A DNA stretch of 64,000 nt from Aliihoeflea aestuarii (GTDB lineage: Bacteria > Pseudomonadota > Alphaproteobacteria > Rhizobiales > Rhizobiaceae). The notes under the pieces were generated by a model. It saw nothing but the letters and a program-made list of their open reading frames with translations, did not search any database and was not told where the DNA came from. Position 1 is the stretch's first letter. Each line of letters opens with the position of its first letter. The position numbers and the translations under genes were made by a program. This document shows, in pieces, positions 1-64,000 of the stretch. The DNA lies in contig NZ_JAAAMK010000002.1 of assembly GCF_024105665.1 (NCBI RefSeq), forward strand, positions 310,001 through 374,000. Reading direction: 5' to 3'.

Positions 1-1
1 G

Positions 2-547
2 GCCGCAGGTCAACCGCCTGCCGAACAGACCGCGCCCGCAACCGGAAATGATGACGGTCCGGCGGCCCAGGATGACGCAGTCCAACCCGAGCGCGGCGAT
101 TGCATCGAGCCGGCAGCCGGCGCGGAAGCGTCGGGCTCTACCGACGATATGCAGGCCCGCCTTGGTGCGGACGCCAATTCGGTTAGCGCGCCTGACGCCG
201 AAGAGGCCGCAACCGGAACCGACGCCACGGAAGGCGAGCAGGACTCGGCAAGCCAGTCGTCGGCCGAAACGCAGCCGGTCGCCGGTGAAGACGCAGGTAC
301 GGCACCGGGCGGTTCCGGTTCGAGCGGCTGGACGGGCGGACTGGGCGGCTCCGACATCGGCACGAGCCAGGCGGAGGAGCTGGATTCATCGCCTCAGCAA
401 GACCCTCCGGCGGTCGCATCCGGGCTTGATCCGATCAGTGGCGAAACCGCCATCGAAGGCCCTCAGGCACCTCCGCCTGCCGACGATGGCGCGGCGGCTA
501 CGCCCACGGCACCGGACGAGGATGAGCAATTGGCCGCAAACTGCTGA
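2..547 (+). CDS. C-terminal part of an acidic Ala/Pro/Gly-rich protein (5' end outside window)
   Basis: The reading frame is open from the first base of the window to a TGA at 545-547, so this is the last 181 residues of a longer protein. The composition is strongly biased: Ala, Gly, Pro, Asp, Glu, Ser and Gln dominate, there is almost no hydrophobic segment, and a Gly/Ser/Trp-rich stretch (SGSSGWTGGLGG) sits near residue 100 of the visible part. The chain ends LAANC. It reads as a disordered acidic tail or linker. No domain is recognisable, so no function is proposed. A shorter in-frame start at 149 exists, but the coding character clearly continues upstream of it. Confidence 0.6.
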   Translation, partial: AAGQPPAEQTAPATGNDDGPAAQDDAVQPERGDCIEPAAGAEASGSTDDMQARLGADANSVSAPDAEEAATGTDATEGEQDSASQSSAETQPVAGEDAGTAPGGSGSSGWTGGLGGSDIGTSQAEELDSSPQQDPPAVASGLDPISGETAIEGPQAPPPADDGAAATPTAPDEDEQLAANC

Positions 548-741
548 CGCACCTGATCAATCGCATGTCGTCTCGACAATCGCAGCGCGACCTGTCGCGC
601 AGTGTCCTTGCTTTCATTTTCCGCATAGGCCAGGCAGTCGATTGGATGGCCTGACGTCAGGCTGACTGACGACGAAACGGTTCCATAAAACGCGCCACGA
701 TTGCGTTTCGCAGAGTTGCTGAAATGACGACCGACGTCCGG

Positions 742-1413
742 TCAGGAAATCCAGTCCCGGCTGACGGCAGGGCTGGTCATGCTCGCCTGCGCCGCCAGCA
801 CGACCTCCGTACGGCTTCTCGCATTCATCTTCTGCATCAGAATGGTCATATAATGCTTGACGGTCTGTTCGCTGATCGCAAGACGCATGCCGATCTCGCT
901 GTTCGTCTTCCCATGCAGAAGGAGCTTGAGAATCTGCTCCTCGCGCAGGCTGAGACGTATATTGGCCGGCTTGCGGCTGGCGATCGAAGCCAGTCGCATC
1001 GCATTGATGACCGACATCGCCAGGCTGTGCGTAATGAAGATTTCACCTCTTGCGACGCAGCGAATGGCGTCGATGAGTTGCGCGCCCGTGCTCGTCGACA
1101 GGATATAGCCCGCCGCGCCGGCTTCCAGAACCTTGACGGCGCTCGCGACCTGGGTCGAGCCGGTCATGAGTACCAATTTTGATTGACCCGCCGTCTGAAT
1201 ACTTTGACGTATGACGGAATTGTCCTCGCCGGCCAGTCGCCCGCAGATAATCACGACGCAATCATGACTTGCAACCGACGACAGAAAAGACTGGAGATCA
1301 GCCAGCGAATTACCTGAACCGACGACTGCCAGATCGGAGCAATCGCCCAACTCAGCTTCCAAACCTCTCAACCGGATAGGTTGATCGTCGAAGAACGCAA
1401 CACGCGTTGTCAT
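742..1413 (-). CDS. LuxR/NarL-type response regulator with degenerate receiver
   Basis: 223 residues. The C-terminal third (about 150-210) is a LuxR helix-turn-helix: LSLREEQILKLLLHGKTN, then SEIGMRLAISEQTVKHYM. Residues 1-125 have the receiver fold pattern with the acidic pair D9-D10 and LMTGST at the end of strand 4. The phospho-acceptor position holds Cys57 (IICGRLAG) instead of Asp, and the usual Lys after GYI(L) is replaced by Ser. The protein is therefore predicted to bind DNA without canonical aspartyl phosphorylation, perhaps by ligand or dimer control. No sensor kinase gene is adjacent. Start ATG 1413 is the first in frame; the Shine-Dalgarno is weak. Confidence 0.85.
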   Translation of the reverse strand: MTTRVAFFDDQPIRLRGLEAELGDCSDLAVVGSGNSLADLQSFLSSVASHDCVVIICGRLAGEDNSVIRQSIQTAGQSKLVLMTGSTQVASAVKVLEAGAAGYILSTSTGAQLIDAIRCVARGEIFITHSLAMSVINAMRLASIASRKPANIRLSLREEQILKLLLHGKTNSEIGMRLAISEQTVKHYMTILMQKMNARSRTEVVLAAQASMTSPAVSRDWIS

Positions 1414-1841
1414 CTGAAGATGCCCCGATCTTTGTCAGATATCCACAATACCCCCACCCGGCGAAGTCGTAAACGGATTATTTACTGCATCAGTTAATCT
1501 CAAACTGGTCGGATCGAGATTTTAGGGCATAGTCCGAAGCAGCTAGTTCTCGCAGCCCCTATAAAAACAGTGATATGATTGATACGCCCTGCGATCTTGA
1601 CGTAGCCTTTTCGAGAATATTTTGTGTTCGACGAATTGTCGGTGTTCGCCGGAACCATACTGCGAAGCTCTGGGCGTGGGCGCGCCTGCTTCAATCTTGA
1701 TAGAATACCGGCCTCTTGATGGTGCACAAACGAAGATATCGAAAATTTCTATAAACAAAATGATGTACTAAGTGCTGTAATAGGTTATGCTTATTTGCAA
1801 GCTTTCGAAATTGTGATCAATCGACCTTGCAAGGGACCGTC
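1414..1841. other. intergenic region, AT-richer, no convincing gene
   Basis: Lies between the response regulator (leftward) and a small rightward gene. Short overlapping leftward frames at 1500-1758 have no coding character. A small inverted repeat GTAAA-N7-TTTAC at 1469-1485 lies 56 nt upstream of the regulator start and could be an operator. Nothing else is supported. Confidence 0.4.
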
Positions 1842-2249
1842 ATGGCAGGGGATTTCGGGGTGCTTCGTTCCAAAAGCGGTCATCGGAGCCGCACCGAAAC
1901 GTTGGTCAAAGCCGGCGATCGGCCACATGAAACGAGGTCTCAACTCCAGCAACGGGTGCTGACTGAGATATCGGTCACGTCCGCCTGTCACCCGGATGGT
2001 ACGATCTACCCCTGCCCGGCCGGGATCGAGGATGACGTTCTCGATGTGCTTTTTAAGGAAAGCCTGCTCGTCGGCACGCCGATCGACGAACTCGTCGTCC
2101 GGTCCTTCGATCTGTTGATGAATGAAGACGAGACCGCTTCGAAAGCGCAATTGATACGCATGCGTCAACGACTCCTGATCGCGATGGCCGCGGTCGACGA
2201 CCGGCTTCGCACAGGCCCGGAGCGACCAAATGGCGGAATGCACTCCTGA
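1842..2249 (+). CDS. hypothetical protein
   Basis: 135 residues from ATG 1842, chosen because AAGGGA lies 5 nt upstream; an in-frame ATG at 1827 has no such site. The N-terminal third is basic and polar. The C-terminal half is predicted helical and acidic (VLDVLFKESLLVGTPIDELV, then a segment rich in Leu, Met and Arg). A conserved-looking CHPDGTIYPCP segment near residue 55 has two cysteines that might bind metal. The opposite strand is also open (1791-2273) but reads like a shadow. I recognise no family. It stands alone between the response regulator and the tRNA-Ser/prophage junction. Confidence 0.45.
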   Translation: MAGDFGVLRSKSGHRSRTETLVKAGDRPHETRSQLQQRVLTEISVTSACHPDGTIYPCPAGIEDDVLDVLFKESLLVGTPIDELVVRSFDLLMNEDETASKAQLIRMRQRLLIAMAAVDDRLRTGPERPNGGMHS

Positions 2250-2439
2250 GTCTCGTCGAGCCTGGCTGTGCAAATTGCCTTGAAAACGGTGCCGGTCTTT
2301 CGTTGCTTAACGAGCAATGCGCGGATTCATTGATTCTGCCATAATTTTTTCATCGCTGGGAACAGTGTCTTAACGGCACCGCATGGCGCGCTCGAGCGGT
2401 GATGTGCAGATCGCGTCATGGAGAGAAATCGGCGGTGTT

Positions 2440-2529
2440 TGGCGGAGGGAGTGGGATTCGAACCCACGGAGACATTGCTGCCTCGCCGGTTTTCAAGACC
2501 GGTGCCTTAAACCGCTCGGCCATCCCTCC
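2440..2529 (-). tRNA. tRNA-Ser (anticodon UGA)
   Basis: Read on the minus strand the gene starts GGAGGGATGGCCGAGCGG and ends TCCCTCCGCCA. The 7-bp acceptor stem closes with discriminator G and an encoded CCA (2442-2440). The anticodon arm is CCGGT-CTTGAAA-ACCGG with anticodon TGA. A variable arm is present, giving the 90-nt length of a type II tRNA. Its 5' half (2491-2529) lies inside the 40-bp repeat repeated at 20232-20271, so this is the attachment-site tRNA of the element to its right. The promoter region beyond 2530 belongs to the element. Confidence 0.97.
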
Positions 2530-2530
2530 G
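2491..2530. repeat. attL core: 40-bp direct repeat in the 5' half of tRNA-Ser
   Basis: Exactly identical to 20232-20271 (begins tttcaagaccggtgcc, ends ccatccctccg). Flanking bases differ on both sides (t/a before, a/t after), so the identity block is exactly 40 bp. It runs from the anticodon loop to one base beyond the 5' end of the tRNA gene. Together with the adjacent integrase it defines the left end of the integrated element. Confidence 0.95.
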
Positions 2531-2568
2531 AGATTGATTTCGTTAGCTAATCTGGCTTTGTCCTGCCC

Positions 2569-2600
2569 TGCTACCAGGCCGTTGCTACCATTTTGCTACC
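2569..2600. repeat. left arm-type integrase sites (three TGCTACC repeats)
   Basis: TGCTACC occurs at 2569-2575, 2583-2589 and 2594-2600, between the attL core and the integrase stop codon. The last two form tgctaccattttgctaccga, which closely matches tgctaccaatttgctaccga at the right end (20095-20114). Short repeats flanking the core at both ends are typical arm sites of tyrosine recombinases; binding itself is inferred. Confidence 0.6.
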
Positions 2601-2609
2601 GAATGCGGT

Positions 2610-3767
2610 TCACGCTGTCGGCTTTACCGCTGCTCGGATCATCACGTCAACCTGTTCCGCAGCATCTGCTTGCATTCCGGGCATGACGTGACTGTAGAGG
2701 TCCAGCGTAATCCCGATGGTCGAGTGCCCCAAACGCTCGCTAGCGACCTTCGGATGCACGCCGGCCGATAGCATCTGCGAAGCGTGTGTATGCCGCAGAT
2801 CATGGAAACGGATACGCGGCAGTTCGGTCTTGGTGATTAGGCGCACCCACTCATGCGTCAGCGAACGCGGCTGGATCGGGCTACCGTCGTATTGTGCCAC
2901 GACGAAGCTGTCGTCATCCGGGCGCAAGCCGAGGCGTAGTTGCTCTTCCGCCTGCCTCGCACGATGCGCCTTCAACTCAGCAAGAACCGTTGTGGATACG
3001 GCCACAACGCGCGCCCTGCCCGATTTCGGCTCCTTATACCGGACGCCCTCTTTCGTTTGCTCTGCGCTCTCTACAACGGCGATGCTGCGGCGATTGTCGC
3101 CAAGCTCCACATTGCGCCAGCGTAGTGCCAATATCTCCCCTCGCCTCAGCCCGCACATGACAGCCAGCAGTGTCGGCACAAACATGCGCGTCGGTCGCAA
3201 GGCCTCAAGGAGCGCGTGCGTCTGCGCTGCGTCATAGGCCAGCATCTTTTTGCGCTCGACTTTGGGCGGCGTCGTGGCCTGTGCCGGGTTCTTCGAAATC
3301 CTATCCCACGTCACGGCCTGGCTGAGCGCCTTAATTAGCACCCTGCGCATGTGGTGGACGGTGCGAGGCGATAGACCGCCCTTCCCGTCCCTGCGGCCTT
3401 CGGTCAGTGCCTTGGTGAATGCCGCGTCGATCCGATCTGTCTTGAGCTTCGATAGGGTGATGGAACCAATCAGCGGGGCCATGCCCTTCTGCATCAACTC
3501 ACTGTATCGCTCGTGCGTCTTTGCCGAAACCGATGGCTTGATGAAGGTCAGCCACTCGTCCAAGAACTCGGCAACCGTCTGCTTGCTAGCCTCGACATAA
3601 TTGCCGGACTTCATCTGCGTGACGAGGCGAGCGCATTCCTCTTCAGCTTTGCGCTTCGAAGTCGTCTTGAATGTGTGCCACTTTCGCCGACGCTTGCCCG
3701 TCTCATCGTAGATATCGATGATAATGGCCCATGTGCCTGGGCTGCGCTCGCGAACGTGGCCTTTCAT
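2610..3767 (-). CDS. int: tyrosine recombinase, phage integrase
   Basis: 385 residues. It integrates and excises the element at tRNA-Ser. The N-terminal Arm-binding-like domain is at about 1-60, an SAM-like core-binding domain at 63-165, and the catalytic domain at 175-370. Catalytic residues are visible: R208 (GLRRGE), K248 (EPKSGRA), H322 and R325 (FHDLRHTHAS), H348 (RLGHST) and Tyr358 (LDLYSH). It is complete and apparently intact. The start ATG 3767 overlaps the stop of the upstream RHH gene (TAATG), so the two are translationally coupled. The gene reads toward attL, 80 bp from the tRNA. A fragment of a related integrase C-terminus lies beyond attR. Confidence 0.96.
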   Translation of the reverse strand: MKGHVRERSPGTWAIIIDIYDETGKRRRKWHTFKTTSKRKAEEECARLVTQMKSGNYVEASKQTVAEFLDEWLTFIKPSVSAKTHERYSELMQKGMAPLIGSITLSKLKTDRIDAAFTKALTEGRRDGKGGLSPRTVHHMRRVLIKALSQAVTWDRISKNPAQATTPPKVERKKMLAYDAAQTHALLEALRPTRMFVPTLLAVMCGLRRGEILALRWRNVELGDNRRSIAVVESAEQTKEGVRYKEPKSGRARVVAVSTTVLAELKAHRARQAEEQLRLGLRPDDDSFVVAQYDGSPIQPRSLTHEWVRLITKTELPRIRFHDLRHTHASQMLSAGVHPKVASERLGHSTIGITLDLYSHVMPGMQADAAEQVDVMIRAAVKPTA

Positions 3768-4228
3768 TATCCAAGCTCCCTATATCGGCTTTGGTAATCG
3801 CCAATTAATTCGGCGAACTCATCTTCGGACAAGCTCGGTTCCGTCAGTTCAGACGACTTGTGAACTATCATCATCGCCGCCTTGTAAATGTCCCAAGCTA
3901 CATCGCGAACGCTATCGTAGTGGGTCATCATCGAGACCATGTAATCGGCCAGCATATGCCGCGCTTTTTCCTTGTCCTCGACCGTCGTTAGACGCTCGAA
4001 AAAAGCGTTCAGTTCGCTGTCGATGCTATTCACATCTAGAATTTTCTCATTCGCTTCCTGAGCAAAGGCATGCGCTTGGCTGTGCACTCTCAGCCCAATC
4101 TCTGCCAATTGCCTGACGGCATCCGAACGGGTCGCAATCCTATTGGCAAACCGCCAATCGTCGATGGCTGTCACCTCATCATCCGACATCATGATCGGTA
4201 CGCGGTTCTCACGAGGCTTTTTGGCCAT
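3767..4228 (-). CDS. ribbon-helix-helix-type regulator upstream of integrase
   Basis: 153 residues from ATG 4228, which has GGAAAGG 8 nt upstream; the longer frame from 4261 lacks this. Residues 8-45 (RVPIMMSDDEVTAIDDW, then ATRSDAVRQLAEIGL) match the MetJ/Arc-type RHH pattern of a beta strand followed by two helices. The C-terminal 100 residues are helical and could mediate oligomerisation. It is transcribed with int, with 1-nt stop/start overlap, and divergently from the early operon. By position it may control both, taking the place a phage repressor would occupy. That role is inferred from context only. Confidence 0.7.
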   Translation of the reverse strand: MAKKPRENRVPIMMSDDEVTAIDDWRFANRIATRSDAVRQLAEIGLRVHSQAHAFAQEANEKILDVNSIDSELNAFFERLTTVEDKEKARHMLADYMVSMMTHYDSVRDVAWDIYKAAMMIVHKSSELTEPSLSEDEFAELIGDYQSRYRELG

Positions 4229-4261
4229 CTGGCTAACCTTTCCACAGTTCTGCACACCCAC

Positions 4262-4376
4262 CGATACAAAATCGGCACAAAAAGCACAAGCGGCATTGAC
4301 CGCGACTCACAAATCAGTTTTGATTAAAAAACGGCACAAGTCGTGCCGCAAACGCTTTTAGGAACACGGAGAGAAC
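4262..4376. promoter_or_regulatory. divergent control region with palindromic operator candidate
   Basis: Lies between the leftward RHH-int pair and the rightward early operon. A perfect inverted repeat CGGCAC-N5-GTGCCG is at 4332-4348, and its half-site CGGCACAA also occurs at 4273-4280. A rightward promoter is plausible: TTGACC at 4296-4301 and TTTGAT at 4319-4324 with 17-nt spacing, which would place the palindrome over the transcription start. GGAACACGGAGAG precedes the first early gene. Confidence 0.45.
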
Positions 4377-4586
4377 ATGACCCTTGATGAAGCGCTATCG
4401 CGCCCAACTATACCGGTGCCCGTAGCAGGAAGATTATTTTTCGGACTGGCACGTGGTGCTGCATACGACGCAGCAAGATCTGGTGACATTCCGACGATCC
4501 GCATAGGCCGTCGCCTCGTCGTTCCGGTGGTTCCACTGGCTGAAAAGCTGGGGCTGCGCGCCACTATCGGAAAGGCAGCGGCATGA
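4377..4586 (+). CDS. AlpA/excisionase-like helix-turn-helix protein, first early gene
   Basis: 69 residues. The segment RLFFGLARGAAYDAARSG followed by DIPTIRIGRRLVVPVVPLAEKLG (about 19-58) has the winged helix-turn-helix layout of small MerR/AlpA/excisionase-type proteins: a recognition helix, then a wing containing a conserved G-R-R/Lys-type turn. It may act as an activator of the early operon or as a recombination directionality factor. The stop codon overlaps the next start (ATGA at 4583). Confidence 0.6.
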   Translation: MTLDEALSRPTIPVPVAGRLFFGLARGAAYDAARSGDIPTIRIGRRLVVPVVPLAEKLGLRATIGKAAA

Positions 4587-4999
4587 TGGCTGCTGCTCAA
4601 AAGAAAGGCCCGGCAGAGGTTGCACCCTCAATGCCGAGCCGGATGTCCAATCCAGAACCTCCACAGGATCAGAAAATGAACAAGCACAGCAATAACACGG
4701 CTGCGGCAGGCGCGGCAATACCACCGTCCGCCAAGGATTATTCGGAAGCCTTTTACGGCTTGGAAGAAGACATCATGCGGATCGCTCGGCATGTCAAACT
4801 GGCGAACTATCTGCTTGGCAGCCTTAGCGACCGTCTCGAAAATGAGGATATCAAGCCGGGGCATTTGCAACTGTTGGAGCACGCGTCCTACGCTCTCGAT
4901 GATGTACACCGCGAGTGCCGCGATCTCGACGCCGCCTATCTCGCCACTTTCAACGACCTCGTAAGTCGCGAGAACGCTGCGCTGGGGATGCGGTCATGA
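4583..4999 (+). CDS. hypothetical early phage protein
   Basis: 138 residues. ATG 4583 overlaps the preceding stop and has GGAAAGG 7 nt upstream. An internal ATG at 4676 also has a fair site (AGGA) and would remove a Pro-rich leader. The C-terminal 90 residues look like a helical bundle (LEEDIMRIARHVKLANYLLG, then a second Leu-rich helix and an acidic stretch). Part of a translationally coupled operon. Its pattern of a short polar leader plus helices resembles the following gene, so the two may be distant paralogues. No function is assigned. Confidence 0.6.
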   Translation: MMAAAQKKGPAEVAPSMPSRMSNPEPPQDQKMNKHSNNTAAAGAAIPPSAKDYSEAFYGLEEDIMRIARHVKLANYLLGSLSDRLENEDIKPGHLQLLEHASYALDDVHRECRDLDAAYLATFNDLVSRENAALGMRS

Positions 5000-5361
5000 G
5001 CAAGCCCAGCACAAGCACGGCTGCGGCCGATGAGGCAAGCGACCGGATGTCATCGATAGCCGCACTTGACTTCGAGGCTTGGCCTGACAGCGGTAAGCTG
5101 GAAACGCTTAAATCGTTGCTGGGGGAATGGGACTCGATGCGGTCCATCCTCTACCTCGCTAACTCTTGCATGTACCTTTCAAAGGCCAAGCTGGTTGACG
5201 CTTTCGTTAACGAACCAGAAGCGCTGATGAATTTGGTCGATTGCTTGGATGGTCGCACCGAGCAATTGAGAGAGATTGCCAACATGGCTGACGCGGCTCG
5301 CTCGCGCCTCCTTATCGCTGCTGCTGCTGCGAGCTTCGTTGATGCCGAGGTGCAGGCATGA
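4996..5361 (+). CDS. hypothetical early phage protein
   Basis: 121 residues starting at ATG 4996, which overlaps the upstream stop (ATGA). Longer in-frame extensions to 4915 lie inside the previous gene. It begins MSKPSTSTAAADEASD, similar in flavour to the MNKHSNNTAAAGAA leader of the previous protein, and continues as an all-helical Leu/Ala-rich acidic domain. No family recognised. The next gene starts in an ATGA overlap at 5358. Confidence 0.6.
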   Translation: MSKPSTSTAAADEASDRMSSIAALDFEAWPDSGKLETLKSLLGEWDSMRSILYLANSCMYLSKAKLVDAFVNEPEALMNLVDCLDGRTEQLREIANMADAARSRLLIAAAAASFVDAEVQA

Positions 5362-5816
5362 CCGAGCTTTCCGATGAAGAACTCGAACGCCGCATGCGAG
5401 CGAAGTGGGATGTCGGCACGAAGCCGAAGCCCGCGCTCATGTCCGAGAGAGACAGGCAAACCGCCGCCGCGCTCGTCGGTCGCGACAATGTCGATCGCTT
5501 TCAGAACATCAGGGAGGGACGCCGGTTTCGACCGGCTCCCGTCCAAGTCCATTACGAGTATTTCGAGGTGCCGGGCAACATCTATGCGCTGGCGCAATAC
5601 CGCATCGTCCGCGTCGAAAACGGCCGGCAGCAGGATCATCGCTGGGACGCGTTCGAAACGACGATGGAGGACGAGGTAAAGCGGCTCCGCGCGAAAGGCT
5701 TCACCGTTCGCCGTGTCTACCTTGGCGACGAGGCACCGCGTCGTGACAGACAGCCGGAAAGCCGCAAGAAGCGCATCCTCGACGGCCTCGCCAACTTCAA
5801 GCTGCGGAGGCGCTGA
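5358..5816 (+). CDS. hypothetical early phage protein
   Basis: 152 residues. Start and stop both overlap neighbouring genes by 4 and 1 nt. A charged N-terminal half precedes a compact segment with a likely beta-sheet pattern (YFEVPGNIYALAQYRIVRV, then VENGRQQDHRWDAFETTMED). The C-terminal tail is strongly basic (RRDRQPESRKKRILDG to KLRRR) and could contact nucleic acid. Family not recognised. Position just before the replication gene suggests an accessory role in early DNA functions, by inference only. Confidence 0.6.
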   Translation: MTELSDEELERRMRAKWDVGTKPKPALMSERDRQTAAALVGRDNVDRFQNIREGRRFRPAPVQVHYEYFEVPGNIYALAQYRIVRVENGRQQDHRWDAFETTMEDEVKRLRAKGFTVRRVYLGDEAPRRDRQPESRKKRILDGLANFKLRRR

Positions 5817-6376
5817 TGGCTCGCAGCAAATTCAAACGCAAGGGCAAGGCGAAGTTCATCATGATCGACGCCTACATCATTCGGTCGGCAGCGTGGCAGG
5901 CGCTCACGGCGAATGACCGTGCGACGTACCTCGAACTTAAATGGCGATACGACGGATTGAACAACGGTCGTATTGGGCTGGGGGAGCGGGAGCTTGCCGC
6001 CTCGCTTCACTTCGGTCGCGATACCGGACGCCGATCCCTGAAGAACCTCGTCGAGAAGGGCTTCGCGGTTAAATCGAAGGCGAGCGGGTTCAATGTCAAA
6101 AGCCGCATGGCAACCGAATGGAGGCTGACCGAATACGCCTGCGATGTGACTGGCGAACTGCCGACGAAGGACTTCATGCGGTGGCCCGAAGAAAATCCAC
6201 AGGCGCATCTCAGGTCCGCACAGGCGCATCTCAGGTCCAGTCAACGCGCCGGAAATGACCGAAAAGGTGCTGACAGGCGCATCTCAAGGCCTGTGAAGGC
6301 CAATTCTGATGATCCACAGGCGCATCTCAGGTCCACATATAATACTACCATGGGAGGGACGACCGATGCAGCGTGA
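5816..6376 (+). CDS. replication-initiator-like HTH protein carrying internal iterons
   Basis: 186 residues. It begins MARSKFKRKGKAKFIMIDAY. A helix-turn-helix-like block is at 20-105 (ATYLELKWRYDGLNNGRIGL, ELAASLHFGRDTGRRSLKNL). The polar tail contains QAHLRS three times. The same tail region of the DNA carries four copies of a 20-bp repeat (6198, 6219, 6272, 6315), one of them out of frame, so selection is on DNA rather than peptide. This is the lambda-O arrangement: an initiator gene containing its own origin. Proteins with this N-terminus recur in rhizobial phages and islands; the initiator role is inferred. Confidence 0.7.
   Translation: MARSKFKRKGKAKFIMIDAYIIRSAAWQALTANDRATYLELKWRYDGLNNGRIGLGERELAASLHFGRDTGRRSLKNLVEKGFAVKSKASGFNVKSRMATEWRLTEYACDVTGELPTKDFMRWPEENPQAHLRSAQAHLRSSQRAGNDRKGADRRISRPVKANSDDPQAHLRSTYNTTMGGTTDAA
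6198..6334 (+). repeat. iteron array, candidate replication origin of the element
   Basis: The 20-bp unit cacaggcgcatctcaggtcc occurs exactly at 6198-6217, 6219-6238 and 6315-6334. A diverged copy (gacaggcgcatctcaaggcc) is at 6272-6291. The first two are 21 bp apart, two helical turns. An AT-rich stretch (acatataatactacca) follows at 6335-6350 and could be the unwinding element. The array sits inside the 3' part of the initiator-like gene. Confidence 0.65.
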
Positions 6377-6686
6377 CGATACTCCGCTCCTGTCGTGGCA
6401 GCTACCTTTCGCAGTGATCCCGTTCCCCGCTCTTAAACGGTCAGGGCATGCTCGGAAGATCGCTCAACAGCTATCCAAGGCCAGAACCAATAGGGAAGCC
6501 GATTGGATTTTGCATCGTGCCCTATCATCGGCGCACGACCAGATGGTGAAAGCCGGCATATTGTCGTCAGACGCCGATGATGAACTCGGTGACTTCCGAT
6601 TTCTCATCCATTCCCACTGCATCAGGATCAATGCCCGGTGGGTGCCCGCGCTCGAAGATGATCGAACTAGCGGGGGTGTCGCATGA
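6366..6686 (+). CDS. DUF6074-like phage protein
   Basis: 106 residues from ATG 6366, preceded by GGGAGGG; the gene overlaps the end of the upstream gene by 11 nt. The pattern LSWQLPFAVIPFPALKRSGHARKIAQQL followed by ADWILHRALSSAHDQMVKAG resembles the small DUF6074-type proteins common in rhizobial phages: an N-terminal aromatic/Pro block, then helices beginning near a basic GHARKI segment. Function unknown. Assignment is from memory of the family pattern. Confidence 0.55.
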   Translation: MQRDDTPLLSWQLPFAVIPFPALKRSGHARKIAQQLSKARTNREADWILHRALSSAHDQMVKAGILSSDADDELGDFRFLIHSHCIRINARWVPALEDDRTSGGVA

Positions 6687-6955
6687 CGATAGAAAGCGAA
6701 GGCCGTCAGGCTGACTGGCGTCGAAAACATCCGAAGCGGTATCTGGCGCATGTCGAGGTCGGCAAGGCCCTGAACCGTGGCGATCTGGTCAAAGGCGCTT
6801 GCGAGGTCTGCGGTCGCACCGACGCCGAAACGCGGATCGACGGGCATCACGACGATTATTCAAAGCCGCTCGATGTCCGGTGGCTGTGCCGGCGTCACCA
6901 CATTCTCCTGCACTCGCGCGGCGATGACATGTTCGCAGAAAGGCGGTCGGCATGA
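6683..6955 (+). CDS. small zinc-finger/HNH-like phage protein
   Basis: 90 residues, ATGA overlap with the upstream gene. Residues 38-80 contain CEVCGRTDAETRIDGHHDDY then PLDVRWLCRRHHILLH. The Cys pair, paired His and final C-x2-HH resemble a treble-clef/HNH nuclease core in which zinc is held by the two Cys and C-terminal residues. Similar short proteins are frequent in phage early operons. Whether it cleaves DNA is open, since the usual HNH Asn is not evident. Confidence 0.6.
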   Translation: MTIESEGRQADWRRKHPKRYLAHVEVGKALNRGDLVKGACEVCGRTDAETRIDGHHDDYSKPLDVRWLCRRHHILLHSRGDDMFAERRSA

Positions 6956-7086
6956 TGATGAACATTATCCACGTCTTCCGCATGTTTTATCATAGCCGGA
7001 TGTCTCGGAGGCATCTCGACAGTGCCAATCGGCATATGGCTGCGTTTGACCGACTGATCGCTGCCTATGATGCGAGGCAGCGATGA
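6952..7086 (+). CDS. small phage protein, 44 residues
   Basis: Starts at one of three consecutive ATG codons (6952, 6955, 6958), the first overlapping the upstream stop. It ends TGA 7084-7086, overlapping the next start at 7083. Gap-free packing between two real genes is the main evidence. The peptide is basic and His/Met-rich (IIHVFRMFYHSRMSRRHLDS), amphipathic, with no recognised domain. Confidence 0.5.
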   Translation: MMMNIIHVFRMFYHSRMSRRHLDSANRHMAAFDRLIAAYDARQR

Positions 7087-7265
7087 TGACGCTCGTCTAC
7101 ATCGTCATCGCGCTCGTCATCGGCTTCCTGCTCGGAGAGAACCGGGCTGTGAAGTCTGGCAACGCCATACTCGACGAACATCAGCGGCTTGTTCTCGAAG
7201 CGTTCAAAGAAGTGGCCACAGACGTGGACATTCGCGACGAGCCGATCCGCCCGCATTTCCATTGA
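7083..7265 (+). CDS. small single-pass membrane protein
   Basis: 60 residues. The first 20 residues (MTLVYIVIALVIGFLLGE) form one hydrophobic helix. A soluble cytoplasmic tail ends PIRPHFH. It overlaps the upstream gene by 4 nt and closes the translationally coupled early operon. A role in superinfection exclusion or host membrane modification is possible, but nothing in the sequence shows it. Confidence 0.55.
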   Translation: MMTLVYIVIALVIGFLLGENRAVKSGNAILDEHQRLVLEAFKEVATDVDIRDEPIRPHFH

Positions 7266-7272
7266 GGTGAGC

Positions 7273-7521
7273 ATGACAAAACAACTGACAGCCAGCGCCT
7301 TCGACGCCATGACATCCGCCTTAGGCGGACGTTCGCCTCGAATTATTTGGACGGCATCTGCGATAGCGTCTCGAATTGGCACATCTCCAGACTTCGTTCG
7401 AGACAAACTTGCGTATCTTCCTGATACACCTGTGAGGCAAGTAGGTGGTAGGTATTGCGCAATAGAGACAGACCTTATCGATTTCTTTCGAGCAGCAAAG
7501 AATTCTGTGGCAGGCAAGTAA
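7273..7521 (+). CDS. small HTH-like phage protein
   Basis: 82 residues from ATG 7273 (GAGGTGAGC just upstream). The middle (IIWTASAIASRIGTSPDFVR, then DKLAYLPDTPVRQVGGRYCA) has the shape of a helix-turn-helix followed by a beta-wing, as in small excisionase- or terminase-type DNA-binding proteins. The frame upstream to 7189 lies in the previous gene and is ignored. It could be a late-gene regulator: it sits at the early/late boundary, just before the exported protein and the portal gene. Inference only. Confidence 0.5.
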   Translation: MTKQLTASAFDAMTSALGGRSPRIIWTASAIASRIGTSPDFVRDKLAYLPDTPVRQVGGRYCAIETDLIDFFRAAKNSVAGK

Positions 7522-7562
7522 AAGTCGTGATACGGGCGATTATTCCCACCGGAGATAATCGA

Positions 7563-7913
7563 ATGCGCATTTTGCTTGCAGCGGCCGCCCTTATGGCGGT
7601 CACGACCTCGTCCTATGCCGCATGCTATGGCACCGGCAACTACCAGCGTTGCTCTGACAATTCAGGCAACAGCTATTCTGTTCAGCGCTACGGCAACACC
7701 ACCAATTTGCGGGGCTACAACAGCAACACCGGCTCGTCGTGGTCACAGAACAGCCAGCATCTTGGCAACAGCACATTCACCAGAGGCTATGACGCCGATG
7801 GCAATTCTTGGAATTCCACGACCCAGCGGATTGGCGACAGCTCGTTCACAAGGGGAATGGACTCGGATGGCAATTCCTTCAGCCGTACGTGCAACAGCTT
7901 CGGCTGCTTCTGA
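7563..7913 (+). CDS. exported four-repeat protein, possible lysogenic-conversion gene
   Basis: 116 residues. A clear signal peptide (MRILLAAAALMAVTTSSYA) is cut before A20. The mature part is made almost wholly of four 21-24-residue repeats beginning at C21, R42, H66 and R89, with consensus G-[NDT]-[ST]-[ST]-F-x-R-G-x-D-[SA]-D-G-N-S-[WFY]. Cysteines lie only in the outer repeats (21, 30, 110, 115) and could form two disulfides. Ser, Asn and Gly content is high and Lys is absent. It lies between the early and head modules, where cargo genes often sit. A beta-hairpin surface protein is plausible; function unknown. Confidence 0.7.
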   Translation: MRILLAAAALMAVTTSSYAACYGTGNYQRCSDNSGNSYSVQRYGNTTNLRGYNSNTGSSWSQNSQHLGNSTFTRGYDADGNSWNSTTQRIGDSSFTRGMDSDGNSFSRTCNSFGCF

Positions 7914-7979
7914 ACGAAACCCACTTTAACCCATTCTTCCAAATAGGGTTTTCTCGCGCGCGCGGGCAAATTGGGCCAC

Positions 7980-9218
7980 ATGAAGATGTGGCCCTTTTCC
8001 CGTTCTGAGCCTATCGAGACGAAAGCCCCGTCAGGCACGTCCATTCCCGAAGATTGGATGTTCGAGCTATTCGGCGGTGGCGTCGTTGCTGAGTATGCCG
8101 TCACCGGCCGGCAGGCGTTCGAAGTCCCTGCCGTCGCCAGCGCCGTCGCGCTTCTTTCCGGCTCCGTCGCCTCCCTCGACATTCTCGTCGAGCGCCGCGA
8201 TGGCGACAATTGGGTTCAGGACAAGGATCACCATGTCGCTGAGCTTCTGGCTGATCAGCCGAACGACTGGTCTTCGACCTATCAGCTTATCCGCGATCTG
8301 GTTGCCACTGCCCTGACGAGCAATGAGGGCGCGGTCGCTCTAGTGAACAAGATCGACGGCAAGCCGATCGAGGTCATTCACTACGCTCCCGGCTCCTACA
8401 CCATCGATTATTCAACGGACGGACGCCTTGAACCGTCATACCGGATCGGCAACCGTCCGGTCGGCAATTCCGACATCATCCATCTTCGCAGCCCCTTTGA
8501 GCGGTGCCCGCTGTCCCTCGCCGCCGGTGCAATCGGCGTAGCGCACAAGCTGGAACGCCACGCCGGCAACCTCTTTGCTCGCGGCGCTCGTCCTTCCGGC
8601 ATCATCTCCACGCCGAAGGCCATGGGCGACGAGGGCGTCAAGAAGATGCTCAAGGGCTGGCGCGCTGCCCATGAAGGACCGGAGAACAGCGGTCGCACCG
8701 CCATCCTGTTCGACAGTGCGACATGGATGCAGACGGTTCTCACCAGCGTCGATGCGCAGTTTCTCGAAACGTGGAAACACGCCATCCTCGAAATCTGCCG
8801 TGCGTTCCGCATCCCGCCGCAGCTTCTCTACGACCATGAGCGTGTGACCTGGGCCAATGGCGAACAGGCCGCGAAGGAATGGCTGGCTGGCCTTGAGTTC
8901 TGGATGCGTCCGCTTGAAGCAGCTATGCGCCGCGCCTTGTTCTCGGAGGACGAGCGCTATGACTGGCGCATTCGCTTCGACCGCGACGATTTCACCAACG
9001 TGGATCTGACGGCCCGCGCGACTGCCGTGTCGTCGCTGATCTCGTCCGAGGTCATCAACCGGAACGAAGCCCGCGACTGGCTGGGCATGGGGCCGCGCAC
9101 TGGCGGCGACGAGTTCGGCAACCCACACATCAATCCGACGAAACCAGTTCCCGCCGATGGCGGAAGGCAACTTCCTCAAAATGAGGATGTTGAAAGGAAG
9201 CCGACCAATGACGCTTGA
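7980..9218 (+). CDS. phage portal protein, HK97 family
   Basis: 412 residues from ATG 7980 (MKMWPFS); a TTG at 7971 and an ATG at 7986 are alternatives. Recognisable portal features: AFEVPAVASAVALLSGSVAS near the N-terminus, WVQDKDHHVAELLADQPNDW, and the SFRIPPQLL-like CRAFRIPPQLLYD with downstream EQAAKEWLAGLEFWMRPLE. Forms the dodecameric ring through which DNA enters the procapsid. In most siphophages the large terminase lies just upstream; here it is 5 kb downstream. Confidence 0.93.
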   Translation: MKMWPFSRSEPIETKAPSGTSIPEDWMFELFGGGVVAEYAVTGRQAFEVPAVASAVALLSGSVASLDILVERRDGDNWVQDKDHHVAELLADQPNDWSSTYQLIRDLVATALTSNEGAVALVNKIDGKPIEVIHYAPGSYTIDYSTDGRLEPSYRIGNRPVGNSDIIHLRSPFERCPLSLAAGAIGVAHKLERHAGNLFARGARPSGIISTPKAMGDEGVKKMLKGWRAAHEGPENSGRTAILFDSATWMQTVLTSVDAQFLETWKHAILEICRAFRIPPQLLYDHERVTWANGEQAAKEWLAGLEFWMRPLEAAMRRALFSEDERYDWRIRFDRDDFTNVDLTARATAVSSLISSEVINRNEARDWLGMGPRTGGDEFGNPHINPTKPVPADGGRQLPQNEDVERKPTNDA

Positions 9219-9594
9219 GGACATCCTTCACAACGTCCGCGATCAGGATCGTGGCAAGGTCTTCGAACTGGTCGATCCCGTCGAGGGCAAGCCAACCGGC
9301 ATCAAGCTTTGGATCGTCGGTCCCGATAGTGAAACTGCGCACCGCGCCCGCCTGGCGCTCGCTGACGAGCTTGCCGAGGTCGCGGACCCGGAAGGCCGGA
9401 TCACTGCCGAGCAGCGCGAGCGCGCCCGCCTGAACTGCCTCGCTGCCCACGTCCAGCGCTGGGAAGTTGTCGAGGAAGGCGAGCCGGTTCCTTTCACCAC
9501 GAAGAACGTCCTTCGCCTGCTTCGCGTCCATTGGGTGCAGGAGCAGGTTGACGGCTTCGCTGCCGACCGCCGCGCACATCGGGGAGACGCCTGA
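9208..9594 (+). CDS. hypothetical phage structural-module protein
   Basis: 128 residues from ATG 9208 (GAAAGGAAG 9 nt upstream), overlapping the end of the portal gene by 11 nt. Its stop overlaps the protease-capsid start (TGATGG). The protein is acidic, with a beta-rich first half (GKVFELVDPVEGKPTGIKLW) and helical second half (AELADPEGRITAEQRERARL type pattern). Similar small genes appear between portal and protease in some alphaproteobacterial phages. No function assigned. Confidence 0.65.
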   Translation: MTLEDILHNVRDQDRGKVFELVDPVEGKPTGIKLWIVGPDSETAHRARLALADELAEVADPEGRITAEQRERARLNCLAAHVQRWEVVEEGEPVPFTTKNVLRLLRVHWVQEQVDGFAADRRAHRGDA

Positions 9595-11189
9595 TGGAGC
9601 AGATAGAGGTCAAGGCCACCGTCACCATCCCGGGCGAAGGCACCATCGCCGGTTATGCATCCCTGTTCGGCGTCCCTGCCGATCTGGTGAACGACATCGT
9701 ATCGCCCGGAGCGTTCAAATCGTCCCTGAGCGCCAAGCTGCCGAAAATGCTGTCCGAGCACGGTGGCGAGCCTATCGGGCAATGGACGGAAGTTGTCGAG
9801 GACGAACTTGGCCTGCGTGTCAAAGGCCGGTTCGATCTCAACAGCAAAGGCGGTCGCGATGCCTATCAGGCCGTGAAATCCGGTCGCAGCAAAGGCCTGT
9901 CTATCGGTTTTGTCGCCACGAGGGCACCGCGCGGCCCTGATGGCGTCCGCACCCTCGAAGAGATCGATCTTCGGGAAATCAGCGTCGTGCGCGAACCGGC
10001 ATCCAGCCGGGCAATCATCCTCAACACGAAGTCGGCACCAGCCGGAAAGGAAACTGACATGGCAGAGATTGCCGAACTCGAAACCAAAATGAAAACTCTC
10101 AGCGAGTCGGTCGCTGATGGGCTCCACCACCTGACGGAGCACAAATCTGAAACGTCGAAGCTAACCGATCGCCTCGACAAGCTCGAAGCAAAGGCCAACC
10201 GCCCCGCCGCCGATCCAAAGGCGGATAATGGCGAGATCGAAAAGAAGGCGCTTGCATCTTGGGTCCGTGGTGGCGTCCAGTCTCTCGACGAGGACGAAAT
10301 CAAGTCGCTCCGCGATATCGAGATGAAGACCTTGCGTCTCGGATCCAACCCGGCCGGCGGCTATGTCGTGGCACCGGAATTTTCGACCCGCATCTTGCAG
10401 TCGATCTCCGAACTGTCCCCGATGCGTACCATCGCGAACATCATGTCGATCTCGACGACGGAAGTCATCATCCCGAAGCTGGCCACGCATATCCAGCCTG
10501 GCTGGGTGACGGAAATCGGCCCCCGACCGACTTCGGAACCGACCTTCGATCAGCAGAAGATTAGCGTTCACGAACAGGCCGTCATTGTCCCTATCTCCCA
10601 GCAGCTTCTCGAAGACAGCTTCGTCGATCTCGAAAGCTTCCTGCGCAATCACATCGCCCGCGAGTTCGCCAAGATGGAAGCGGCAAGCTTCGTCGTCGGT
10701 GACGGCAACGGCAAGCCGGAGGGATTTCTGAACGATCCCGATATCTACGAGGCGGTTGAGACCGCAGCGGACGGCACCGGCATCGTGGATAGCCTCATCG
10801 CTCTCTACTACGCATTGCCGACCGAATATGCGCGCAACGCGGTATGGACGATGAACCGGAAGACCATGGCGATGATCCGTGGCCAGATGGACAACACCCA
10901 GCGCATGATCTGGGGCGACAGCCTCGCTACAGGCCAGCCGAACACGCTTCTGGGCCGGCCGATCTACGAAATGGTCGATATGCCCGATCTCGCAGCCGGC
11001 AACGTCGCAGCCGCCTTCGGTGACTTCAATGTCGGCTATCAGATCGTGGACCGCATCGGCATCCAGACCATGCGCGACGATTACACCGGCGCTGACAACG
11101 GCATCGTGAAGATCCGTGCCCGTCGCCGCGTCGGTGGTGCTCCGGTCATGGAAGAGGCCATCGCGGTCCTCAAGGGGACTGGCGAGTAA
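9594..11189 (+). CDS. fused HK97-type prohead protease and major capsid protein
   Basis: 531 residues. Residues 1-160 form the U35-type prohead protease: GTIAGYASLFGVPADLVNDI, catalytic His in MLSEHGGEPIGQW (about residue 60) and Ser in KGLSIGF (about 103). Residues 165-205 are a coiled-coil scaffold-like delta domain. Residues 245-531 are an HK97-fold major capsid protein with the typical AGGYVVAPEF, PSEPTFDQ and DDYTGADNGIVKIRARRRVGG blocks. Protease and capsid are usually separate genes; fusions are known in some phages and imply the precursor is cut between the domains. The stop overlaps the HNH start. Confidence 0.92.
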   Translation: MEQIEVKATVTIPGEGTIAGYASLFGVPADLVNDIVSPGAFKSSLSAKLPKMLSEHGGEPIGQWTEVVEDELGLRVKGRFDLNSKGGRDAYQAVKSGRSKGLSIGFVATRAPRGPDGVRTLEEIDLREISVVREPASSRAIILNTKSAPAGKETDMAEIAELETKMKTLSESVADGLHHLTEHKSETSKLTDRLDKLEAKANRPAADPKADNGEIEKKALASWVRGGVQSLDEDEIKSLRDIEMKTLRLGSNPAGGYVVAPEFSTRILQSISELSPMRTIANIMSISTTEVIIPKLATHIQPGWVTEIGPRPTSEPTFDQQKISVHEQAVIVPISQQLLEDSFVDLESFLRNHIAREFAKMEAASFVVGDGNGKPEGFLNDPDIYEAVETAADGTGIVDSLIALYYALPTEYARNAVWTMNRKTMAMIRGQMDNTQRMIWGDSLATGQPNTLLGRPIYEMVDMPDLAAGNVAAAFGDFNVGYQIVDRIGIQTMRDDYTGADNGIVKIRARRRVGGAPVMEEAIAVLKGTGE

Positions 11190-11533
11190 TGCCCGCCCGC
11201 GCTCCGTCCATCTGCTCACACTGCGGCAAGGCGCATGCTTCAGGTGCTCTTTGCAGCAAGGCCATGCAGGCGAGGACGGAGCGCAAGGCAAAGCATGACG
11301 CCAAGAGGCCGAATGCTCGCTGCCGTGGCTATGACAGGGAATGGGAAAAGGCACGAGCCGACTATCTCGCTGCCTATCCCTCCTGCCGCCGCTGCGGCTC
11401 CAAGGCCAATCTCGTCGATCACATCGAACCGATCCGTAAGGCACCTCATCGCCGTCTGGACCGGACCAATTTCATGTCGCTCTGCACGCCATGTCATTCC
11501 GGCTGGAAGCAGGCAAAGGACAAAAGGAACTGA
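11189..11533 (+). CDS. HNH endonuclease
   Basis: 114 residues. An N-terminal zinc knuckle (CSHCGKAHASGALC) is followed by the HNH core: CRRCGSKANLVDHIEPIR (first His H in VDHI), central N in RTNFMSLC, and CTPCHSGWK. Phage HNH proteins of this size assist terminase in cutting cos-type DNA. Here it lies between the capsid and tail-tube genes, about 2.5 kb before the terminase pair. Complete and apparently intact. Confidence 0.88.
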   Translation: MPARAPSICSHCGKAHASGALCSKAMQARTERKAKHDAKRPNARCRGYDREWEKARADYLAAYPSCRRCGSKANLVDHIEPIRKAPHRRLDRTNFMSLCTPCHSGWKQAKDKRN

Positions 11534-11536
11534 GCC

Positions 11537-12016
11537 ATGCCCTTCTTCGCCACCAATGGCACAAAGGTCTACATCGGCGGCGTGCTGCCCATGAAGGACG
11601 ATGATTTCGTTGCCGCTGACTTCCCTTCCGAATGGACAGAGGTCAAGGGCGTTGTGTCCCTCGGCACGGTAGGTGACACAGCCGAAGGCATCACGACCGC
11701 CCACTTCGGATCGAACCGTAGTCAGACGCTCAAGGGCACCCGCAACGGTGGCACCGCTGAGCTACAGGTTGACGTGGATTATACCGACCCCGGTCAGCTT
11801 GCCCTTATCGCCGCAGAGAAGACCATTCACGACTATGCATTCCGTGTCGTCTTCAACGATGCACCAGTTGGTGGCACGCCATCGGAACGCATGTTCGTCG
11901 GCAAGGTCATGTCATCGGCCGAAGAGATTGGCGAGGTGAACAACGTCGTCCGCATGAACGCCTCGGTCGCCATCAACTCGAACATCGTCCGCGTCGCACC
12001 GACGACAGGCGGTTGA
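11537..12016 (+). CDS. major tail tube protein
   Basis: 159 residues. Starts MPFFATNGTKVYIGG and has features of siphophage tail-tube proteins: WTEVKGVVSLGTVGDT, LKGTRNGGTAELQVDVDYTDPGQ, then a region ending in hydroxyl-rich strands (NNVVRMNASVAINSNIVRV). Forms the tube around the tape measure. Lying before the head-tail connectors is unusual; the common order puts connectors first. A 114-nt non-coding gap follows. Confidence 0.8.
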   Translation: MPFFATNGTKVYIGGVLPMKDDDFVAADFPSEWTEVKGVVSLGTVGDTAEGITTAHFGSNRSQTLKGTRNGGTAELQVDVDYTDPGQLALIAAEKTIHDYAFRVVFNDAPVGGTPSERMFVGKVMSSAEEIGEVNNVVRMNASVAINSNIVRVAPTTGG

Positions 12017-12130
12017 TGCCCCAAGGGGGACCGACCAACGGAAGGCCGGGGTGGTCATGAACTTTCGGCCTCTAGCGGGGACCGGCGCGGGGGCAAACGC
12101 ACAAGCCTTGACTAAAATGGAGTTTGGCCA

Positions 12131-12433
12131 ATGCCGCTCATTCTCGATGACCTGAAAGCTCAGTGCAATGTGACGGACGACGCCGATGATGCGGTTATCG
12201 CCCGCTGCCTGCTTGCGGATCATATGCACATCGAGGCCATGCTCGGCAGGCATCTTCATGATGAAGACGAGTTCCCTGGTGGGCTTCCGGCCGACGTCGA
12301 GCAAGCCATCCTTATGGTCGGTGCGCACTTCTACGAGAACCGCGAGGCCACGCTGGTGGGTGTGACGGCGCTGCCGCTGCCCATGGGCGTCGAGCAGATC
12401 ATCGCCAACCACAGGAGCTATACCTTTGGCTGA
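12131..12433 (+). CDS. head-tail connector protein (gp6-like)
   Basis: 100 residues. LDDLKAQCNVTDDADDAVIARCL followed by a helix (HMHIEAMLGR) and LPADVEQAILMVGAHFYENREA is the standard DnaT/gp6-like head completion fold that docks under the portal. The C-terminal MGVEQIIANHRSYTFG is typical of the family. The stop overlaps the next gene, which uses a TTG start. Confidence 0.88.
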   Translation: MPLILDDLKAQCNVTDDADDAVIARCLLADHMHIEAMLGRHLHDEDEFPGGLPADVEQAILMVGAHFYENREATLVGVTALPLPMGVEQIIANHRSYTFG

Positions 12434-12842
12434 CGATGGCGGTCTTCGCAGGCTTCAAAAGCGGCTACAAGATATTCCTGATGAGGTGGTCCGCGCCGTT
12501 CAACCGGCGCTTATTCGGCAGGCAGAGACGATTGCCGGGACGATGAAATCTGCTGCGCCACGTGACACAGGCGATCTGATCGACAGCATTGCCATCACGC
12601 CACCGGATAGTTCGACGCCCCCCTATTCGCAGCCGGGCGGTCGCACCGTCGTTCCAGAGACTTCCGTTGCCATCACTGTCGGCAATGCCGATGTCAGATA
12701 CGCGCATCTCGTCGAGTACGGGACGCAGAAGGCGAACGCTCAACCGTTCTTCTGGCCATCGGTAAGGCTTCATCAGAAGCGCGCCAATGCTTCCATCAAG
12801 AACGCTATCCGCCGCGCGGTGAAAAAGGAGTGGGGCAAATGA
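12426..12842 (+). CDS. HK97 gp10-like tail component (TTG start)
   Basis: 138 residues. HK97-gp10 family signs: AETIAGTMKSAAPRDTGDLIDSI and VRYAHLVEYGTQKANAQPFFWPSVR. Probable neck/tail completion protein joining head and tail. The start is taken as TTG 12426 because AGGAG lies 8 nt upstream and no ATG or GTG is available before the conserved N-terminal helix. It overlaps the connector gene by 8 nt. Confidence 0.87.
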   Translation: MADDGGLRRLQKRLQDIPDEVVRAVQPALIRQAETIAGTMKSAAPRDTGDLIDSIAITPPDSSTPPYSQPGGRTVVPETSVAITVGNADVRYAHLVEYGTQKANAQPFFWPSVRLHQKRANASIKNAIRRAVKKEWGK

Positions 12843-13249
12843 GCGCCGCCCTTGCCGTTCAGAAAGCTATTCGTGCGCGGTTGTCTTCCACCGTTGGTGT
12901 GACATCCCTCGTGCCGGTCGCAAACATCCTCGACAGGAACGCGCTTCCCGCGCCCGATCCCTCCATCATCATCGGTGAAGATCAGGCCGTTGAACATGGC
13001 GACATAGCCCGTCGTGGCGAACTGATCTTCTCGACGTTGCATATCTGGAAGCGCGAGCTTGGCCTGACAGGCGCCAAGGCCATCGCCAGCGCGATCCGAA
13101 CCGCCATCCATGCCGAGCGCCTGCATGATGCAGGTGGCTACCATATTGCCGATTGTCGCGTGTCCTCCATGCGTTTCCTTCGCGACCCTGATGGCGAAAC
13201 CGCTCACGGCATCGTCACCATCGAAACGCTCGTGATGGAGGTCGCATGA
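12839..13249 (+). CDS. DUF3168 tail terminator-like protein
   Basis: 136 residues; ATG 12839 overlaps the upstream stop (ATGA). LAVQKAIRARLSSTVGVTSLV at the N-terminus, then HIWKRELGLTGAKAIASAIR and a C-terminal strand-rich part (RVSSMRFLRDPDGETAHGIVTI) match the DUF3168/lambda gpU-like tail terminator pattern. It caps the tail tube at the head-proximal end. Coupled to the next gene by ATGA at 13246. Confidence 0.83.
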   Translation: MSAALAVQKAIRARLSSTVGVTSLVPVANILDRNALPAPDPSIIIGEDQAVEHGDIARRGELIFSTLHIWKRELGLTGAKAIASAIRTAIHAERLHDAGGYHIADCRVSSMRFLRDPDGETAHGIVTIETLVMEVA

Positions 13250-13566
13250 GAGCCGGCGAACTCGACAGAACCATCGTCATCGAAAGCTATGTGCGCGGTG
13301 AGCCGGATGAATGGGGCATCCCGCATGAGGGCTGGGAACCGTTCGCCACGGTGCGCGTGAAAATCATGCAATCCAGCACCGAGGAATTCCTGCGATCCTA
13401 TGGCGAGACGGCAGAAGCCGCGATCATCTTTCGCATCCGCTGGATCGACGATCTGACGACCATGCGCCGCGTCACCTATGAGGGCGTCCAGTTCAATATC
13501 CGCGAGATCAAGGAAATCGGCCGTCGCAAGGGGCTGGATATTCGCTGCGTCGGGAGGGCGTCATGA
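13246..13566 (+). CDS. phage head closure/head-tail adaptor protein
   Basis: 106 residues. LDRTIVIESYVRGEPDEWGIP, EPFATVRVKIMQSS, FRIRWIDDLTTMRRVTYEGVQFNI and REIKEIGRRKGLDIRCV are the typical blocks of SPP1 gp16-type head closure proteins, which plug the portal after packaging. Small and complete. Start ATG 13246 overlaps the upstream stop; its own stop overlaps the small terminase start. Confidence 0.87.
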   Translation: MRAGELDRTIVIESYVRGEPDEWGIPHEGWEPFATVRVKIMQSSTEEFLRSYGETAEAAIIFRIRWIDDLTTMRRVTYEGVQFNIREIKEIGRRKGLDIRCVGRAS

Positions 13567-13994
13567 AGGGCACCAAGCCGAAGCTGGTCATCTCGAACGA
13601 GGCCGTGACGAAGACGCCCGCGCCGCCGTCCTGGCTGTCTGTGGACGCTAAGAAGGAATGGCGTCGGATCATGCCGACTGTCGTCAGGCGGCGCATCCTG
13701 ACGACCGCCGATCTCGGCAGCGTTGAGAACTATTGCATCTGCATCGGCACCGCACGCGAGGCCGAACGGCATCTGCAAAAGCATGGCCATGTCTACGAGG
13801 CGTTCAAGGATACCGAGGACGGCCCCGTCTGCATCGGCATGAAGCGCAACCCGTCATCGCTGGTGCTGAAAGACGCCATTGCCGCCAGCCGCCAGCTTGC
13901 CGCCGAACTTGGCCTGACGCCGGTTTCGCGGTCCCGCCCATCCATTCGAGAGGACGATGACGACGATGGTCTTAATCCGCTCGACATCTCCTGA
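13563..13994 (+). CDS. terminase small subunit, P27 family
   Basis: 143 residues. PAPPSWLSVDAKKEWRRIMP at the N-terminus, LTTADLGSVENYCICIGTAREAERHL in the middle and KRNPSSLVLKDAIAASRQLAAELGLTP near the end are typical of P27-like small terminases that recognise the packaging site. The C-terminus is a run of Asp (EDDDDDG). The gene sits after the connector genes rather than at the start of the head module. ATGA coupling to the upstream gene. Confidence 0.9.
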   Translation: MKGTKPKLVISNEAVTKTPAPPSWLSVDAKKEWRRIMPTVVRRRILTTADLGSVENYCICIGTAREAERHLQKHGHVYEAFKDTEDGPVCIGMKRNPSSLVLKDAIAASRQLAAELGLTPVSRSRPSIREDDDDDGLNPLDIS

Positions 13995-14063
13995 AGGCAT
14001 TGCCATGACGGCAACACCTCAAAGGTATGTGTATGACACACGCACCTTGAAGGTATGGCCATC

Positions 14064-15793
14064 ATGACCACACCTTCGACATTCCCCGCGTGGGTCTACG
14101 ATGACTCGGACATTCCCGATCCGTTCGGCTATGGCGAGCGCGCGGTGAAGTTCCTGCGTGCGCTCCGGCATCCGAAGTCCATCCTTCCCGGCAAGGGCTT
14201 CCAGCTTGATCCGTGGCAGGAGCGCATCGTCCGCCGCATCTACGGGCCGCGCCACGACGACGGCACCCGCATCGTAAAGACGGTGGTGTTGCTACTGCCT
14301 CGCGGCAACCGGAAGACCTCTCTGTCGTCTGCCCTATCCATGCTGCACGTCATCGGGCCGGAGCGCGAACCTGCTGGCGAGTGCATATTCGCGGCGGCAG
14401 ACAGGAAGCAGGCAGGCATCGCCTTCAAGGAAGCGGTCGGCATCGTGCGGGAGGACAAGCGCCTTGTCGCTGCCACCCGCGTCTACGACGCCCACAACAG
14501 CGCGAAGAAGATCACCTATCCGAAAGAGGCGTCCTATCTGGAAGTCATCTCCGGCGATGCTGGCCCGCAGCATGGTCGCACGCCGTCATTCGTCCTCGCT
14601 GACGAAATCCACATCTGGCCAAACCGCTGGCTATGGGAAGCGCTGACGACCGGCCTCGACAAGACCGATAATCCGCTTCTGATCATTGCGACAACAGCGG
14701 GGCGCGGTGACGACAATCTTGCGCACGAGGTTATCGACGATGCCCGCAAGGTTGCGCGTGGCGAGGTAGATGATCCTTCCATCTTGCCTATCCTGTTCGA
14801 AGCGCCGCGCGATGCCGACTGGAAGGACGAAGAGGTCTGGCACCTCGTCAATCCCGGCCTCAAGCACGGCTATCCATCGCTCGATGGCTTCCGCCGCCAT
14901 GCCAAACGCGCCGAACGCAGCGTCGGTGAGCGCCAGTCCCTCAAGCAACTAAAGCTGAATATCTGGCTGGATGCGGCGACTGATCCATTCGTTGACATGG
15001 ATATCTATGATGTGGGCCGCAGGGACTTCGATCCGGAAGACCTCAAAAGCGAACCGTGCTGGATCGGCGTTGACTTGTCCTCAACCGTGGACCTGTCCGT
15101 CATCGTGGCGTGCTGGCGCACCGCAGACGGCTATTTCGTCAAGCCGTGGTTCTTCTGCCCCGAAGATACGATTTCGACGCGTGAGGACGCATCCGGTGGC
15201 TCCTACCTCGAATGGGCGGAGAATGGTCTGATCACAGCCACCGAGGGTACCGTGATCGATTACCAGGCCATTGAAAACAAGATCATCGAGCTTTGCGAGG
15301 ACTTCGATGTCCGCGAGGTCGCCTTTGATCCGTTCATGGCGCGCCAGGTGCAGCCGAAGCTTCTGGAAATGGGCCTGCCCGCCGTGGACATGCGGCAGGT
15401 GCCGTCGCTCATGATGCCTGCCTTCCACGAACTTGAGCGCGCAATTCTCGGCAGCGAGTTCATGCACGGCGCATGGAAATGGGCCTGCCCGCCGTGGACA
15501 TGCGGCAGGTGCCGTCGCTCATGATGCCTGCCTTCCACGAACTTGAGCGCGCAATTCTCGGCAGCGAGTTCATGCACGGCGCAAATCCGGTCCTGCGTCA
15601 CTGCTTCGCGAACGTCGTCGTGAAGCGCAACGATCAGGGCCACGTCGCCAAGTTCACCAAGTCCCGGCAATGGCTGTCGATCGATGGCGCGGTAGCTGCC
15701 GCGATGGCTGTCTCGCGCTGCCAGTCGGGAGATAGCGGCAAATCCAGCTACGACAGTTTCAACGGCGATATAGAGGAATGGGCTTATGTCTGA
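14064..15793 (+). pseudogene. terminase large subunit, broken by a 110-bp tandem duplication
   Basis: From ATG 14064 (GAAGG 10 nt upstream). Residues 79-86 are a Walker A variant (PRGNRKTS); Walker B is VLADEIH, with LIIATTAGRG as motif C. The nuclease domain begins at CWIGVDLSSTVDLSV with a second acid in VAFDPFMARQ. At 15474 the sequence repeats 15364-15473 exactly. The 110-bp unit shifts the frame and the chain stops at 15524 after about 16 wrong residues. The remaining C-terminus, including the last nuclease acid in LSIDGAVAAAMAV, continues in another frame to 15793. Removing one copy restores a 539-residue terminase. An assembly error is possible; otherwise packaging is lost. Confidence 0.9.
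15364..15583. repeat. exact 110-bp tandem duplication inside terL
   Basis: Unit 1 is 15364-15473 and unit 2 is 15474-15583, identical at every base read. Both start tggaaatgggcctgcccgcc and end ttcatgcacggcgca. The flanking bases (c at 15363, a at 15584) do not extend the repeat and there is no obvious microhomology. Because 110 is not a multiple of three, it frameshifts the terminase gene. Confidence 0.95.
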
Positions 15794-17807
15794 GAGCGCG
15801 GAACGCCTCGTTGTGCTGCTGGAAGCGCGCGTTCGCGACTTCGAGCGCAACATGCAGCGCGCCAGTGGACAGGCGGGAACATCCTTCAACCGTATGCGCC
15901 GCGACAGCAGGTCTGCCACGCAGCAGATGGAACGCGACATGCTGCGCTCCACAACGAGGATCAATCAGGCGCTTGCCTCCACCTCTACGCAGATAGGCGT
16001 TTTGGCCCGGTCCTTCGCAGCAGGCTTTGCGGGCGGTGTCTTTGCTGGTGGCCTTGCCGGTGCACAGCGCGCCGTTCGCAGCATCGTTTCGGAATTGTCC
16101 GAGATGGGCAAGGAGATCGATCGCGTCGGCCTTTCGGCCAAGGTGTTTCAGGAACTCAAATTCGGCTTCGGAGAGGCGGGTGTCGAAGCATCCGAGTTCA
16201 CGACCGGCATGGAGCAGTTCAATCGCCGGATCGGTGAGGCTGCAACGCGCGGTGGCAGGCTTGCCGAGATATTCAAAGCCAACGGCATCGCCTTGCGCGA
16301 CCAGGCCGGAAATATCCGTTCGAATGAGGCGCTGCTTCGCGACTACGCCAACCTCGTCAAGAATGCCGGTTCCGAGCAGGAGCGGATGACGCTCGCCACA
16401 GAAGCGTTCGGGCGCGGTGGTGCAGCCTTCGTTCTGGCGCTTCGTAACGGTGCTGACGGCTTCGACGACATGGCAGAGGCAGCGGCAAACGCGGGCGGTG
16501 TGATCGACGAGGAACTGATCCGCAAGGCCGAAGAACTGGACGACCGATGGGCGGCGTCGTGGCGCAACTTCGAGGTAAACGCCAAGTCCGCGATCATGAA
16601 TGTGATCTCCACGCTCGACAACATGAGCGATCACCTTGAGACCATCTATCGATGGATGAACGACATCGGCAACTCATCGTTCTTCCGGTGGCTGCTCACA
16701 AAAATGGACGACGCCGGCCTGATCACCATCGATCTGAACTATGGCAATATCGGTGCGATGGATGCTGCCGACGACCTGGCAGCGATGCAAAAGCGGGTCT
16801 CCGATCTATCGCAGCACGTCGAACACCTACTGCATATCGGTGAAGATGCTGCCGCTGCCGAGCAGCAGCTTGCCGAAGCCCGCGCCCGTCTCAATGCTGC
16901 GGTGCGTGCCATCACTTCGGGCGGATCGGGTGATACCGTCCTGCCTTCCATCACCGTTTCGGGCGATGATCCTCCAAAGACGAAGATCCCCGGATCGGGT
17001 GGCCGCTCTGGTGGTGGTGCCCGCAACAGCGCCGCATCTGCTGCGCTTCGTGAGGCTGAAGCGGTCCAGAACCTTATCGATAGCCTGACACATGAACTCA
17101 GCCTGATCGGCATGTCCGACGCGGAAAAGGCCGAGGCGAACGCGCTCAGGCAGGCTGGTGCGGCGGCAACGGACGAACAGCGCCAGCAGATCGAAATGCT
17201 GGTGCAGGCCATCCACGACGAGACCGAAGCGCTCAAGGCATCTGAAGCGGCCCAGCGCAATCGTACGCAGGCCATGAGCAACATGTTCCAGATGGGCGAA
17301 GAAGCGCTTCTCGCCATGCTGGACAACAGCCAGAAGGCAGAGGACGCGATCAAACGCCTCGTCATCCAGTTAGCGCTTGCGGCGGCTCAGGCCGCGCTTC
17401 TCGGCACAGGCCCGCTTGCGGGATTGTTCGGCGGCGCTGCCGGCGGTGGCAGCATCTTGGGCGGGATAGGGAAAATCTTTGGCTTTTCGGAGGGCACCGC
17501 AAACACAGGGGGCGCACGTGGGGAGCCTCGTGGCATCGTCCACGGTCAGGAGGCCGTCATACCCCTACCGAACAACAGAAAGGTGCCCGTCCATATAGAG
17601 GGCGGTGCAAGTGCAGGTGGTGGCGAAACCCGCGTGAAGGTGGATGTTGGTGTCAGCGTCGACAAGAACGGCAATCTCCAAGCCTTCGTCCGCGACGTGT
17701 CGGAGGAGACTGCCGGCACATTGGTCCGTCAGGGCATCGGTGAGTACCGGCGCGGCATGGTGCAGGACGACATGGACGCCTTCCTGCGCGATCCGAGGGG
17801 GCGGTAA
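15786..17807 (+). CDS. tail tape measure protein
   Basis: 673 residues. Overlaps the end of the terminase frame by 8 nt. Signs: a long Ala/Gln/Arg-rich helical protein with a hydrophobic stretch at about 75-95 (FAAGFAGGVFAGGLAGAQ), an extended linker rich in Gly, Ser and Pro near 385-420, coiled coils at 425-500, a second hydrophobic region near 530-570 (Ala, Leu, Gly-rich), and the lambda-gpH-type end FSEGTANTGGARGEPRGIVHGQEAVI. It sets tail length: at roughly 1.5 angstrom per residue it implies a tail near 100 nm. It appears intact, unlike the terminase. Confidence 0.9.
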   Translation: MSESAERLVVLLEARVRDFERNMQRASGQAGTSFNRMRRDSRSATQQMERDMLRSTTRINQALASTSTQIGVLARSFAAGFAGGVFAGGLAGAQRAVRSIVSELSEMGKEIDRVGLSAKVFQELKFGFGEAGVEASEFTTGMEQFNRRIGEAATRGGRLAEIFKANGIALRDQAGNIRSNEALLRDYANLVKNAGSEQERMTLATEAFGRGGAAFVLALRNGADGFDDMAEAAANAGGVIDEELIRKAEELDDRWAASWRNFEVNAKSAIMNVISTLDNMSDHLETIYRWMNDIGNSSFFRWLLTKMDDAGLITIDLNYGNIGAMDAADDLAAMQKRVSDLSQHVEHLLHIGEDAAAAEQQLAEARARLNAAVRAITSGGSGDTVLPSITVSGDDPPKTKIPGSGGRSGGGARNSAASAALREAEAVQNLIDSLTHELSLIGMSDAEKAEANALRQAGAAATDEQRQQIEMLVQAIHDETEALKASEAAQRNRTQAMSNMFQMGEEALLAMLDNSQKAEDAIKRLVIQLALAAAQAALLGTGPLAGLFGGAAGGGSILGGIGKIFGFSEGTANTGGARGEPRGIVHGQEAVIPLPNNRKVPVHIEGGASAGGGETRVKVDVGVSVDKNGNLQAFVRDVSEETAGTLVRQGIGEYRRGMVQDDMDAFLRDPRGR

Positions 17808-18147
17808 TGAAGCTTCTTGCAAACGCGCTGCGGCGTCATCTTCAGGGCGCGGTAGTCCGAATATTCCCGAAGCCGGTCGCGATCTGTGGGAGATATTCGC
17901 TGACCTCTGCGGAACCCGCACCTATCACGCCGCAGGCCCCAACCCGATCAGCTACGCGGAAATCCAGAGCTACGCACAAGTTAACCGCTGGCCTTTGAAG
18001 CCGCATCATGTCGCGACGATCCGGGCGCTCGATGCGGTCTGGATCGAACATGTCATGATCCGTTCGCAGGCGAAAGACGCTAGGTCGCAGTCGCCATCTT
18101 CAATGCAGGGCATCAACCCGGCTGCGTTCGATGCGGTGTTCGGATGA
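17807..18147 (+). pseudogene. tail-associated gene after tape measure, apparently frameshifted
   Basis: ATG 17807 has a strong GGGGGCGG site and overlaps the tape measure stop, but its own frame leaves the conserved part. The coding-quality sequence (DLWEIFADLCGTRTYHAAGP, NPISYAEIQSYAQVNRWPLK, then IRALDAVWIEHVM) lies in the -1 frame from about 17860 to 18147, and that frame has no ATG, GTG or TTG after the tape measure stop. The pattern matches small tail-chaperone-like proteins that follow tape measure genes in related phages. Either an indel near 17845-17870 broke it or a frameshift is programmed. I see no classical slippery heptamer. Confidence 0.5.
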
Positions 18148-18965
18148 GCAAGCGACGGAAGCACAAGACGGATTTCGGCAAGGGCTGGCGCGCTGGTTAC
18201 AGCGAGTATCGATACGGAACGTCGAAGCCTATCACGCTGGCGAATGTCATGAGGCCCGCGCCCATCTTCCGAGGGGAGAAGAAGAAGCACGTCATCCAGC
18301 AAACTATGGATGCGATGCGCGATTGGCGGATGTCGCCGTTCGAAGAGGAAGGGACGATGATTGCTGGCTTGCGCAGCGGCCTTTGTCTCGATGGCTACGG
18401 CTGGAGCCGTTCAGATCAGCAGGCGCGGGAAATCGTTTCGGAAGCGCTTCGATTGCTGGGAGCCAAACGGCCGACCTGGGAACAGGGGCAGCCAGACTAT
18501 GTGGAGCCACATGAAAACTGCAAGGTATGTGGCGGGCCACTGGATGAAGAGGCGCTTTCATACCGTGATCGATTTTGCTCGGCAGAATGCGCACGTATTG
18601 CGATGGAGAAGCGGACCTTCTGGCAAACGTCGCGAGACAGCGCCCTATATCGTCGCGCGGTACAGCTAGTCCGTATTTCTCGAAAGCCGGTTCGCGAATG
18701 TCAGCAATGTGGCAAGAGCTTCCGGCAGCGTGGCGAGAACGGGCAAGCCAAGTTCTGTTCGTCGGACTGCTACGCGGATCACAAGCGAGAGAGAGCACCG
18801 TCTTTCAAAAGCAATTGCGCTTTCTGCTGGACGCCATTCACGTCGAAACAGCCGGCAATGTTCTGTTCCCCAACGTGCAAGACCCAGGCCCACCGCGTTC
18901 AAAGCGGACGGATCAAGCGCCTCTCACCGCCCGTCTTCGACTACGTGTTTGCAATGGCGGCTTAG
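18144..18965 (+). CDS. protein with three tandem four-cysteine zinc knuckles
   Basis: 273 residues, ATGA overlap with the previous frame. After a basic N-terminus (MSKRRKHKTDFGKGWRAGYS) and a helical part, three similar units follow: CKVCGGPL...FCSAEC, CQQCGKSF...KFCSSDC and CAFCWTPF...MFCSPTC. Each is C-x2-C, about 15-20 residues, then F-C-S-x2-C. They should hold one zinc each, like short treble-clef or FCS-type fingers. The role could be DNA or RNA binding, or protein assembly. It lies where tail-tip genes would be expected. Last rightward gene of the element. Confidence 0.65.
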   Translation: MSKRRKHKTDFGKGWRAGYSEYRYGTSKPITLANVMRPAPIFRGEKKKHVIQQTMDAMRDWRMSPFEEEGTMIAGLRSGLCLDGYGWSRSDQQAREIVSEALRLLGAKRPTWEQGQPDYVEPHENCKVCGGPLDEEALSYRDRFCSAECARIAMEKRTFWQTSRDSALYRRAVQLVRISRKPVRECQQCGKSFRQRGENGQAKFCSSDCYADHKRERAPSFKSNCAFCWTPFTSKQPAMFCSPTCKTQAHRVQSGRIKRLSPPVFDYVFAMAA

Positions 18966-19240
18966 GAGTTCATTGTTGCCAAGATCCCTATGGCAGTGAC
19001 GATGACGGTCACGGAAACGGCAATGGCAGAGACTTTTGTCCAATATGCTGCCTTTTCCGCCGCGACTGCCGCGCGCTCTGAGGCTTGCGCCGCAGTAATA
19101 TCTGCTAGCGCAGCTCTGCGCTGCAACTCCGCAGTATACCAGACTGCCACGGGCTTGCCGGCTTGAACGCCGCCGAAACGTTCAAGAAGCTCATCCAACG
19201 ACATCCCTGCCATTGTCCGAATTCTAAATTCATCACTCAT
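18962..19240 (-). CDS. small C-tail-anchored membrane protein
   Basis: 92 residues. A soluble N-terminal part (MSLDELLERFGGVQAGKPVA) leads to an Ala-rich helix (LADITAAQASERAAVAAEKA) and one C-terminal transmembrane segment (VSAIAVSVTVIVTAIGILA). The gene is convergent with the zinc-knuckle gene; the two frames overlap at their 3' ends by 4 nt. It belongs with the lipoprotein and HTH genes to a short leftward group at the right end of the element. Possibly a lysogen-expressed host-modification gene; a lysis role (holin/spanin-like) is less likely because the helix is C-terminal. Confidence 0.55.
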   Translation of the reverse strand: MSDEFRIRTMAGMSLDELLERFGGVQAGKPVAVWYTAELQRRAALADITAAQASERAAVAAEKAAYWTKVSAIAVSVTVIVTAIGILATMNS

Positions 19241-19264
19241 TCTGCACCAAGCCGCAAATGTCGC

Positions 19265-19738
19265 CTACCGCGTCAATATGACATCAACGCTTTGACCGTT
19301 TGAAACAGTGACTACCTGGGTTAGGTCGCCGCCCTGCTGCCAGTCACCAGCCATCCAAGTCACTCTCGTGATAAGGTAGTATTGGCCATCTGGAATGCCG
19401 GAGAAAGTGAAGCGTCCTTCGCCGTTCGCCTGTGTCATCTTGGAATAGTCGCGAAGTCGTTGATCGCCGTTTTCGAACTGAACGTTGCCGTACGTGTTGC
19501 CCGCTGCCGCAAAAATCTCGCGCGTGTAAGACGTGTACGGCAGGAGCAGAACCGGACTGCCGGCGGCATACACAACGATGCCATCATTCCGACGCATGAA
19601 GGCTTGGCCAGCAACCGTCGCCCTGCCTGCTTGAACGGCATACGCATGCTCAGCAGGATTGAACGGCGTAGTGATATTGACGGATTGCACACAGCCCGAA
19701 AGGGCAACCGCAAGAGCGGCTACAATTGCAAACTTCAT
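19265..19738 (-). CDS. prophage-encoded lipoprotein
   Basis: 157 residues from ATG 19738 (GGGGGA just upstream; the longer frame to 19792 is not needed). The signal peptide ends in the lipobox LSGC at 13-16 of MKFAIVAALAVALSGCVQS. The mature domain contains a carboxypeptidase-regulatory/transthyretin-like beta pattern (EGRFTFSGIPDGQYYLITRV). Outer-membrane or periplasmic lipoprotein expressed separately from the late operon. In prophages such genes often change receptors or block superinfection. That role is only inferred. Confidence 0.65.
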   Translation of the reverse strand: MKFAIVAALAVALSGCVQSVNITTPFNPAEHAYAVQAGRATVAGQAFMRRNDGIVVYAAGSPVLLLPYTSYTREIFAAAGNTYGNVQFENGDQRLRDYSKMTQANGEGRFTFSGIPDGQYYLITRVTWMAGDWQQGGDLTQVVTVSNGQSVDVILTR

Positions 19739-19810
19739 GATATTCCCCCGGTGTCCCTTTCTCACGATGGCGCAACCGGAAGGCGAGTTCAAGATGCCGA
19801 CGATCTCAAA

Positions 19811-20017
19811 TCACAGATCGCGGGACGGCTTTGCGTTGATTGAAGCATTCTCATAGCGAACAACGTCTTCCGTACGAATACGGACGAGCTTCCCACCCAA
19901 GCGGAAGAAATCTAGATCGCCTCGCTCAAGCATGTTCCGAATGTGCCTTTCGGAGCAGTGCCATCGCTCAGCCAGTGTCTTCGGCGTGAAAACGTTTGGC
20001 AGGTCTTCGTCGCTCAT
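19811..20017 (-). CDS. excisionase-like helix-turn-helix protein
   Basis: 68 residues. VFTPKTLAERWHCSERHIRNMLERGDLDFFRLGGKLVRIRTEDVVRYE fits the excisionase/AlpA winged-HTH pattern: the HTH WHCSERHIRNML followed by a wing with the RLGGKLVRI turn. It lies 215 bp inside attR, so in the excised circle it would be next to attP and the integrase. Best candidate for the recombination directionality factor. It is leftward and might be co-transcribed with the lipoprotein gene. Confidence 0.75.
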   Translation of the reverse strand: MSDEDLPNVFTPKTLAERWHCSERHIRNMLERGDLDFFRLGGKLVRIRTEDVVRYENASINAKPSRDL

Positions 20018-20094
20018 ATGCGCCTCGTCGGAAGCTAGGGGCCGATAAGTCTGGTTATCGGCCGTCAGGATTTCAGAACGGAGACGGAACAGGC

Positions 20095-20125
20095 TGCTAC
20101 CAATTTGCTACCGAACTCGGTAGCA
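20095..20125. repeat. right arm-type integrase sites
   Basis: TGCTACC occurs at 20095-20101 and 20106-20112 in direct orientation, and in inverted form (GGTAGCA) at 20119-20125. The block tgctaccaatttgctaccga mirrors the pair at 2583-2602 at the left end. This supports a P/P' arm layout and places the element's right boundary just beyond, at the attR core. Confidence 0.6.
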
Positions 20126-20231
20126 CAGGCCGAAATAGAACAGGATGGGAACGGACTCGCCCTCTCTCAAACCGCGCAATTCCGGGGCTTTGAAGCACGG
20201 TTAAGGACGAGGCGGCACTAATCTAAGCGAA

Positions 20232-20271
20232 TTTCAAGACCGGTGCCTTAAACCGCTCGGCCATCCCTCCG
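20232..20271. repeat. attR core: 40-bp copy of the tRNA-Ser 5' half
   Basis: Identical to 2491-2530. Only the 5' half of the tRNA is present, so it cannot make a tRNA. The sequence to its right (20272 onward) is the original upstream flank of the tRNA-Ser gene before this element entered. Confidence 0.95.
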
Positions 20272-20334
20272 TTATCGATCGGCTTCGTCGATCCGTTGCC
20301 CGATACGCGAACTTTTGTACAATTGCAGCAAGCC

Positions 20335-20395
20335 GGTTTCACTTTCGGCTTTACCGCTCCCTTGATCGTCGCGTCAACCTGTCGGCAGCGGATTC
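20335..20395 (-). pseudogene. 3'-terminal remnant of a second, related integrase
   Basis: Read leftward, the frame encodes RQVDATIKGAVKPKV, matching EQVDVMIRAAVKPTA at the C-terminus of the intact integrase. At DNA level tcggctttaccgct is shared exactly (2618-2631 and 20345-20358), as is cgtcaacctgt a little further on. The distance and orientation to the att core are as on the left side. The rest of this integrase is missing. It marks an older element that used the same tRNA-Ser site. Confidence 0.7.
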
Positions 20396-20545
20396 TTGCC
20401 AGCGCAGCACGAGCAGACAGCACGTTGACATGACCACCGCGAATCTTGCCTGCCTACCCCTGAAGTTCCTTGTCCCACAGGCGTACAACCGCTTGCTGCG
20501 GCAAGCGAGGACCCTATGTTGGGTCCGAAAGAGACAGGGAATTTC

Positions 20546-21517
20546 ATGGCGGCAAACGGCAAGACGGACATCGACCACGAACGCTTGAAGAAGGTCGTGG
20601 AAGGCATCGCGGTAGAGATACGCAAAGCAACGGAATGGGGCAAGGCGGCGGATTACATTCCCGAACTCGCCAAAATCGACACGAAGCAGTTCGGCATCGC
20701 GGTTCTAACCCGTGATGGGCAAACGATCGCGGGCGGCGATGCCGATACGCAATTTTCGATCCAGAGCATTTCCAAGGTGTTCGCGCTTGCGATCGCGCTC
20801 AAGGCCAAAGGGGAAAAAGTCTGGAAGCGCGTCGGCAAGGAGCCGTCGGGCGATCCCTATAATTCGATCATCGATCTGGAGCGCCACAAGGGCTTTCCGC
20901 GCAATCCTTTCATCAATCCGGGGGCGCTCGTCGTCGTCGATATGCTGCTCGAGGATCGAGAGCGGGATGACCTGCCGGATACTGTGCGCGACTTCATCGG
21001 CGACATGATCGGCGATCATGCCATCGGCATCGATGAGGATGTCGTGAAATCCGAACACATTTCGGGCTTCACCAATAAGGCGCTCGCCAATCTGGCCAAA
21101 TCCTTCGGCAATCTGAACCATGAGGTCGACGACGTGATGCACGTCTATGTGCGCCAATGCGCGGTCGCGCTCTCATGCAGGCAGTTGGCTGCGGCCGGGC
21201 GTTTCCTGATGCTCGACCGCGAGGACATCGATGATAAGGTCTCGAAGGCAGACGCCGAGCGCGCCCGGCGCATCAATGCGGTGATGCTGACTTGCGGGCA
21301 ATATGACGGATCGGGAGATTTCGCCTATCGCGTCGGATTGCCGGCCAAGAGCGGCGTGGGCGGCGGCATTCTGGCCGTCGTGCCGAACACGGCGACCGTG
21401 GCGGTCTGGTCCCCCGGCCTCGACGACAACGGCAACTCTCTGCTCGGCACGCTGGCGCTCGAACGCCTGTCGCAACGCATGGACTGGTCCATCTTCGGCG
21501 CGGTGCGGCGCGTCTGA
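20546..21517 (+). CDS. glsA: glutaminase
   Basis: 323 residues from ATG 20546, chosen for AGGGA upstream over ATG 20516. Hydrolyses L-glutamine to glutamate and ammonia. Serine-dependent beta-lactamase-like fold: catalytic S74-I-S-K77 in QFSIQSISKVFAL, with FPRNPFINPGA and the C-terminal KSGVGGGILAVVPN block conserved in the GlsA family. Full length. The stop TGA shares its last base with the start of the following methyltransferase gene. First intact chromosomal gene beyond the element's right end. Confidence 0.95.
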   Translation: MAANGKTDIDHERLKKVVEGIAVEIRKATEWGKAADYIPELAKIDTKQFGIAVLTRDGQTIAGGDADTQFSIQSISKVFALAIALKAKGEKVWKRVGKEPSGDPYNSIIDLERHKGFPRNPFINPGALVVVDMLLEDRERDDLPDTVRDFIGDMIGDHAIGIDEDVVKSEHISGFTNKALANLAKSFGNLNHEVDDVMHVYVRQCAVALSCRQLAAAGRFLMLDREDIDDKVSKADAERARRINAVMLTCGQYDGSGDFAYRVGLPAKSGVGGGILAVVPNTATVAVWSPGLDDNGNSLLGTLALERLSQRMDWSIFGAVRRV

Positions 21518-22263
21518 TGTCGGCCATTTTCGATCACATCGCCGCGCTGCATGGCAAGAGAAACTGGGGAAGCGTGCTTGATGCCGGCACCGGCATCAAT
21601 TCCCTGCGCTGGCTGCGCGGCCGGAAGGCGGACAGCTTGACGGCCGTTACGGGCGCGGAACTGATGGTGCGGCGCATCGAAGAGGCGCTCGGCCCATCGC
21701 CCGCGAATGAGCGGATCGTGACCGGCAACTGGGCCGACCCGGATTTTCTGCGAAACGAGACATTCGACGTCGTCCTCGCCGACTATCTGATCGGGGCGAT
21801 GGACGGCTTCGCGCCCTATTTCCAGGACGAGATGATCGAGCGGCTGCGTCTGGCATGCGCGGGGCGGCTCTATCTGGTCGGCTTGGAACCCTACGTGCTC
21901 GACAAGCCCGCAAGCGCGGAAGGCGAGATCGTCTTTCGCATCGGGCGTCTTCGCGATACGTTCCTGCTTCTGTCCGGTCAAAAGACCTACCGCGAATTTC
22001 CGCTGACCTGGGTCACGCGGCATCTGGAACGCGCTGGTTTCAAGACGATCGATATCCGCAAGTTTCCGATCCGCTACCGCGCGCGCTTCGTCAACGCGCA
22101 ACTCGACATGTGCATCAACCGCCTGCATCTGGTGCCGGACGATTTGCGGACCGCCCTTGCCGACCATGTCGAGGAGTTGCGCAGGCAGGCTTTGCGTCTG
22201 GAAGCCAAGAATGAGGGTCTTCGTCTCGGGTTCGACTACGTCGTCGCGGCGGAACCGGCCTGA
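21517..22263 (+). CDS. class I SAM-dependent methyltransferase-like protein
   Basis: 248 residues, overlapping glsA by 1 nt (TGATG). Motif I is VLDAGTGINSLRWL (about 20-33), and an acidic end of strand 2 lies in AVTGAELMVRRIE. FDVVLADYLIGAMDGFAPYF fits motif IV. The C-terminal part contains a likely substrate region ending in a helical segment. Small-molecule methyltransferase with unknown acceptor. It lies 92 nt before the photolyase operon promoter and is not clearly part of that operon. Confidence 0.8.
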   Translation: MSAIFDHIAALHGKRNWGSVLDAGTGINSLRWLRGRKADSLTAVTGAELMVRRIEEALGPSPANERIVTGNWADPDFLRNETFDVVLADYLIGAMDGFAPYFQDEMIERLRLACAGRLYLVGLEPYVLDKPASAEGEIVFRIGRLRDTFLLLSGQKTYREFPLTWVTRHLERAGFKTIDIRKFPIRYRARFVNAQLDMCINRLHLVPDDLRTALADHVEELRRQALRLEAKNEGLRLGFDYVVAAEPA

Positions 22264-22288
22264 ACGTGCGAAACCTGCATATCTGACC

Positions 22289-22313
22289 GATCCGATCTTC
22301 TCGCGCCGACGTA
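22289..22313 (+). promoter_or_regulatory. candidate ECF-sigma (RpoE/ChrR-type) promoter of the photolyase operon
   Basis: GATCCGA (22289-22295), 12 nt, GACGTA (22308-22313), 43 nt before the photolyase start. The same two blocks with the same spacing occur at 38373-38397 before the ChrR-like gene. Read as CGATCC-N18-TACATT it fits the TGATCC -35 element and 18-nt spacing known for RpoE of the RpoE-ChrR pair in Rhodobacter. Confidence 0.5.
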
Positions 22314-22355
22314 CATTTCTCCAAAACCGCGCCAAGACCGCAAACCGAAGTTCCC

Positions 22356-23819
22356 ATGGCCTCTTCCAACGATCGCAACCCCGACCTGCCCGCAATCGTG
22401 CTCTTTCGCCACGATCTGCGGCTCGCCGACAATCGCGCGCTTCGCGAGGCTGCCGATACAGGCAAGCCGCTCGTGCTTGTCTTCGTTTTCGACGAGATGA
22501 GCGAGGGCATTCGCAAGCTCGGCGGTGCCCGGCGCTGGTGGCTGCATCATTCGCTCGATGCACTGACGAAATCGATCGGAAACGCCGGTGGGAAGCTTAT
22601 TCTGCGCGCCGGTCCGATGGTCGATGTCGTGCTCGATCTGGTTGAGGAAACAGGCGCGGACATGGTGTTCTGGAACCGGCGCTACGACCCGCCTGCGATA
22701 GCCGCCGACAAGGACATGAAAAAGCGCCTTGATGAGCAGGACATAGCGACGGCAAGCTTCGAGGGCCATCTCCTGCATGAACCCTGGCAGATCAGGACCG
22801 GATCGGGTGGTTTCTACAAGGTCTATTCGCCCTTCTGGCGTGCGCTTGTTGCAGCAAGCGAGCCGCGCGCGCCCGTATCCCGCCCGCAAAAGCTGCGCGC
22901 ATTCGCGAAGCGCATACAGTCTGACGAACTCGCCGATTGGAAGCTATTGCCGACGCGGCCCGACTGGGCAGGCGGACTGCGCGAAACCTGGACACCGGGC
23001 GAGGACGCCGCCCATGCTGCGCTGAACGCGTTTCTCTCAAGCCCGATCGACGGCTACGGCGAAAATCGCGACCGGCCCGACCTGCCCTCCACATCGCGCC
23101 TGTCGCCGCATCTGGCGCATGGCGAGATCACACCGTTCCAGATCTGGCACGCGCTCGAAACCCGCAAGGTAGGGGCGCCGGCAAGCGACGTCGAAAAATT
23201 TCGCAAGGAGGTCGCGTGGCGGGAATTCTCCTACCATCTCCTCTTCCACAATCCCGACCTTGGCCGCACGAACTTCAATCGCGACTTCGACGACTTTCCG
23301 TGGAAGGGCGGAACGAAGACGCGTCATGCATGGCAACAGGGCCAGACGGGCTATCCGTTGATCGATGCCGGCATGCGCGAGCTCTGGCAGACCGGCTGGG
23401 TGCATAACCGGGTGCGCATGGTCGCGGCCTCCTTCCTCGTCAAGCATCTGCTTCAGGACTGGCGGCTCGGCGAGGAATGGTTCTGGGACACGCTGGTCGA
23501 CGCCGATCCGGCCAGCAACACCGCCAACTGGCAGTGGGTCGCCGGCTCCGGTGCCGATGCCGCACCCTATTTCCGGGTGTTCAATCCAATTTTGCAGGGC
23601 GTGAAGTTCGATCCAGACGCGACTTATGTCCATAAATTCGTACCCGAACTTGACCGGCTAGCCGCGAAGGAGACTCATGAGCCCTGGAAGGGGTCCCCGG
23701 AAGCACTTTCGAAAGCCGGCGTGAAACTCGGCGAGACATATCCCGTACCTGTCGTCGAGCATTCGAGCGCGCGCGACCAGGCGCTGCAAGCCTATAAGGA
23801 CATGAAGGGGCATTCATGA
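22356..23819 (+). CDS. phrB: deoxyribodipyrimidine photolyase
   Basis: 487 residues. Light-driven repair of cyclobutane pyrimidine dimers. The N-terminal alpha/beta antenna domain starts IVLFRHDLRLADNRAL. The FAD domain has WREFSYHLLFHNPDLGRTNF, the RMVAASFLVKHLLQDWRLGEEWF block and WQWVAGSGADAAPYFRVFNP, all diagnostic of class I photolyases. First gene of a run of four (photolyase, FAD oxidoreductase, DUF1365, cyclopropane synthase) with 4-nt overlaps or short gaps. Photolyase is a known member of singlet-oxygen RpoE regulons. Confidence 0.95.
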   Translation: MASSNDRNPDLPAIVLFRHDLRLADNRALREAADTGKPLVLVFVFDEMSEGIRKLGGARRWWLHHSLDALTKSIGNAGGKLILRAGPMVDVVLDLVEETGADMVFWNRRYDPPAIAADKDMKKRLDEQDIATASFEGHLLHEPWQIRTGSGGFYKVYSPFWRALVAASEPRAPVSRPQKLRAFAKRIQSDELADWKLLPTRPDWAGGLRETWTPGEDAAHAALNAFLSSPIDGYGENRDRPDLPSTSRLSPHLAHGEITPFQIWHALETRKVGAPASDVEKFRKEVAWREFSYHLLFHNPDLGRTNFNRDFDDFPWKGGTKTRHAWQQGQTGYPLIDAGMRELWQTGWVHNRVRMVAASFLVKHLLQDWRLGEEWFWDTLVDADPASNTANWQWVAGSGADAAPYFRVFNPILQGVKFDPDATYVHKFVPELDRLAAKETHEPWKGSPEALSKAGVKLGETYPVPVVEHSSARDQALQAYKDMKGHS

Positions 23820-25156
23820 ACATCGTTCCGATCAGCCGCACCGCGGACGGCCGCAAGAAGATTGCCGTCATCGGCTCCGGGATATCGGGCGCGTCCGCCG
23901 CCTGGGCACTGCGAGAGACGTCCGACGTAACGCTGTTCGAGGCCGGCGAACGTGCCGGCGGACATACCGCGACGGTCGACATCGACTATGACGGAACGCC
24001 GATCTCGGTCGACACGGGCTTCATCGTCTATAACGAGCACAATTACCACGATCTGACCGCGCTCTTTTCCCATCTCGGCGTCGCGACCCACGAAAGCGAT
24101 ATGGGCTTTTCGCTGTCGCTGGACGGCGGTCGGCTGGAATGGAGTGGCCAGAGCTATTCCTCGATCTTCGCCCAGCGGCGAAACCTCTTCTCGCCGCGCT
24201 TCCTGAAGATGCTCGGCGAAATCCTTCGCTTCAACAAGCAATGCGTCAGCGATCGCGACACCGGCCGGCTGGCCGGCATGACGATCGGCGACTATCTCGT
24301 TGCGCGCCGCTTCTCGCCGGGTTTCCGGGACAATTATTTGATCCCGATGGCGGCTGCGATCTGGTCCACGCCGCGCATCAGGATGCTGGATTATCCGGCG
24401 TCGTCCTTCGTCAATTTCTTCCAGAACCACCGCCTGATTCATCACGAGCGGCCGAAATGGCGGACCGTGACGGGTGGCGCGAAAACCTATCTGGAAAAGC
24501 TGATCGCGCCGCTCGGCGACCGGATGCGGCTTGGCAGTCCGGTCGAAACCATCGTCCGCGATGCGCTCGGGGTCATCATATGGGCGAAGGATGCAGCGCC
24601 CGAACGCTTCGACGCCGTCGTGATCGCTGCCCATTCCGATCAGGCGCTCGCGATGCTCGACGATGCCTCGCCCGTCGAACGCACCGTGCTCGGCGACATT
24701 TCATATCGGCCGAACCGCGTCGTGCTTCACCGCGACGTACGCCTGATGCCGAAGCGCCGGATTGCATGGTCAGCCTGGAACTATTTGCGCGCTAGCGGCG
24801 ACGAGGAGGAACGGGACGTGTCCGTCACCTACTGGATGAACCGGCTGCAAGGCATCGATGCGGGCAAGCCCCTCTTCGTCTCGCTCAATCCAGCGACGGA
24901 CCCCGCGCCCCAAACCGTCTTTGGCGAATGGTCCTACGCACACCCGCAATTCGACGCCCGCGCGCTCACCGCGCAGGCGCGTCTCGATGAGATCCAGGGC
25001 GTGCGTCATACATGGTTCGCCGGCGCCTGGACCGGCAACGGCTTCCACGAGGACGGCCTGCGGTCCGGTCTCGACGCGGCTACGGCTCTCGGCGCGACGA
25101 TTCCATGGACTCGCTTCAGGGTTGCCGCGGACGAACTGCCGATGGCGGCCGAATAG
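23816..25156 (+). CDS. FAD-dependent amine-oxidase-like oxidoreductase
   Basis: 446 residues; the start overlaps the photolyase stop (ATGA). Rossmann FAD site KIAVIGSGISGASAAWAL at about 17-34, then VTLFEAGERAGGHTATVD as in flavin amine oxidase/phytoene desaturase-like proteins. The C-terminal WFAGAWTGNGFHEDGLRSG is the usual FAD-closing motif. In many proteobacteria this protein is always next to DUF1365 and a cyclopropane-type synthase, and is thought to act on membrane fatty acids under photo-oxidative stress. Exact reaction unknown. Confidence 0.88.
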   Translation: MNIVPISRTADGRKKIAVIGSGISGASAAWALRETSDVTLFEAGERAGGHTATVDIDYDGTPISVDTGFIVYNEHNYHDLTALFSHLGVATHESDMGFSLSLDGGRLEWSGQSYSSIFAQRRNLFSPRFLKMLGEILRFNKQCVSDRDTGRLAGMTIGDYLVARRFSPGFRDNYLIPMAAAIWSTPRIRMLDYPASSFVNFFQNHRLIHHERPKWRTVTGGAKTYLEKLIAPLGDRMRLGSPVETIVRDALGVIIWAKDAAPERFDAVVIAAHSDQALAMLDDASPVERTVLGDISYRPNRVVLHRDVRLMPKRRIAWSAWNYLRASGDEEERDVSVTYWMNRLQGIDAGKPLFVSLNPATDPAPQTVFGEWSYAHPQFDARALTAQARLDEIQGVRHTWFAGAWTGNGFHEDGLRSGLDAATALGATIPWTRFRVAADELPMAAE

Positions 25157-25165
25157 GCAAGAACG

Positions 25166-26044
25166 ATGATCCGCAAGGAGCGCATCACGACCATAGCCGA
25201 AAACGGAAGCGCACCGGATGCAGCGGTTTCGCTCTATGTCGGCGAGGTGATGCATGCGCGTCTGAAACCCTTCACGCACCGTTTCGTCTACCGGGTCTTT
25301 TCGCTGCTGGTCGACCTCGACCGGCTGGAGGAGGCGGATCGTCGCTCGGTGCTTTTCGGGATCGACCGGGCCGCCCTTGTTTCCTTCCATCAGAAAGACC
25401 ACACAGATCGCAAAGGCGAAAGCCTGCGCGCCAGGGCGGACCGGCTTTTTCTCGACGCCGGCCTGCCCGAGCGGCCAAGCCGCGTCCTTTTGCTCGCCTA
25501 TCCGCGCATCCTCGGCTACGTCTTCAACCCGATTTCCGTCTATTTCGCGTATGACGATACGGATGCGTTGAACGCCGTCATTTATGCGGTGCGCAACACA
25601 TTCGGCGAGCAACACACCTATGTCGCGCGCGTGGAGCCCGGCGAACTGACATCGGCCGGCCTGCGCCAGACGCGAACCAAGATATTCCATGTCTCGCCCT
25701 TCATCGACATGGGCGCGCGCTATCGGTTTCGGCTTTTGCCGCCGGGCGAGATCGTACGGCTTCGCATTCACGAGACAGAGGGCGACCAGCCGCTCCTGTC
25801 GGCGACCTTTGCAGGAGAGCGCAATGACCTGACGACCCGCTCGCTGGCGCGCATCCTCTTGCGCATTCCGCTGATGACATGGAAAGTGATCGCCGGGATA
25901 CATTACGAAGCGCTGAAGCTCTGGTGGAAGGGCGCGCGCTTCCATAAAAGCCCGCCGCCCGGCAAGCCGGTCAGTTTCAGGGACGAGGCTACAGTTCTGA
26001 CGGCTGCAAATGAGGGCGAACGGACTTGGGGGGTGAGGACATGA
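25166..26044 (+). CDS. DUF1365 family protein
   Basis: 292 residues. SLYVGEVMHARLKPFTHRF, VSFHQKDHTDR, RVLLLAYPRILGYVFNPIS and VYFAYDDTDALNAVIYAVRN are family hallmarks. The C-terminal half ends with a helix-rich TWKVIAGIHYEALKLWWKGA. Function is unproven; co-occurrence with the FAD oxidoreductase and cyclopropane synthase points to fatty-acid or lipid modification. ATG 25166 follows the upstream stop by 9 nt. Its stop overlaps the next start by 4 nt. Confidence 0.88.
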   Translation: MIRKERITTIAENGSAPDAAVSLYVGEVMHARLKPFTHRFVYRVFSLLVDLDRLEEADRRSVLFGIDRAALVSFHQKDHTDRKGESLRARADRLFLDAGLPERPSRVLLLAYPRILGYVFNPISVYFAYDDTDALNAVIYAVRNTFGEQHTYVARVEPGELTSAGLRQTRTKIFHVSPFIDMGARYRFRLLPPGEIVRLRIHETEGDQPLLSATFAGERNDLTTRSLARILLRIPLMTWKVIAGIHYEALKLWWKGARFHKSPPPGKPVSFRDEATVLTAANEGERTWGVRT

Positions 26045-27288
26045 CCACGACAACGCCCGTGCGCCGAACTGCCGTCATTCTAGACGCGGCGAACTTTGCG
26101 GCTGCCACGCGCGCCTTGCCCGCCAGGGCACGTCTGGCGCTCAAGGTGGGCATGGCGTTGCCGCATGGTTCGCTGACGGTCGAGGTTCCGGACGGTTCGG
26201 TCTTCAAGGTAGGTGGCAACGGCCCCGGACCTGATGCGCATCTTCGCCTGAAGAACTGGAATCTCGTTTCCCGCGCATTTTCAGGTGCCACGATCGGCGT
26301 CGCCGAATCCTATATGGATGGAGATTGGGACAGTCCCGACGTCACGGCCTTTCTCGAACTTTTCGTCATCAACGAGGAAGCCGGCGAGGTCGTCGCCGGC
26401 GGCGCCAACTGGATGCTGACGCTTTTCCAACGCCTTCGCCACTGGTTCCACCAGAATTCGCGCACCGGCTCCAAACGGAACATCGCGGCTCATTACGACC
26501 TCGGCAATGCGTTCTATCGCGAATGGCTCGACCCTTCGATGACCTATTCGGCAGCGCTCTACGAAACCGGCGCGAACGACCTTGCCGGTGCGCAGGCTGA
26601 AAAGTACCGGGCGCTGGCCCGTGACACCGGCATCGGCCCGAACGACCATGTTCTGGAGATCGGCTGCGGCTGGGGCGGTTTCGCCGAGTTCGCCGCGCGT
26701 GAGATAGGCTGCAAGGTGACGGGCCTGACGATCAGCCAGGAACAGCACGACTTTGCCCGCGCGCGCATGCAAAAGGCCGGACTTGCCGATAAGGTCGACA
26801 TCCGCTTTCAGGATTATCGCGACGAGACGGGCACCTATGACCGCATAGCATCGATCGAGATGTTCGAAGCCGTGGGCGAAAAATACTGGCCGGTCTTCTT
26901 CTCCAAGATGCGCGACTGCCTGAAGCCCCACGGTGCGGCGGGAATGCAGATCATCACCATCAAGGACGATATCTTCCCAAGTTATCGGGCGCGACCGGAT
27001 TTCATCCAGCGCTACGTCTTTCCCGGCGGCATGCTCCCCTCGCCGTCGATCCTGCGCACGCTCGGCAAGGATCACGGGCTGAGGCTCGCCGCCGAGCGCA
27101 TTTTCCCGCAGGATTACGCGCGCACGCTTGCCGAATGGCGCGACCGCTTCCATGCCTCCTGGCATCGCATCGTACCGCTCGGATTCGACGACCGGTTCAA
27201 GCGCCTGTGGGAGTTCTATCTCCACTATTGCGAAGCCGGGTTCCGCGCCGAATACATCGATGTCCGACAGGTCATCTACCGCAAGTGA
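26041..27288 (+). CDS. cfa: cyclopropane-fatty-acyl-phospholipid synthase family methyltransferase
   Basis: 415 residues from ATG 26041 (ATGA overlap). Moves a methylene from SAM to unsaturated acyl chains of phospholipids, or a related methylation. Catalytic domain: HYDLGNAFYREWLDPSMTYS, SAM motif LEIGCGWGGFAEFAA, LTISQEQHDFARARM and SIEMFEAVGEKYWPVFF. The C-terminal HYCEAGFRAEYIDVRQVIYRK is typical of the SfmM/Cfa subgroup found in RpoE-ChrR regulons. Some relatives act in furan fatty acid synthesis, so the product may be a cyclopropane or a methylated furan precursor. Last gene of the operon. Confidence 0.9.
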   Translation: MTTTTPVRRTAVILDAANFAAATRALPARARLALKVGMALPHGSLTVEVPDGSVFKVGGNGPGPDAHLRLKNWNLVSRAFSGATIGVAESYMDGDWDSPDVTAFLELFVINEEAGEVVAGGANWMLTLFQRLRHWFHQNSRTGSKRNIAAHYDLGNAFYREWLDPSMTYSAALYETGANDLAGAQAEKYRALARDTGIGPNDHVLEIGCGWGGFAEFAAREIGCKVTGLTISQEQHDFARARMQKAGLADKVDIRFQDYRDETGTYDRIASIEMFEAVGEKYWPVFFSKMRDCLKPHGAAGMQIITIKDDIFPSYRARPDFIQRYVFPGGMLPSPSILRTLGKDHGLRLAAERIFPQDYARTLAEWRDRFHASWHRIVPLGFDDRFKRLWEFYLHYCEAGFRAEYIDVRQVIYRK

Positions 27289-28032
27289 TCATCCGGCCAG
27301 ATTGGGCATCAGGTAAAGCCCCATCACCAGCAATGCCGAAAACAGCGCGGTCTTGAAACGCGCCTCCGACATTCGCCCCCTCACCTTTTGCCCGATCACC
27401 ATGCCCGCGATCGCCGGCACCAGCGCGGCCATCGAAAGCAGTCCGAGATCGGCGTCGAGCAATCCGTTGCTGCCCAGCGCCAGCGCCAGCGCGAGCGTCG
27501 ACAGCGTGAACAAAATGCCCATCGCCTGAACGAGTTCGTTGCGCGAAAGCCCGATAGCCTGGAGATACATGACGCCAGGCACCACGAAGGAACCCGTCAT
27601 GCCGGTCAGAACGCCATTGGCCGCGCCGAAGGCCGGTCCGAGCCATGAGCGGTGCGCGGCCGGAATGGCGAGCTTCAGGCCGCCGAGATTGACCGCTGCG
27701 TAGGTCACCAGCAGGACCCCGAGAAGTCCGCTCAGAAAATTGGTATCGAGCCGCGTCAGCGCCATCGCACCGAGCCAGACCGTCACCGTTGCAAGCATGA
27801 AGAACGGGCCATGCCGGCGCAGGATGTCCCAAGCGCTGCTGCCTGCAAGCGCCTGCCACAGATTGGTGGCGAAGGAGGGCACCAAAAGCAGCGCCATGGC
27901 CTGCGGGAGCCCGAGCACCGCAGTCAAAAGCGCGAGACTGACGGTCGGCAGGCCAAGCCCGACGACGCCTTTGACGAAGCCGGCCAGAAGGAATGTGGCG
28001 GCCACCGCCAGTGACACCTCCATGTCCGGCAT
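27289..28032 (-). CDS. TauE/SafE family permease
   Basis: 247 residues from ATG 28032 (GGAGG 8 nt upstream); the frame extends to 28122 without coding character. About eight transmembrane segments. TauE/SafE signature at the N-terminus (ATFLLAGFVKGVVGLGLPTV) and its repeat in the second half (GAANGVLTGMTGSFVVPGVM). Exports sulfite or other organosulfonate-derived anions, or acts as a general anion permease. Convergent with cfa: the two stop codons are directly adjacent (27288/27289) with no terminator between. Confidence 0.88.
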   Translation of the reverse strand: MPDMEVSLAVAATFLLAGFVKGVVGLGLPTVSLALLTAVLGLPQAMALLLVPSFATNLWQALAGSSAWDILRRHGPFFMLATVTVWLGAMALTRLDTNFLSGLLGVLLVTYAAVNLGGLKLAIPAAHRSWLGPAFGAANGVLTGMTGSFVVPGVMYLQAIGLSRNELVQAMGILFTLSTLALALALGSNGLLDADLGLLSMAALVPAIAGMVIGQKVRGRMSEARFKTALFSALLVMGLYLMPNLAG

Positions 28033-28407
28033 TCCCAATTCCTCCGATCCCGTCTCCAACGACGATGAACGCGCGGATGACCAAAGGCAAGGCAACACGC
28101 CAGTCGCCCGGTTTCTTCGCAACGTCTGGATTAAGCTTCATTCCAAAACGCCTGCATGATTTTCAACAGTCTGTTCACGGATTTGTGCAGAAAAATCTTG
28201 AAAAACTAAACGAACGATAGACGGAATTATTTGGATTCAAGACATCGCAAGATTGATATTATCGATCAGAAATCAGTTAACTATAAATTATGATATTTCT
28301 AGATTTGCGATTAACTTATATTTAACCGCCGAACAATCCAAAATTCAAAATTGCAACTATTTTGGGAAAGCTGCCGTTGCGTAATGTGCAACCTTGAGGA
28401 GAAAGCT
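28033..28407. other. AT-rich divergent intergenic region
   Basis: Between the TauE/SafE gene and the collagen-like gene. 28150-28370 is markedly AT-rich compared with the rest of the window (for example tatttaaccgccgaac near 28318 and aaattatgatatttct near 28285) and may be bent or regulatory DNA. A strong ribosome site (GAGGAGAAAGCT) closes it at 28396-28407. No gene is supported. Confidence 0.5.
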
Positions 28408-29259
28408 ATGAAAGTTTCGCACTTGAAACATCTCGGCGCTGCTTCAGCCATTGTGCTTGGTACGAGCTTGACGGTGCCTTCACCGGCCCACGCTAATCTG
28501 TGTGATCTGCCTGCCCGTTCATTGTCGGCAGCCCAGATACAGGCCATCGCGGAAAACGGATGCCTTCCTGAAAACGCTCCCGGCGCTCCGGGCCGGGCGT
28601 CTGCCAACCCCGGAACTCCCGGTGTTCCTGGCGTGCCCGGAGTTCCCGGCACGCCCGGCACCCCCGGAACTCCTGGAACGCCAGGTACACCCGGTGCCGG
28701 AACTCCCGGCGGCATCAATGTCGGCGTCGGCGGCGGTGCCGTGGGCAATACCGGCGGCGTTAACGTGGGTGCCGGTCCAGGTGCCGGTTCCAACAATTCC
28801 GGTGGCATCAATGCCGGCGTCGGTTCCGGTGCCGGATCGGGCAACACCAGCGGCATCAGCGCCGGTGTCGGCTCCGGCGCGGCATCGGGCAATACCGGCG
28901 GTGTCAGCGCCGGTGTCGGCTCTGACGCGGCAGCCGGCAATACCGGCGGCATCAGCGCCGGCGTTGGATCGGGCGCCGCGTCCGGTAACTCGGGCGGCGT
29001 TAGTGTCGGCCTGGGCAGCGGCGCTGCCAGCGGCAACACGGGCGGCATCAGCGCCGACATCGGCGGTGGCGGAACCGGTGCCGGGAGCAACAACAGTGGC
29101 GGTATCGGCGTTGGCCTTGGCGGCGCGGACGGACTTGGCGTCAGCCTGGGATCCGATGGACTTGGCGTCAGCATTGGCGGCCAGGGCATAGGCCTCGGCG
29201 GGGGTGGCGGTGGTAGCTCCGGCGGCGATGCTGGCCCCGGCGGTGCCGGCGATCCGTGA
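28408..29259 (+). CDS. secreted collagen-like and glycine-repeat protein
   Basis: 283 residues. Signal peptide to about A29 (VPSPAHA-N). A short globular head with two cysteines (C32, C52) is followed by nine uninterrupted Gly-[TV]-Pro triplets from G69 to about G95, a collagen-like stretch. Eight repeats of about 16 residues follow, consensus GG[IV]SAGVGSGAASGNT, from 101 to about 230, then a Gly-rich tail. No anchor or autotransporter domain, so it is probably released or surface-attached by partners. Nearly Lys-free after the signal. Possible biofilm, sheath or host-contact structural protein. A strong terminator follows. Confidence 0.85.
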   Translation: MKVSHLKHLGAASAIVLGTSLTVPSPAHANLCDLPARSLSAAQIQAIAENGCLPENAPGAPGRASANPGTPGVPGVPGVPGTPGTPGTPGTPGTPGAGTPGGINVGVGGGAVGNTGGVNVGAGPGAGSNNSGGINAGVGSGAGSGNTSGISAGVGSGAASGNTGGVSAGVGSDAAAGNTGGISAGVGSGAASGNSGGVSVGLGSGAASGNTGGISADIGGGGTGAGSNNSGGIGVGLGGADGLGVSLGSDGLGVSIGGQGIGLGGGGGGSSGGDAGPGGAGDP

Positions 29260-29284
29260 TCTGCGGATCTCCTTGCAACTCAAA

Positions 29285-29310
29285 AGCCCGCCGTCGCAAG
29301 ACGGCGGGCT
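29285..29310. terminator. bidirectional rho-independent terminator
   Basis: Perfect 11-bp stem agcccgccgtc/gacggcgggct with a GCAA tetraloop. Preceded by AAAA and followed by tcctttat, so it can serve the collagen-like gene (rightward) and cpdB (leftward). Confidence 0.9.
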
Positions 29311-29346
29311 TCCTTTATCTGATCACGGATAAGGATCCGACTACGA

Positions 29347-31323
29347 TTAAAGCGTGATCCGGTAGCGAGCGAACCCATTGTCACCCTCGCCTGCCTCTTC
29401 GATCGACACGCCTTCGACTTCTGCGATGAAATCGCGCGCCTTCGGTCCTGTATCGAAAAGGACCGTCGTTCCCTCCATCGGTGCGAATGCCCAATTGCCG
29501 TCGGCGGCCGGGTTGATCGTGCCTTCCTCCACAATGTAGCGCACGATGACATCGCGGTTGGTGTCCGGCGCTTCGTAGACCACCTTGTCGGGGCCGATTT
29601 CGGGAAAGTTTCCACCGCCGCTGGCGCGGTAATTGTTGGTCGCGACGACGAAACGCGCTTCCGGATCGATCGGCTGACCGTCGAATTCGAGATCGACGAT
29701 GCGGCTCGAATCGGCATTCACCGCAGCGCCGTCACTGTCGTATTTCGCCGGTTGCGACAGATCGATGCGATAGGTCACTCCATCGATCACATCGAAATTA
29801 TAGGAGGGGAAATCCGGGTTGATGAGCACCGCGTCGCTGGCGCCGGGCTCGACCTGATTGAACATGCCGGCGGACATTTCCAGCCATTCCTTTACCTGCG
29901 CGCCGGTGACGACCACGGCCTGTACGGTGTTGGGATAGAGATAAAGGTCGGCAACGTTGCGGATGGCGACATCGCCGGCCGGAACGTCCGTGTAGTAGTC
30001 CGGCCCCCCGCGCCCGCCGGCCTTGAACGGCGCCGCCGCCGAAAGCACCGGCAGATCGGCATATTCAGAGTTCGCGAGCATGTCGGTGATGTACCAAACC
30101 TGAGCCTGGCTTACGATCTGCACAGATGGATCGTCGGCCACGAGCGCGAAATAGGAATGAAGCGGCGCTTCGCTCTGACCGACCGGCGTATTGACGTATT
30201 CGATCGTCGCGTCGTGATCCTCGCGAACGGCGTCCTCGACCTCCGCCTTGCTTTCCACCAGCGGATTGACCTGACGCTCGACGCGCTCATAGATCGGCCG
30301 TGCCTCGCTCGTGTGCGAAACCACGCTCCAGCTATCGCCGTCGCGCTCCAGCAAAAGGTCGATCAGCCCGAGATGCGATCCCCAGAACCCAGCCATGACG
30401 GCGGGCTTGCCGTTGATGGTGCCGGCCTCATTGTCGACGCCGTCGACATCGTCGAAATCCGAGCCGGGGAATACGAGGTGACTGTGCCCCGTAACGATCG
30501 CGTCGACGCCCTCGATGCCCGCGACGAGATAGGCCGCATTTTCGAGGTTATCACGGTACTCGGTCGGGCCGACGCCTGAATGGGACAGGACGATGACGAT
30601 ATCAGCCCCCTCCTCGCGCACCTTCGGCACCCAGGCTTCAGCCGCCCTGACAATGTCGCGTGCCTCGACCTTGCCTTCAAGATGGCGCACGTCCCAGTTC
30701 ATGATCTGCGGCGGCACGAAGCCGATCAGGCCGATGCGGATCGGATGCTCCTCGCCGGCGCCGTCCGTGATGGTCCGGTCGAGGATGACGAAGGGCTCCA
30801 TCAGGAGATCGTCGTCGAGCGGATTTTCCGCAAGCGTCCCGTTGGCGACGTTGGCGCACACGAACGGGAAGTTCGCGCCCGCCAGCACCTTGTCCATGAA
30901 TTCGAGGCCGTAATTGAATTCGTGGTTGCCCAGCGTCGAACAGTCGAATTCGAGCGTGTTCATCGCCTTGATGATCGGATGGACGTCACCCTCGTTCATC
31001 CCCCGCTCATAGGCGTAGTAGTCGCCCATCGGGTTTCCCTGCAGGAAATCGCCATTGTCGACCAGGATCGCGTTCGTCGCCTCCGCGCGGATTTCGTCGA
31101 CGATCGTGGCCGTGCGCGCCACGCCCATCGTGTCGTTCTCGCGGTCGGCGTAATAGTCATAAGGAAAGACGTGGACGTGGAGATCGGTCGTTTCCATGAT
31201 GCGCAGATGCGCCTGGTTCGCCTGTGCGCGCGCCGAATAGGGGTGCAGCATGATGGCAGCGCCCGTGGCGGCGGTGCCGGCGAGAAATGCGCGGCGGGAA
31301 ACGGCGAGGGATTTCGCGGTCAT
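29347..31323 (-). CDS. cpdB: 2',3'-cyclic-nucleotide 2'-phosphodiesterase/3'-nucleotidase
   Basis: 658 residues from ATG 31323 (GGAG 7 nt upstream, better than ATG 31335). Twin-arginine signal SRRAFLAG at residues 9-16, so exported folded. The metallophosphoesterase domain has [29 protein letters not shown] and [10 protein letters not shown]. The 5'-nucleotidase C-terminal domain contains [18 protein letters not shown] and the substrate-stacking region [13 protein letters not shown]. Releases nucleosides and phosphate from periplasmic nucleotides. A monocistronic unit between terminators. Confidence 0.94.
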
Positions 31324-31446
31324 CGAGTTCTCCATCTGAAGGGATTCTTCGGTCGTCTTGATGCGACGGGCACAGTTTCGACTCCGATCGACCGGCAGTC
31401 CAGCAACTTTTCATGACGCGTGAACGACGAAGGACGCGACGCTGCG

Positions 31447-31920
31447 TCAGGCGAGATCCGGATCGATGCCCATATGCGTGCGATCGATCACTTCCCGAAG
31501 CGCGAAGGACGAATTGATCTTCGTCACATGCGGCATAGCCGTCAGCCAATCGCGATGGATGCGCTCGTAATCGGCGAGATCCTTGGCTGCGATCCGCAAC
31601 ACATAGTCGTACTCGCCCGACATCAGATGACAGGACAGGATATTCGGGCAGCGCTTCACGGCCGCCTCGAAATCGGTCAGCGTCTTCTCGAACTGGCCCG
31701 ACAACGAGATATGGACGATCGCCGTCATCTTGTGCCCGAGCGCGGAATTCGAAAGTCGCGCATGATAGCCGCGTATGACGCCCTCCCTCTCCAGAATGTC
31801 GAGCCGCCGCGAGCACGCAGATTGGGATAGCCCGATCCGCTCGGCAAGCGCCGCATTCGGGAGTCGCCCTTCCGCCTGAAGAGCCTCAAGAATGGCGACA
31901 TCCGTCCTGTCCAGCTTCAT
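31447..31920 (-). CDS. Lrp/AsnC family transcriptional regulator
   Basis: 157 residues. HTH at about 15-45 (LPNAALAERIGLSQSACSRRL), followed by the RAM/ligand domain with MSGEYDYVLRIAAKDLADYE and HVTKINSSFALREV. Divergent from alanine dehydrogenase with a 138-bp shared region, so it is the likely alanine-responsive activator of ald (an AldR-type role). A perfect inverted repeat lies in the shared region at 31940-31962. Confidence 0.93.
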   Translation of the reverse strand: MKLDRTDVAILEALQAEGRLPNAALAERIGLSQSACSRRLDILEREGVIRGYHARLSNSALGHKMTAIVHISLSGQFEKTLTDFEAAVKRCPNILSCHLMSGEYDYVLRIAAKDLADYERIHRDWLTAMPHVTKINSSFALREVIDRTHMGIDPDLA

Positions 31921-31939
31921 TTTCCGTGAATTCCATCAT

Positions 31940-31962
31940 AAATTGTCTATTTTGCGCAATTT
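31940..31962. promoter_or_regulatory. inverted repeat, candidate Lrp/AldR operator
   Basis: AAATTG-N11-CAATTT, a perfect 6+6 bp inverted repeat in the divergent region, 20 nt before the regulator start and 97 nt before ald. Its size and AT-rich core fit Lrp-type sites. Confidence 0.5.
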
Positions 31963-32058
31963 TACACTGAAACACCTTAATGTCATGCCTGGTTTCGCAA
32001 ACCCCTTCGACATGCCTTCGGATATGATCGGGAAAACGGAACATTTGGGAGAATGTAG

Positions 32059-33174
32059 ATGCGCGTCGGCTGTCCGAAGGAAATCAAGAATCACGAGTAC
32101 CGCGTCGGGCTCACCCCCGGTTCGGTCCGCGAATATGTCGCGCACGGCCACGACGTTCTCGTCGAAACCGGCGCGGGCGCGGGGATCGGTGCGGACGACA
32201 ACGCCTATCGCGCGGCAGGCGCGACGATCGCAAAGACCGCGGGCGAAGTATTCGCCAAGTCGGACATGGTCGTGAAGGTCAAGGAGCCGCAACCGTCCGA
32301 ATGGATGCAGCTTCGCGAGGACCAGATCCTCTACACCTACCTTCACCTTGCGCCCGATCCGGAGCAGACGAAGGGGCTGATCGAATCCGGCGTCACCGCC
32401 ATTGCCTATGAAACCGTCACCGATGATCGCGGCGGCTTGCCGCTTCTCGCCCCCATGTCGGAAGTCGCCGGTCGTCTGTCGATTCAGGCCGGTGCGACCG
32501 CTCTGCAAAAGGCAAATGGCGGACGTGGCGTGCTGCTCGGCGGCGTGCCCGGCGTGCTTCCGGGCAAGGTCACGGTCATTGGAGGCGGCGTCGTCGGCCT
32601 TCATGCGGCGAAAATGGCCGTCGGCCTCGGCGCGGACGTCACCATTCTCGACCGCTCGATCCCGCGCCTTCGCCAGCTCGACGACATCTTCAACGGCCGC
32701 GTCCACACCCGCTATTCCACCGTCGAGGCGCTGGAAGAGGAATGCTTCTCAGGCGATATCGTCGTCGGAGCCGTCCTCATTCCGGGCGCCGCCGCGCCCA
32801 AACTGGTCACGCGTGAGATGCTCTCGGGCATGAAGAAGGGCGCGGTTCTGGTCGATGTCGCGATCGATCAGGGCGGCTGTTTCGAAACGTCCCACGCCAC
32901 CACACATGCGGAGCCGACCTACGAGGTCGACGGCATCATCCATTATTGCGTGGCCAACATGCCCGGCGCAGTTCCCGTCACCTCCGCCCACGCGCTTAAC
33001 AACGCGACGCTGCACTATGGCTTGCAGCTTGCCGATCGCGGTCTGAACGCCATTCTCGACGACAGGCACCTGCGCAACGGCCTCAACATCCATAAGGGCC
33101 GCATCACCAACGCACCCGTCGCCGAAGCGCTCGGCTACGAGATGGTCGAGGTGCAAAAGGCCCTCGCCGCCTGA
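32059..33174 (+). CDS. ald: alanine dehydrogenase
   Basis: 371 residues. NAD-dependent interconversion of L-alanine and pyruvate plus ammonia. [20 protein letters not shown] at the N-terminus, [16 protein letters not shown], the NAD site [24 protein letters not shown] and [19 protein letters not shown] are all diagnostic. GGGAG precedes the ATG. Divergent Lrp-type gene upstream and strong terminator downstream: a single-gene unit. Confidence 0.97.
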
Positions 33175-33189
33175 AGCCATTCGGAAAAC

Positions 33190-33223
33190 AAAGAGCCGCC
33201 GGTTGCTGAATTGGCGGCTCTTT
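33190..33223. terminator. bidirectional terminator between ald and OmpA-like gene
   Basis: 11-bp stem aaagagccgcc/ggcggctcttt with a 12-nt loop. T-rich ends on both strands suit ald (rightward) and the OmpA-like gene (leftward). Confidence 0.88.
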
Positions 33224-33229
33224 CTTGGT

Positions 33230-33787
33230 TCAACGCACGAATTCGTCGATGCGCCGGATAGTGACGCGGCGGTTTCGCCAGTCCTCGTAAGGCGTATTGA
33301 TCAACAGGTAATCCTCACCGTAACCTACCGTCTCCAGCATCCGGCCGGACACGCCGAATTCGTTGACAAGGACACGCCGAAGGGAATCGGCCCGGCGTTC
33401 CGACAATATCTGGTTGGATTCGCGCGAGCCGACAGCGTCCGTATGGCCCTCTATCAAAAAGCGCGCGCCGCGACGACGACGGCCGAGTTGCTCGAACGCA
33501 CTGGCGATCTCACGCACTTTGCGAAATTCCGAACGCGGAATCGTTGCCGATCCGAACTCGAAGTTGATTGCCTGAATGTCGATGGACGGCGCTTGCCGCC
33601 GAAGCTCCGGCCGGCGGCGGAATTCCTGGATCGTGACACGATCCTCAGGACGAACCCGACGCCGCGGCGCCGCATCGAGTTGGCGCATGATCTGCCCGGA
33701 CGACGGTCCGCTGCGGTCCTGTGCGGCGGCAAATGAGGGCACGGCTATCGCTGCGGCAAAGCTGGCCAGGAAAAAACGGCGGTTCAT
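33230..33787 (-). CDS. OmpA-family exported protein
   Basis: 185 residues. Signal peptide MNRRFFLASFAAAIAVPSFAAAQ, a charged proline-rich linker, then the OmpA/peptidoglycan-binding domain: INFEFGSATIPRSEFRKVREIA, FLIEGHTDAVGSRESNQILSERR and ADSLRRVLVNEFGVS. Gly-His-Thr-Asp and the Arg-Arg-Ala region form the diaminopimelate site. No beta-barrel, so a periplasmic or loosely attached peptidoglycan-binding protein. Confidence 0.9.
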   Translation of the reverse strand: MNRRFFLASFAAAIAVPSFAAAQDRSGPSSGQIMRQLDAAPRRRVRPEDRVTIQEFRRRPELRRQAPSIDIQAINFEFGSATIPRSEFRKVREIASAFEQLGRRRRGARFLIEGHTDAVGSRESNQILSERRADSLRRVLVNEFGVSGRMLETVGYGEDYLLINTPYEDWRNRRVTIRRIDEFVR

Positions 33788-33880
33788 ATGGTCGTCTCCT
33801 TCTCGAAATCATCGGGAAGGAGATTGTCAAACCGTCCCTGAAGCATGGCTGAATGCGGTGTTGGCAAATGTTCAGCTTTC

Positions 33881-34367
33881 TTAACGCCTTCTATCCGCCC
33901 GCTCGATCCGCACCTGATAGCAATTGTTTCTGGCCGAGCGGACGTGGATATAGGCAACGTCCCGACGCTTGAGCATCAATTGCGCATAATGCGCAATTTC
34001 GCTGGACGGCGTGACCTGACCGGTCCCGTAGACGATCCTGTTGTCTCCTCCATAACCGCGAAGAATGTAGTCGGGCGACGTTTTCAGGATGGGTGGTGTG
34101 TCGTCGCCTTCGATGGCTCGTTCACATGGACGGCAATGCAAAAAGATCGGACCGGTCTCGGCATAAGGCTGCAGGTCGAGAAATGGGCGGTAGGCGAGGA
34201 CTATATAGTCTTCGCCGTCGGCCACGTCCTGCAGGCAGGTGCCGACATGGAACACCGTCGCCTGACGATGTTTTCACTTCCGGCAATCGCCCATAGACGT
34301 CAGTTCCCCCGCTTTGCAGGAACCTGACTTCATCGGTGCGCAATGCAACGTATCGAATGCTGGGCAT
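33881..34367 (-). pseudogene. DUF1203 family gene, frameshifted
   Basis: ATG 34367 (GAGGAG upstream) opens MPSIRYVALRTDEVRFLQSG and runs to GDGVPCRH, where the family continues with a Cys-rich loop. Here the frame changes near 34238-34242, and the rest continues in the next frame as CLQDVADGEDYIVLAYRPF, GPIFLHCRPCERA, YGGDNRIVYGTGQV and HVRSARNNCYQVRIER, ending at 33881. Dropping one base at the junction rejoins CRH-CLQD. One insertion or a sequencing error explains it. Function of the family is unknown. Confidence 0.75.
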
Positions 34368-34514
34368 CAAGGTCTCCTCGAGCGTTGAACGACGCCATTG
34401 TCAGGACAACGACTTCGTGCAGCCACCCGAAAACAAGAGTCCTCGCCCACTGTCACGGGACCGTTACGCCACTCGGCTAACAAGTGCGGAAACAGCCGAT
34501 AAGGAGAAGACCGA

Positions 34515-35129
34515 ATGCACGCCCGGACCACGTTAACGACCCTTGCTCTTGCCACGATATTCATGCTCGCCGGCGCGCAGGCGCAGGAATACGTCGCACC
34601 CTTCGCCTACCCGCAGCCGGAGGAGGATGGCGAGTTCAACACGTTGATCGAGATTCCGGCCGGCGAAATCACGAAATACGAGGTGGACGCCGATACGGGA
34701 CACCTCATAGTCGACCGATACATGTCGATGCCGGTCGCCTATCCCACGAATTACGGCTCGATCCCCAGTTCGCTCGGCGGCGATGGCGATCCGCTCGACG
34801 CGCTGGTCATCACCCGCGTGCCGGTCGTGCCGGGCGCGATGATCCGCGTGCGCGCCATCGGCATCATGAAGATGATCGACGGCGGCGAGCAAGACGACAA
34901 GATCGTCGCCGTGCCGGTGTCGGATGTCGACCCGACCTATGACGCGATCCGCGAGATGGAAGATCTGCCGGAAATGGAACGCAACAGGCTCGAAGCGTTC
35001 TTCCGGGTTTACAAAGACCTGCCGGAAGGCTCGAAAGTGATCGAACTCGGCGGATACGACAGTGCCGAAGCAGCCGGTGCAGCGATCAGCGAGGCGATCT
35101 CGAACTACCGCGCGCAAGCAACGGAATAG
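34515..35129 (+). CDS. ppa: exported inorganic pyrophosphatase
   Basis: 204 residues. The family I pyrophosphatase core is clear: IEIPAGEITKYEVDADTG, MPVAYPTNYGSIPSSLGGDGDPLDALVI (catalytic Asp cluster) and DDKIVAVPVSDVDPTYD, plus the C-terminal FFRVYKDLPEGS. It is preceded by a convincing signal peptide, MHARTTLTTLALATIFMLAGAQAQ, which ordinary cytosolic Ppa lacks. It should act in the periplasm, supplying phosphate from pyrophosphate or removing PPi. AAGGAGAAGACCGA precedes the ATG. Very likely not the housekeeping enzyme, which must be elsewhere. Confidence 0.92.
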   Translation: MHARTTLTTLALATIFMLAGAQAQEYVAPFAYPQPEEDGEFNTLIEIPAGEITKYEVDADTGHLIVDRYMSMPVAYPTNYGSIPSSLGGDGDPLDALVITRVPVVPGAMIRVRAIGIMKMIDGGEQDDKIVAVPVSDVDPTYDAIREMEDLPEMERNRLEAFFRVYKDLPEGSKVIELGGYDSAEAAGAAISEAISNYRAQATE

Positions 35130-35645
35130 CTACACCCAGGGCTCGACGATTTCCTCGTCATAGCCATAGGGCGCGAACCCCATGCGCTGGTAGAGTTGCA
35201 GAGCACGCGGACTGTCGAGCGTATTGGTGTGGATGACGAGTTTTTCAGGCTCGCTGTCCCACCCCGCGTGGATAGCCTCCGACAGGAAGAACTTCGCCAG
35301 CCCCCGCCCCTGAAACTCGGGCATCAGGCCGAAATAGAGGATCTCGGCCTCGCCCGGCAGACGGGCAAGGTCGAGTTCGTAAAAGCCGGCGGGGCATCCA
35401 TCGACATAGAGCACGTCGATCCGCGTCGTCGGCGCATGGATCGCCTCGGCCAGTTCGCCGTCGCTCGTCTGTCGGCGCAACAGCCAGTGATGCGGCTTGC
35501 CCACTTCGCGGTAAAGATAGCGATAGAAGGAAAGCGGCATCTGCCGCGCACGCATCAGGGCAACGCGCTGTCCGTGCGGCATCGCCATCCGCGCGGATGG
35601 CCGCTCGCGCATCTCCAGATGCGTGATGCGCGCGTGAAGGGTCAC
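35130..35645 (-). CDS. GNAT family N-acetyltransferase
   Basis: 171 residues from GTG 35645, which overlaps the sulfurtransferase stop (GTGA); longer frames are inside that gene. GNAT motifs: EILYFGLMPEFQGRGLAKFFL (acetyl-CoA loop Q/R-G-x-G/A) and IHTNTLDSPRALQLYQRMGF. Acceptor unknown. Co-transcribed with sseA, and its stop lies immediately beside the end of ppa on the other strand. Confidence 0.88.
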   Translation of the reverse strand: MTLHARITHLEMRERPSARMAMPHGQRVALMRARQMPLSFYRYLYREVGKPHHWLLRRQTSDGELAEAIHAPTTRIDVLYVDGCPAGFYELDLARLPGEAEILYFGLMPEFQGRGLAKFFLSEAIHAGWDSEPEKLVIHTNTLDSPRALQLYQRMGFAPYGYDEEIVEPWV

Positions 35646-36487
35646 GAGCCGGTCTCGACCGGTGTGTCGTCGCGCCTGCCCCATTCGGTCCAGGAGCCGT
35701 CATAGAGTTTGTTGTCGCGGTGCCCGACCGATTCGAGCGCCAGCGTGATGACGGCCGCCGTCACACCCGACCCGCAACTCGTCACGACAGGCTTTTCCAG
35801 ATCGACACACTGTTTTTCAAAAACCTCCTGCAACTCATTGACCGAAAGCAGTTTACCGTCTTTCGAAAGACGGGTTGCTGGTACATTCGCCGCGCCCGGC
35901 ATATGCCCCGAACGCATGCCCGCACGCGGCTCGGGATCGACACCGGTGAAGCGCCCCGCCGGCCGCGCATCTGCAATCTGGCTCGATCCGGACGCGACGA
36001 TCTCGCGCATGTCGCCGAGCCGGGCAACGCGCGCATCATCGAGCCTGGCCCTGAAGAAGGACGGCGCGATCTTCGTCGGTTCGTTCGTCACCGGCCGGCC
36101 GGCAGCCTTCCAGCGGTCGAAGCCGCCATCGAGGACATAGACCTCCCGCGCCCCCATGATGCGGAACATCCACCACACACGCGGCGCGGAAAACATGCCC
36201 GGCCCGTCATAGACGACGATGGTGTCGTTGGTCGAAATGCCCATCGAGCTTGCAAACTTCCCGAAGACTTCCTCCGACGGCAGCGTATGCGGCAGGTCGG
36301 CACCCGGCTCCACGACCAGATCCTGATCGAAAAACACTGCGCCGGGAACATGTGCGGCATCGTGCTCCGCTTTCGCATCGCGATTTTGCGCCGGCAGGTA
36401 CCATGACGCATCGACGATCGACACACCCGGTTTTCCGATCCGGCTTTCGAGCCAGTCGAAATCGACGACGAACGGGCTGGTTTCCAT
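35642..36487 (-). CDS. sseA: 3-mercaptopyruvate sulfurtransferase
   Basis: 281 residues. Two rhodanese domains: the inactive N-terminal one (VSIVDASWYLPAQNRDAKAE, VYDGPGMFSAPRVWWMFRIMG) and the catalytic C-terminal one with the loop CGSGVTA, which marks mercaptopyruvate rather than thiosulfate specificity. Transfers sulfur from 3-mercaptopyruvate to thiols or cyanide. Start of a leftward group that continues with the GNAT gene and is preceded by alaX and cysK, a set concerned with cysteine and alanine. Confidence 0.95.
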   Translation of the reverse strand: METSPFVVDFDWLESRIGKPGVSIVDASWYLPAQNRDAKAEHDAAHVPGAVFFDQDLVVEPGADLPHTLPSEEVFGKFASSMGISTNDTIVVYDGPGMFSAPRVWWMFRIMGAREVYVLDGGFDRWKAAGRPVTNEPTKIAPSFFRARLDDARVARLGDMREIVASGSSQIADARPAGRFTGVDPEPRAGMRSGHMPGAANVPATRLSKDGKLLSVNELQEVFEKQCVDLEKPVVTSCGSGVTAAVITLALESVGHRDNKLYDGSWTEWGRRDDTPVETGS

Positions 36488-36498
36488 GATTTCGCCTT

Positions 36499-37236
36499 TC
36501 AGGCTGGCATCGGGCCGAACCGAAGCCTGAACCGTCGGTTCTCGCGGCCCTTCTTCTCGATCTTGCCGATATGAATGTCGCCGATTTCACCTGTGAAGGC
36601 GACATGTGTGCCGCCGCATGGCTGGCTGTCGATGGATCCGTCCCGTCCGATCAGGACCAACCGGATGCGCCCGGTTCCCGTCGGCGGCCGAACATTCTTC
36701 GACTTCACCAGCGAAGGGTTGGCGGCAAGCTCGTCATCGCCGATCCAGCGATAGGAGACGGGATGGTCGGCAGCGACCAGTTCCATCAACTTCGCAGACA
36801 CGTCTTCTTTCGTAACCCCGGAATCCGGCAAATCGAAATCGACGCGGCTGTCATCCTCCGAAACCGACGCACCGGTGATCGGATAGGGGCAGATGACGGT
36901 GAGCAGATGACAGGCCGTGTGCATGCGCATCAGCTTCAAGCGGCGCTCCCAGTCGATCTCGAGCTTTACCGTATCGCCTATGCCCGGCACGGGCTGGCCC
37001 GGCGCGGGAAGATGAACGATCTCGTCCTTGGTCTCGCCGGCAATGGTGCCGGCGATCTCGATCACCTCGCCATTGACGCGCGTGATGCGCCCCGTGTCGC
37101 CCGGCTGGCCGCCGGATGTGGCATAAAAGATCGTCCGGTCGAGACGAATGCCGCCGCGCTCGTTGACCTCCAGCACCTTCGCCTGCGCCTCGCGCAGATA
37201 GGCGTCTTCGCGAAAAAGCGCCTGCGTCATTGCCAT
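36499..37236 (-). CDS. alaX: alanyl-tRNA editing protein, AlaX type
   Basis: 245 residues from ATG 37236, which overlaps the cysK stop (TGATG). Zinc site of the AlaRS editing domain: MRMHTACHLL (H-x3-H) and SQPCGGTHVA (C-x3-H). FYATSGGQPGDTG at the N-terminus is also conserved. Hydrolyses mischarged Ser- or Gly-tRNA(Ala). It stands in one transcript between cysteine synthase and sulfurtransferase genes. Confidence 0.93.
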   Translation of the reverse strand: MAMTQALFREDAYLREAQAKVLEVNERGGIRLDRTIFYATSGGQPGDTGRITRVNGEVIEIAGTIAGETKDEIVHLPAPGQPVPGIGDTVKLEIDWERRLKLMRMHTACHLLTVICPYPITGASVSEDDSRVDFDLPDSGVTKEDVSAKLMELVAADHPVSYRWIGDDELAANPSLVKSKNVRPPTGTGRIRLVLIGRDGSIDSQPCGGTHVAFTGEIGDIHIGKIEKKGRENRRFRLRFGPMPA

Positions 37237-38270
37237 CAGGCAACGTCCTCGAAAGGCACCGAAATCTTGACCTCCTGTTCCATCCAGCCCGGCACCGGAA
37301 GGCTCTTGGACCGCAGGAATTCGGGATTGAACATCTTGGACTGATAGCGCGTGCCATAGTCGCAAAGGATCGTCACGATCGTATGTCCCGGCCCCATCTC
37401 CTTCGCCATGCGGATCGCGCCGGCGATGTTGATGCCGGACGAGCCGCCAAGGCACATCCCCTCCTCCTGCACCAGGTCGAAGACGATCGGCAGCGCCTCC
37501 TCGTCCGGCACCTGATAGGAAAAGTCAGGGGTGAAGCCGTCCAGATTGGCGGTGATGCGCCCCTGCCCGATGCCCTCGGTGATCGACGAGCCTTCGGATT
37601 TGAGTTCGCCTTGCGTGTAATAGCTGTAGAGCGCGGCACCTAGCGGATCGGCGAGCGCGACCTTGACGCCGTTGGATTTCATGCGCAGCCCTGCCGCCAC
37701 CCCGGCCAGCGTGCCGCCGGTTCCCACAGCCGAGACGAAACCGTCGACCTTGCCGCCGGTCTGCTCCCAGATTTCCACCGCCGTCGTCTCGATATGACCG
37801 TCGCGGTTCGCGACATTGTCGAACTGGTTGGCCCAGATCGCACCGTTCGGCTCGGTCTTCGCAAGCTGCTCGGCAAGGCGACCCGAAACCTTCACGTAGT
37901 TGTTCGGGTTCCTGTAAGGCACCGCGGGCACTTCGATGAGTTCGGCACCCAAAACACGCAGCGCGTCCTTCTTTTCCTGGCTCTGCGTGTCGGGAATGAC
38001 GATCACCGTGCGATAACCGAGCGCCTTGGCGACGACCGTCAGTCCGATGCCGGTATTGCCGGCGGTCCCCTCGACGATGACGCCGCCCGGCTTCAACAAC
38101 CCCTTCTTCTCCGCGTCGCGAATGATGAAGAGCCCCGCCCGGTCCTTGACCGACTGACCGGGATTCATGAATTCCGCCTTGCCGAGGATCGTGCAGCCGG
38201 TCTCCTCGGATGCGCGCTTGAGCTTGATCAGCGGCGTGTTGCCGATGACGTCGATGACGGTGCGATCCAT
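37236..38270 (-). CDS. cysK: cysteine synthase
   Basis: 344 residues. PLP enzyme making cysteine from O-acetylserine and sulfide. GNTPLIKLKRASEETGC, PLP lysine in NPGQSVKDRAG, the substrate loop EGTAGNTGIGL and phosphate-binding GTGGTLAGV are visible. Slightly longer than E. coli CysK, as in the group common in rhizobia. First gene of the cysK-alaX-sseA-GNAT leftward operon, divergent from the ChrR-like gene. Confidence 0.94.
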   Translation of the reverse strand: MDRTVIDVIGNTPLIKLKRASEETGCTILGKAEFMNPGQSVKDRAGLFIIRDAEKKGLLKPGGVIVEGTAGNTGIGLTVVAKALGYRTVIVIPDTQSQEKKDALRVLGAELIEVPAVPYRNPNNYVKVSGRLAEQLAKTEPNGAIWANQFDNVANRDGHIETTAVEIWEQTGGKVDGFVSAVGTGGTLAGVAAGLRMKSNGVKVALADPLGAALYSYYTQGELKSEGSSITEGIGQGRITANLDGFTPDFSYQVPDEEALPIVFDLVQEEGMCLGGSSGINIAGAIRMAKEMGPGHTIVTILCDYGTRYQSKMFNPEFLRSKSLPVPGWMEQEVKISVPFEDVA

Positions 38271-38372
38271 GAACTAAATCCTCGAATATCCAAGCTTCGA
38301 AACTAGGAAGCGGCGCGAAGACTGGCAAGAACCGAATTTCGCGTTTATTCCGGCGCGGCGGTTCAAAAGCAT

Positions 38373-38397
38373 GATCCGAAAGCGCTTTGGCGACGTA
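38373..38397 (+). promoter_or_regulatory. candidate ECF-sigma promoter of chrR-SDR
   Basis: TGATCCGA (38372-38379) and GACGTA (38392-38397), identical blocks and spacing to the site before the photolyase. As TGATCC-N18-TATCGC it fits the RpoE consensus of RpoE-ChrR systems. It lies 82 nt before ATG 38479 and would place the longer reading frame from 38371 before the transcription start, supporting the shorter start. Confidence 0.5.
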
Positions 38398-38478
38398 TCG
38401 CACGCAAAGTGCGCACAAACCGCATTGAAACGGTTAAGGGTCGCTCTTATTGAAGGGCACGAGGCAGCGGGCGAAAGA

Positions 38479-39120
38479 ATGACGGCAGAGACAATCGACA
38501 CGATCGACGTGCTGATGGCGCGTTATGTGGCGGGATCGCTCCCCTATCCGGCACATGTGCTGGTCCGCGCTCATCTCGAGATCGCACGCGCGAATCATTC
38601 CTTCGTCGCCGGTCTGGAAGATATGGCGGGTGATGCGCTGGAGGACGGCGTCGCCCTGCCCCTTACCCGTCGGCTCGACCGTCTGGCAAAGATTTTCGAG
38701 ACCGCTCCGTCTGATGATCATGCGGCCCCAGCCGAAACGCCCGGCGTGTTTCCAACCGCACTGCGCGATTTCGTCGGATTCGACGAGACCGACATCCCGT
38801 GGCGGACCAAGATGCCGGGATTTCGCGAATACGAGTTCGAGTCAGATGGCTGTCACGCTTCGATCTACTGGATCAAGCCGGGACGCAAGATTCCCGCCCA
38901 CACGCATGAGGGGCAGGAGTTGACGCTCGTTCTCGACGGCGCGTTCGCCGATGGCGACGGCCGTTATGGACGCGGAGACATCGCCATTGCGGACGATACC
39001 GTGGACCATCGCCCGATCGCGGAATCGGAGCGTCCCTGCATCTGCTTCGCCGTCACCGACGCGCCGTTGCGCCTGACCGGATCGCTCGGGCAGCGGCTCG
39101 GCGATATTCTGGGTCTCTGA
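38479..39120 (+). CDS. chrR: ChrR-like cupin anti-sigma factor lacking the N-terminal zinc cysteines
   Basis: 213 residues from ATG 38479. The C-terminal cupin domain (about 90-213) has H141, H143, E147 and H177 in HTHEGQE and DHRPIA, the same residue numbers as the zinc ligands of Rhodobacter ChrR. The N-terminal anti-sigma domain has H32, but the C-x2-C positions that follow it in ChrR are A36 and N39, so the second zinc site is lost. No rpoE gene is adjacent. It could still bind its sigma factor through the helical fold, or be a sensor-only paralogue. Followed by an SDR gene after 2 nt. Confidence 0.82.
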   Translation: MTAETIDTIDVLMARYVAGSLPYPAHVLVRAHLEIARANHSFVAGLEDMAGDALEDGVALPLTRRLDRLAKIFETAPSDDHAAPAETPGVFPTALRDFVGFDETDIPWRTKMPGFREYEFESDGCHASIYWIKPGRKIPAHTHEGQELTLVLDGAFADGDGRYGRGDIAIADDTVDHRPIAESERPCICFAVTDAPLRLTGSLGQRLGDILGL

Positions 39121-39122
39121 TT

Positions 39123-39950
39123 ATGAGCCTCTACCGTGCCAAGCCGCAGGATGGCGTCGCCTGGATCACAGGCGCCTCGACCGGAATAGGCCGGCAACTC
39201 GCCATCGACCTGGCCCGCGAGGGCTATGTCGTCGCCATAACCGCGCGAGACGACGACAAGCTGGACGAAGTCGCCGAAATGGCCTCGGAAGGTCGGGGGC
39301 GTATCGTCCCGGTCGCGTGCGATGTCACCGACGAACAGGCGATGGACGAGGCCGTCGCGCGTATCGAGCGTGAACTGGGGCCGATCGTGCTCGCGATTTT
39401 CAATGCCGGCACCTATTCGCCAACCCTTGGGGAACGGCTCGAAACACATAATTTCCATGCGACCTTCACAGTCAATCTGTTCGGCGTTGTGAACGGCCTC
39501 GTGCCCGTTGCCGACCGCATGCGCGATCGAGGTTTCGGCCAGATTGCGATCACCGGATCGGTCACCTCCTATTTCGGCCTTCCGTCAGCCGCAGCCTATG
39601 GGGCCACAAAGGCAGCGCTGAACAGCATGGCGCGTAGCTTGAAATACGATTTCGACAAGCTCAACATCCGTATCCAGATGTTCAACCCCGGTTTCGTCGA
39701 CACGCCTTTGACGAAGAAGAACAAGTTCGCCATGCCGGCGCTGATGACGGTCGAGAACGCGGCGCAAAGATATGCGCAAGGATTGAAGACCGGCGGTTTC
39801 GAGGTTTCCTTTCCGCGCCGCCTCTCATGGGTGCTGAAGGCTTGCGCGTATCTGCCTGAATCACTTTACTATCTCATCGTTCGCAAAGTCACCGGCTGGG
39901 ACAAAAGACGGGTCGCTTCCGGCAAGGACAAGCGACGCATGCCGCACTAG
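39123..39950 (+). CDS. short-chain dehydrogenase/reductase
   Basis: 275 residues. NAD(P) site WITGASTGIGRQLA, NAG motif in FNAGTYSP, catalytic Ser in ITGSVTSYFG and Y-x3-K in AAYGATKAALN. In many RpoE-ChrR clusters an SDR of this kind accompanies the FAD oxidoreductase and Cfa genes, and here it directly follows chrR. Substrate unknown; membrane-derived aldehydes or fatty-acid derivatives are plausible. Basic C-terminus (DKRRVASGKDKRR). Its stop overlaps the stop of the convergent MFS gene (ctag). Confidence 0.88.
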   Translation: MSLYRAKPQDGVAWITGASTGIGRQLAIDLAREGYVVAITARDDDKLDEVAEMASEGRGRIVPVACDVTDEQAMDEAVARIERELGPIVLAIFNAGTYSPTLGERLETHNFHATFTVNLFGVVNGLVPVADRMRDRGFGQIAITGSVTSYFGLPSAAAYGATKAALNSMARSLKYDFDKLNIRIQMFNPGFVDTPLTKKNKFAMPALMTVENAAQRYAQGLKTGGFEVSFPRRLSWVLKACAYLPESLYYLIVRKVTGWDKRRVASGKDKRRMPH

Positions 39951-41254
39951 TCGGTTTCGATCTTCGTGCGCAAATCGCCTTGCGCGATCTCGTCCAGCGG
40001 AAAATTCCACATCAGGCCGATTGCCACCAGCTTGAGCGCGATCGGTACCCAGGCATAGATCACCGCCAGCGCGGTAAGAGCCGTCGCATCGTTCTGCCCA
40101 CCCGGCTCGAAGCCGAAGACGGCCAGCAACGGAAAGGCGACCCCGACGGCAAGCGCAAGCGATAGCTTGGTGGCAAGGCTCCAGGCCGCGAAATAGAGCG
40201 CCGAGCGCTGTTCGCCGGACGAGGCCGTGTCGACGTCGATCACATCCGCCTGGATCGCGGCGGGGAGCGCAAGGTCGAAGCCCAGCGTCAGGCCGGTCGC
40301 CAGTGCAAGCGCGCCGAAGGCAAGCCAGTTGCCCGGCCCGATCAACGGCGCGAAGGCGAACACCGCGCAGGTGAAGAGCATGGCGACGCACCAGGCGCGG
40401 TGCTTGCCGAACCGCCGGGCGGCAGCCATCGCCAGTGGCATGCCGGCAATGCCTGCGAGGAAATAGGCGAAAAGCAGCGGCCCGCGCATATCCGGCATAT
40501 CGAGGCGGTCGGACACGAAATAGAGAAACAGCGTCGCAGGGATGCCGTTCGCCAGCCCGTTGATCAGAAAGGCTGCAATCAGGCGCAAAAACGGCCTGTT
40601 GCGCGCCATGTGACGAAGCCCGTCGCCGAATGTCAGGCGCGCGCGCGAATGTTCGCGCGGTTCGGGGACGCGCCACACCGTCAGCCCACCGAACGCGAGC
40701 AGTAGAGCGGCAACCACGAGCCCGAGAACGCCAAGGCCGTGCAGGCCTTCGGCGCTGTCCATGCCGATCGCGAAAGGCAGCGCGATTGCGATAAGCGTTC
40801 CGACGAGCGTGAACCCTTCGCGAAACCCGGCAACGCGCGAGCGCTCCTTGTAGTCGCCGGCCATCTCCGCCCCCCATGAGGTCAGCGGGATGATCGCCAT
40901 CGTATAGCCGAGCGACAGCGCCGCGCCCCATGTCACGAGATAGGCGGGGCCGGCGTCGACGGGGGGCCAGAACAGCATGATGACGGCCAGCGCCGTGAGC
41001 GGCAGCGAAAGAAGCAGCATGGCGCGGCGGCGGCCGAGCGACGGGTGCCAGCGGTCGGCGCTCCAGCCGACGAGCGGATCGGTTACGGCATCGAAGAGGC
41101 GCACGGCAAGAAGCGCCGTCCCTACGACCGCAAGCGGCAGTCCCAGCACCTCGGCGTAAAAAGTCGGCACGATGATATAGAGTGGTAGCGTCAGCGCCGC
41201 CAACGGGATGGCAGGCAGCGCATAGTAGATAAGCCGCGATGTTGGAATACGCAT
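39947..41254 (-). CDS. MFS transporter of the GPH (sugar:cation symporter) type
   Basis: 435 residues from ATG 41254. About twelve transmembrane helices. The block LFDAVTDPLVGWSADRWHPSLGRRRAML is the GPH-family loop between helices 2 and 3 (D-x2-D-P-x2-G), and WGAEMAGDYKERSRVAGFRE fits loop 4-5. Likely sugar or glycoside uptake, although some GPH relatives carry other solutes. No sugar-metabolism genes are next to it, so substrate cannot be inferred. Confidence 0.87.
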   Translation of the reverse strand: MRIPTSRLIYYALPAIPLAALTLPLYIIVPTFYAEVLGLPLAVVGTALLAVRLFDAVTDPLVGWSADRWHPSLGRRRAMLLLSLPLTALAVIMLFWPPVDAGPAYLVTWGAALSLGYTMAIIPLTSWGAEMAGDYKERSRVAGFREGFTLVGTLIAIALPFAIGMDSAEGLHGLGVLGLVVAALLLAFGGLTVWRVPEPREHSRARLTFGDGLRHMARNRPFLRLIAAFLINGLANGIPATLFLYFVSDRLDMPDMRGPLLFAYFLAGIAGMPLAMAAARRFGKHRAWCVAMLFTCAVFAFAPLIGPGNWLAFGALALATGLTLGFDLALPAAIQADVIDVDTASSGEQRSALYFAAWSLATKLSLALAVGVAFPLLAVFGFEPGGQNDATALTALAVIYAWVPIALKLVAIGLMWNFPLDEIAQGDLRTKIETD

Positions 41255-41312
41255 CCGCCCTGCCCGCAATGAACGTCTCGCATCATACTACGGCGAAACG
41301 GTCGCTTCGGTT

Positions 41313-42506
41313 TTAGGCCGCCCCCTCCGGTTTCGCGTCACGCACCAGGAGATAGATCGCCAGTGAAATCGCGAGCATCACGGCGTAGAAGACGAACAAT
41401 GCCTGATAGCCCGCGACCGGGTCGTCCGGAACCGCATTGCGCGACACCACCGCACCGGTCGCGAACTGCATCGCGCCGACGCCGCCGATCGAGAAGAAAT
41501 TGAGAAGCGTGACGCCGCGCCCTGTCAGATGCGGTGGCAGAAACGCGCGGCCATGCGCCATCAAAAGCCCATAGGCCGCACCCGTCACGCCGATCAGAAC
41601 GAAGATGATGGTCGTCTGCGCAATGCTCGTGACCGGGTTGAAGGCCAGATAGGCGATGACGGCGACGCTCAGCGAATTGCCGACCACGGCCACCCATTTG
41701 CGTGTCCGGAAGATCGTGTCGAGCGGGCCGTAGATGAAGCCGCCCGCGACCATGGCGAGCGCCATGAACAGCGTGACCTGCCCGATCATCAGCGCATCCG
41801 CGCCATAGACATCGGCGAGATAGGGGCCAGACCACAGCCCGCGTATGCCGGCTGCGGCGGCATAGTTGATCGCCGTCAAGGGGAAGAGCGCCCACAATGC
41901 CGTCAGCTTGAAAAGTTCGAGATAGCCGGCGAACCCGGCCGTTCCGGCATCCGCATGGCGTTCGGGATCGCGCACGAATGTCATGACGGCAAAGGCGGTC
42001 GCCAGCGTCACGATGCCGAGACCGGCCATGACCTGCCGCCAGCCGAACGCTTCGGCCGCAGCCGCCAGCGGCGATGCGCCGACGACATTGCCCAGCGAGC
42101 CGAATGCGACCAGCCATGATGTGAGGATCGCCAACCGCGCGGCGCTGTAGCGATGCGCGAAGATGAAGACGGATGCCATCAGCACCGGTGAACAGCCGAT
42201 GCCGATCAGCGCCATCGCCGTAATCACCATCCACGGCTGCGTGGCAATGGCGAATAAAAACGCCCCGCCCCCACCGCCAAACGCCAGCAGGATCGCCGCC
42301 GTACGCTTCGGCCCATAGCGGTCGAGCCCGACGCCGACGACGAACTGCATGGCCGCGAAGGACGCGAACCACGCGCCCGATGCGATGGATAGATCGGTAT
42401 TGGTCGCGCCGATTTCGACACCGAGAACGGGCGTCAGCACCGCCAGAAACGAGCGGTAGAATTGCGACAGCACATAGGCCATCGCAAGTGCGGCCAGACC
42501 AGCCAT
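41313..42506 (-). CDS. MFS transporter
   Basis: 397 residues from ATG 42506 (GGGGGA upstream; longer frames add non-membrane sequence). Twelve predicted helices. Loop 2-3 motif LDRYGPKRTAAILLAFGGGG. Resembles the nitrate/oxalate-formate-like or CynX-type branch of the superfamily. Substrate not predictable. It lies between a GPH transporter and the hairpin downstream of the helicase gene, all leftward. Confidence 0.85.
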   Translation of the reverse strand: MAGLAALAMAYVLSQFYRSFLAVLTPVLGVEIGATNTDLSIASGAWFASFAAMQFVVGVGLDRYGPKRTAAILLAFGGGGGAFLFAIATQPWMVITAMALIGIGCSPVLMASVFIFAHRYSAARLAILTSWLVAFGSLGNVVGASPLAAAAEAFGWRQVMAGLGIVTLATAFAVMTFVRDPERHADAGTAGFAGYLELFKLTALWALFPLTAINYAAAAGIRGLWSGPYLADVYGADALMIGQVTLFMALAMVAGGFIYGPLDTIFRTRKWVAVVGNSLSVAVIAYLAFNPVTSIAQTTIIFVLIGVTGAAYGLLMAHGRAFLPPHLTGRGVTLLNFFSIGGVGAMQFATGAVVSRNAVPDDPVAGYQALFVFYAVMLAISLAIYLLVRDAKPEGAA

Positions 42507-42615
42507 GAAAGCGTCCCCCGATTCTCCATCCCGGCCGAAGCCACGGGGAACGCCATAGAGCATTTTGCAGCCGGACGGAAACGGCCGGTGTCGCAAAAAT
42601 GGGACTAAAAGATGT

Positions 42616-42660
42616 ACCAGAGTAGCGGAAAGCATTCGTCAGAATGCGCGCTACTCTGGT
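42616..42660. terminator. nested hairpin downstream of the helicase gene
   Basis: Outer perfect 12-bp stem accagagtagcg/cgctactctggt enclosing an inner 6-bp stem gcattc/gaatgc with a GTCA loop. It lies 22 nt past the helicase stop; on that strand it is followed by acatctttta. Likely terminator for the helicase mRNA. The two-tier structure is unusual for a plain terminator. Confidence 0.6.
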
Positions 42661-42681
42661 TTATCGAGCTACCGAGCGCAA

Positions 42682-44040
42682 TCAGGCAGCCCGGCGCGAC
42701 TGCCCGCCAGTCTTTGGGCCACGGCGCTTGCCGCGGAACGGACGCTTCTGCCCGTTCGCCTGCTTGCCGCCACCGCCGGGCTTTCCACCCTGGCGCGGCC
42801 TGCCGTTCGAGTTGGCCGGACGGCGGTTTTCCCGCTCTTCCGGCAGCGGCTCGGACTTCTTCTGCACCGGATCCGGTTGGCCGAGATGATCGGCGGCGAT
42901 CGGCAGCTTCATGCGGATGATCTTCTCGACCTGCCGCAGCTTCGAGGCTTCGGACGGATCGCAAAGCGTGATCGCGACGCCGTCCGCTCCGTTGCGGCCC
43001 GTGCGACCGATGCGGTGAACGTAGCTTTCAGCCTCGTCCGGCAGGTCGAAATTGACCACATGGCTGATGTTCGGGACGTCGATGCCGCGCGCGGCGATAT
43101 CGGTCGCGACGAGAATGCGGACCTCACCGTCACGGAAGCCGTTCAGCGCGCGCTGGCGGGCGTTCTGGCTCTTATTGCCGTGGATCACGGCGGCCTCGAA
43201 CCCGTCGCGCACGAGATCGCGCGTCACGCGGTCCGCGCCATGCTTGGTGCGTGCGAAAATGATCACGCGCTCCATCGCTGCGTCCTGAAGCATGGTCGAA
43301 AGCACGGCCCGCTTCTGCTTGAGGCGCGCCATCACGATGCTCTGGTGAATTTCGGATGCCGTCGTGCCCTGCGGCGCAACTTCGACGCGGATCGGATCCT
43401 TCAGGAGCGAACCGGCAAGCTTTGCAATCTCGGCAGGCATGGTGGCCGAGAACAGCGCGGTCTGGCGCTTGGGGTGCGTCGCCTTGGCGATACGCTTCAC
43501 ATCCGGCAGGAAGCCCATGTCGAGCATGCGGTCGGCTTCGTCGAGGACGAGCCAGCGCGTCTCGGTAAGCACGATTTCACGCTCGCGCACGAGATCGGTG
43601 AGCCGGCCCGGGGTCGCGACGAGAATGTCGACGCCTTGCGCCATGCGCTTGACCTGGCTGCCGCGCGAAACACCGCCGAGCACCAGGGCGGTCGCGATGT
43701 GCAGCCCCTTGGAAATGGTGCGGATCGTCTCTTCGATCTGCACGGCGAGTTCGCGGGTCGGCGCAAGGATCAGCGCGCGGCAGGTGCGCGGCGTCCGCTT
43801 GTCGCCGAGCGCCATGATCTGCTTGAGGATCGGCAGCGCGAAGGCTGCGGTCTTGCCCGAGCCGGTCTGGGCGATACCCAGAACGTCCTTGCCCTCGATC
43901 TGCGCGGGAATCGCGGCGACCTGGATGGGCTTCGGTTCGACGAAGCCGGCCTTCGCCGCGCTGTCGAGGAGTTTGCCGTCAATGCCGAGTGGACCGAATC
44001 CGGTCGTAGCAGTGTTGGTTTTCTGATTCTCAGTCGTCAA
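42682..44040 (-). CDS. rhlE: DEAD-box RNA helicase, RhlE-like (TTG start)
   Basis: 452 residues. Helicase motifs in order: Q motif region FVEPKPIQVAAIPAQ, I AQTGSGKTAAF, Ia APTRELAVQ, Ib TPGRL, II LDEADRMLDMGF, III SATMP, V ATDIAARGID, VI HRIGRTGRNG. A basic, Gly/Arg/Lys-rich tail from about 395 is typical of cold-shock/ribosome-assembly helicases. The start is read as TTG 44040: no ATG or GTG is available ahead of the Q motif. The opposite strand happens to stay open across this whole gene. Confidence 0.94.
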   Translation of the reverse strand: MTTENQKTNTATTGFGPLGIDGKLLDSAAKAGFVEPKPIQVAAIPAQIEGKDVLGIAQTGSGKTAAFALPILKQIMALGDKRTPRTCRALILAPTRELAVQIEETIRTISKGLHIATALVLGGVSRGSQVKRMAQGVDILVATPGRLTDLVREREIVLTETRWLVLDEADRMLDMGFLPDVKRIAKATHPKRQTALFSATMPAEIAKLAGSLLKDPIRVEVAPQGTTASEIHQSIVMARLKQKRAVLSTMLQDAAMERVIIFARTKHGADRVTRDLVRDGFEAAVIHGNKSQNARQRALNGFRDGEVRILVATDIAARGIDVPNISHVVNFDLPDEAESYVHRIGRTGRNGADGVAITLCDPSEASKLRQVEKIIRMKLPIAADHLGQPDPVQKKSEPLPEERENRRPANSNGRPRQGGKPGGGGKQANGQKRPFRGKRRGPKTGGQSRRAA

Positions 44041-44325
44041 AACAATATCTTTCTGGCGCTGCGGCCAATACCGGGCGCAAAACGGGTTCTGCAGGGCGCA
44101 ACCTGCGAACGTGAATTCTTATGGATTCGACAAGGCGGAGGGCTTCTCGCCCACGCGGCTGCGCTGTCGTCGCCGCGACCATTCGCAGCTTGCCGCTCGC
44201 ATTCGAACGACAAAGACGCAACCAGTCCGTTTCAGGAAAGCCGGTCGAGCCGGCTCAAGCGCCTTGTGAGGCTCATATGGGCCGGTTCGCGTGGAATTGC
44301 AACCGAAACTTGCCGCACTGCAAAA

Positions 44326-45603
44326 TCAGATCACCAGCCCCGCGATCGTCTCATTGTCGGTGATGTCCTGATAGGTCCAGCCCGCCGCATCGAACTTGTC
44401 ACGCAAGAGAGCGAAATTGGCCGCGTCCTTGGTTTCGATACCGATCAGGACCGAGCCGAAATTACGCGCCGACTTCTTCAGATATTCGAAGCGGGCAATG
44501 TCGTCCTCCGGCCCAAGCAGATCCAGAAAATCGCGCAAAGCGCCGGGGCGCTGCGGAAAGCGGAAGACGAAATACTTCTTCAGCCCTTCGAAACGCAGCG
44601 CGCGCTCCTTCACGTCCGGCAGGCGCTCGAAATCGAAATTGCCGCCCGAGACCACAAGCACGATCGTCTTTTCCGCGATCTCGGCGGCGGACAAATCCTT
44701 CAGTGCGTCGATCGCCAGAGCGCCGGCCGGCTCCAGCACGACGCCCTCGATATTGAGCATTTCGATGATCGTGGCGCAGACGCGATTTTCGGGAATGCGC
44801 GTCACGTCGCCCGGAGAAAAATGCGCCAGCGCTGCAAAGTTCGCTTCCCCGATTTCAGCCACCGACGCGCCATCGACGAAATTGTCGACCTGAGGCAGCC
44901 GCACGCGATGCCTTTCGGTAAGGCTCGAATGCAGGCTCGACGCACCGACCGGCTCGGCGAACATGAAGCGGGGGCCATCCGCCCCGAAATAGCACGTCAC
45001 GCCGGCCGCCAGCCCGCCCCCGCCAACCGGAAGAATGATGAGATCGGGTGTCACGCCTTGCGGCAGTTGCTCCTCGATCTCGAAGGCCACCGTCGCCTGC
45101 CCCTCGATGATGTCTTCGTGGTCGAAAGGCGGCACCATCATGCCCCCGGAAGATGCGGCGAAATCCTGCGCGGCTCGGTAGCAGGCGTCGAAATAGTCTC
45201 CGATAAGGCGAATTTCGACGAACTCGCCGCCGAACAACCGCGTCTTGTCGATCTTTTGCTGCGGCGTCGTTACCGGCATGAAGATGACGCCGCGCTTTTC
45301 AAGGTGCCGGCACACATAGGCGAAACCCTGTGCGTGATTGCCGGCGGACGCGCAGACGAACACGTCGGGCTGTTCTTCCGGGCTATCCAGAATCTTGCGG
45401 AAAAAGTTGAACGCGCCGCGAATCTTGTAGGAGCGAACCGGCGAAAGGTCCTCACGCTTCAGGAAGATTCGCGCCCCGGTCTTCCTGGAAAGATAGGCGT
45501 TCTCCTGAAGCGGCGTCTCGGGGAAAAGGCGGCGCATGGCGCTGGCGGCATGGCGCACATCGGCGCAAAAGTCGGTCGTCACGGCCATCGGCCTCCGGTT
45601 CAT
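44326..45603 (-). CDS. ilvA: threonine dehydratase, biosynthetic type
   Basis: 425 residues. PLP lysine in VRSYKIRGAFNF, CASAGNHAQGFA, glycine loop PVGGGGLAAG and SGGNFDFERL. A single C-terminal ACT-like regulatory domain (FVFRFPQRPGALRDFLDLLG) is followed by a conserved tail, as in the shorter IlvA class. Makes 2-oxobutanoate from threonine for isoleucine synthesis; allosteric feedback through the ACT part is likely. ATG 45603 is the first start; ATG 45588 is an alternative. Divergent from trkH. Confidence 0.95.
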   Translation of the reverse strand: MNRRPMAVTTDFCADVRHAASAMRRLFPETPLQENAYLSRKTGARIFLKREDLSPVRSYKIRGAFNFFRKILDSPEEQPDVFVCASAGNHAQGFAYVCRHLEKRGVIFMPVTTPQQKIDKTRLFGGEFVEIRLIGDYFDACYRAAQDFAASSGGMMVPPFDHEDIIEGQATVAFEIEEQLPQGVTPDLIILPVGGGGLAAGVTCYFGADGPRFMFAEPVGASSLHSSLTERHRVRLPQVDNFVDGASVAEIGEANFAALAHFSPGDVTRIPENRVCATIIEMLNIEGVVLEPAGALAIDALKDLSAAEIAEKTIVLVVSGGNFDFERLPDVKERALRFEGLKKYFVFRFPQRPGALRDFLDLLGPEDDIARFEYLKKSARNFGSVLIGIETKDAANFALLRDKFDAAGWTYQDITDNETIAGLVI

Positions 45604-45606
45604 CGC

Positions 45607-47145
45607 GTGACGGCGCTATTGCATATTCGCGCCCGCGAAGCCACTCTCGCCTCGCCGCGCACCGTGCGCGCCGATATCGGGGAAGACGTGCACTATTTCG
45701 CCATTCGTACCGCGATCCATGTCGCCGCGGTCTTCGCCATATATCTCTCGCTCGCCATGTTCGTCCCTGCGGCGGTCGATCTCTATTACGGCCATGACGA
45801 CTGGCAGGCTTTCGCCTTTTCCGCATTCCTGACAGGCGGCCTGGGATTGACGGTCGCCGCCGCCACGCAAGGGCGCCCGCCGGTCCTGAGCGCGCGCTTC
45901 GGCTTCCTCGTCGTCAATCTTCTGTGGATGACGACCTGCATCGTCGGTGCGATTCCGTTTTTGGCGTCTTCGATCGAGATCAGCCTGGCGGATGCGATTT
46001 TCGAATCCGCATCGGGCATAACGACGACGGGAGGTACGGTACTTAACGGCCTCGACACGATGCCACCTGGCGTTCTCATTTGGCGATCGCTGCTGCAATG
46101 GATCGGCGGCCTCGGCGTCATCGCGCTTGGGCTGTTCGTTTTGCCGCTGCTGAATGTAGGCGGCATCTCCTATTTCAAGATCGAGTCTTCGGACATCATG
46201 GAGCGCCCCTTCGCGCGACTTTCGACCTATACCGTCACGCTGATCAGCATCTATGCAGGCATGACGGTGCTATGCACGATAAGCTACACAGCCGCCGGCA
46301 TGGGAACATTCAATGCCGTCAACCACGCTTTGACGACCATTTCCACCGCCGGATTTTCGACGCACGATGCATCGATGGCGCATTATGCGGACAATCGGGC
46401 GATCCTGTGGGTCGGTACGGTCTTCATGTTCATCGGCGCCCTGCCCTTCGTTGTCCTCATCCTGTTCATGACAAAAGGGAATCTCGCTGCGTTACGCGAT
46501 CCGCAAATCAAGGTCTTTGCGGGCTATACGGCGTTCTTCATATTCACTGTAACGATATATACGACCCTGACGAGCGGAGTGGCTCCCTTCGATGCACTGA
46601 CGCATACCGCATTCAATTTCATGTCCATCATAACGACGACCGGATATGCGAGTTCGGACTACACAGCCTGGGGACCGCTCGCCTTCGCCTGTGCATTCGT
46701 CGCCATGTTCTTCGGCGGCTGTTCGGGCTCGACCACTGGCGGCATCAAGGCATACCGGTTCCTGGTCCTTTACCAGCTCGTCAGAAATGGCCTTCGCCGG
46801 CTTCTCTACCCCGATATCATGCAGAGCGTTCGATATGGCGAGCGCACGGCGACAGACGCCATGCAGCGTGCAATCGTGCTGTTCATCTCACTGTTCTTCA
46901 TGTTGTGGCTGATTTTCACGATGATCCTTGCGGCCATCGGCCTCGATTTCATGACCGCGATGTCCGGCGCACTGACCGCGCTCACGAATGTCGGACCTGG
47001 CCTCGGCGACATCATCGGACCGGTCGGAAATTTCTCCAGTCTTCCCGACGCCGCGAAATGGGTTCTGGCGATCGCCATGCTGATGGGACGCCTTGAAATC
47101 CTGGCCGTGATGGTGATCTTCACGCCCACCTTCTGGAACCGCTGA
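45607..47145 (+). CDS. trkH: TrkH-type potassium uptake protein
   Basis: 512 residues if started at GTG 45607, but GTG 45664 or 45688 (with GGGGAA upstream) are also possible; all lie ahead of the first helix at AIHVAAVFAIYLSLAMFVPAAVD. Four M1-P-M2 units with selectivity filter-like loops: SASGITTTGGTVL, LTTISTAGFSTH, MSIITTTGYASSD and LTNVGPGLG. GGCSGSTTGGIKAYR marks the third unit. Works with a TrkA NAD-binding partner, not in the window. The frame stays open far upstream (to 42565) over antisense genes; that part is not real. Confidence 0.93.
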   Translation: MTALLHIRAREATLASPRTVRADIGEDVHYFAIRTAIHVAAVFAIYLSLAMFVPAAVDLYYGHDDWQAFAFSAFLTGGLGLTVAAATQGRPPVLSARFGFLVVNLLWMTTCIVGAIPFLASSIEISLADAIFESASGITTTGGTVLNGLDTMPPGVLIWRSLLQWIGGLGVIALGLFVLPLLNVGGISYFKIESSDIMERPFARLSTYTVTLISIYAGMTVLCTISYTAAGMGTFNAVNHALTTISTAGFSTHDASMAHYADNRAILWVGTVFMFIGALPFVVLILFMTKGNLAALRDPQIKVFAGYTAFFIFTVTIYTTLTSGVAPFDALTHTAFNFMSIITTTGYASSDYTAWGPLAFACAFVAMFFGGCSGSTTGGIKAYRFLVLYQLVRNGLRRLLYPDIMQSVRYGERTATDAMQRAIVLFISLFFMLWLIFTMILAAIGLDFMTAMSGALTALTNVGPGLGDIIGPVGNFSSLPDAAKWVLAIAMLMGRLEILAVMVIFTPTFWNR

Positions 47146-47203
47146 GACATTGCCCTGTCGCACCCGCCCCGCTAACGTTGCCGGATTGGAGAGAGGGTCG
47201 GTT

Positions 47204-48373
47204 TTGGTCGCAGCGTATTTTCAATCGGGCCGGTTGGCGGTGTTCGTTCTGTCACTGTTCCTGCTGGCGGCCTGTGGCGGCGGCCCCTCGCACAACATGC
47301 TCAACGTCCTTCCGGCAACCGAAGGCGGCATCGCCGCCGAGCATCGCATTTTCGTGGCCACCACCCGCGAGAAGGCGAACGACCCGTCCGACATCTACGG
47401 CGGGCAACGCGCAAGGCAGCTAAGCTTCGTCGATCTTGACGTAACGGTGCCGGCGTCTCACCAGATCGGCCGGATCGAGAGCCCGTCCGGCAACGCGCCG
47501 CGCGATCCTTCGAAGCATTTTGCCGCGCGCGACATCGGCCTGATCGGCGATGAAACCACGTTCGAGCGGGAGTTGCGCGCCGACATCGCGAAGAACAACG
47601 GCCGGGCGCTGGTCTTCATCCACGGCTACCGCACCCCGTTCGACAAGTCGGTCTATCGCGCCGCGCAGATCAAGAACGACGCCGCGTATGGGGGAACGAC
47701 AATCCTTTTCTCGTGGGCGTCGACGGGGCGCACCGTCGACTATCTTTACGATAGCAACTCGGCTTCGGTGGCGCGCGATGGGCTGGAACACACCTTGCGC
47801 CTCGTGAAGAATGCCGGTGCGACCCGTATCGACATCATCGCGCACTCCATGGGCAACTGGATCTTGATGGAAGCGCTTCGACAATTTGCCATCTCCGGGC
47901 GGACCGACCTGCGCGATGCCCTCGGCGACGTGTTGCTCGCCTCGCCCGACATCGACGTCGATGTGTTCCGCAGCCAGATGCAGCGGATCGGTCGACCTGA
48001 TCGCCCCTTCGTCATCATGCTGTCCGACGACGACCGCGCCTTGCAGCTTTCGTCCATTCTGGCCGGCAACAGGCCGCGTGTCGGCGATTATCGCGATAGT
48101 GAGGAACTTGCCCAACTTGGCATCACCGTCGTCGATCTCTCCGCCATTCGGGTCGAGGACAGGCTCAACCACACCAAGTTCGCCGAAAACCCCGTGCTGA
48201 TCCAGATGCTGGGCGAGCAGCTCGCCCGCGACGATCTTTCCGACCAGACGGCGATGCCGCTCGAGCAGCAGATCGCGCGGCTCACCGGCGGCGTTGCTCA
48301 GACGGTCGGCTCGGCTGCCGCTATCGTGATCACCACCCCGCTGGAGGTGATCAACGTCGCGGTCGGACAATGA
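47204..48373 (+). CDS. alpha/beta-hydrolase lipoprotein (DUF900 family)
   Basis: 389 residues from TTG 47204 (GAGAGAGGG well placed); the frame to 47150 is open but lacks a start signal. Signal peptide with lipobox LAAC. DUF900 features: RIFVATTRE near the N-terminus, FIHGYRTPFDKSVYRAAQI, TILFSWASTG and catalytic serine elbow IIAHSMGNWILME, with likely Asp in LASPDIDVDVF and His in RLNHTKF. Esterase- or lipase-like envelope enzyme of unknown substrate. Convergent with ade: both stops are adjacent. Confidence 0.85.
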   Translation: MVAAYFQSGRLAVFVLSLFLLAACGGGPSHNMLNVLPATEGGIAAEHRIFVATTREKANDPSDIYGGQRARQLSFVDLDVTVPASHQIGRIESPSGNAPRDPSKHFAARDIGLIGDETTFERELRADIAKNNGRALVFIHGYRTPFDKSVYRAAQIKNDAAYGGTTILFSWASTGRTVDYLYDSNSASVARDGLEHTLRLVKNAGATRIDIIAHSMGNWILMEALRQFAISGRTDLRDALGDVLLASPDIDVDVFRSQMQRIGRPDRPFVIMLSDDDRALQLSSILAGNRPRVGDYRDSEELAQLGITVVDLSAIRVEDRLNHTKFAENPVLIQMLGEQLARDDLSDQTAMPLEQQIARLTGGVAQTVGSAAAIVITTPLEVINVAVGQ

Positions 48374-50182
48374 TCAGACGAACAGATCGACCTTCTCGAA
48401 CGTGCGCACGTCGATCAGGCCCTGATCGGAAATGCGAAGTTCAGGGATGACCACCAGCGCCAGCAGCGAATGCTGCATATAGGCGTTGTTCAGGTCGCAG
48501 CCGACATCGCGCATGGCCTGCGTCAGCTTCGCGGCCTTCTGCGCGACGATTTCGGCCCGCTCGTCCGACATCAGCCCCGCGATCGGCAATTCCACCAGCG
48601 CGAGCTCGCGCCCCTCGGACACCAGCACCACGCCGCCGCCGACCTCCGCGAGGCAGTTGGCAGCCTGCGCCATGTCGGCCTTGTTCGTTCCGACGACGAT
48701 CATGTGGTGACTGTCATGCGCCACGGTCGACGCCATCGCGCAGGGCTTCTTGTAGCCGAAACCGGAAACCAGCGCGTTGACGACACCGCCGGTGCCGCGA
48801 TGCCGCTCGACCAGTGCGATCTGGCAGACATTATTGTCGCGGTCCGTCGCGACCAGCCCGTTCTCGACCGGCATGTCGATTTCCAGCGCGCGCGTCGGCG
48901 CCTGGTTTTCGATGACTCCGATCACCCGCGCCCGCACCGCATTGGCGCCCTTCGGCGCGGCAATGTCGAAGTCGGTTGCCCCCAGAGGCTTGCCGAGCTT
49001 CACCGAGGCTTTCACCTTCGCAGGATAGGGATAGGCGTCGATTTTGGCCACCAGCCTGCCGGCCTCTGCCAACAATTGCCCGCGTGCGAACACCTGATCG
49101 ATCCTGAGCGTCGCGAGGTCCGAGACGATCAGGAAATCGGCAAGCCGGCCCGGCGCGATCGAGCCGATCTCGCGGTCGAGGCCGAAATGCTGCGCGGTGT
49201 TCAGCGTCGCCATCTGGATCGCCGTGACCGGCTTCAGCCCCTGCGCGATCGCATGGCGCACGACACGGTCCATATGGCCCTCGGTGACGAGCGTGCCCGA
49301 ATGGCAATCGTCGGTGCAAAGAATGAAATTGCGCGGATCGAGCCCTGATTCGGTTACCGCCTTGATCTGTTCGGCGACGTCGTACCATGCAGACCCCAGC
49401 CGCAACATGGCGCGCATGCCCTGCCGCACACGCGCGATCGCGTCTTCCGCGCGCGTGCCTTCATGATCGTCCTGCGGCCCGCCAGCGACATAGCCATGGA
49501 ATGCGCGGCCGAGATCGGGCGACGCGTAATGCCCGCCGACCGTCTTTCCCGCCTTCATCGTCTCGGCGATTTCGGCAACCATCTTCGCGTCATTGGCCGA
49601 CACACCCGGAAAATTCATGACTTCGCCGAGCCCGATGATGTTCGGCCATGTCATCGCCTCGGCAACGTCCTTTTCGTCGAGCGTCGCGCCCGGCGTTTCG
49701 AGGCCGGGGGCCGACGGCACGCAGGACGGCATCTGCACATGAACGTTGATCGGCGCGGCCATCGCCTCGTCATGCATCAACCGAACGCCTTCGAGCCCCA
49801 ACACATTGGCGATCTCGTGCGGATCGATGAACATCGAAGTCGTGCCGTGCGGGATGACGGCGCGGCAGAATTCCGTCACCGTCACCATCCCGCTTTCGAC
49901 ATGCATATGCCCGTCGCAAAGGCCCGGCACCAGATAGCGCCCGCCTGCATCGACGACCTCCGTGCCCTCCCCGATCGTATGGCTCGCATCTGGCCCGCAA
50001 TAAGCGAAACGCCCGCCGACGACCGCTATGTCGGTGCCGGCGATGATCTCGCCCGAATGCACATTCACCCAGCGCCCGTTGCGGATGACGAGATCGGCCT
50101 GCCTGCGCCCGGTCGCGACATCGACCAGAACCGGCGCCATCTCATGCCAGGCTTTCGGGCGATCCGTCATGCGTGTCGTCAT
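48374..50182 (-). CDS. ade: adenine deaminase
   Basis: 602 residues from ATG 50182 (AGGA 8 nt upstream); the open frame to 50449 is not coding-like. Amidohydrolase: PGLCDGHMHVESGMVTVTEF (HMH metal site), GLGEVMNFPGV, GGHYASPDLG, LCTDDCHSGTLVTEGHMD and the C-terminal AdeC domain with STVAHDSHHMIVVGTN. Converts adenine to hypoxanthine plus ammonia. The xanthine/hypoxanthine salvage gene gpt is 9 kb away. A divergent control region lies upstream, shared with tctB. Confidence 0.95.
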   Translation of the reverse strand: MTTRMTDRPKAWHEMAPVLVDVATGRRQADLVIRNGRWVNVHSGEIIAGTDIAVVGGRFAYCGPDASHTIGEGTEVVDAGGRYLVPGLCDGHMHVESGMVTVTEFCRAVIPHGTTSMFIDPHEIANVLGLEGVRLMHDEAMAAPINVHVQMPSCVPSAPGLETPGATLDEKDVAEAMTWPNIIGLGEVMNFPGVSANDAKMVAEIAETMKAGKTVGGHYASPDLGRAFHGYVAGGPQDDHEGTRAEDAIARVRQGMRAMLRLGSAWYDVAEQIKAVTESGLDPRNFILCTDDCHSGTLVTEGHMDRVVRHAIAQGLKPVTAIQMATLNTAQHFGLDREIGSIAPGRLADFLIVSDLATLRIDQVFARGQLLAEAGRLVAKIDAYPYPAKVKASVKLGKPLGATDFDIAAPKGANAVRARVIGVIENQAPTRALEIDMPVENGLVATDRDNNVCQIALVERHRGTGGVVNALVSGFGYKKPCAMASTVAHDSHHMIVVGTNKADMAQAANCLAEVGGGVVLVSEGRELALVELPIAGLMSDERAEIVAQKAAKLTQAMRDVGCDLNNAYMQHSLLALVVIPELRISDQGLIDVRTFEKVDLFV

Positions 50183-50561
50183 CGGGGAAATCCTTTTGCT
50201 GGCGCAGATGCTGATTTGCATCGCAAGCGCCGCGCCTGTGCGCAAGAGGGGTTCGTAACGCCCGGTTGCCTCAATGTGACTTGACACAATGTCGCACGTC
50301 GCATTGTGATGAAATCGCTTCAGCAAGCCCGACTGCCGGTCTCCGACGCCGAGCCCCCTCTGAAGCATCTTTGCCGGGAGGACCGTCGAGCATGTCGCAG
50401 TCAGTGTGCGCCAGTGGATTTTCCGCTGCGCCTTCGCTCGCACCCGCAAGCTTTGGCGTGGGTGTCATCGCCAAGATCGATCCGGTCAAGATTTTCTGTC
50501 CCTGATTGGGTGTCCCGGCCGTCCATAACGGATGGCCTTTTTCGGATCGCGGAGCGATGCG
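50183..50561. promoter_or_regulatory. ade/tctBA divergent control region with inverted repeat
   Basis: No gene supported. Contains the perfect inverted repeat CACAATG-N10-CATTGTG at 50285-50308, overlapping a TTGACA (50281-50286) that could be a rightward -35 element. The size suits a GntR-, LacI- or TetR-type operator. Short frames further on (50266-50505) have no coding character and show no trace of a tctC gene. Confidence 0.45.
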
Positions 50562-51026
50562 GTGACTTTGAATTATTCACTCAAAAACGTGCTTGCAGGT
50601 CTGATCTTCATCGGCATCGGCACAGCCTTCGCCTATGCCTCCCTCGGTTACGAGATGGGCCGCGCGGTGCGCATGGGCCCCGGCTATTTTCCGCTGGTCC
50701 TCGCGGGCATCCTGATCTTCTTCGGTGCGATCATCTTCGTGCAGGCGTTGTTTTCTGGTCCGGACGAAGTTGCAATCTCGGCTACACCGTGGCGCGGGCT
50801 CCTGTTTCTCATCGGAGCGCTGGTTTTCTTCGGCCTGACCGTGCGTGGCCTTGGCCTCGTACCAAGCCTGTTTCTGACCGTTTTCATGGCGGCGATGGCG
50901 AGCCAACGCACGGGACCGGTGGGCGCGCTCGTCATGGCGGTCGCGATTACGCTTCTGTGCCTTGGCCTGTTCGTTTGGGCGCTCGGCCTCACCCTCCCGC
51001 TTTTCGGCCCCTGGACGGCCTTCTGA
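50562..51026 (+). CDS. tctB: tripartite tricarboxylate transporter, small membrane subunit
   Basis: 154 residues from GTG 50562 (GGAG 7 nt upstream; ATG 50532 is the alternative). Four transmembrane helices in the TctB layout, with GRAVRMGPGYFPLVLAGILI and a late Gly/Leu-rich helix ending LTLPLFGPW. Pairs with TctA downstream. The usual periplasmic binding protein TctC is not next to it. Confidence 0.9.
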   Translation: MTLNYSLKNVLAGLIFIGIGTAFAYASLGYEMGRAVRMGPGYFPLVLAGILIFFGAIIFVQALFSGPDEVAISATPWRGLLFLIGALVFFGLTVRGLGLVPSLFLTVFMAAMASQRTGPVGALVMAVAITLLCLGLFVWALGLTLPLFGPWTAF

Positions 51027-51036
51027 GGACCCGACG

Positions 51037-52542
51037 ATGGATCTCATCGCCAATCTCGCGCTCGGTTTCGAGACCGCGCTCACGCCGACCAACGTGCTCT
51101 ACTGTTTCATCGGCGTCTTCCTCGGCACGCTCGTGGGCGTTCTGCCGGGCATCGGTCCGACGGGCGCGATCGCGATCCTGTTGCCGATTACCTTCTCATT
51201 CGAACCGGTCACGGCAATCATCATGCTGGCCGGCATCTACTACGGTGCGCAATATGGCGGCTCGACCACCGCGATCCTGATCAATCTGCCAGGCGAATCC
51301 TCGTCGGCCGTTACCGCCATCGACGGCTACCAGATGGCGAAGCAAGGGCGCGCGGGGCCGGCACTCGCGACCGCCGCGCTCGGCTCTTTCTTCGCCGGCA
51401 CGGTCGCGACCATGCTCGTCGCCGTCGCAGCCCCGCCGCTCGCCGCAATGGCGCTGAGCTTCGGCTCGGCCGAGTATTTCGCGCTGATCGTGCTCGGTCT
51501 CGTCGCCTCGGTCGCGCTTGCGCACGGATCGATCATCAAGGCGCTGGGCATGATCCTCGTCGGCCTTCTGCTCGGCATGGTCGGCCAGGATATCTACACG
51601 GGAACGCCGCGCTTTACCTTCGGCTTTTTCGAGCTTTACAGCGGCATCAGCTTCGTATCGGTGGCCGTCGGCGTCTTCGGTCTCGCCGAAATCCTGCGCA
51701 ATCTGGAGAACGAACAGACGCGCTCGGTTCTGGTCAAGAAAGTCGAGCGGCTCTGGCTGTCGAAGGACGACTTCAGGCGCATCGTCATGCCGGTCCTGCG
51801 TGGGACAGGCCTCGGTTCCGTGCTCGGCGTTCTGCCGGGCGGCGGGCATGTCCTGTCCTCCTTCGCCTCCTATTCCATCGAAAAGAAGATCTCGAACCAT
51901 CAGCAAGAATTTGGAAAAGGTGCGATTGAAGGCGTTGCCGGCCCTGAATCGGCCAACAATGCCGCCGCGCAGACATCCTTCATTCCGCTGCTCACGCTCG
52001 GCATACCCGCCCATCCGGTCATGGCGCTGATCATCGGCGCGTTCATCATTCAGGGCATCCAGCCCGGCCCCGGCGTCATCACCAGCGAACCGGCACTGTT
52101 CTGGGGCGTGATCGCCTCGATGTGGATCGGAAACGTGCTTCTGGTCGTCCTCAACCTGCCGTTGATCGGGCTTTGGGTGAAGTTGCTTCTCATCCCCTAC
52201 CGGATTCTGTTCCCGGCGATCATCGCCTTTGCCTGCATCGGCACGTTCTCGATCAACCAGAACGCGTTCGACATCTACGCGATCGCGGTTCTGGGCATCG
52301 TGGGCTACGTGCTGGTCAAATTCGATTGCGAACCGGCGCCATTGTTGCTGGGTTTCGTGCTGGGTCCCCTTCTGGAAGAGCATCTGCGGCGCGCGATGAT
52401 GTTGTCGCGCGGCGACCCGTTGATCTTCTTCGAGCGACCGATCAGCGCCGCGCTTCTCGCATTCGCCGCACTCGCCATCATCCTGTCGGTGATGCCGTCG
52501 ATCCGCAAGAAGCGCGACGAAGTGTTCGTTGAAGAGGATTGA
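51037..52542 (+). CDS. tctA: tripartite tricarboxylate transporter, large membrane subunit
   Basis: 501 residues, ten to twelve transmembrane helices. TctA signatures: [85 protein letters not shown]. Ion-gradient-driven uptake of a carboxylate, citrate-like or aromatic; needs a TctC protein from elsewhere in the genome. ATG 51037 follows the tctB stop by 10 nt. Confidence 0.95.
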
Positions 52543-52614
52543 ACGGCTAACGCCGGTCTATACGAGGCGGCAACGGCCGGTCACCCAAGGGCAACCGTCC
52601 GGCAGCTTCTGAAT

Positions 52615-52782
52615 CTATTCGCTGCGACCGTCATGCGTGCGGGTTTCCATGGCCCGCCGCGCGCCCTCCTGTAGCGCAGCGGCATTGCTCGCGCCCTCGT
52701 CGCCGCGTGTTTCCAGCCTCATCGGCGACCCCGCGCAGCCGGCGATAGCGAGAAGGGCGACGATCACGATCAGCTTGTTCAT
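52615..52782 (-). CDS. small lipoprotein
   Basis: 55 residues from ATG 52782 (AAGGAATTCC upstream). MNKLIVIVALLAIAGC is a clean lipoprotein signal with lipobox IAGC (C16). A short charged tail follows (RLETRGDEGASNAAALQEGA to THDGRSE). The longer frame to 53088 crosses the tRNA gene and is rejected. Unknown function; it lies between tctA and tRNA-Leu. Confidence 0.6.
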   Translation of the reverse strand: MNKLIVIVALLAIAGCAGSPMRLETRGDEGASNAAALQEGARRAMETRTHDGRSE

Positions 52783-52823
52783 TCGGAATTCCTTGACGTT
52801 CTTGCGCGAGGGCCGCTTTCCTG

Positions 52824-52908
52824 TGGTGCGGGCGGCGGGATTTGAACCCGCATGGCCGAAGCCGAGGCATTTTAAGTGCCTTGAGTATACCAATTCCTCC
52901 ACGCCCGC
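52824..52908 (-). tRNA. tRNA-Leu (anticodon UAA)
   Basis: Minus strand starts GCGGGCGTGGAGGAATTGG and ends CCCGCCGCCCGCACCA. Acceptor stem GCGGGCG/CGCCCGC, discriminator A and encoded CCA at 52826-52824. Anticodon arm GGCAC-TTAAAAT-GCC type with TAA. An extended variable arm gives an 85-nt type II tRNA. Confidence 0.96.
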
Positions 52909-53100
52909 AGCGTCCCTCTCGGTAGAATATCCGCTGCGTCTAGGCAACTCCGCTCGCGGGCGAAATTGGTCGCCCGCCATGCGGTCGATACATTCGCCAA
53001 CTCCGTATATTGCTACCTCGAAAGTCGGGAAACGACAGCTAACCACGTCCGGTTGAGAATTAGCACTTGCGTATAGACGCGGCCACAATACGATCTTGAA

Positions 53101-53682
53101 ATGAAAGCCGTGCTCGCCTCACTCCTGCTGTACCTGACAACGTCCTCCTTGGCCTTTGCGGATAGCCCGACTGGCCTGCTTTTCCTCTCGCTCGAAGGCG
53201 CGCAAAACTCCCGATATGGCGGCATCGGCTGGATGGAAGCGCCGCGCGGCCTCGACAATTCCGGCCCCATCTTACTGGTCGAACTTGGCGCCGCGCAAGG
53301 CTGGCGGTCGCATGGCGCCGCCATGGCGGGGTGGCGGCACGCGTCGGGACGAACCACGACAACCCTCCTGGGCGGGGTCGAATTCAGCGCAAAACTGCGC
53401 CCCAAGGCATCGGCGGATATCTGGTGGGACGATGCCGGGTGGATGGCGACGACGCGGGCCGAGGCAACGACCGACGACGCCTCATGGCGCGGAGCAGTCG
53501 GATGGCGAAGCGTGGAGACGCTGCCCTGGGCCGGTCCCGAAGTCTCTTACAAAGACGACGAGTTCCGCTTTGGCGCGCATGCAACGGGTATCAAGCTCCC
53601 GGTCGGCTTCGAAGCCCGCACCTCGACAGGCTGGTCGGCAGGAAATGTCTACGGCGAACTGTCCGTGTGGCGGCGCTTCTGA
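53101..53682 (+). CDS. exported beta-rich protein, possibly BcsS-like
   Basis: 193 residues. Signal peptide MKAVLASLLLYLTTSSLAFA. The mature part alternates short amphipathic strands rich in Trp, Gly and Thr (ILLVELGAAQGWRSHGAAMA, LLGGVEFSAKLRPKAS, ADIWWDDAGWMATTRAEATT) and ends with an aromatic residue (VWRRF), as outer-membrane barrels do. Rhizobial BcsS proteins have comparable size and pattern, but no cellulose genes are nearby. The BcsS link is tentative. Confidence 0.6.
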   Translation: MKAVLASLLLYLTTSSLAFADSPTGLLFLSLEGAQNSRYGGIGWMEAPRGLDNSGPILLVELGAAQGWRSHGAAMAGWRHASGRTTTTLLGGVEFSAKLRPKASADIWWDDAGWMATTRAEATTDDASWRGAVGWRSVETLPWAGPEVSYKDDEFRFGAHATGIKLPVGFEARTSTGWSAGNVYGELSVWRRF

Positions 53683-53684
53683 GT

Positions 53685-54671
53685 TCAGCCGGCGGTCGCC
53701 GGATGCGTGTCGAACGCTTTGTCCGCAATCCGGCGAATGAAGGCAACGACCTGTTCGGTCACCGCGTATTGCGGCATGTGGCCGATGCCTTCGGCGATCT
53801 CCAGATCGAGACCGCGGATCTTGTCGCGCATCGACAGCCCATGGCGGCGATGGTTGAGAACACGGTCCTTGTCACCGAACAGGATGCCGACCGGCATGTC
53901 GATCTCGTCGTAGCGGTTTTCGTAATCCGCCAGATCGTGGCGCAGCGCGACGAGATCGGTTGAGGTTGCGTAGATGTGGCTTGGCCGCAACCCCGCAAGC
54001 GCGCCGCCCGCGACGGCGAAATCGGCCGGCGGTTTTTGCGGACTGAAGACGAAATCGAGCGTGCGCGGCGCATTTTTCGCCGACATCGGAACCGCCACGG
54101 TTTGAGCGATCAGGCGGCGCATCACCGGGTTCGGGATGTAGAGCGGGGCGAATTCAGGCGGCACCTCGCTATAGGCTTGAGTTAAAGGCGCGAGCAGCGC
54201 GAGGCCGCGCACCTTGTCGGGATGGCGCAGCGCGGTCGCGAGCGCGACCGTACCTCCGAGCGAGTGCCCGACGATCAGCGGGCGGTCCAGTTTCATCTCG
54301 TCGATGAAGCGTGCGATGAAATCGGCCTGCTGTGAGAGCCGCCCGTCGCCCCTTGCCCGCGTCGAATAGCCTGAGCCCGGCCGATCGATCGCGATCAGCC
54401 GATAATCGTCGCCGAATTCTTCCATAAGCGGCCGGCGCATGTGGTGAAGATGGCCGCCGAGGCCGTGGATCATCAAGATTGCAGGTCCCTCGCCGCTCTC
54501 GACATAGTGAATGTCGTGACCGTCGACCCGGATGCGCTTTCCCGCCGCCGGCACGAGCTTTTCGGCCTCACGCGAAATCCGCCGCGTGACGTGCATGAAA
54601 AAGCCCGTCGCCAGAAGCGCCGCCGTGACGACGACGACCGCAAGCCAGAACAGGACAGAAGCAAAACCCAT
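53685..54671 (-). CDS. alpha/beta hydrolase
   Basis: 328 residues from ATG 54671 (GGAG 7 nt upstream). One N-terminal membrane helix (SVLFWLAVVVVTAALLATGFF), then an alpha/beta hydrolase fold: oxyanion HGLGGHLHHM, nucleophile GHSLGGTVALA, Asp in GDKDRVLNH and His in GIGHMPQYA. Membrane-anchored esterase or related enzyme of unknown substrate. A terminator at 54720-54747 separates it from wrbA. Confidence 0.88.
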   Translation of the reverse strand: MGFASVLFWLAVVVVTAALLATGFFMHVTRRISREAEKLVPAAGKRIRVDGHDIHYVESGEGPAILMIHGLGGHLHHMRRPLMEEFGDDYRLIAIDRPGSGYSTRARGDGRLSQQADFIARFIDEMKLDRPLIVGHSLGGTVALATALRHPDKVRGLALLAPLTQAYSEVPPEFAPLYIPNPVMRRLIAQTVAVPMSAKNAPRTLDFVFSPQKPPADFAVAGGALAGLRPSHIYATSTDLVALRHDLADYENRYDEIDMPVGILFGDKDRVLNHRRHGLSMRDKIRGLDLEIAEGIGHMPQYAVTEQVVAFIRRIADKAFDTHPATAG

Positions 54672-54719
54672 GACGATCTCCATTCGACCCGAGAGATAGT
54701 CCTGCCCGGCCCCGAACGC

Positions 54720-54747
54720 AAAGGGCGCGACCGAAGCCGCGCCCTTT
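54720..54747. terminator. rho-independent terminator between wrbA and the hydrolase gene
   Basis: 10-bp stem aaagggcgcg/cgcgcccttt with an 8-nt loop and T-rich 3' side on the plus strand (cccttttta). It lies 21 nt past the wrbA stop and probably ends its transcript. Confidence 0.7.
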
Positions 54748-54768
54748 TTAGGTAAAAGTTCGGTCGGT

Positions 54769-55368
54769 TCAACCGTGCAGCTTGGCCGCGATTTCCGCGA
54801 CGCGCTTGCCCTGGAACTTAGCGCCGTCCAGTTCCTGCTCGGAAGGCTGGCGCGATCCGTCGGTGTCGCTGGTCGTTGTCATTCCGTAGGGTGCACCGCC
54901 GCGAACCACATCGTTGCCTGACTGACCCTGATAGGCATAAGACAGCGGAACGATGACCATGCCGTGATGCTGCATCCAGATCTGGCTGGAAATCAGAGCG
55001 ATTTCCGCGCCGCCGTGCTGCGTGGCCGTCGAGGCCATCACAGAGCCGACCTTGTTGAGAAGCGCGCCCTTGGCCCAAAGAGGCCCGGTCTGGTCGATGA
55101 AATTCTTGAGCTGCGCGGCCATCATGCCGTAGCGCGTCGAGGCGCCGAAAATGATCGCGTCGTAATTTTCGAGTTCGAGCGGATCGGCGATCGGTGCGTC
55201 CTGATCGAGCTTGTAGTGGGCGGCCTTGGCCACATCCTCGGGAACGATCTCGGCCACACGCTTGATGGTGACGTCTGCGCCGGCTTCGCGGGCGCCTTCG
55301 GCGGCCTTCTTCGCCATCTGCTCCATATGTCCCCAGCTCGAATAGTAAAGAACGAGTACCTTGGCCAT
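54769..55368 (-). CDS. wrbA: NAD(P)H:quinone oxidoreductase, WrbA type
   Basis: 199 residues from ATG 55368 (AAAGGAG 11 nt upstream). Flavodoxin-like fold: [20 protein letters not shown] binds FMN phosphate. [31 protein letters not shown] and [10 protein letters not shown] are WrbA signatures. Two-electron quinone reduction protects against redox cycling. Single-gene unit. Confidence 0.95.
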
Positions 55369-55534
55369 CTGAGGGAAATCTCCTTTAAGACGTGAAAACC
55401 GTCGATGACTTACACCTAAGGCGCGTGGCGGTTCTGACAATCCGGCAGGCGGAGCACGCACTGTTCACAGCTTGACGCCGATTGCGTGGAAATGCGCGCA
55501 GGCGTAATCCTTCGCCAAACAGGATGGACACCGA

Positions 55535-56275
55535 ATGAGCGAAATCGTCAGCGCCGCCATGATCGTCATCGGCGATGAAATTCTTTCCGGCCGCACCAAG
55601 GACCGCAATATCGGCCATCTGGCGGATGTTCTGACCGCGATCGGCATCGACCTCAAAGAAGTGCGCATCGTCGCCGATGAGGAAGACGCGATCGTCGAGG
55701 CCGTCAACGCGTTGCGCGCGCGCAACGACTACGTCTTCACGACCGGCGGCATCGGGCCGACGCATGACGACATCACGGCCGATTCCATTTCCGCAGCTTT
55801 CGGCGTCGCGTGCTGGTATGACGACCGCGCCTATGCCATGCTCGAGGCGAATTACGCAGAACGCGGGCTGGACTTCACCGAAGCGCGCATGCGCATGGCC
55901 CGCATGCCAGAAGGCGCGACACATATCGACAACCCGATCTCGCTCGCGCCGGGCTTCAGGATCGGCAACGTCCATGTGATGGCCGGCGTGCCGGCGATCT
56001 TCCAGGCGATGCTCGACAATGTGGTGCCGACATTGAAAGGCGGCGCGAAACTTCTCTCGGCGGCAGTTCACTGCCCGTACGGCGAAGGCACGATCGGCGG
56101 GCCGCTCGGCGAGATCCAGAAGCGGCATCCCGATACGATCATCGGCTCCTACCCGAAATATCAGGACGGATCGTTCTGGACCGAACTCGTCATCCGCGCG
56201 CGCGATAGGGCCAAGCTCGATGCCGCGACCGCCGAAGTTCAGGCAATGGTCGACGCGATCGCGGTAAGGACTTGA
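55535..56275 (+). CDS. molybdopterin-binding (MoaB/CinA N-terminal-like) protein
   Basis: 246 residues. AAMIVIGDEILSGRTKDRN, FTTGGIGPTHDDITADSIS and HVMAGVPAIFQAML are diagnostic of the COG1058 group, the molybdopterin-binding domain of CinA without the C-terminal deamidase. Some members have pyrophosphatase activity on nucleotide sugars or FAD. Exact role unknown. Confidence 0.9.
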   Translation: MSEIVSAAMIVIGDEILSGRTKDRNIGHLADVLTAIGIDLKEVRIVADEEDAIVEAVNALRARNDYVFTTGGIGPTHDDITADSISAAFGVACWYDDRAYAMLEANYAERGLDFTEARMRMARMPEGATHIDNPISLAPGFRIGNVHVMAGVPAIFQAMLDNVVPTLKGGAKLLSAAVHCPYGEGTIGGPLGEIQKRHPDTIIGSYPKYQDGSFWTELVIRARDRAKLDAATAEVQAMVDAIAVRT

Positions 56276-56338
56276 TCCCGGTCGAGCAAAGCCACATCAT
56301 AGAAGGCAGGTTCTAGGCTCCCCGCCATGGAGGCGATC

Positions 56339-57175
56339 ATGACCTACAAGACCCTTCTTGCCGTTCTTCAGGATGACACCGACGCAAGGCGCGTGCTCGA
56401 CTGCGTGATCCCGCTGGCCGAACGTCTTTCCGCCCATGTCATCGGCGTTCATTCGGAAGGTCTTCCGATGCCCTATGCGACGCCGATGGGCTTTCCCGAC
56501 GCCGATTTCATGATCACCAGCGCGGAAGCGAGCAAGGAACGCGCCGATGCCTTGATGGAGGTGTTCAACGCCCGCATGCAGCGCTCCGGCCTGTCGGCCG
56601 AATGGCGCGCACTGCAAAGCTTCGCTGGCGACAGCGCCGCCTCGGCTTTGGAAAGCGCCCGCGCGGTCGATCTGATCGTGGTGCAGCAGAACGATCCGAA
56701 CGCCGCGTCAGCCAGCGCGAATGTCGACGCGCTGCTTCTTGAAACTGGCCGTCCGGTCCTGTTCGTGCCCTATGCGCTGCCCGTCAACACGGCTTTCGAG
56801 AAAATCCTCGTCGGCTGGAACGGCACGCGCGAGGCGACGCGCGCCGTCTTCGACGCCCTGCCCTTCATTCGTGAGGCGCGGCAGGTCGAGGTTTTCACCG
56901 TCGATCCGGATCGCTACGGCGGCCATGACGCCATGACGGCCGGTGGCCAGATCGCCGCCGCGCTGTCGCGGCACGGGACGACGGTCACGGTCAACAGCCA
57001 GCCAAAATCGGATTTGAGCCATGGCGAGGCCGTCTCGAACCGCGCGAGCGAATTCGGCGCAGACCTTCTCGTCACCGGGGCTTACAGCCAGTCGAAGCTG
57101 AAGGAATTCTTCTTCGGCGGCGTGACGCGCTCGATCCTGAACGCCATGCCGACCGCGACCTTCATGTCCAGATGA
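56339..57175 (+). CDS. universal stress protein, tandem domains
   Basis: 278 residues from ATG 56339 (GGAGG 5 nt upstream). Two UspA-type domains: residues 1-140 begin YKTLLAVLQDDTDARRVLDC, and 150-278 begin EKILVGWNGTREATRAVFDALP. The second keeps the ATP-type loop (VTGAYSQSKLKEFFFGGVTRSIL), G-x2-G-x9-G(S/T)-like. Stress-related nucleotide binder in the cytoplasm; partner unknown. It follows the COG1058 gene by 63 nt. Confidence 0.9.
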   Translation: MTYKTLLAVLQDDTDARRVLDCVIPLAERLSAHVIGVHSEGLPMPYATPMGFPDADFMITSAEASKERADALMEVFNARMQRSGLSAEWRALQSFAGDSAASALESARAVDLIVVQQNDPNAASASANVDALLLETGRPVLFVPYALPVNTAFEKILVGWNGTREATRAVFDALPFIREARQVEVFTVDPDRYGGHDAMTAGGQIAAALSRHGTTVTVNSQPKSDLSHGEAVSNRASEFGADLLVTGAYSQSKLKEFFFGGVTRSILNAMPTATFMSR

Positions 57176-57230
57176 TCAGGTCGTGAACCGTACATCAGTT
57201 GCGCGAGAGTGGTGAAAAAGTGCTGCTGTT

Positions 57231-57524
57231 CTAAACTTCGGAAGCCCAATCGTCCCGTTGCTTTGACCAAGAATCTCCAACGGCGACGCGTGTTGCTGAC
57301 CACCCCGGAGGAAGGTCGGCTACTTCATCAAGGTCAGGGTGACGTCCGACGACCTCTGACATGGCCACCACAAGCGCCTTCGCCATGTCGATCGGGGCAC
57401 CATCCATGAAGCCCCAGGAATGGTCGTCCTCGTAGTGCGTGGCGATGAGAACCGGGTGACCGTCGATCACCGATTGGCAAGTGATACAGGCAACATTCGG
57501 TGCTTGATCGAACTTCCAACTCAT
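57231..57524 (-). CDS. hypothetical protein of a widespread small family
   Basis: 97 residues. ACITCQSVIDGHPVLIATHY, then EDDHSWGFMDGAPIDMAKAL and DLDEVADLPPGWSATRVAVG, ending WSKQRDDW. The pattern (D-D-x-W-x-F, then L-A-D-L-P-x-G-W) is one I know from many short proteobacterial proteins of unknown role. Stands alone, leftward. Confidence 0.65.
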   Translation of the reverse strand: MSWKFDQAPNVACITCQSVIDGHPVLIATHYEDDHSWGFMDGAPIDMAKALVVAMSEVVGRHPDLDEVADLPPGWSATRVAVGDSWSKQRDDWASEV

Positions 57525-57639
57525 AGCCCATTTTATCCCTTTTAACTCCGATTCAGGCTCCGTATGAGCCGATACGACCTGACAGACCTAACAATCACGA
57601 GGTTTGCCGCGTGTCGATAATCGGCCGCGTGGCGTACTC

Positions 57640-58677
57640 CTAGAACGCTTTCGACAGCCGCATCAGGCTGATGAAATGCTTGAACGGCGAGCCCGCGTTC
57701 CAGGCGAGGTAGCGCGGTTCCTCGCAGCCGTGGAACCTGCGCTTGAAAGCCGCGTGTCCCTGAAGGTTGAAGACCTTGCGGTTGACCGCGCCCGATCGGT
57801 AGAGCCCTCGCAGCATGGCGCGGAAGGGCGTGCTTTCGTCATACCCGCTCGGCTCGACGTTGCACAGCGGCGACAGACCGAGCATCACCCGCTCGCGTCC
57901 CTCGGCCTTGAAGACGTCGACGGCGCGTTTGGTCAGGCCGATTTCGGCGTGCGACGTCGTTTCGGGCAGCTTGCGCTTGAAAGAGGTAAGATAACCGACG
58001 ATCTCGCCATCACGGCAGATCGGGTCGAAATAGAGAAGACAACTGATATGCCCGTCCGGTTCGATAAGCACGAACCGGCGCATCATCGGGCCACCCGCCT
58101 CCGACAATGGCCGGTTGAGGAACGCCATCTCGCGCTTCTTCACGATGCGCGATTGCCGCCATCTGGCGGACAGTTCGGCGATCATGCAGTCCGCCCCCTC
58201 GACGTCTTCGGCCTCGGCAATCCGATAGCCTTTCTTTTCGAGCCACCGTTCGGAATAGCGAACCGTTTCCTTACGCTTGCCGGAAAAGTCGTAGCTGGCA
58301 AGGTCGAGTGCTGTGTCGATGCCCATCATCGCGATACGAAAGCCGCGCACAGCCAGATGCTCGGCCGTTTCGCGGTCGATCTCCGCGAAGCACGGCGTTC
58401 TTGCCTCTCCGATGAAGGCGTCGAGAAGATCTGTCCGGTCCGCTTTCGCGCACACGGGATCGCCGAGCGCGATCAGCGAGCCCATCTTCTTTCCGTGCGC
58501 GATATAGCCGCGCGCGTCACCGAAATGCGAAAGCCCTGCCTGCACGGCGCTCGAATAGGCAAGCGAGAAGTCGCCGTGCTGCATGAAAAGCGCCAGCCGA
58601 TCCGCCTGTTGAAGTTTCGCATCGGGCAACTCGGCAAGGCCACGGTCGAAAAGGCGGTCGATCAGTTTACGGCTCAT
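57640..58677 (-). CDS. DUF2156 (MprF-like lysyltransferase domain) protein
   Basis: 345 residues. The whole chain matches the soluble domain of phosphatidylglycerol lysyltransferases: DFSLAYSSAVQAGLSHFGDARGYIAHGKKMGSLIALGDPVC near the start, then two GNAT-like halves with ALYF-type strands (CLLYFDPICRDGEIVGYLTS) and VMLGLSPLCN at the C-terminal half. No membrane segments. Possible aminoacyl or acyl transfer to a lipid, with the substrate unknown. Its start overlaps the stop of the methyltransferase gene (ATGA). Confidence 0.78.
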   Translation of the reverse strand: MSRKLIDRLFDRGLAELPDAKLQQADRLALFMQHGDFSLAYSSAVQAGLSHFGDARGYIAHGKKMGSLIALGDPVCAKADRTDLLDAFIGEARTPCFAEIDRETAEHLAVRGFRIAMMGIDTALDLASYDFSGKRKETVRYSERWLEKKGYRIAEAEDVEGADCMIAELSARWRQSRIVKKREMAFLNRPLSEAGGPMMRRFVLIEPDGHISCLLYFDPICRDGEIVGYLTSFKRKLPETTSHAEIGLTKRAVDVFKAEGRERVMLGLSPLCNVEPSGYDESTPFRAMLRGLYRSGAVNRKVFNLQGHAAFKRRFHGCEEPRYLAWNAGSPFKHFISLMRLSKAF

Positions 58678-59354
58678 GCGCCTTTCTCCGGCTTGCGGAA
58701 GATCAAGGTGCGGTAGAGCGCCGGTCCGATCCCGAGAAGACGGTGGTCGTGGACCGCGACTTCTTCAAGCCCAATACGCTGCGCTTCGACGCGGTAGTCA
58801 TAGATCGGGTGCTGCGACGCAAGCCCCAGCAGCCAGAAGAACGAGAGCCCGAATTTGAGATAGAGCCAGGCGAGCGGACCGAGAAGGCCGCGAGGCGGCG
58901 CCATGTCGGCGATCATCAACAGACCGCCGGGACGCAGATAGCTTGTCGCCCTGACGAGCACGACCGGCATGTCCTTCGGGCCGAACACGTTGAAGAAGTA
59001 ATTTCCGGCAACGACGTCGAAGAGCGGATCGGGCGTGAGCGCGAGTGCATCGCCTGCGATCAGTTCGGCCCGTGCACCCTTGCGCATCAAACGCCGCCGC
59101 AGACGCTCGATCATCCGCGACGACAGGTCGATCGCCGTGACGCGCGCGCCCGCACGCGCGGCGGCGATCGCATCCTCGCCGGAACCGGCTCCCAGATAGA
59201 GCACGCGGGCGCCCCTTTTCAGATATCGCAGTTGCGCCATCTTCGCCCGGCGGATCAGTCCGAACGAATAGATGTGGGCAATTGTCTCGTAAACGCCGGC
59301 AACGGCGTCATAATTGCGACTCTTGACGGTCGTCTTGTCAGTCGAGGATGGCAA
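58674..59354 (-). CDS. class I SAM-dependent methyltransferase
   Basis: 226 residues. YDAVAGVYETIAHIYSFGLIRRAK at the N-terminus and motif I VLYLGAGSGEDAIAAA are of the UbiE/phospholipid N-methyltransferase kind; AELIAGDALALTPDPLFDVVAGNYFF covers motifs II-IV. A hydrophobic stretch (LLGPLAWLYLKFGLSFFWLLG) suggests contact with membrane lipid. Coupled by 4-nt overlap to the DUF2156 gene, so the pair may modify the same lipid. Confidence 0.83.
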   Translation of the reverse strand: MPSSTDKTTVKSRNYDAVAGVYETIAHIYSFGLIRRAKMAQLRYLKRGARVLYLGAGSGEDAIAAARAGARVTAIDLSSRMIERLRRRLMRKGARAELIAGDALALTPDPLFDVVAGNYFFNVFGPKDMPVVLVRATSYLRPGGLLMIADMAPPRGLLGPLAWLYLKFGLSFFWLLGLASQHPIYDYRVEAQRIGLEEVAVHDHRLLGIGPALYRTLIFRKPEKGA

Positions 59355-59604
59355 GCGGCTGCCTTTCGGGTGGCGTTGGTCGGGCGCTTTTAGAGTAATT
59401 CCAGCAAAAGCGCGACGCGGTTTGCGCTGAAAACGCTGGCTGTGAAGTGGCTTTGCGACGACATCATGCCTTCGCAGGAATTCCGTTCGTGAAAATCCTC
59501 GCCCACAGCCGAAAACTTGGTAAAGCGCTTGCCAAGACGCGCACTATCCGTCTAATTCCGCGCGCATTCCCGTTTTCCAGATAATTCCTGCCGGAGTGCC
59601 CCCG

Positions 59605-60102
59605 ATGTCCCTTCCAGACAAAGCCTTTCCCGTTTCCTGGGATCAGTTCCATCGCGATTCCCGCGCGCTCGCATGGCGTCTGGCCGGTATCAACGGCAGG
59701 TGGCGCGCTATCGTCTGCATCACGCGCGGCGGGTTGGTTCCCGCAGCCGTCATTTCGCGCGAGTTGGGCGTTCGCCTGATCGAGACGGTCTGCGTCGCTT
59801 CCTATCACGACTACACGGAACAGGGTGAACTGAAGGTCCTGAAGGAAATCTCGCCTGCGCTTCTGGAAAACGAAGGCAAGGACGTGCTGATCGTCGACGA
59901 CCTGACCGATACCGGAAAGACCGCCGCCATCGTCCGCGCCATGATGCCGAAGGCGCATTTCGCGACGATCTACGCCAAGCCGAAAGGACGCCCGCTCGTC
60001 GACACTTTCGTAACGGAAGTATCGCAGGATACGTGGATCTACTTCCCTTGGGATATGGGGTTCACCTACCAGAAGCCGATATCCGAGGATCATCAGGGCT
60101 GA
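59605..60102 (+). CDS. gpt: xanthine-guanine phosphoribosyltransferase
   Basis: 165 residues from ATG 59605 (GGAG 8 nt upstream; ATG 59596 is less well placed). PRPP loop [14 protein letters not shown], substrate strand [18 protein letters not shown] and the hood segment with FPWDMGF are as in E. coli Gpt. Salvages xanthine and guanine; linked in purpose to adenine deaminase at 48 kb. Confidence 0.95.
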
Positions 60103-60304
60103 CGCAACGGTGGGCTTCGCTTCAAGCGACAGATCCCAGACCGAACGAAACCGAAGCGAAACCCGTCGAAACTTGCGCAGGGCTTGCACGAATCGAAAAA
60201 TCACCCCATTTTGGCGTGATCCGCAAGGTAAAAGGACTTTGAAACTCGCGACTTGGGGACAATACTCCTTAAGTTGGCAAATGAATCGAGCGCGAAACCA
60301 AAAC

Positions 60305-60799
60305 ATGTTCCTCACCCACCAGACTCGCATACGCGTCGCCGAAAGGTTGCGTCGGCTGATCGGCGGCCTGCCGTGCAGGACACAGATCGCGGCTCTTCCA
60401 TGGCGCGTCGCGAAAGACGGTTCCTGCGAGGTGCTTCTCGTCACCAGCCGCGGCACCGGCCGCTGGGTGCTGCCGAAAGGCTGGCCGGAAGGCTCGGAAA
60501 CGTTCTGGGACGCGGCTGCCCGCGAGGCGGTCGAAGAGGCGGGCGTGACCGGCGAGGTCGCGCAAGGCGTACTCGGTCGCTTTTATTACGACAAAATGCT
60601 GGCTCGCGGTCGCCAATGGCGCTGTGAAGTTCTCGTCTATCCGCTTCAGGTCGTGGACGTCGCCGACAGATGGCCTGAAAAGAAGAAACGCCGGCGTCGC
60701 TGGTTCGCTCCCGACGACGCCGCCCGGCTGGTCAACGAGCCCGATCTGGCGGAAATGATCGGGCGCTTTGCGCCGAATCCTCAAAAAACCGCCGCCTGA
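60305..60799 (+). CDS. Nudix hydrolase
   Basis: 164 residues from ATG 60305; ATG 60281 is in frame and possible. Nudix box GWPEGSETFWDAAAREAVEEAG (G-x5-E-x7-REAxEExG) preceded by the strand GRWVLPK. Resembles the diphosphoinositol/diadenosine polyphosphate hydrolase type (MutT-like, basic helix KKKRRRRWF near the end). Substrate unproven. Confidence 0.92.
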   Translation: MFLTHQTRIRVAERLRRLIGGLPCRTQIAALPWRVAKDGSCEVLLVTSRGTGRWVLPKGWPEGSETFWDAAAREAVEEAGVTGEVAQGVLGRFYYDKMLARGRQWRCEVLVYPLQVVDVADRWPEKKKRRRRWFAPDDAARLVNEPDLAEMIGRFAPNPQKTAA

Positions 60800-60869
60800 A
60801 GGTCGCCTTTCCAGGCCAGATGGTTTAGCCGGCTGACCGGAACCATGGCTGCGACCTTATAGGACACAG

Positions 60870-62423
60870 ATGACAGATACGACGATCCGCAAGGACACGC
60901 TCGATAAGGACCTCGACAAACTCGTTCATGTCGAGGAAGCGACGGCAGTCGTTGCGCGTCCTCTCGTCGCGCCCGGCATCGCGCTTCTGTTCATCGCCAT
61001 GAGCGCGGTTTTCGCGTCGGTCTATGTGTTCGACGAGCCGCGTGCGGTCCTGATCGTGGCCGCCGCCGCCATCGGCGGCTACATGGCGCTCAACATCGGC
61101 GCGAACGACGTCGCCAACAATGTCGGTCCAGCCGTCGGCGCCAAGGCGTTGACGATGGGCGGCGCGCTCGTCATCGCCGCCATCTTCGAAAGCGCCGGCG
61201 CGTTGATTGCAGGCGGCGACGTGGTCGGCACGATTTCGAGCGGCATCGTCGATCCGGCAAATTTCGAGAACCCGGAAATCTTTATCCGTTTGATGCTGGC
61301 CGCTCTTATCTCGTCCGCCCTCTGGATCAACCTGGCGACTTGGATCGGCGCGCCGGTATCGACGACCCATGCCGTTGTCGGCGGCGTGCTCGGCGCGGGC
61401 GTGACGGCGGCAGGCTTTGCAACCGTCAACTGGGCCGTCATGGGGGCGATCGCGGCAAGCTGGGTCATCTCGCCTTTTCTGGGCGGCCTGATCGCCGCCG
61501 TTTTTCTTGCCCTTATCAAGACCGCCATCATCTATCAGGACGACAAGATCGCCGCGGCGCGGCGCTGGCTTCCCCTCCTGATTGCCATCATGGCCGGTAC
61601 GTTTGCAGCCTATCTTGCCAGCAAGGGCCTGCGGCGCGTCGTCAGTCTTTCGACGACGTCGATCACCGCTCTAGGCATCGGCAGCTTTTTGGCGGTCTGG
61701 CTCGCGGCACATTTCTACATCGCACGGCGGGCGATCGGCCTTGAAAACCGGAACCAGTCCCTGCGCGCTCTTTTCAGCGTACCGCTTATCTTCGCGGCGG
61801 CACTGCTCTCTTTCGCGCATGGAGCGAACGACGTCGCCAACGCGATCGGGCCGGTCGCAGCCATCGTCCAGGTCGCCCACTCATCCGAGGTAACGACCGC
61901 GGTGGCCATTCCCTTCTGGGTCATGGTGATCGGAGCACTCGGCATCTCGTTCGGACTGGTGCTTTTCGGCGCGAAACTGATCCACATGGTTGGTGAGCAG
62001 ATTACCAAGCTCAACCCGATGCGCGCCTTTTGCGTGGCTCTTTCGGCTGCGCTGACGGTCATCGTCGCATCGGCGCTCGGCATGCCGGTCAGTTCGACGC
62101 ATATCGCCGTCGGCGCTGTGTTCGGCGTCGGCTTCTTTCGTGAATGGTACACGACGAACTCGTCGCGCCGTCGCCGCTACATGGAACGCAAGAACGCTGC
62201 CCACCGCGCCGCGCGTGAACAGTCATCCGAAGATCAGGTCGCCTCCGCCGCAAAATTGGACGACGATCTCGATGCCGCGCCCGCATCGAGCGAGGAAATC
62301 CGCCGCCGCCGTTTGGTGCGCCGGGCGCATGTGACGACGATTGCTGCCGCCTGGGTGACCACCGTTCCTGCCGCCGCCCTCCTCTCGGCGTTGATCTTCC
62401 TTGCACTCAGCCTGTTCGCGTGA
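60870..62423 (+). CDS. pit: inorganic phosphate transporter, Pit family
   Basis: 517 residues. Two PiT signature repeats: GANDVANNVGPAVGAKALTM in the N-terminal half and GANDVANAIGPVAAIVQVAH in the C-terminal half, plus paired GAPVSTTHAVVGGVLG and GMPVSSTHIAVGAVFG. About ten to twelve helices and a charged C-terminal loop. Low-affinity metal-phosphate/proton symport. Single gene, no PhoU-like regulator gene adjacent. Confidence 0.95.
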   Translation: MTDTTIRKDTLDKDLDKLVHVEEATAVVARPLVAPGIALLFIAMSAVFASVYVFDEPRAVLIVAAAAIGGYMALNIGANDVANNVGPAVGAKALTMGGALVIAAIFESAGALIAGGDVVGTISSGIVDPANFENPEIFIRLMLAALISSALWINLATWIGAPVSTTHAVVGGVLGAGVTAAGFATVNWAVMGAIAASWVISPFLGGLIAAVFLALIKTAIIYQDDKIAAARRWLPLLIAIMAGTFAAYLASKGLRRVVSLSTTSITALGIGSFLAVWLAAHFYIARRAIGLENRNQSLRALFSVPLIFAAALLSFAHGANDVANAIGPVAAIVQVAHSSEVTTAVAIPFWVMVIGALGISFGLVLFGAKLIHMVGEQITKLNPMRAFCVALSAALTVIVASALGMPVSSTHIAVGAVFGVGFFREWYTTNSSRRRRYMERKNAAHRAAREQSSEDQVASAAKLDDDLDAAPASSEEIRRRRLVRRAHVTTIAAAWVTTVPAAALLSALIFLALSLFA

Positions 62424-62978
62424 GCGCAAATGGCACAGCCAAGGGCATCTGATCTTTCTCCCCGTTATCCACATCGGCCTCCACAATATCTAGCGGTCGG
62501 CTAAGGATCGCAAACGATCCCTTGACGCTCGCGCACGAGTCGCGTTGTTATCGACCTTGCGCGACATCGTGCGCGCCGGAGCGGGTTTTACGGGTCGGGG
62601 TTTTCTGGTTTTGGTGGAAAGTTTTGGTCGGCTGAGGCATTATCGAGTGCCTTTCCGAGCGCGGCATTACGTGCGTTTTTTCTGAACCGCATTGTCGAAA
62701 TTTTTCATCGTAAACACTATATTTAGTGTTGCGACTGTATGATGACCCAAGATAGGGTTTAAGTCTGGTCCTTTAGAGTCGGAACCGGGAGTTGCCCGGC
62801 GGTTCGATGAAGAGCATGAGGCTCCGCCGAGGATCGGCCAAGCGTAGGATTTGCAAAGCGTTTTCGAGGAAACGGGCTGTTGCGCGCATCGCGCCGGCCG
62901 GATGCGGACACCGGGGATTTTCGCGGCCGACGAGCGGACCGCCCAGCCCCACAACATATAGACGATGGGACAGCCAAG
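62424..62978 (+). promoter_or_regulatory. nrdJ upstream region with NrdR boxes
   Basis: No gene in these 555 bases. Inverted repeat AACACTA-TATT-TAGTGTT at 62713-62730 matches the NrdR box pattern. A weaker partner ACCCAAGATAGGGT at 62745-62758 is centred 30 bp away, near the three-turn spacing usual for NrdR pairs. A possible promoter TTGACG (62522-62527) is further upstream. No cobalamin-riboswitch B12 box was found in the long leader. Confidence 0.6.
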
Positions 62979-64000
62979 ATGCGTATCGAACGTCGCTTCA
63001 CCAAGCCCGGTCAGTCGGCCTATGCCGAGATCGAATTCCGCAAGGCGCTGAGCGAGATCAAGAACCCGGACGGTTCGATCGTCTTCCGCCTCGCCGATAT
63101 CGACGTGCCGGCGCAGTTCAGCCAGGTCGCGGCCGACATCCTCGCGCAGAAATATTTCCGCAAGGCAGGCGTGCCCGCGCGCCTGAAGAAGTTCGAAGAG
63201 AATGATGTTCCTTCCTTCCTCTGGCGCTCAGTAGCCGATGAGGCTGCGCTTGCCGAATTGCCGGAAGACCAGCGCTACGGCTCCGAGACCGACGCCCGTC
63301 AGGTCTTCGACCGTCTCGCCGGCACCTGGACCTATTGGGGCTGGAAGGGCGGTTACTTCGCATCGGAGGAAGACGCGTCCGCCTTCAAGGACGAACTCGC
63401 CTATATGCTCGCCACCCAGCGCGTCGCGCCGAATTCACCGCAATGGTTCAACACCGGGCTGCACTGGGCCTACGGCATCGACGGTCCCGGCCAGGGCCAT
63501 TATTACGTTGACCCGTTCACCGGCAAGCTGACCAAGTCGAAGTCCTCCTACGAACATCCGCAGCCGCATGCCTGCTTCATCCAGGGCGTCGAGGACGATC
63601 TCGTCAATGAAGGCGGCATCATGGACCTTTGGGTCCGCGAGGCACGCCTGTTCAAATATGGCTCGGGCACCGGCTCCAACTTCTCCTATCTGCGCGGAGA
63701 AGGCGAAAAGCTGTCGGGTGGCGGACGCTCGTCGGGCCTGATGTCGTTCCTGAAGATCGGCGACCGCGCCGCCGGCGCGATCAAGTCGGGCGGTACGACT
63801 CGCCGCGCTGCCAAGATGGTCGTCGTCGATGTCGATCACCCCGATATCGAGGATTATATCGACTGGAAGGTGAAGGAGGAGCAGAAGGTCGCCTCGCTCG
63901 TCGCCGGCTCCAAGATCGTCCAGCAGCATCTCGCCGCCATCATGAAGGCGTGCCTCAATTGCGAGGCGGACGGCGACGATTGCTTCGACCCGTCGAAGAA
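62979..64000 (+). CDS. nrdJ: vitamin B12-dependent ribonucleotide reductase (3' end outside window)
   Basis: First 340 residues. Begins MRIERRFTKPGQSAYAEIEF; the class II alpha subunit is recognised by VAPNSPQWFNTGLHW, PQPHACFIQGVEDDLVNEGG (active-site Cys on strand 1), FKYGSGTGSNFSYLRGEGEKLSGGG and GDRAAGAIKSGGTTRRAAKMV. Makes deoxyribonucleotides using adenosylcobalamin and is oxygen-independent, so it may be the main reductase of the organism. Likely controlled by NrdR through the boxes upstream. Frame is open to the last base. Confidence 0.96.
   Translation, partial: MRIERRFTKPGQSAYAEIEFRKALSEIKNPDGSIVFRLADIDVPAQFSQVAADILAQKYFRKAGVPARLKKFEENDVPSFLWRSVADEAALAELPEDQRYGSETDARQVFDRLAGTWTYWGWKGGYFASEEDASAFKDELAYMLATQRVAPNSPQWFNTGLHWAYGIDGPGQGHYYVDPFTGKLTKSKSSYEHPQPHACFIQGVEDDLVNEGGIMDLWVREARLFKYGSGTGSNFSYLRGEGEKLSGGGRSSGLMSFLKIGDRAAGAIKSGGTTRRAAKMVVVDVDHPDIEDYIDWKVKEEQKVASLVAGSKIVQQHLAAIMKACLNCEADGDDCFDPSK

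What the first reader, a model, noticed from the sequence alone, without database searches (positions are those of the whole stretch)
15364..15583. Exact 110-bp tandem duplication disrupts the large terminase
Two identical 110-bp units shift the reading frame and remove the last part of the nuclease domain (including LSIDGAVAAAMAV). Deleting one copy restores the gene. The identity of the units implies a very recent event, or a reversible one: slippage or RecA recombination could switch packaging on again.
Basis: seen in the sequence. Interest (0 to 1): 0.55.

Follow-up and report, generated by a model that had tools for sequence, protein, structure and literature searches.

The report
Exact tandem duplication splits prophage terminase
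A small phage-like element in a bacterial genome carries a fresh-looking, exact 110-letter head-to-tail duplication that splits its DNA-packaging gene into two overlapping pieces; this looks like an ordinary, in principle reversible copying or repair accident, not a new kind of switch.

Summary
In detail: 15364-15473 and 15474-15583 are identical 110-bp units, abutting, with no homology at the ends. The gene is an HK97-type large terminase (TerL). The duplication leaves a 489-aa ORF with two of the three catalytic aspartates and an overlapping 106-aa ORF with the third. Of 160 related loci (141 distinct TerL sequences), 154 have an uninterrupted TerL and none holds an exact tandem duplication.

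An assembly artefact is unlikely: contig ends of this genome share exactly 127 bp, which implies graph words longer than the repeat. No reads were available.

Best reading: a recent single accident, possibly end joining (the host has Ku and LigD), in a 17.7-kb capsid-encoding element. Probably a TerL null, but intrinsically revertible. Closest precedents: tandem duplications in pneumococcal capsule genes and the 101-bp tetA repeats of E. coli.

Selection for switching has no support here.

The parts
15364..15473 (+). duplication unit, copy 1 (110 bp)
   Evidence: the repeat finder and Tandem Repeats Finder, 100% identity
15474..15583 (+). duplication unit, copy 2 (110 bp), entered in a shifted frame by the first ORF
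   Evidence: frame
14055..15524 (+). TerL, first ORF (489 aa): ATPase domain and nuclease domain up to the end of copy 1, then 16 out-of-frame residues; carries D340 and D425. A second in-frame ATG at 14064 has the better ribosome-binding energy.
15473..15793 (+). TerL, second ORF (106 aa from an ATG formed at the junction; 90 aa from ATG 15521): rest of the nuclease domain with the third aspartate
   Evidence: (20.2 bits, below the Pfam cut-off of 24)
15521..15524 (+). ATGA: start codon of the second frame overlaps the stop of the first; SD-like pairing -7.0 kcal/mol
13563..13994 (+). small terminase subunit
   Evidence: phrog_83, E 1.6e-31
11189..11533 (+). HNH endonuclease
   Evidence: PF01844; phrog_144
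15786..17807 (+). tape measure protein, starting inside the end of the second TerL ORF
   Evidence: phrog_10574, E 1.2e-65
7971..9218 (+). portal protein
   Evidence: PF04860, E 5.3e-70
9594..11189 (+). prohead protease fused to major capsid protein
   Evidence: PF04586 and PF05065
11537..12016 (+). major tail protein
   Evidence: phrog_158
12131..13566 (+). neck genes: head-tail adaptor, Neck1, tail terminator, head closure
   Evidence: phrog_40, phrog_5, phrog_176, phrog_25
2610..3767 (-). tyrosine integrase
   Evidence: PF00589; phrog_1
2491..2530 (.). attachment-site repeat, left, all but one base inside tRNA-Ser 2440-2529
   Evidence: 40-bp exact repeat; tRNA
20232..20271 (.). attachment-site repeat, right
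   Evidence: 40-bp exact repeat

Best explanation
A single, recent mutational accident duplicated 110 bp inside the large-terminase gene of a 17.7-kb integrated, capsid-encoding phage-like element (2491-20271). The join has no homology, so simple slippage between short repeats does not explain it. A staggered break whose ends were filled in and joined, for example by the host's Ku/LigD end joining, would give exactly this product. The duplication shifts the frame; the main product lacks the auxiliary hairpin, the lysine after it and the third catalytic aspartate of the RNase H-like nuclease. The element in this cell line is therefore probably unable to cut and package its own DNA. An exact tandem repeat of this length is unstable and should be lost at a measurable rate by template switching during replication, so the defect is probably leaky or revertible in a population, as a by-product and not as an evolved switch. 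Shown: the duplication, the frames, the residues that fall out of the first ORF, the single-copy relatives, the presence of Ku and LigD. Inferred: end joining, loss of function, rate of reversion.
For: Exact 2 x 110 bp with zero end homology. TerL domains PF03354 and PF20441. Profile match of 60 relatives to HK97 TerL 6z6d, positions 17-510 of 531, E 3.8e-86; D302, D388 and D471 are named as its catalytic centre in PMC9410871 (passages). By the printed alignment these fall on D340 and D425 of ORF 1 and the IDG aspartate of ORF 2, each invariant in the 152 relatives aligned. Of 160 related loci, 153 have an uninterrupted TerL of 536-560 aa and one more (L053) of 535 aa. Against three relatives both parts of the gene show dN 0.11-0.15 and dS 0.9-1.7, the latter near saturation, so the gene was under constraint until recently. 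12 of the 35 readable contig ends, in 5 groups, share exactly 127 bp, so the assembly probably used words longer than the repeat. Two Ku genes with a LigD between them. 101-bp tandem repeats in tetA are lost independently of RecA in E. coli (PMC8378479, passages).
Against: No reads, so copy number and mixture are untested. The end-joining origin rests on one junction; a replication error without homology is equally compatible. Loss of function is not shown: an ATGA restart could supply the missing piece. No isolate of the same species was found to date the event. Only genes that were searched were judged intact, by family matches; a few small ORFs of the element were left out.
Confidence: 0.8

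Rival explanations
1. Assembly artefact: a single-copy region was written twice when two overlapping contigs were laid end to end.
For: The genome is a draft of 25 contigs. An exact repeat with no mismatch and no end homology is what an unmerged overlap would look like, and no other exact tandem duplication was seen in 400 kb of the same genome.
Against: 12 of 35 readable contig ends share exactly 127 bp in 5 groups, so the words of the graph were probably 127 and an overlap left unmerged should be about that long, not 110; a 110-bp repeat is resolved by such words. Four further pairs of ends share 84-92 bp, read here as diverged repeat copies. There are no N at the join.
Confidence: 0.1
2. 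Two-piece terminase (same accidental origin as the best explanation, so the odds overlap): the ribosome stops at TGA 15522-15524 and restarts at the overlapping ATG 15521; the 489-aa and 90-aa pieces together hold every TerL residue and assemble into a working or partly working enzyme.
For: ATGA overlap with an SD-like site of -7.0 kcal/mol, within the range of the other starts of the element. In the model of the closest relative's TerL (mean pLDDT 91) the first piece ends in the loop between helix 441-456 and helix 466-473. Both parts are still constrained in sequence.
Against: The overlap arises from an internal Met-Met of the protein and needs no selection. The first piece carries 16 foreign residues, and the second would start inside helix 441-456, so part of that helix is present twice. 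Constraint is explained by recency. Among the 160 related loci the only interrupted TerL inside a contig is a different frameshift (L030 and L151, the same sequence).
Confidence: 0.1
3. Evolved phase switch: the duplication is a selected, repeatedly arising off-state that grounds the element and lets a minority revert.
For: Sequence duplications in pneumococcal capsule genes control phase variation (titles of Waite et al. 2001 and 2003 as cited in PMC4022640, which also describes a tandem duplication in wchA; passages); repeats of 101 bp are unstable in E. coli.
Against: None of 160 related loci has an exact tandem duplication. There is no short repeat at the ends that would make the event recur at this place.
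Confidence: 0.03

Closest known systems
Spontaneous tandem duplications in pneumococcal capsule genes (Waite et al. 2001, 2003; seen only as cited titles and one description in PMC4022640; that they are out of frame, their sizes and their loss are recalled)
   Same: A head-to-tail duplication inside a coding sequence silences the gene and can be lost again.
   Different: There phase variation was observed by experiment; here only one assembled genome is seen, and the gene is a phage terminase.
101-bp tandem repeats in tetA (plasmids pSTL57 and pSTL141) used to study RecA-independent deletion in E. coli (PMC8378479, passages)
   Same: Nearly the same repeat length, in tandem, inside a gene; loss is explained by template switching at replication without RecA.
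   Different: On plasmids in E. coli; the rate in this host's chromosome is unknown.
HK97 large terminase (6z6d; PMC9410871, passages)
   Same: Same domain order and catalytic aspartates, HNH endonuclease encoded nearby.
   Different: HK97 TerL is one intact protein; here it is split.
Capsid-forming PICIs and the Streptomyces satellites MulchRoom and MiniFlayer (described in PMC10690885, passages)
   Same: A small element with its own portal, protease, capsid, neck, TerS, TerL and HNH, and no tail-tip or lysis gene found among the ORFs searched.
   Different: This element also has a major tail protein and a tape measure protein, and no helper is known.

Membership tests
HK97-type large terminase (TerL) | TerL ATPase domain (PF03354) above cut-off | tested here: met
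   58.1 bits against a cut-off of 23.7 in ORF 1
HK97-type large terminase (TerL) | complete nuclease domain with three aspartates in one polypeptide | tested here: not met
   D340 and D425 in ORF 1, third aspartate in ORF 2
Reversible inactivation by intragenic tandem duplication | exact head-to-tail duplication that shifts the frame | tested here: met
Reversible inactivation by intragenic tandem duplication | both states found in one population or species | not testable with these tools
   no reads and no second isolate; exact words across the junction and across the end of copy 2 gave 0 matches each in viral contigs
Reversible inactivation by intragenic tandem duplication | recurrence in the gene family (expected only of an evolved switch) | tested here: not met
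   0 exact tandem duplications in 160 related loci
Capsid-forming phage satellite | own head and packaging genes, integrase and att sites, small size | tested here: met
   17.7 kb
Capsid-forming phage satellite | no tail genes | tested here: not met
   major tail protein phrog_158 and tape measure phrog_10574 present
Capsid-forming phage satellite | mobilisation by a helper phage | not testable with these tools
   needs induction experiments

The most novel reading that the evidence does not exclude
A tandem duplication turned a one-piece packaging motor into a two-cistron, translationally coupled terminase that still works, because a duplication of this kind loses no residue: piece one runs through copy 1 and piece two restarts inside copy 2 at an ATGA overlap. 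Cells would then hold a tunable, reversible packaging enzyme in a satellite-like element.
Probability: 0.05. Interest if true: 0.6.

Novelty: new member of a known kind. Interest (0 to 1): 0.27.

Why it matters
If real, it is a clean natural case of a prophage-like element caught soon after a revertible knock-out of its packaging motor, with no other broken gene noticed. It would let one measure how fast such elements are grounded and recover, and whether end joining makes homology-free tandem duplications in bacteria that carry Ku and LigD. It also warns that 'dead' prophages in assemblies may be one template switch away from intact ones.

Tried and rejected
Programmed -1 frameshifting between the two ORFs: no in-frame X XXY YYZ heptamer in the overlap. 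Rejected.

Restart at the junction ATG 15473: weak SD-like energy (-2.6 kcal/mol). The ATGs at 15521 (-7.0) and 15524 (-6.8) are better candidates.

Slippage between short repeats at the ends: no flanking homology. PMC3411829 (abstract and passages) reports that all rearrangements it confirmed in Salmonella had short repeats at the endpoints, but that study selected for junction homology, so it is only a weak contrast. PMC8355091 (abstract and outline) describes small tandem duplications from filled-in 3' overhangs joined by end joining, in human and mouse cells; it is used only as an analogy.

Same lesion elsewhere: exact 26-base word across the junction, 0 matches in viral contigs. A 20-base control word across the end of copy 2 also gave 0, so this absence says nothing about copy number in close relatives.

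Another terminase of the same family in the genome: none found. One Terminase_6 gene lies in a gene-transfer-agent-like cluster. Other terminase families were not searched.

Papers on a TerL broken by a tandem duplication: one search with 'terminase large subunit', 'tandem duplication', 'prophage' and 'frameshift' (97 papers with at least 3 of 4 terms, 12 listed) showed no such case in its listing. The two listed papers that hold all four terms were opened for passages: their tandem duplications concern other genes. The remaining papers were not opened, so this is no proof that the case is new.

Lovett et al. 1993 (PMC1205708) is not held. In a phase-variation review (PMC11868660) the word 'duplication' does not occur (passages).

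Full report
What is there. Two identical 110-bp units abut at 15364-15473 and 15474-15583. The match stops exactly at both ends: 3 of the 10 bases to the left agree, not the nearest ones, and 0 of 10 to the right. A scan for exact head-to-tail duplications with units of 30-2000 bp found this one in the window and none in 400 kb from 20 other stretches of the same genome, none in 80 related genome loci (1.02 Mb), none in 80 related viral loci (0.89 Mb) and none in 29 loci of unnamed relatives (0.12 Mb). The 160 related loci hold 141 distinct TerL match sequences; they are the best 80 of 87 and the best 80 of 238 relatives found. So the duplication is rare and not seen as a family trait.

What it hits. 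The gene is a large terminase: ORF 1 (14055-15524, 489 aa) matches the TerL ATPase and nuclease domains, and ORF 2 (15473-15793, 106 aa) matches the last part of the nuclease domain, the latter below the family cut-off (20.2 against 24 bits). A profile of 60 relatives matches HK97 TerL (6z6d) over positions 17-510 of 531, E 3.8e-86. A structure model of the closest relative's TerL (L002; mean pLDDT 91, pTM 0.69) has 6z6d as its best Foldseek match (E 2.8e-40), though with TM-scores of only about 0.5 and an rmsd of 10.1, probably because the two domains are set differently. The HK97 catalytic centre is D302, D388 and D471, with K463 after an auxiliary hairpin (PMC9410871, passages). The first two align with D340 and D425 of ORF 1; the third is D71 of ORF 2. 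The two strands that I take for the hairpin (475-479 and 485-490 of the L002 model) and an invariant lysine (K63 of ORF 2), which lies eight residues before that aspartate as K463 does in HK97, are also in ORF 2 only. All three aspartates are invariant in the 152 relatives aligned. The residue correspondence with HK97 was read by eye from the printed alignment, allowing for an offset of 10 in the chain numbering.

How the pieces lie. ORF 1 follows the true protein to the end of copy 1 and adds 16 foreign residues. Its stop, TGA 15522-15524, overlaps an ATG at 15521 in the frame of ORF 2, with a ribosome-binding energy of -7.0 kcal/mol against -2.6 to -10.8 for eleven other starts of the element; the TerL start at 14055 scores +0.4, but the in-frame ATG at 14064 scores -4.9. 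In the model of L002 the first piece ends in the loop between helix 441-456 and helix 466-473, and the second would begin inside helix 441-456. A second polypeptide of 90 aa could therefore be made, and the pair would hold every TerL residue. The finding did not mention this. It is an observation about the sequence; that the pieces are made or work together is not shown.

Was the gene healthy before? Against three relatives (L002, L003, L084), both parts show dN of 0.11-0.15 and dS of 0.9-1.7, the latter near saturation. Of 160 related loci, 153 have an uninterrupted TerL of 536-560 aa and L053, first scored as short because the alignment began before its start, has one of 535 aa. Four are cut by a contig end (L076, L079, L080, L124). 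L030 and L151, which carry the same Paracoccus gahaiensis sequence, have a different frameshift between codons 362 and 380. So TerL is normally kept, and the lesion here is young on this scale. The identity of the two copies alone bounds the age only loosely: with recalled bacterial mutation rates, tens of millions of generations would still be allowed.

Is it an artefact? The genome is a draft of 25 contigs. Of 35 readable contig ends, 12 in 5 groups share exactly 127 bp with another end; four further pairs share 84-92 bp, which I read as diverged repeat copies. A common length of 127 is the mark of a word size of 127 in the assembly graph (that this is a usual setting of SPAdes for reads of 250 bp is recalled). 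A repeat of 110 bp is shorter than such words, so the graph itself tells two copies from one, and an unmerged overlap should measure about 127, not 110. More than two copies cannot be excluded in this way. I put the artefact at about one in ten.

How it may have arisen. Duplications by slippage or recombination between short repeats leave a homology at the join; here there is none. A break with staggered nicks 110 bp apart, filled in and joined, gives exactly this product. The genome carries two Ku genes with, between them, a LigD that has ligase, phosphoesterase and polymerase domains. Work in human and mouse cells shows small tandem duplications arising this way (PMC8355091, abstract and outline). 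For bacteria this stays an inference from one junction.

Can it revert? In E. [quoted passage not shown] In pneumococcus, duplications in capsule genes control phase variation (Waite et al., titles as cited in PMC4022640). The present case works like these in principle, but a two-state population is not shown, so it is filed as a new example of a known kind of mutation, not as a phase-variable locus.

What carries it. The element runs from a 40-bp repeat at tRNA-Ser (2491-2530) to its copy at 20232-20271, 17.7 kb, with integrase, an excisionase-like gene, portal, protease-capsid fusion, HNH, major tail protein, neck genes, TerS, TerL, tape measure and a second HNH-like gene. No tail-tip or lysis gene was found among the ORFs searched; a few small ORFs were not searched. 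In three relatives, 10 ORFs from the tape measure gene onward gave tape measure, HNH and, in two of the three, tail-chaperone-like matches, again no tail-tip or lysis gene, apart from one weak match of a tape measure protein to a tail fiber/lysozyme family (E 0.0007). This resembles capsid-forming satellites (PMC10690885, passages) but keeps a tail tube and a tape measure, so it is not filed as one. G+C is 59.1% in the element and 61.9% in the window to its right. No phage record matched 13000-18000 at DNA level.

Verdict. Confirmed, most likely real, most likely a recent accidental and revertible knock-out of TerL. Interest is modest; the two-piece terminase is the boldest reading left open. 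The odds are as first written; the corrections made on checking (L053 intact, redundancy of loci, two papers opened) did not call for a change.

Noticed in passing
window 2491-20271 and loci L002-L161: A family of compact integrated elements in Alphaproteobacteria with head, neck, tail tube, TerS, TerL and tape measure, and no tail-tip or lysis gene found in the few examined. By my count 50 of the 80 IMG/VR records returned are on contigs of 14-21 kb. It may be a satellite-like group that brings its own tail tube.
   Followed up: partly
L260 (G000 C1:18001-38000) and L262 (G000 C19:235001-255000): Two more small elements of the same genome with integrase, capsid and tape measure genes; no terminase of PF03354 or PF03237 was found there, other terminase families were not searched.
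   Followed up: partly
L261 (G000 C1:92001-112000): A gene-transfer-agent-like cluster: GTA TIM-barrel protein, portal, Terminase_6, Gp84-like baseplate hub.
   Followed up: partly
L030 and L151, about 7080-7140: TerL of a Paracoccus gahaiensis element is frameshifted between codons 362 and 380, a lesion unlike the one here.
   Followed up: partly
window 28609-29063: Imperfect tandem arrays with 18-, 27- and 48-bp periods; not examined.
   Followed up: no
window 6198-6238: A 21-bp unit repeated about twice without mismatch, within the element.
   Followed up: no
L263 (G000 C3:52001-62000): A LigD gene lying between two Ku genes.
   Followed up: yes
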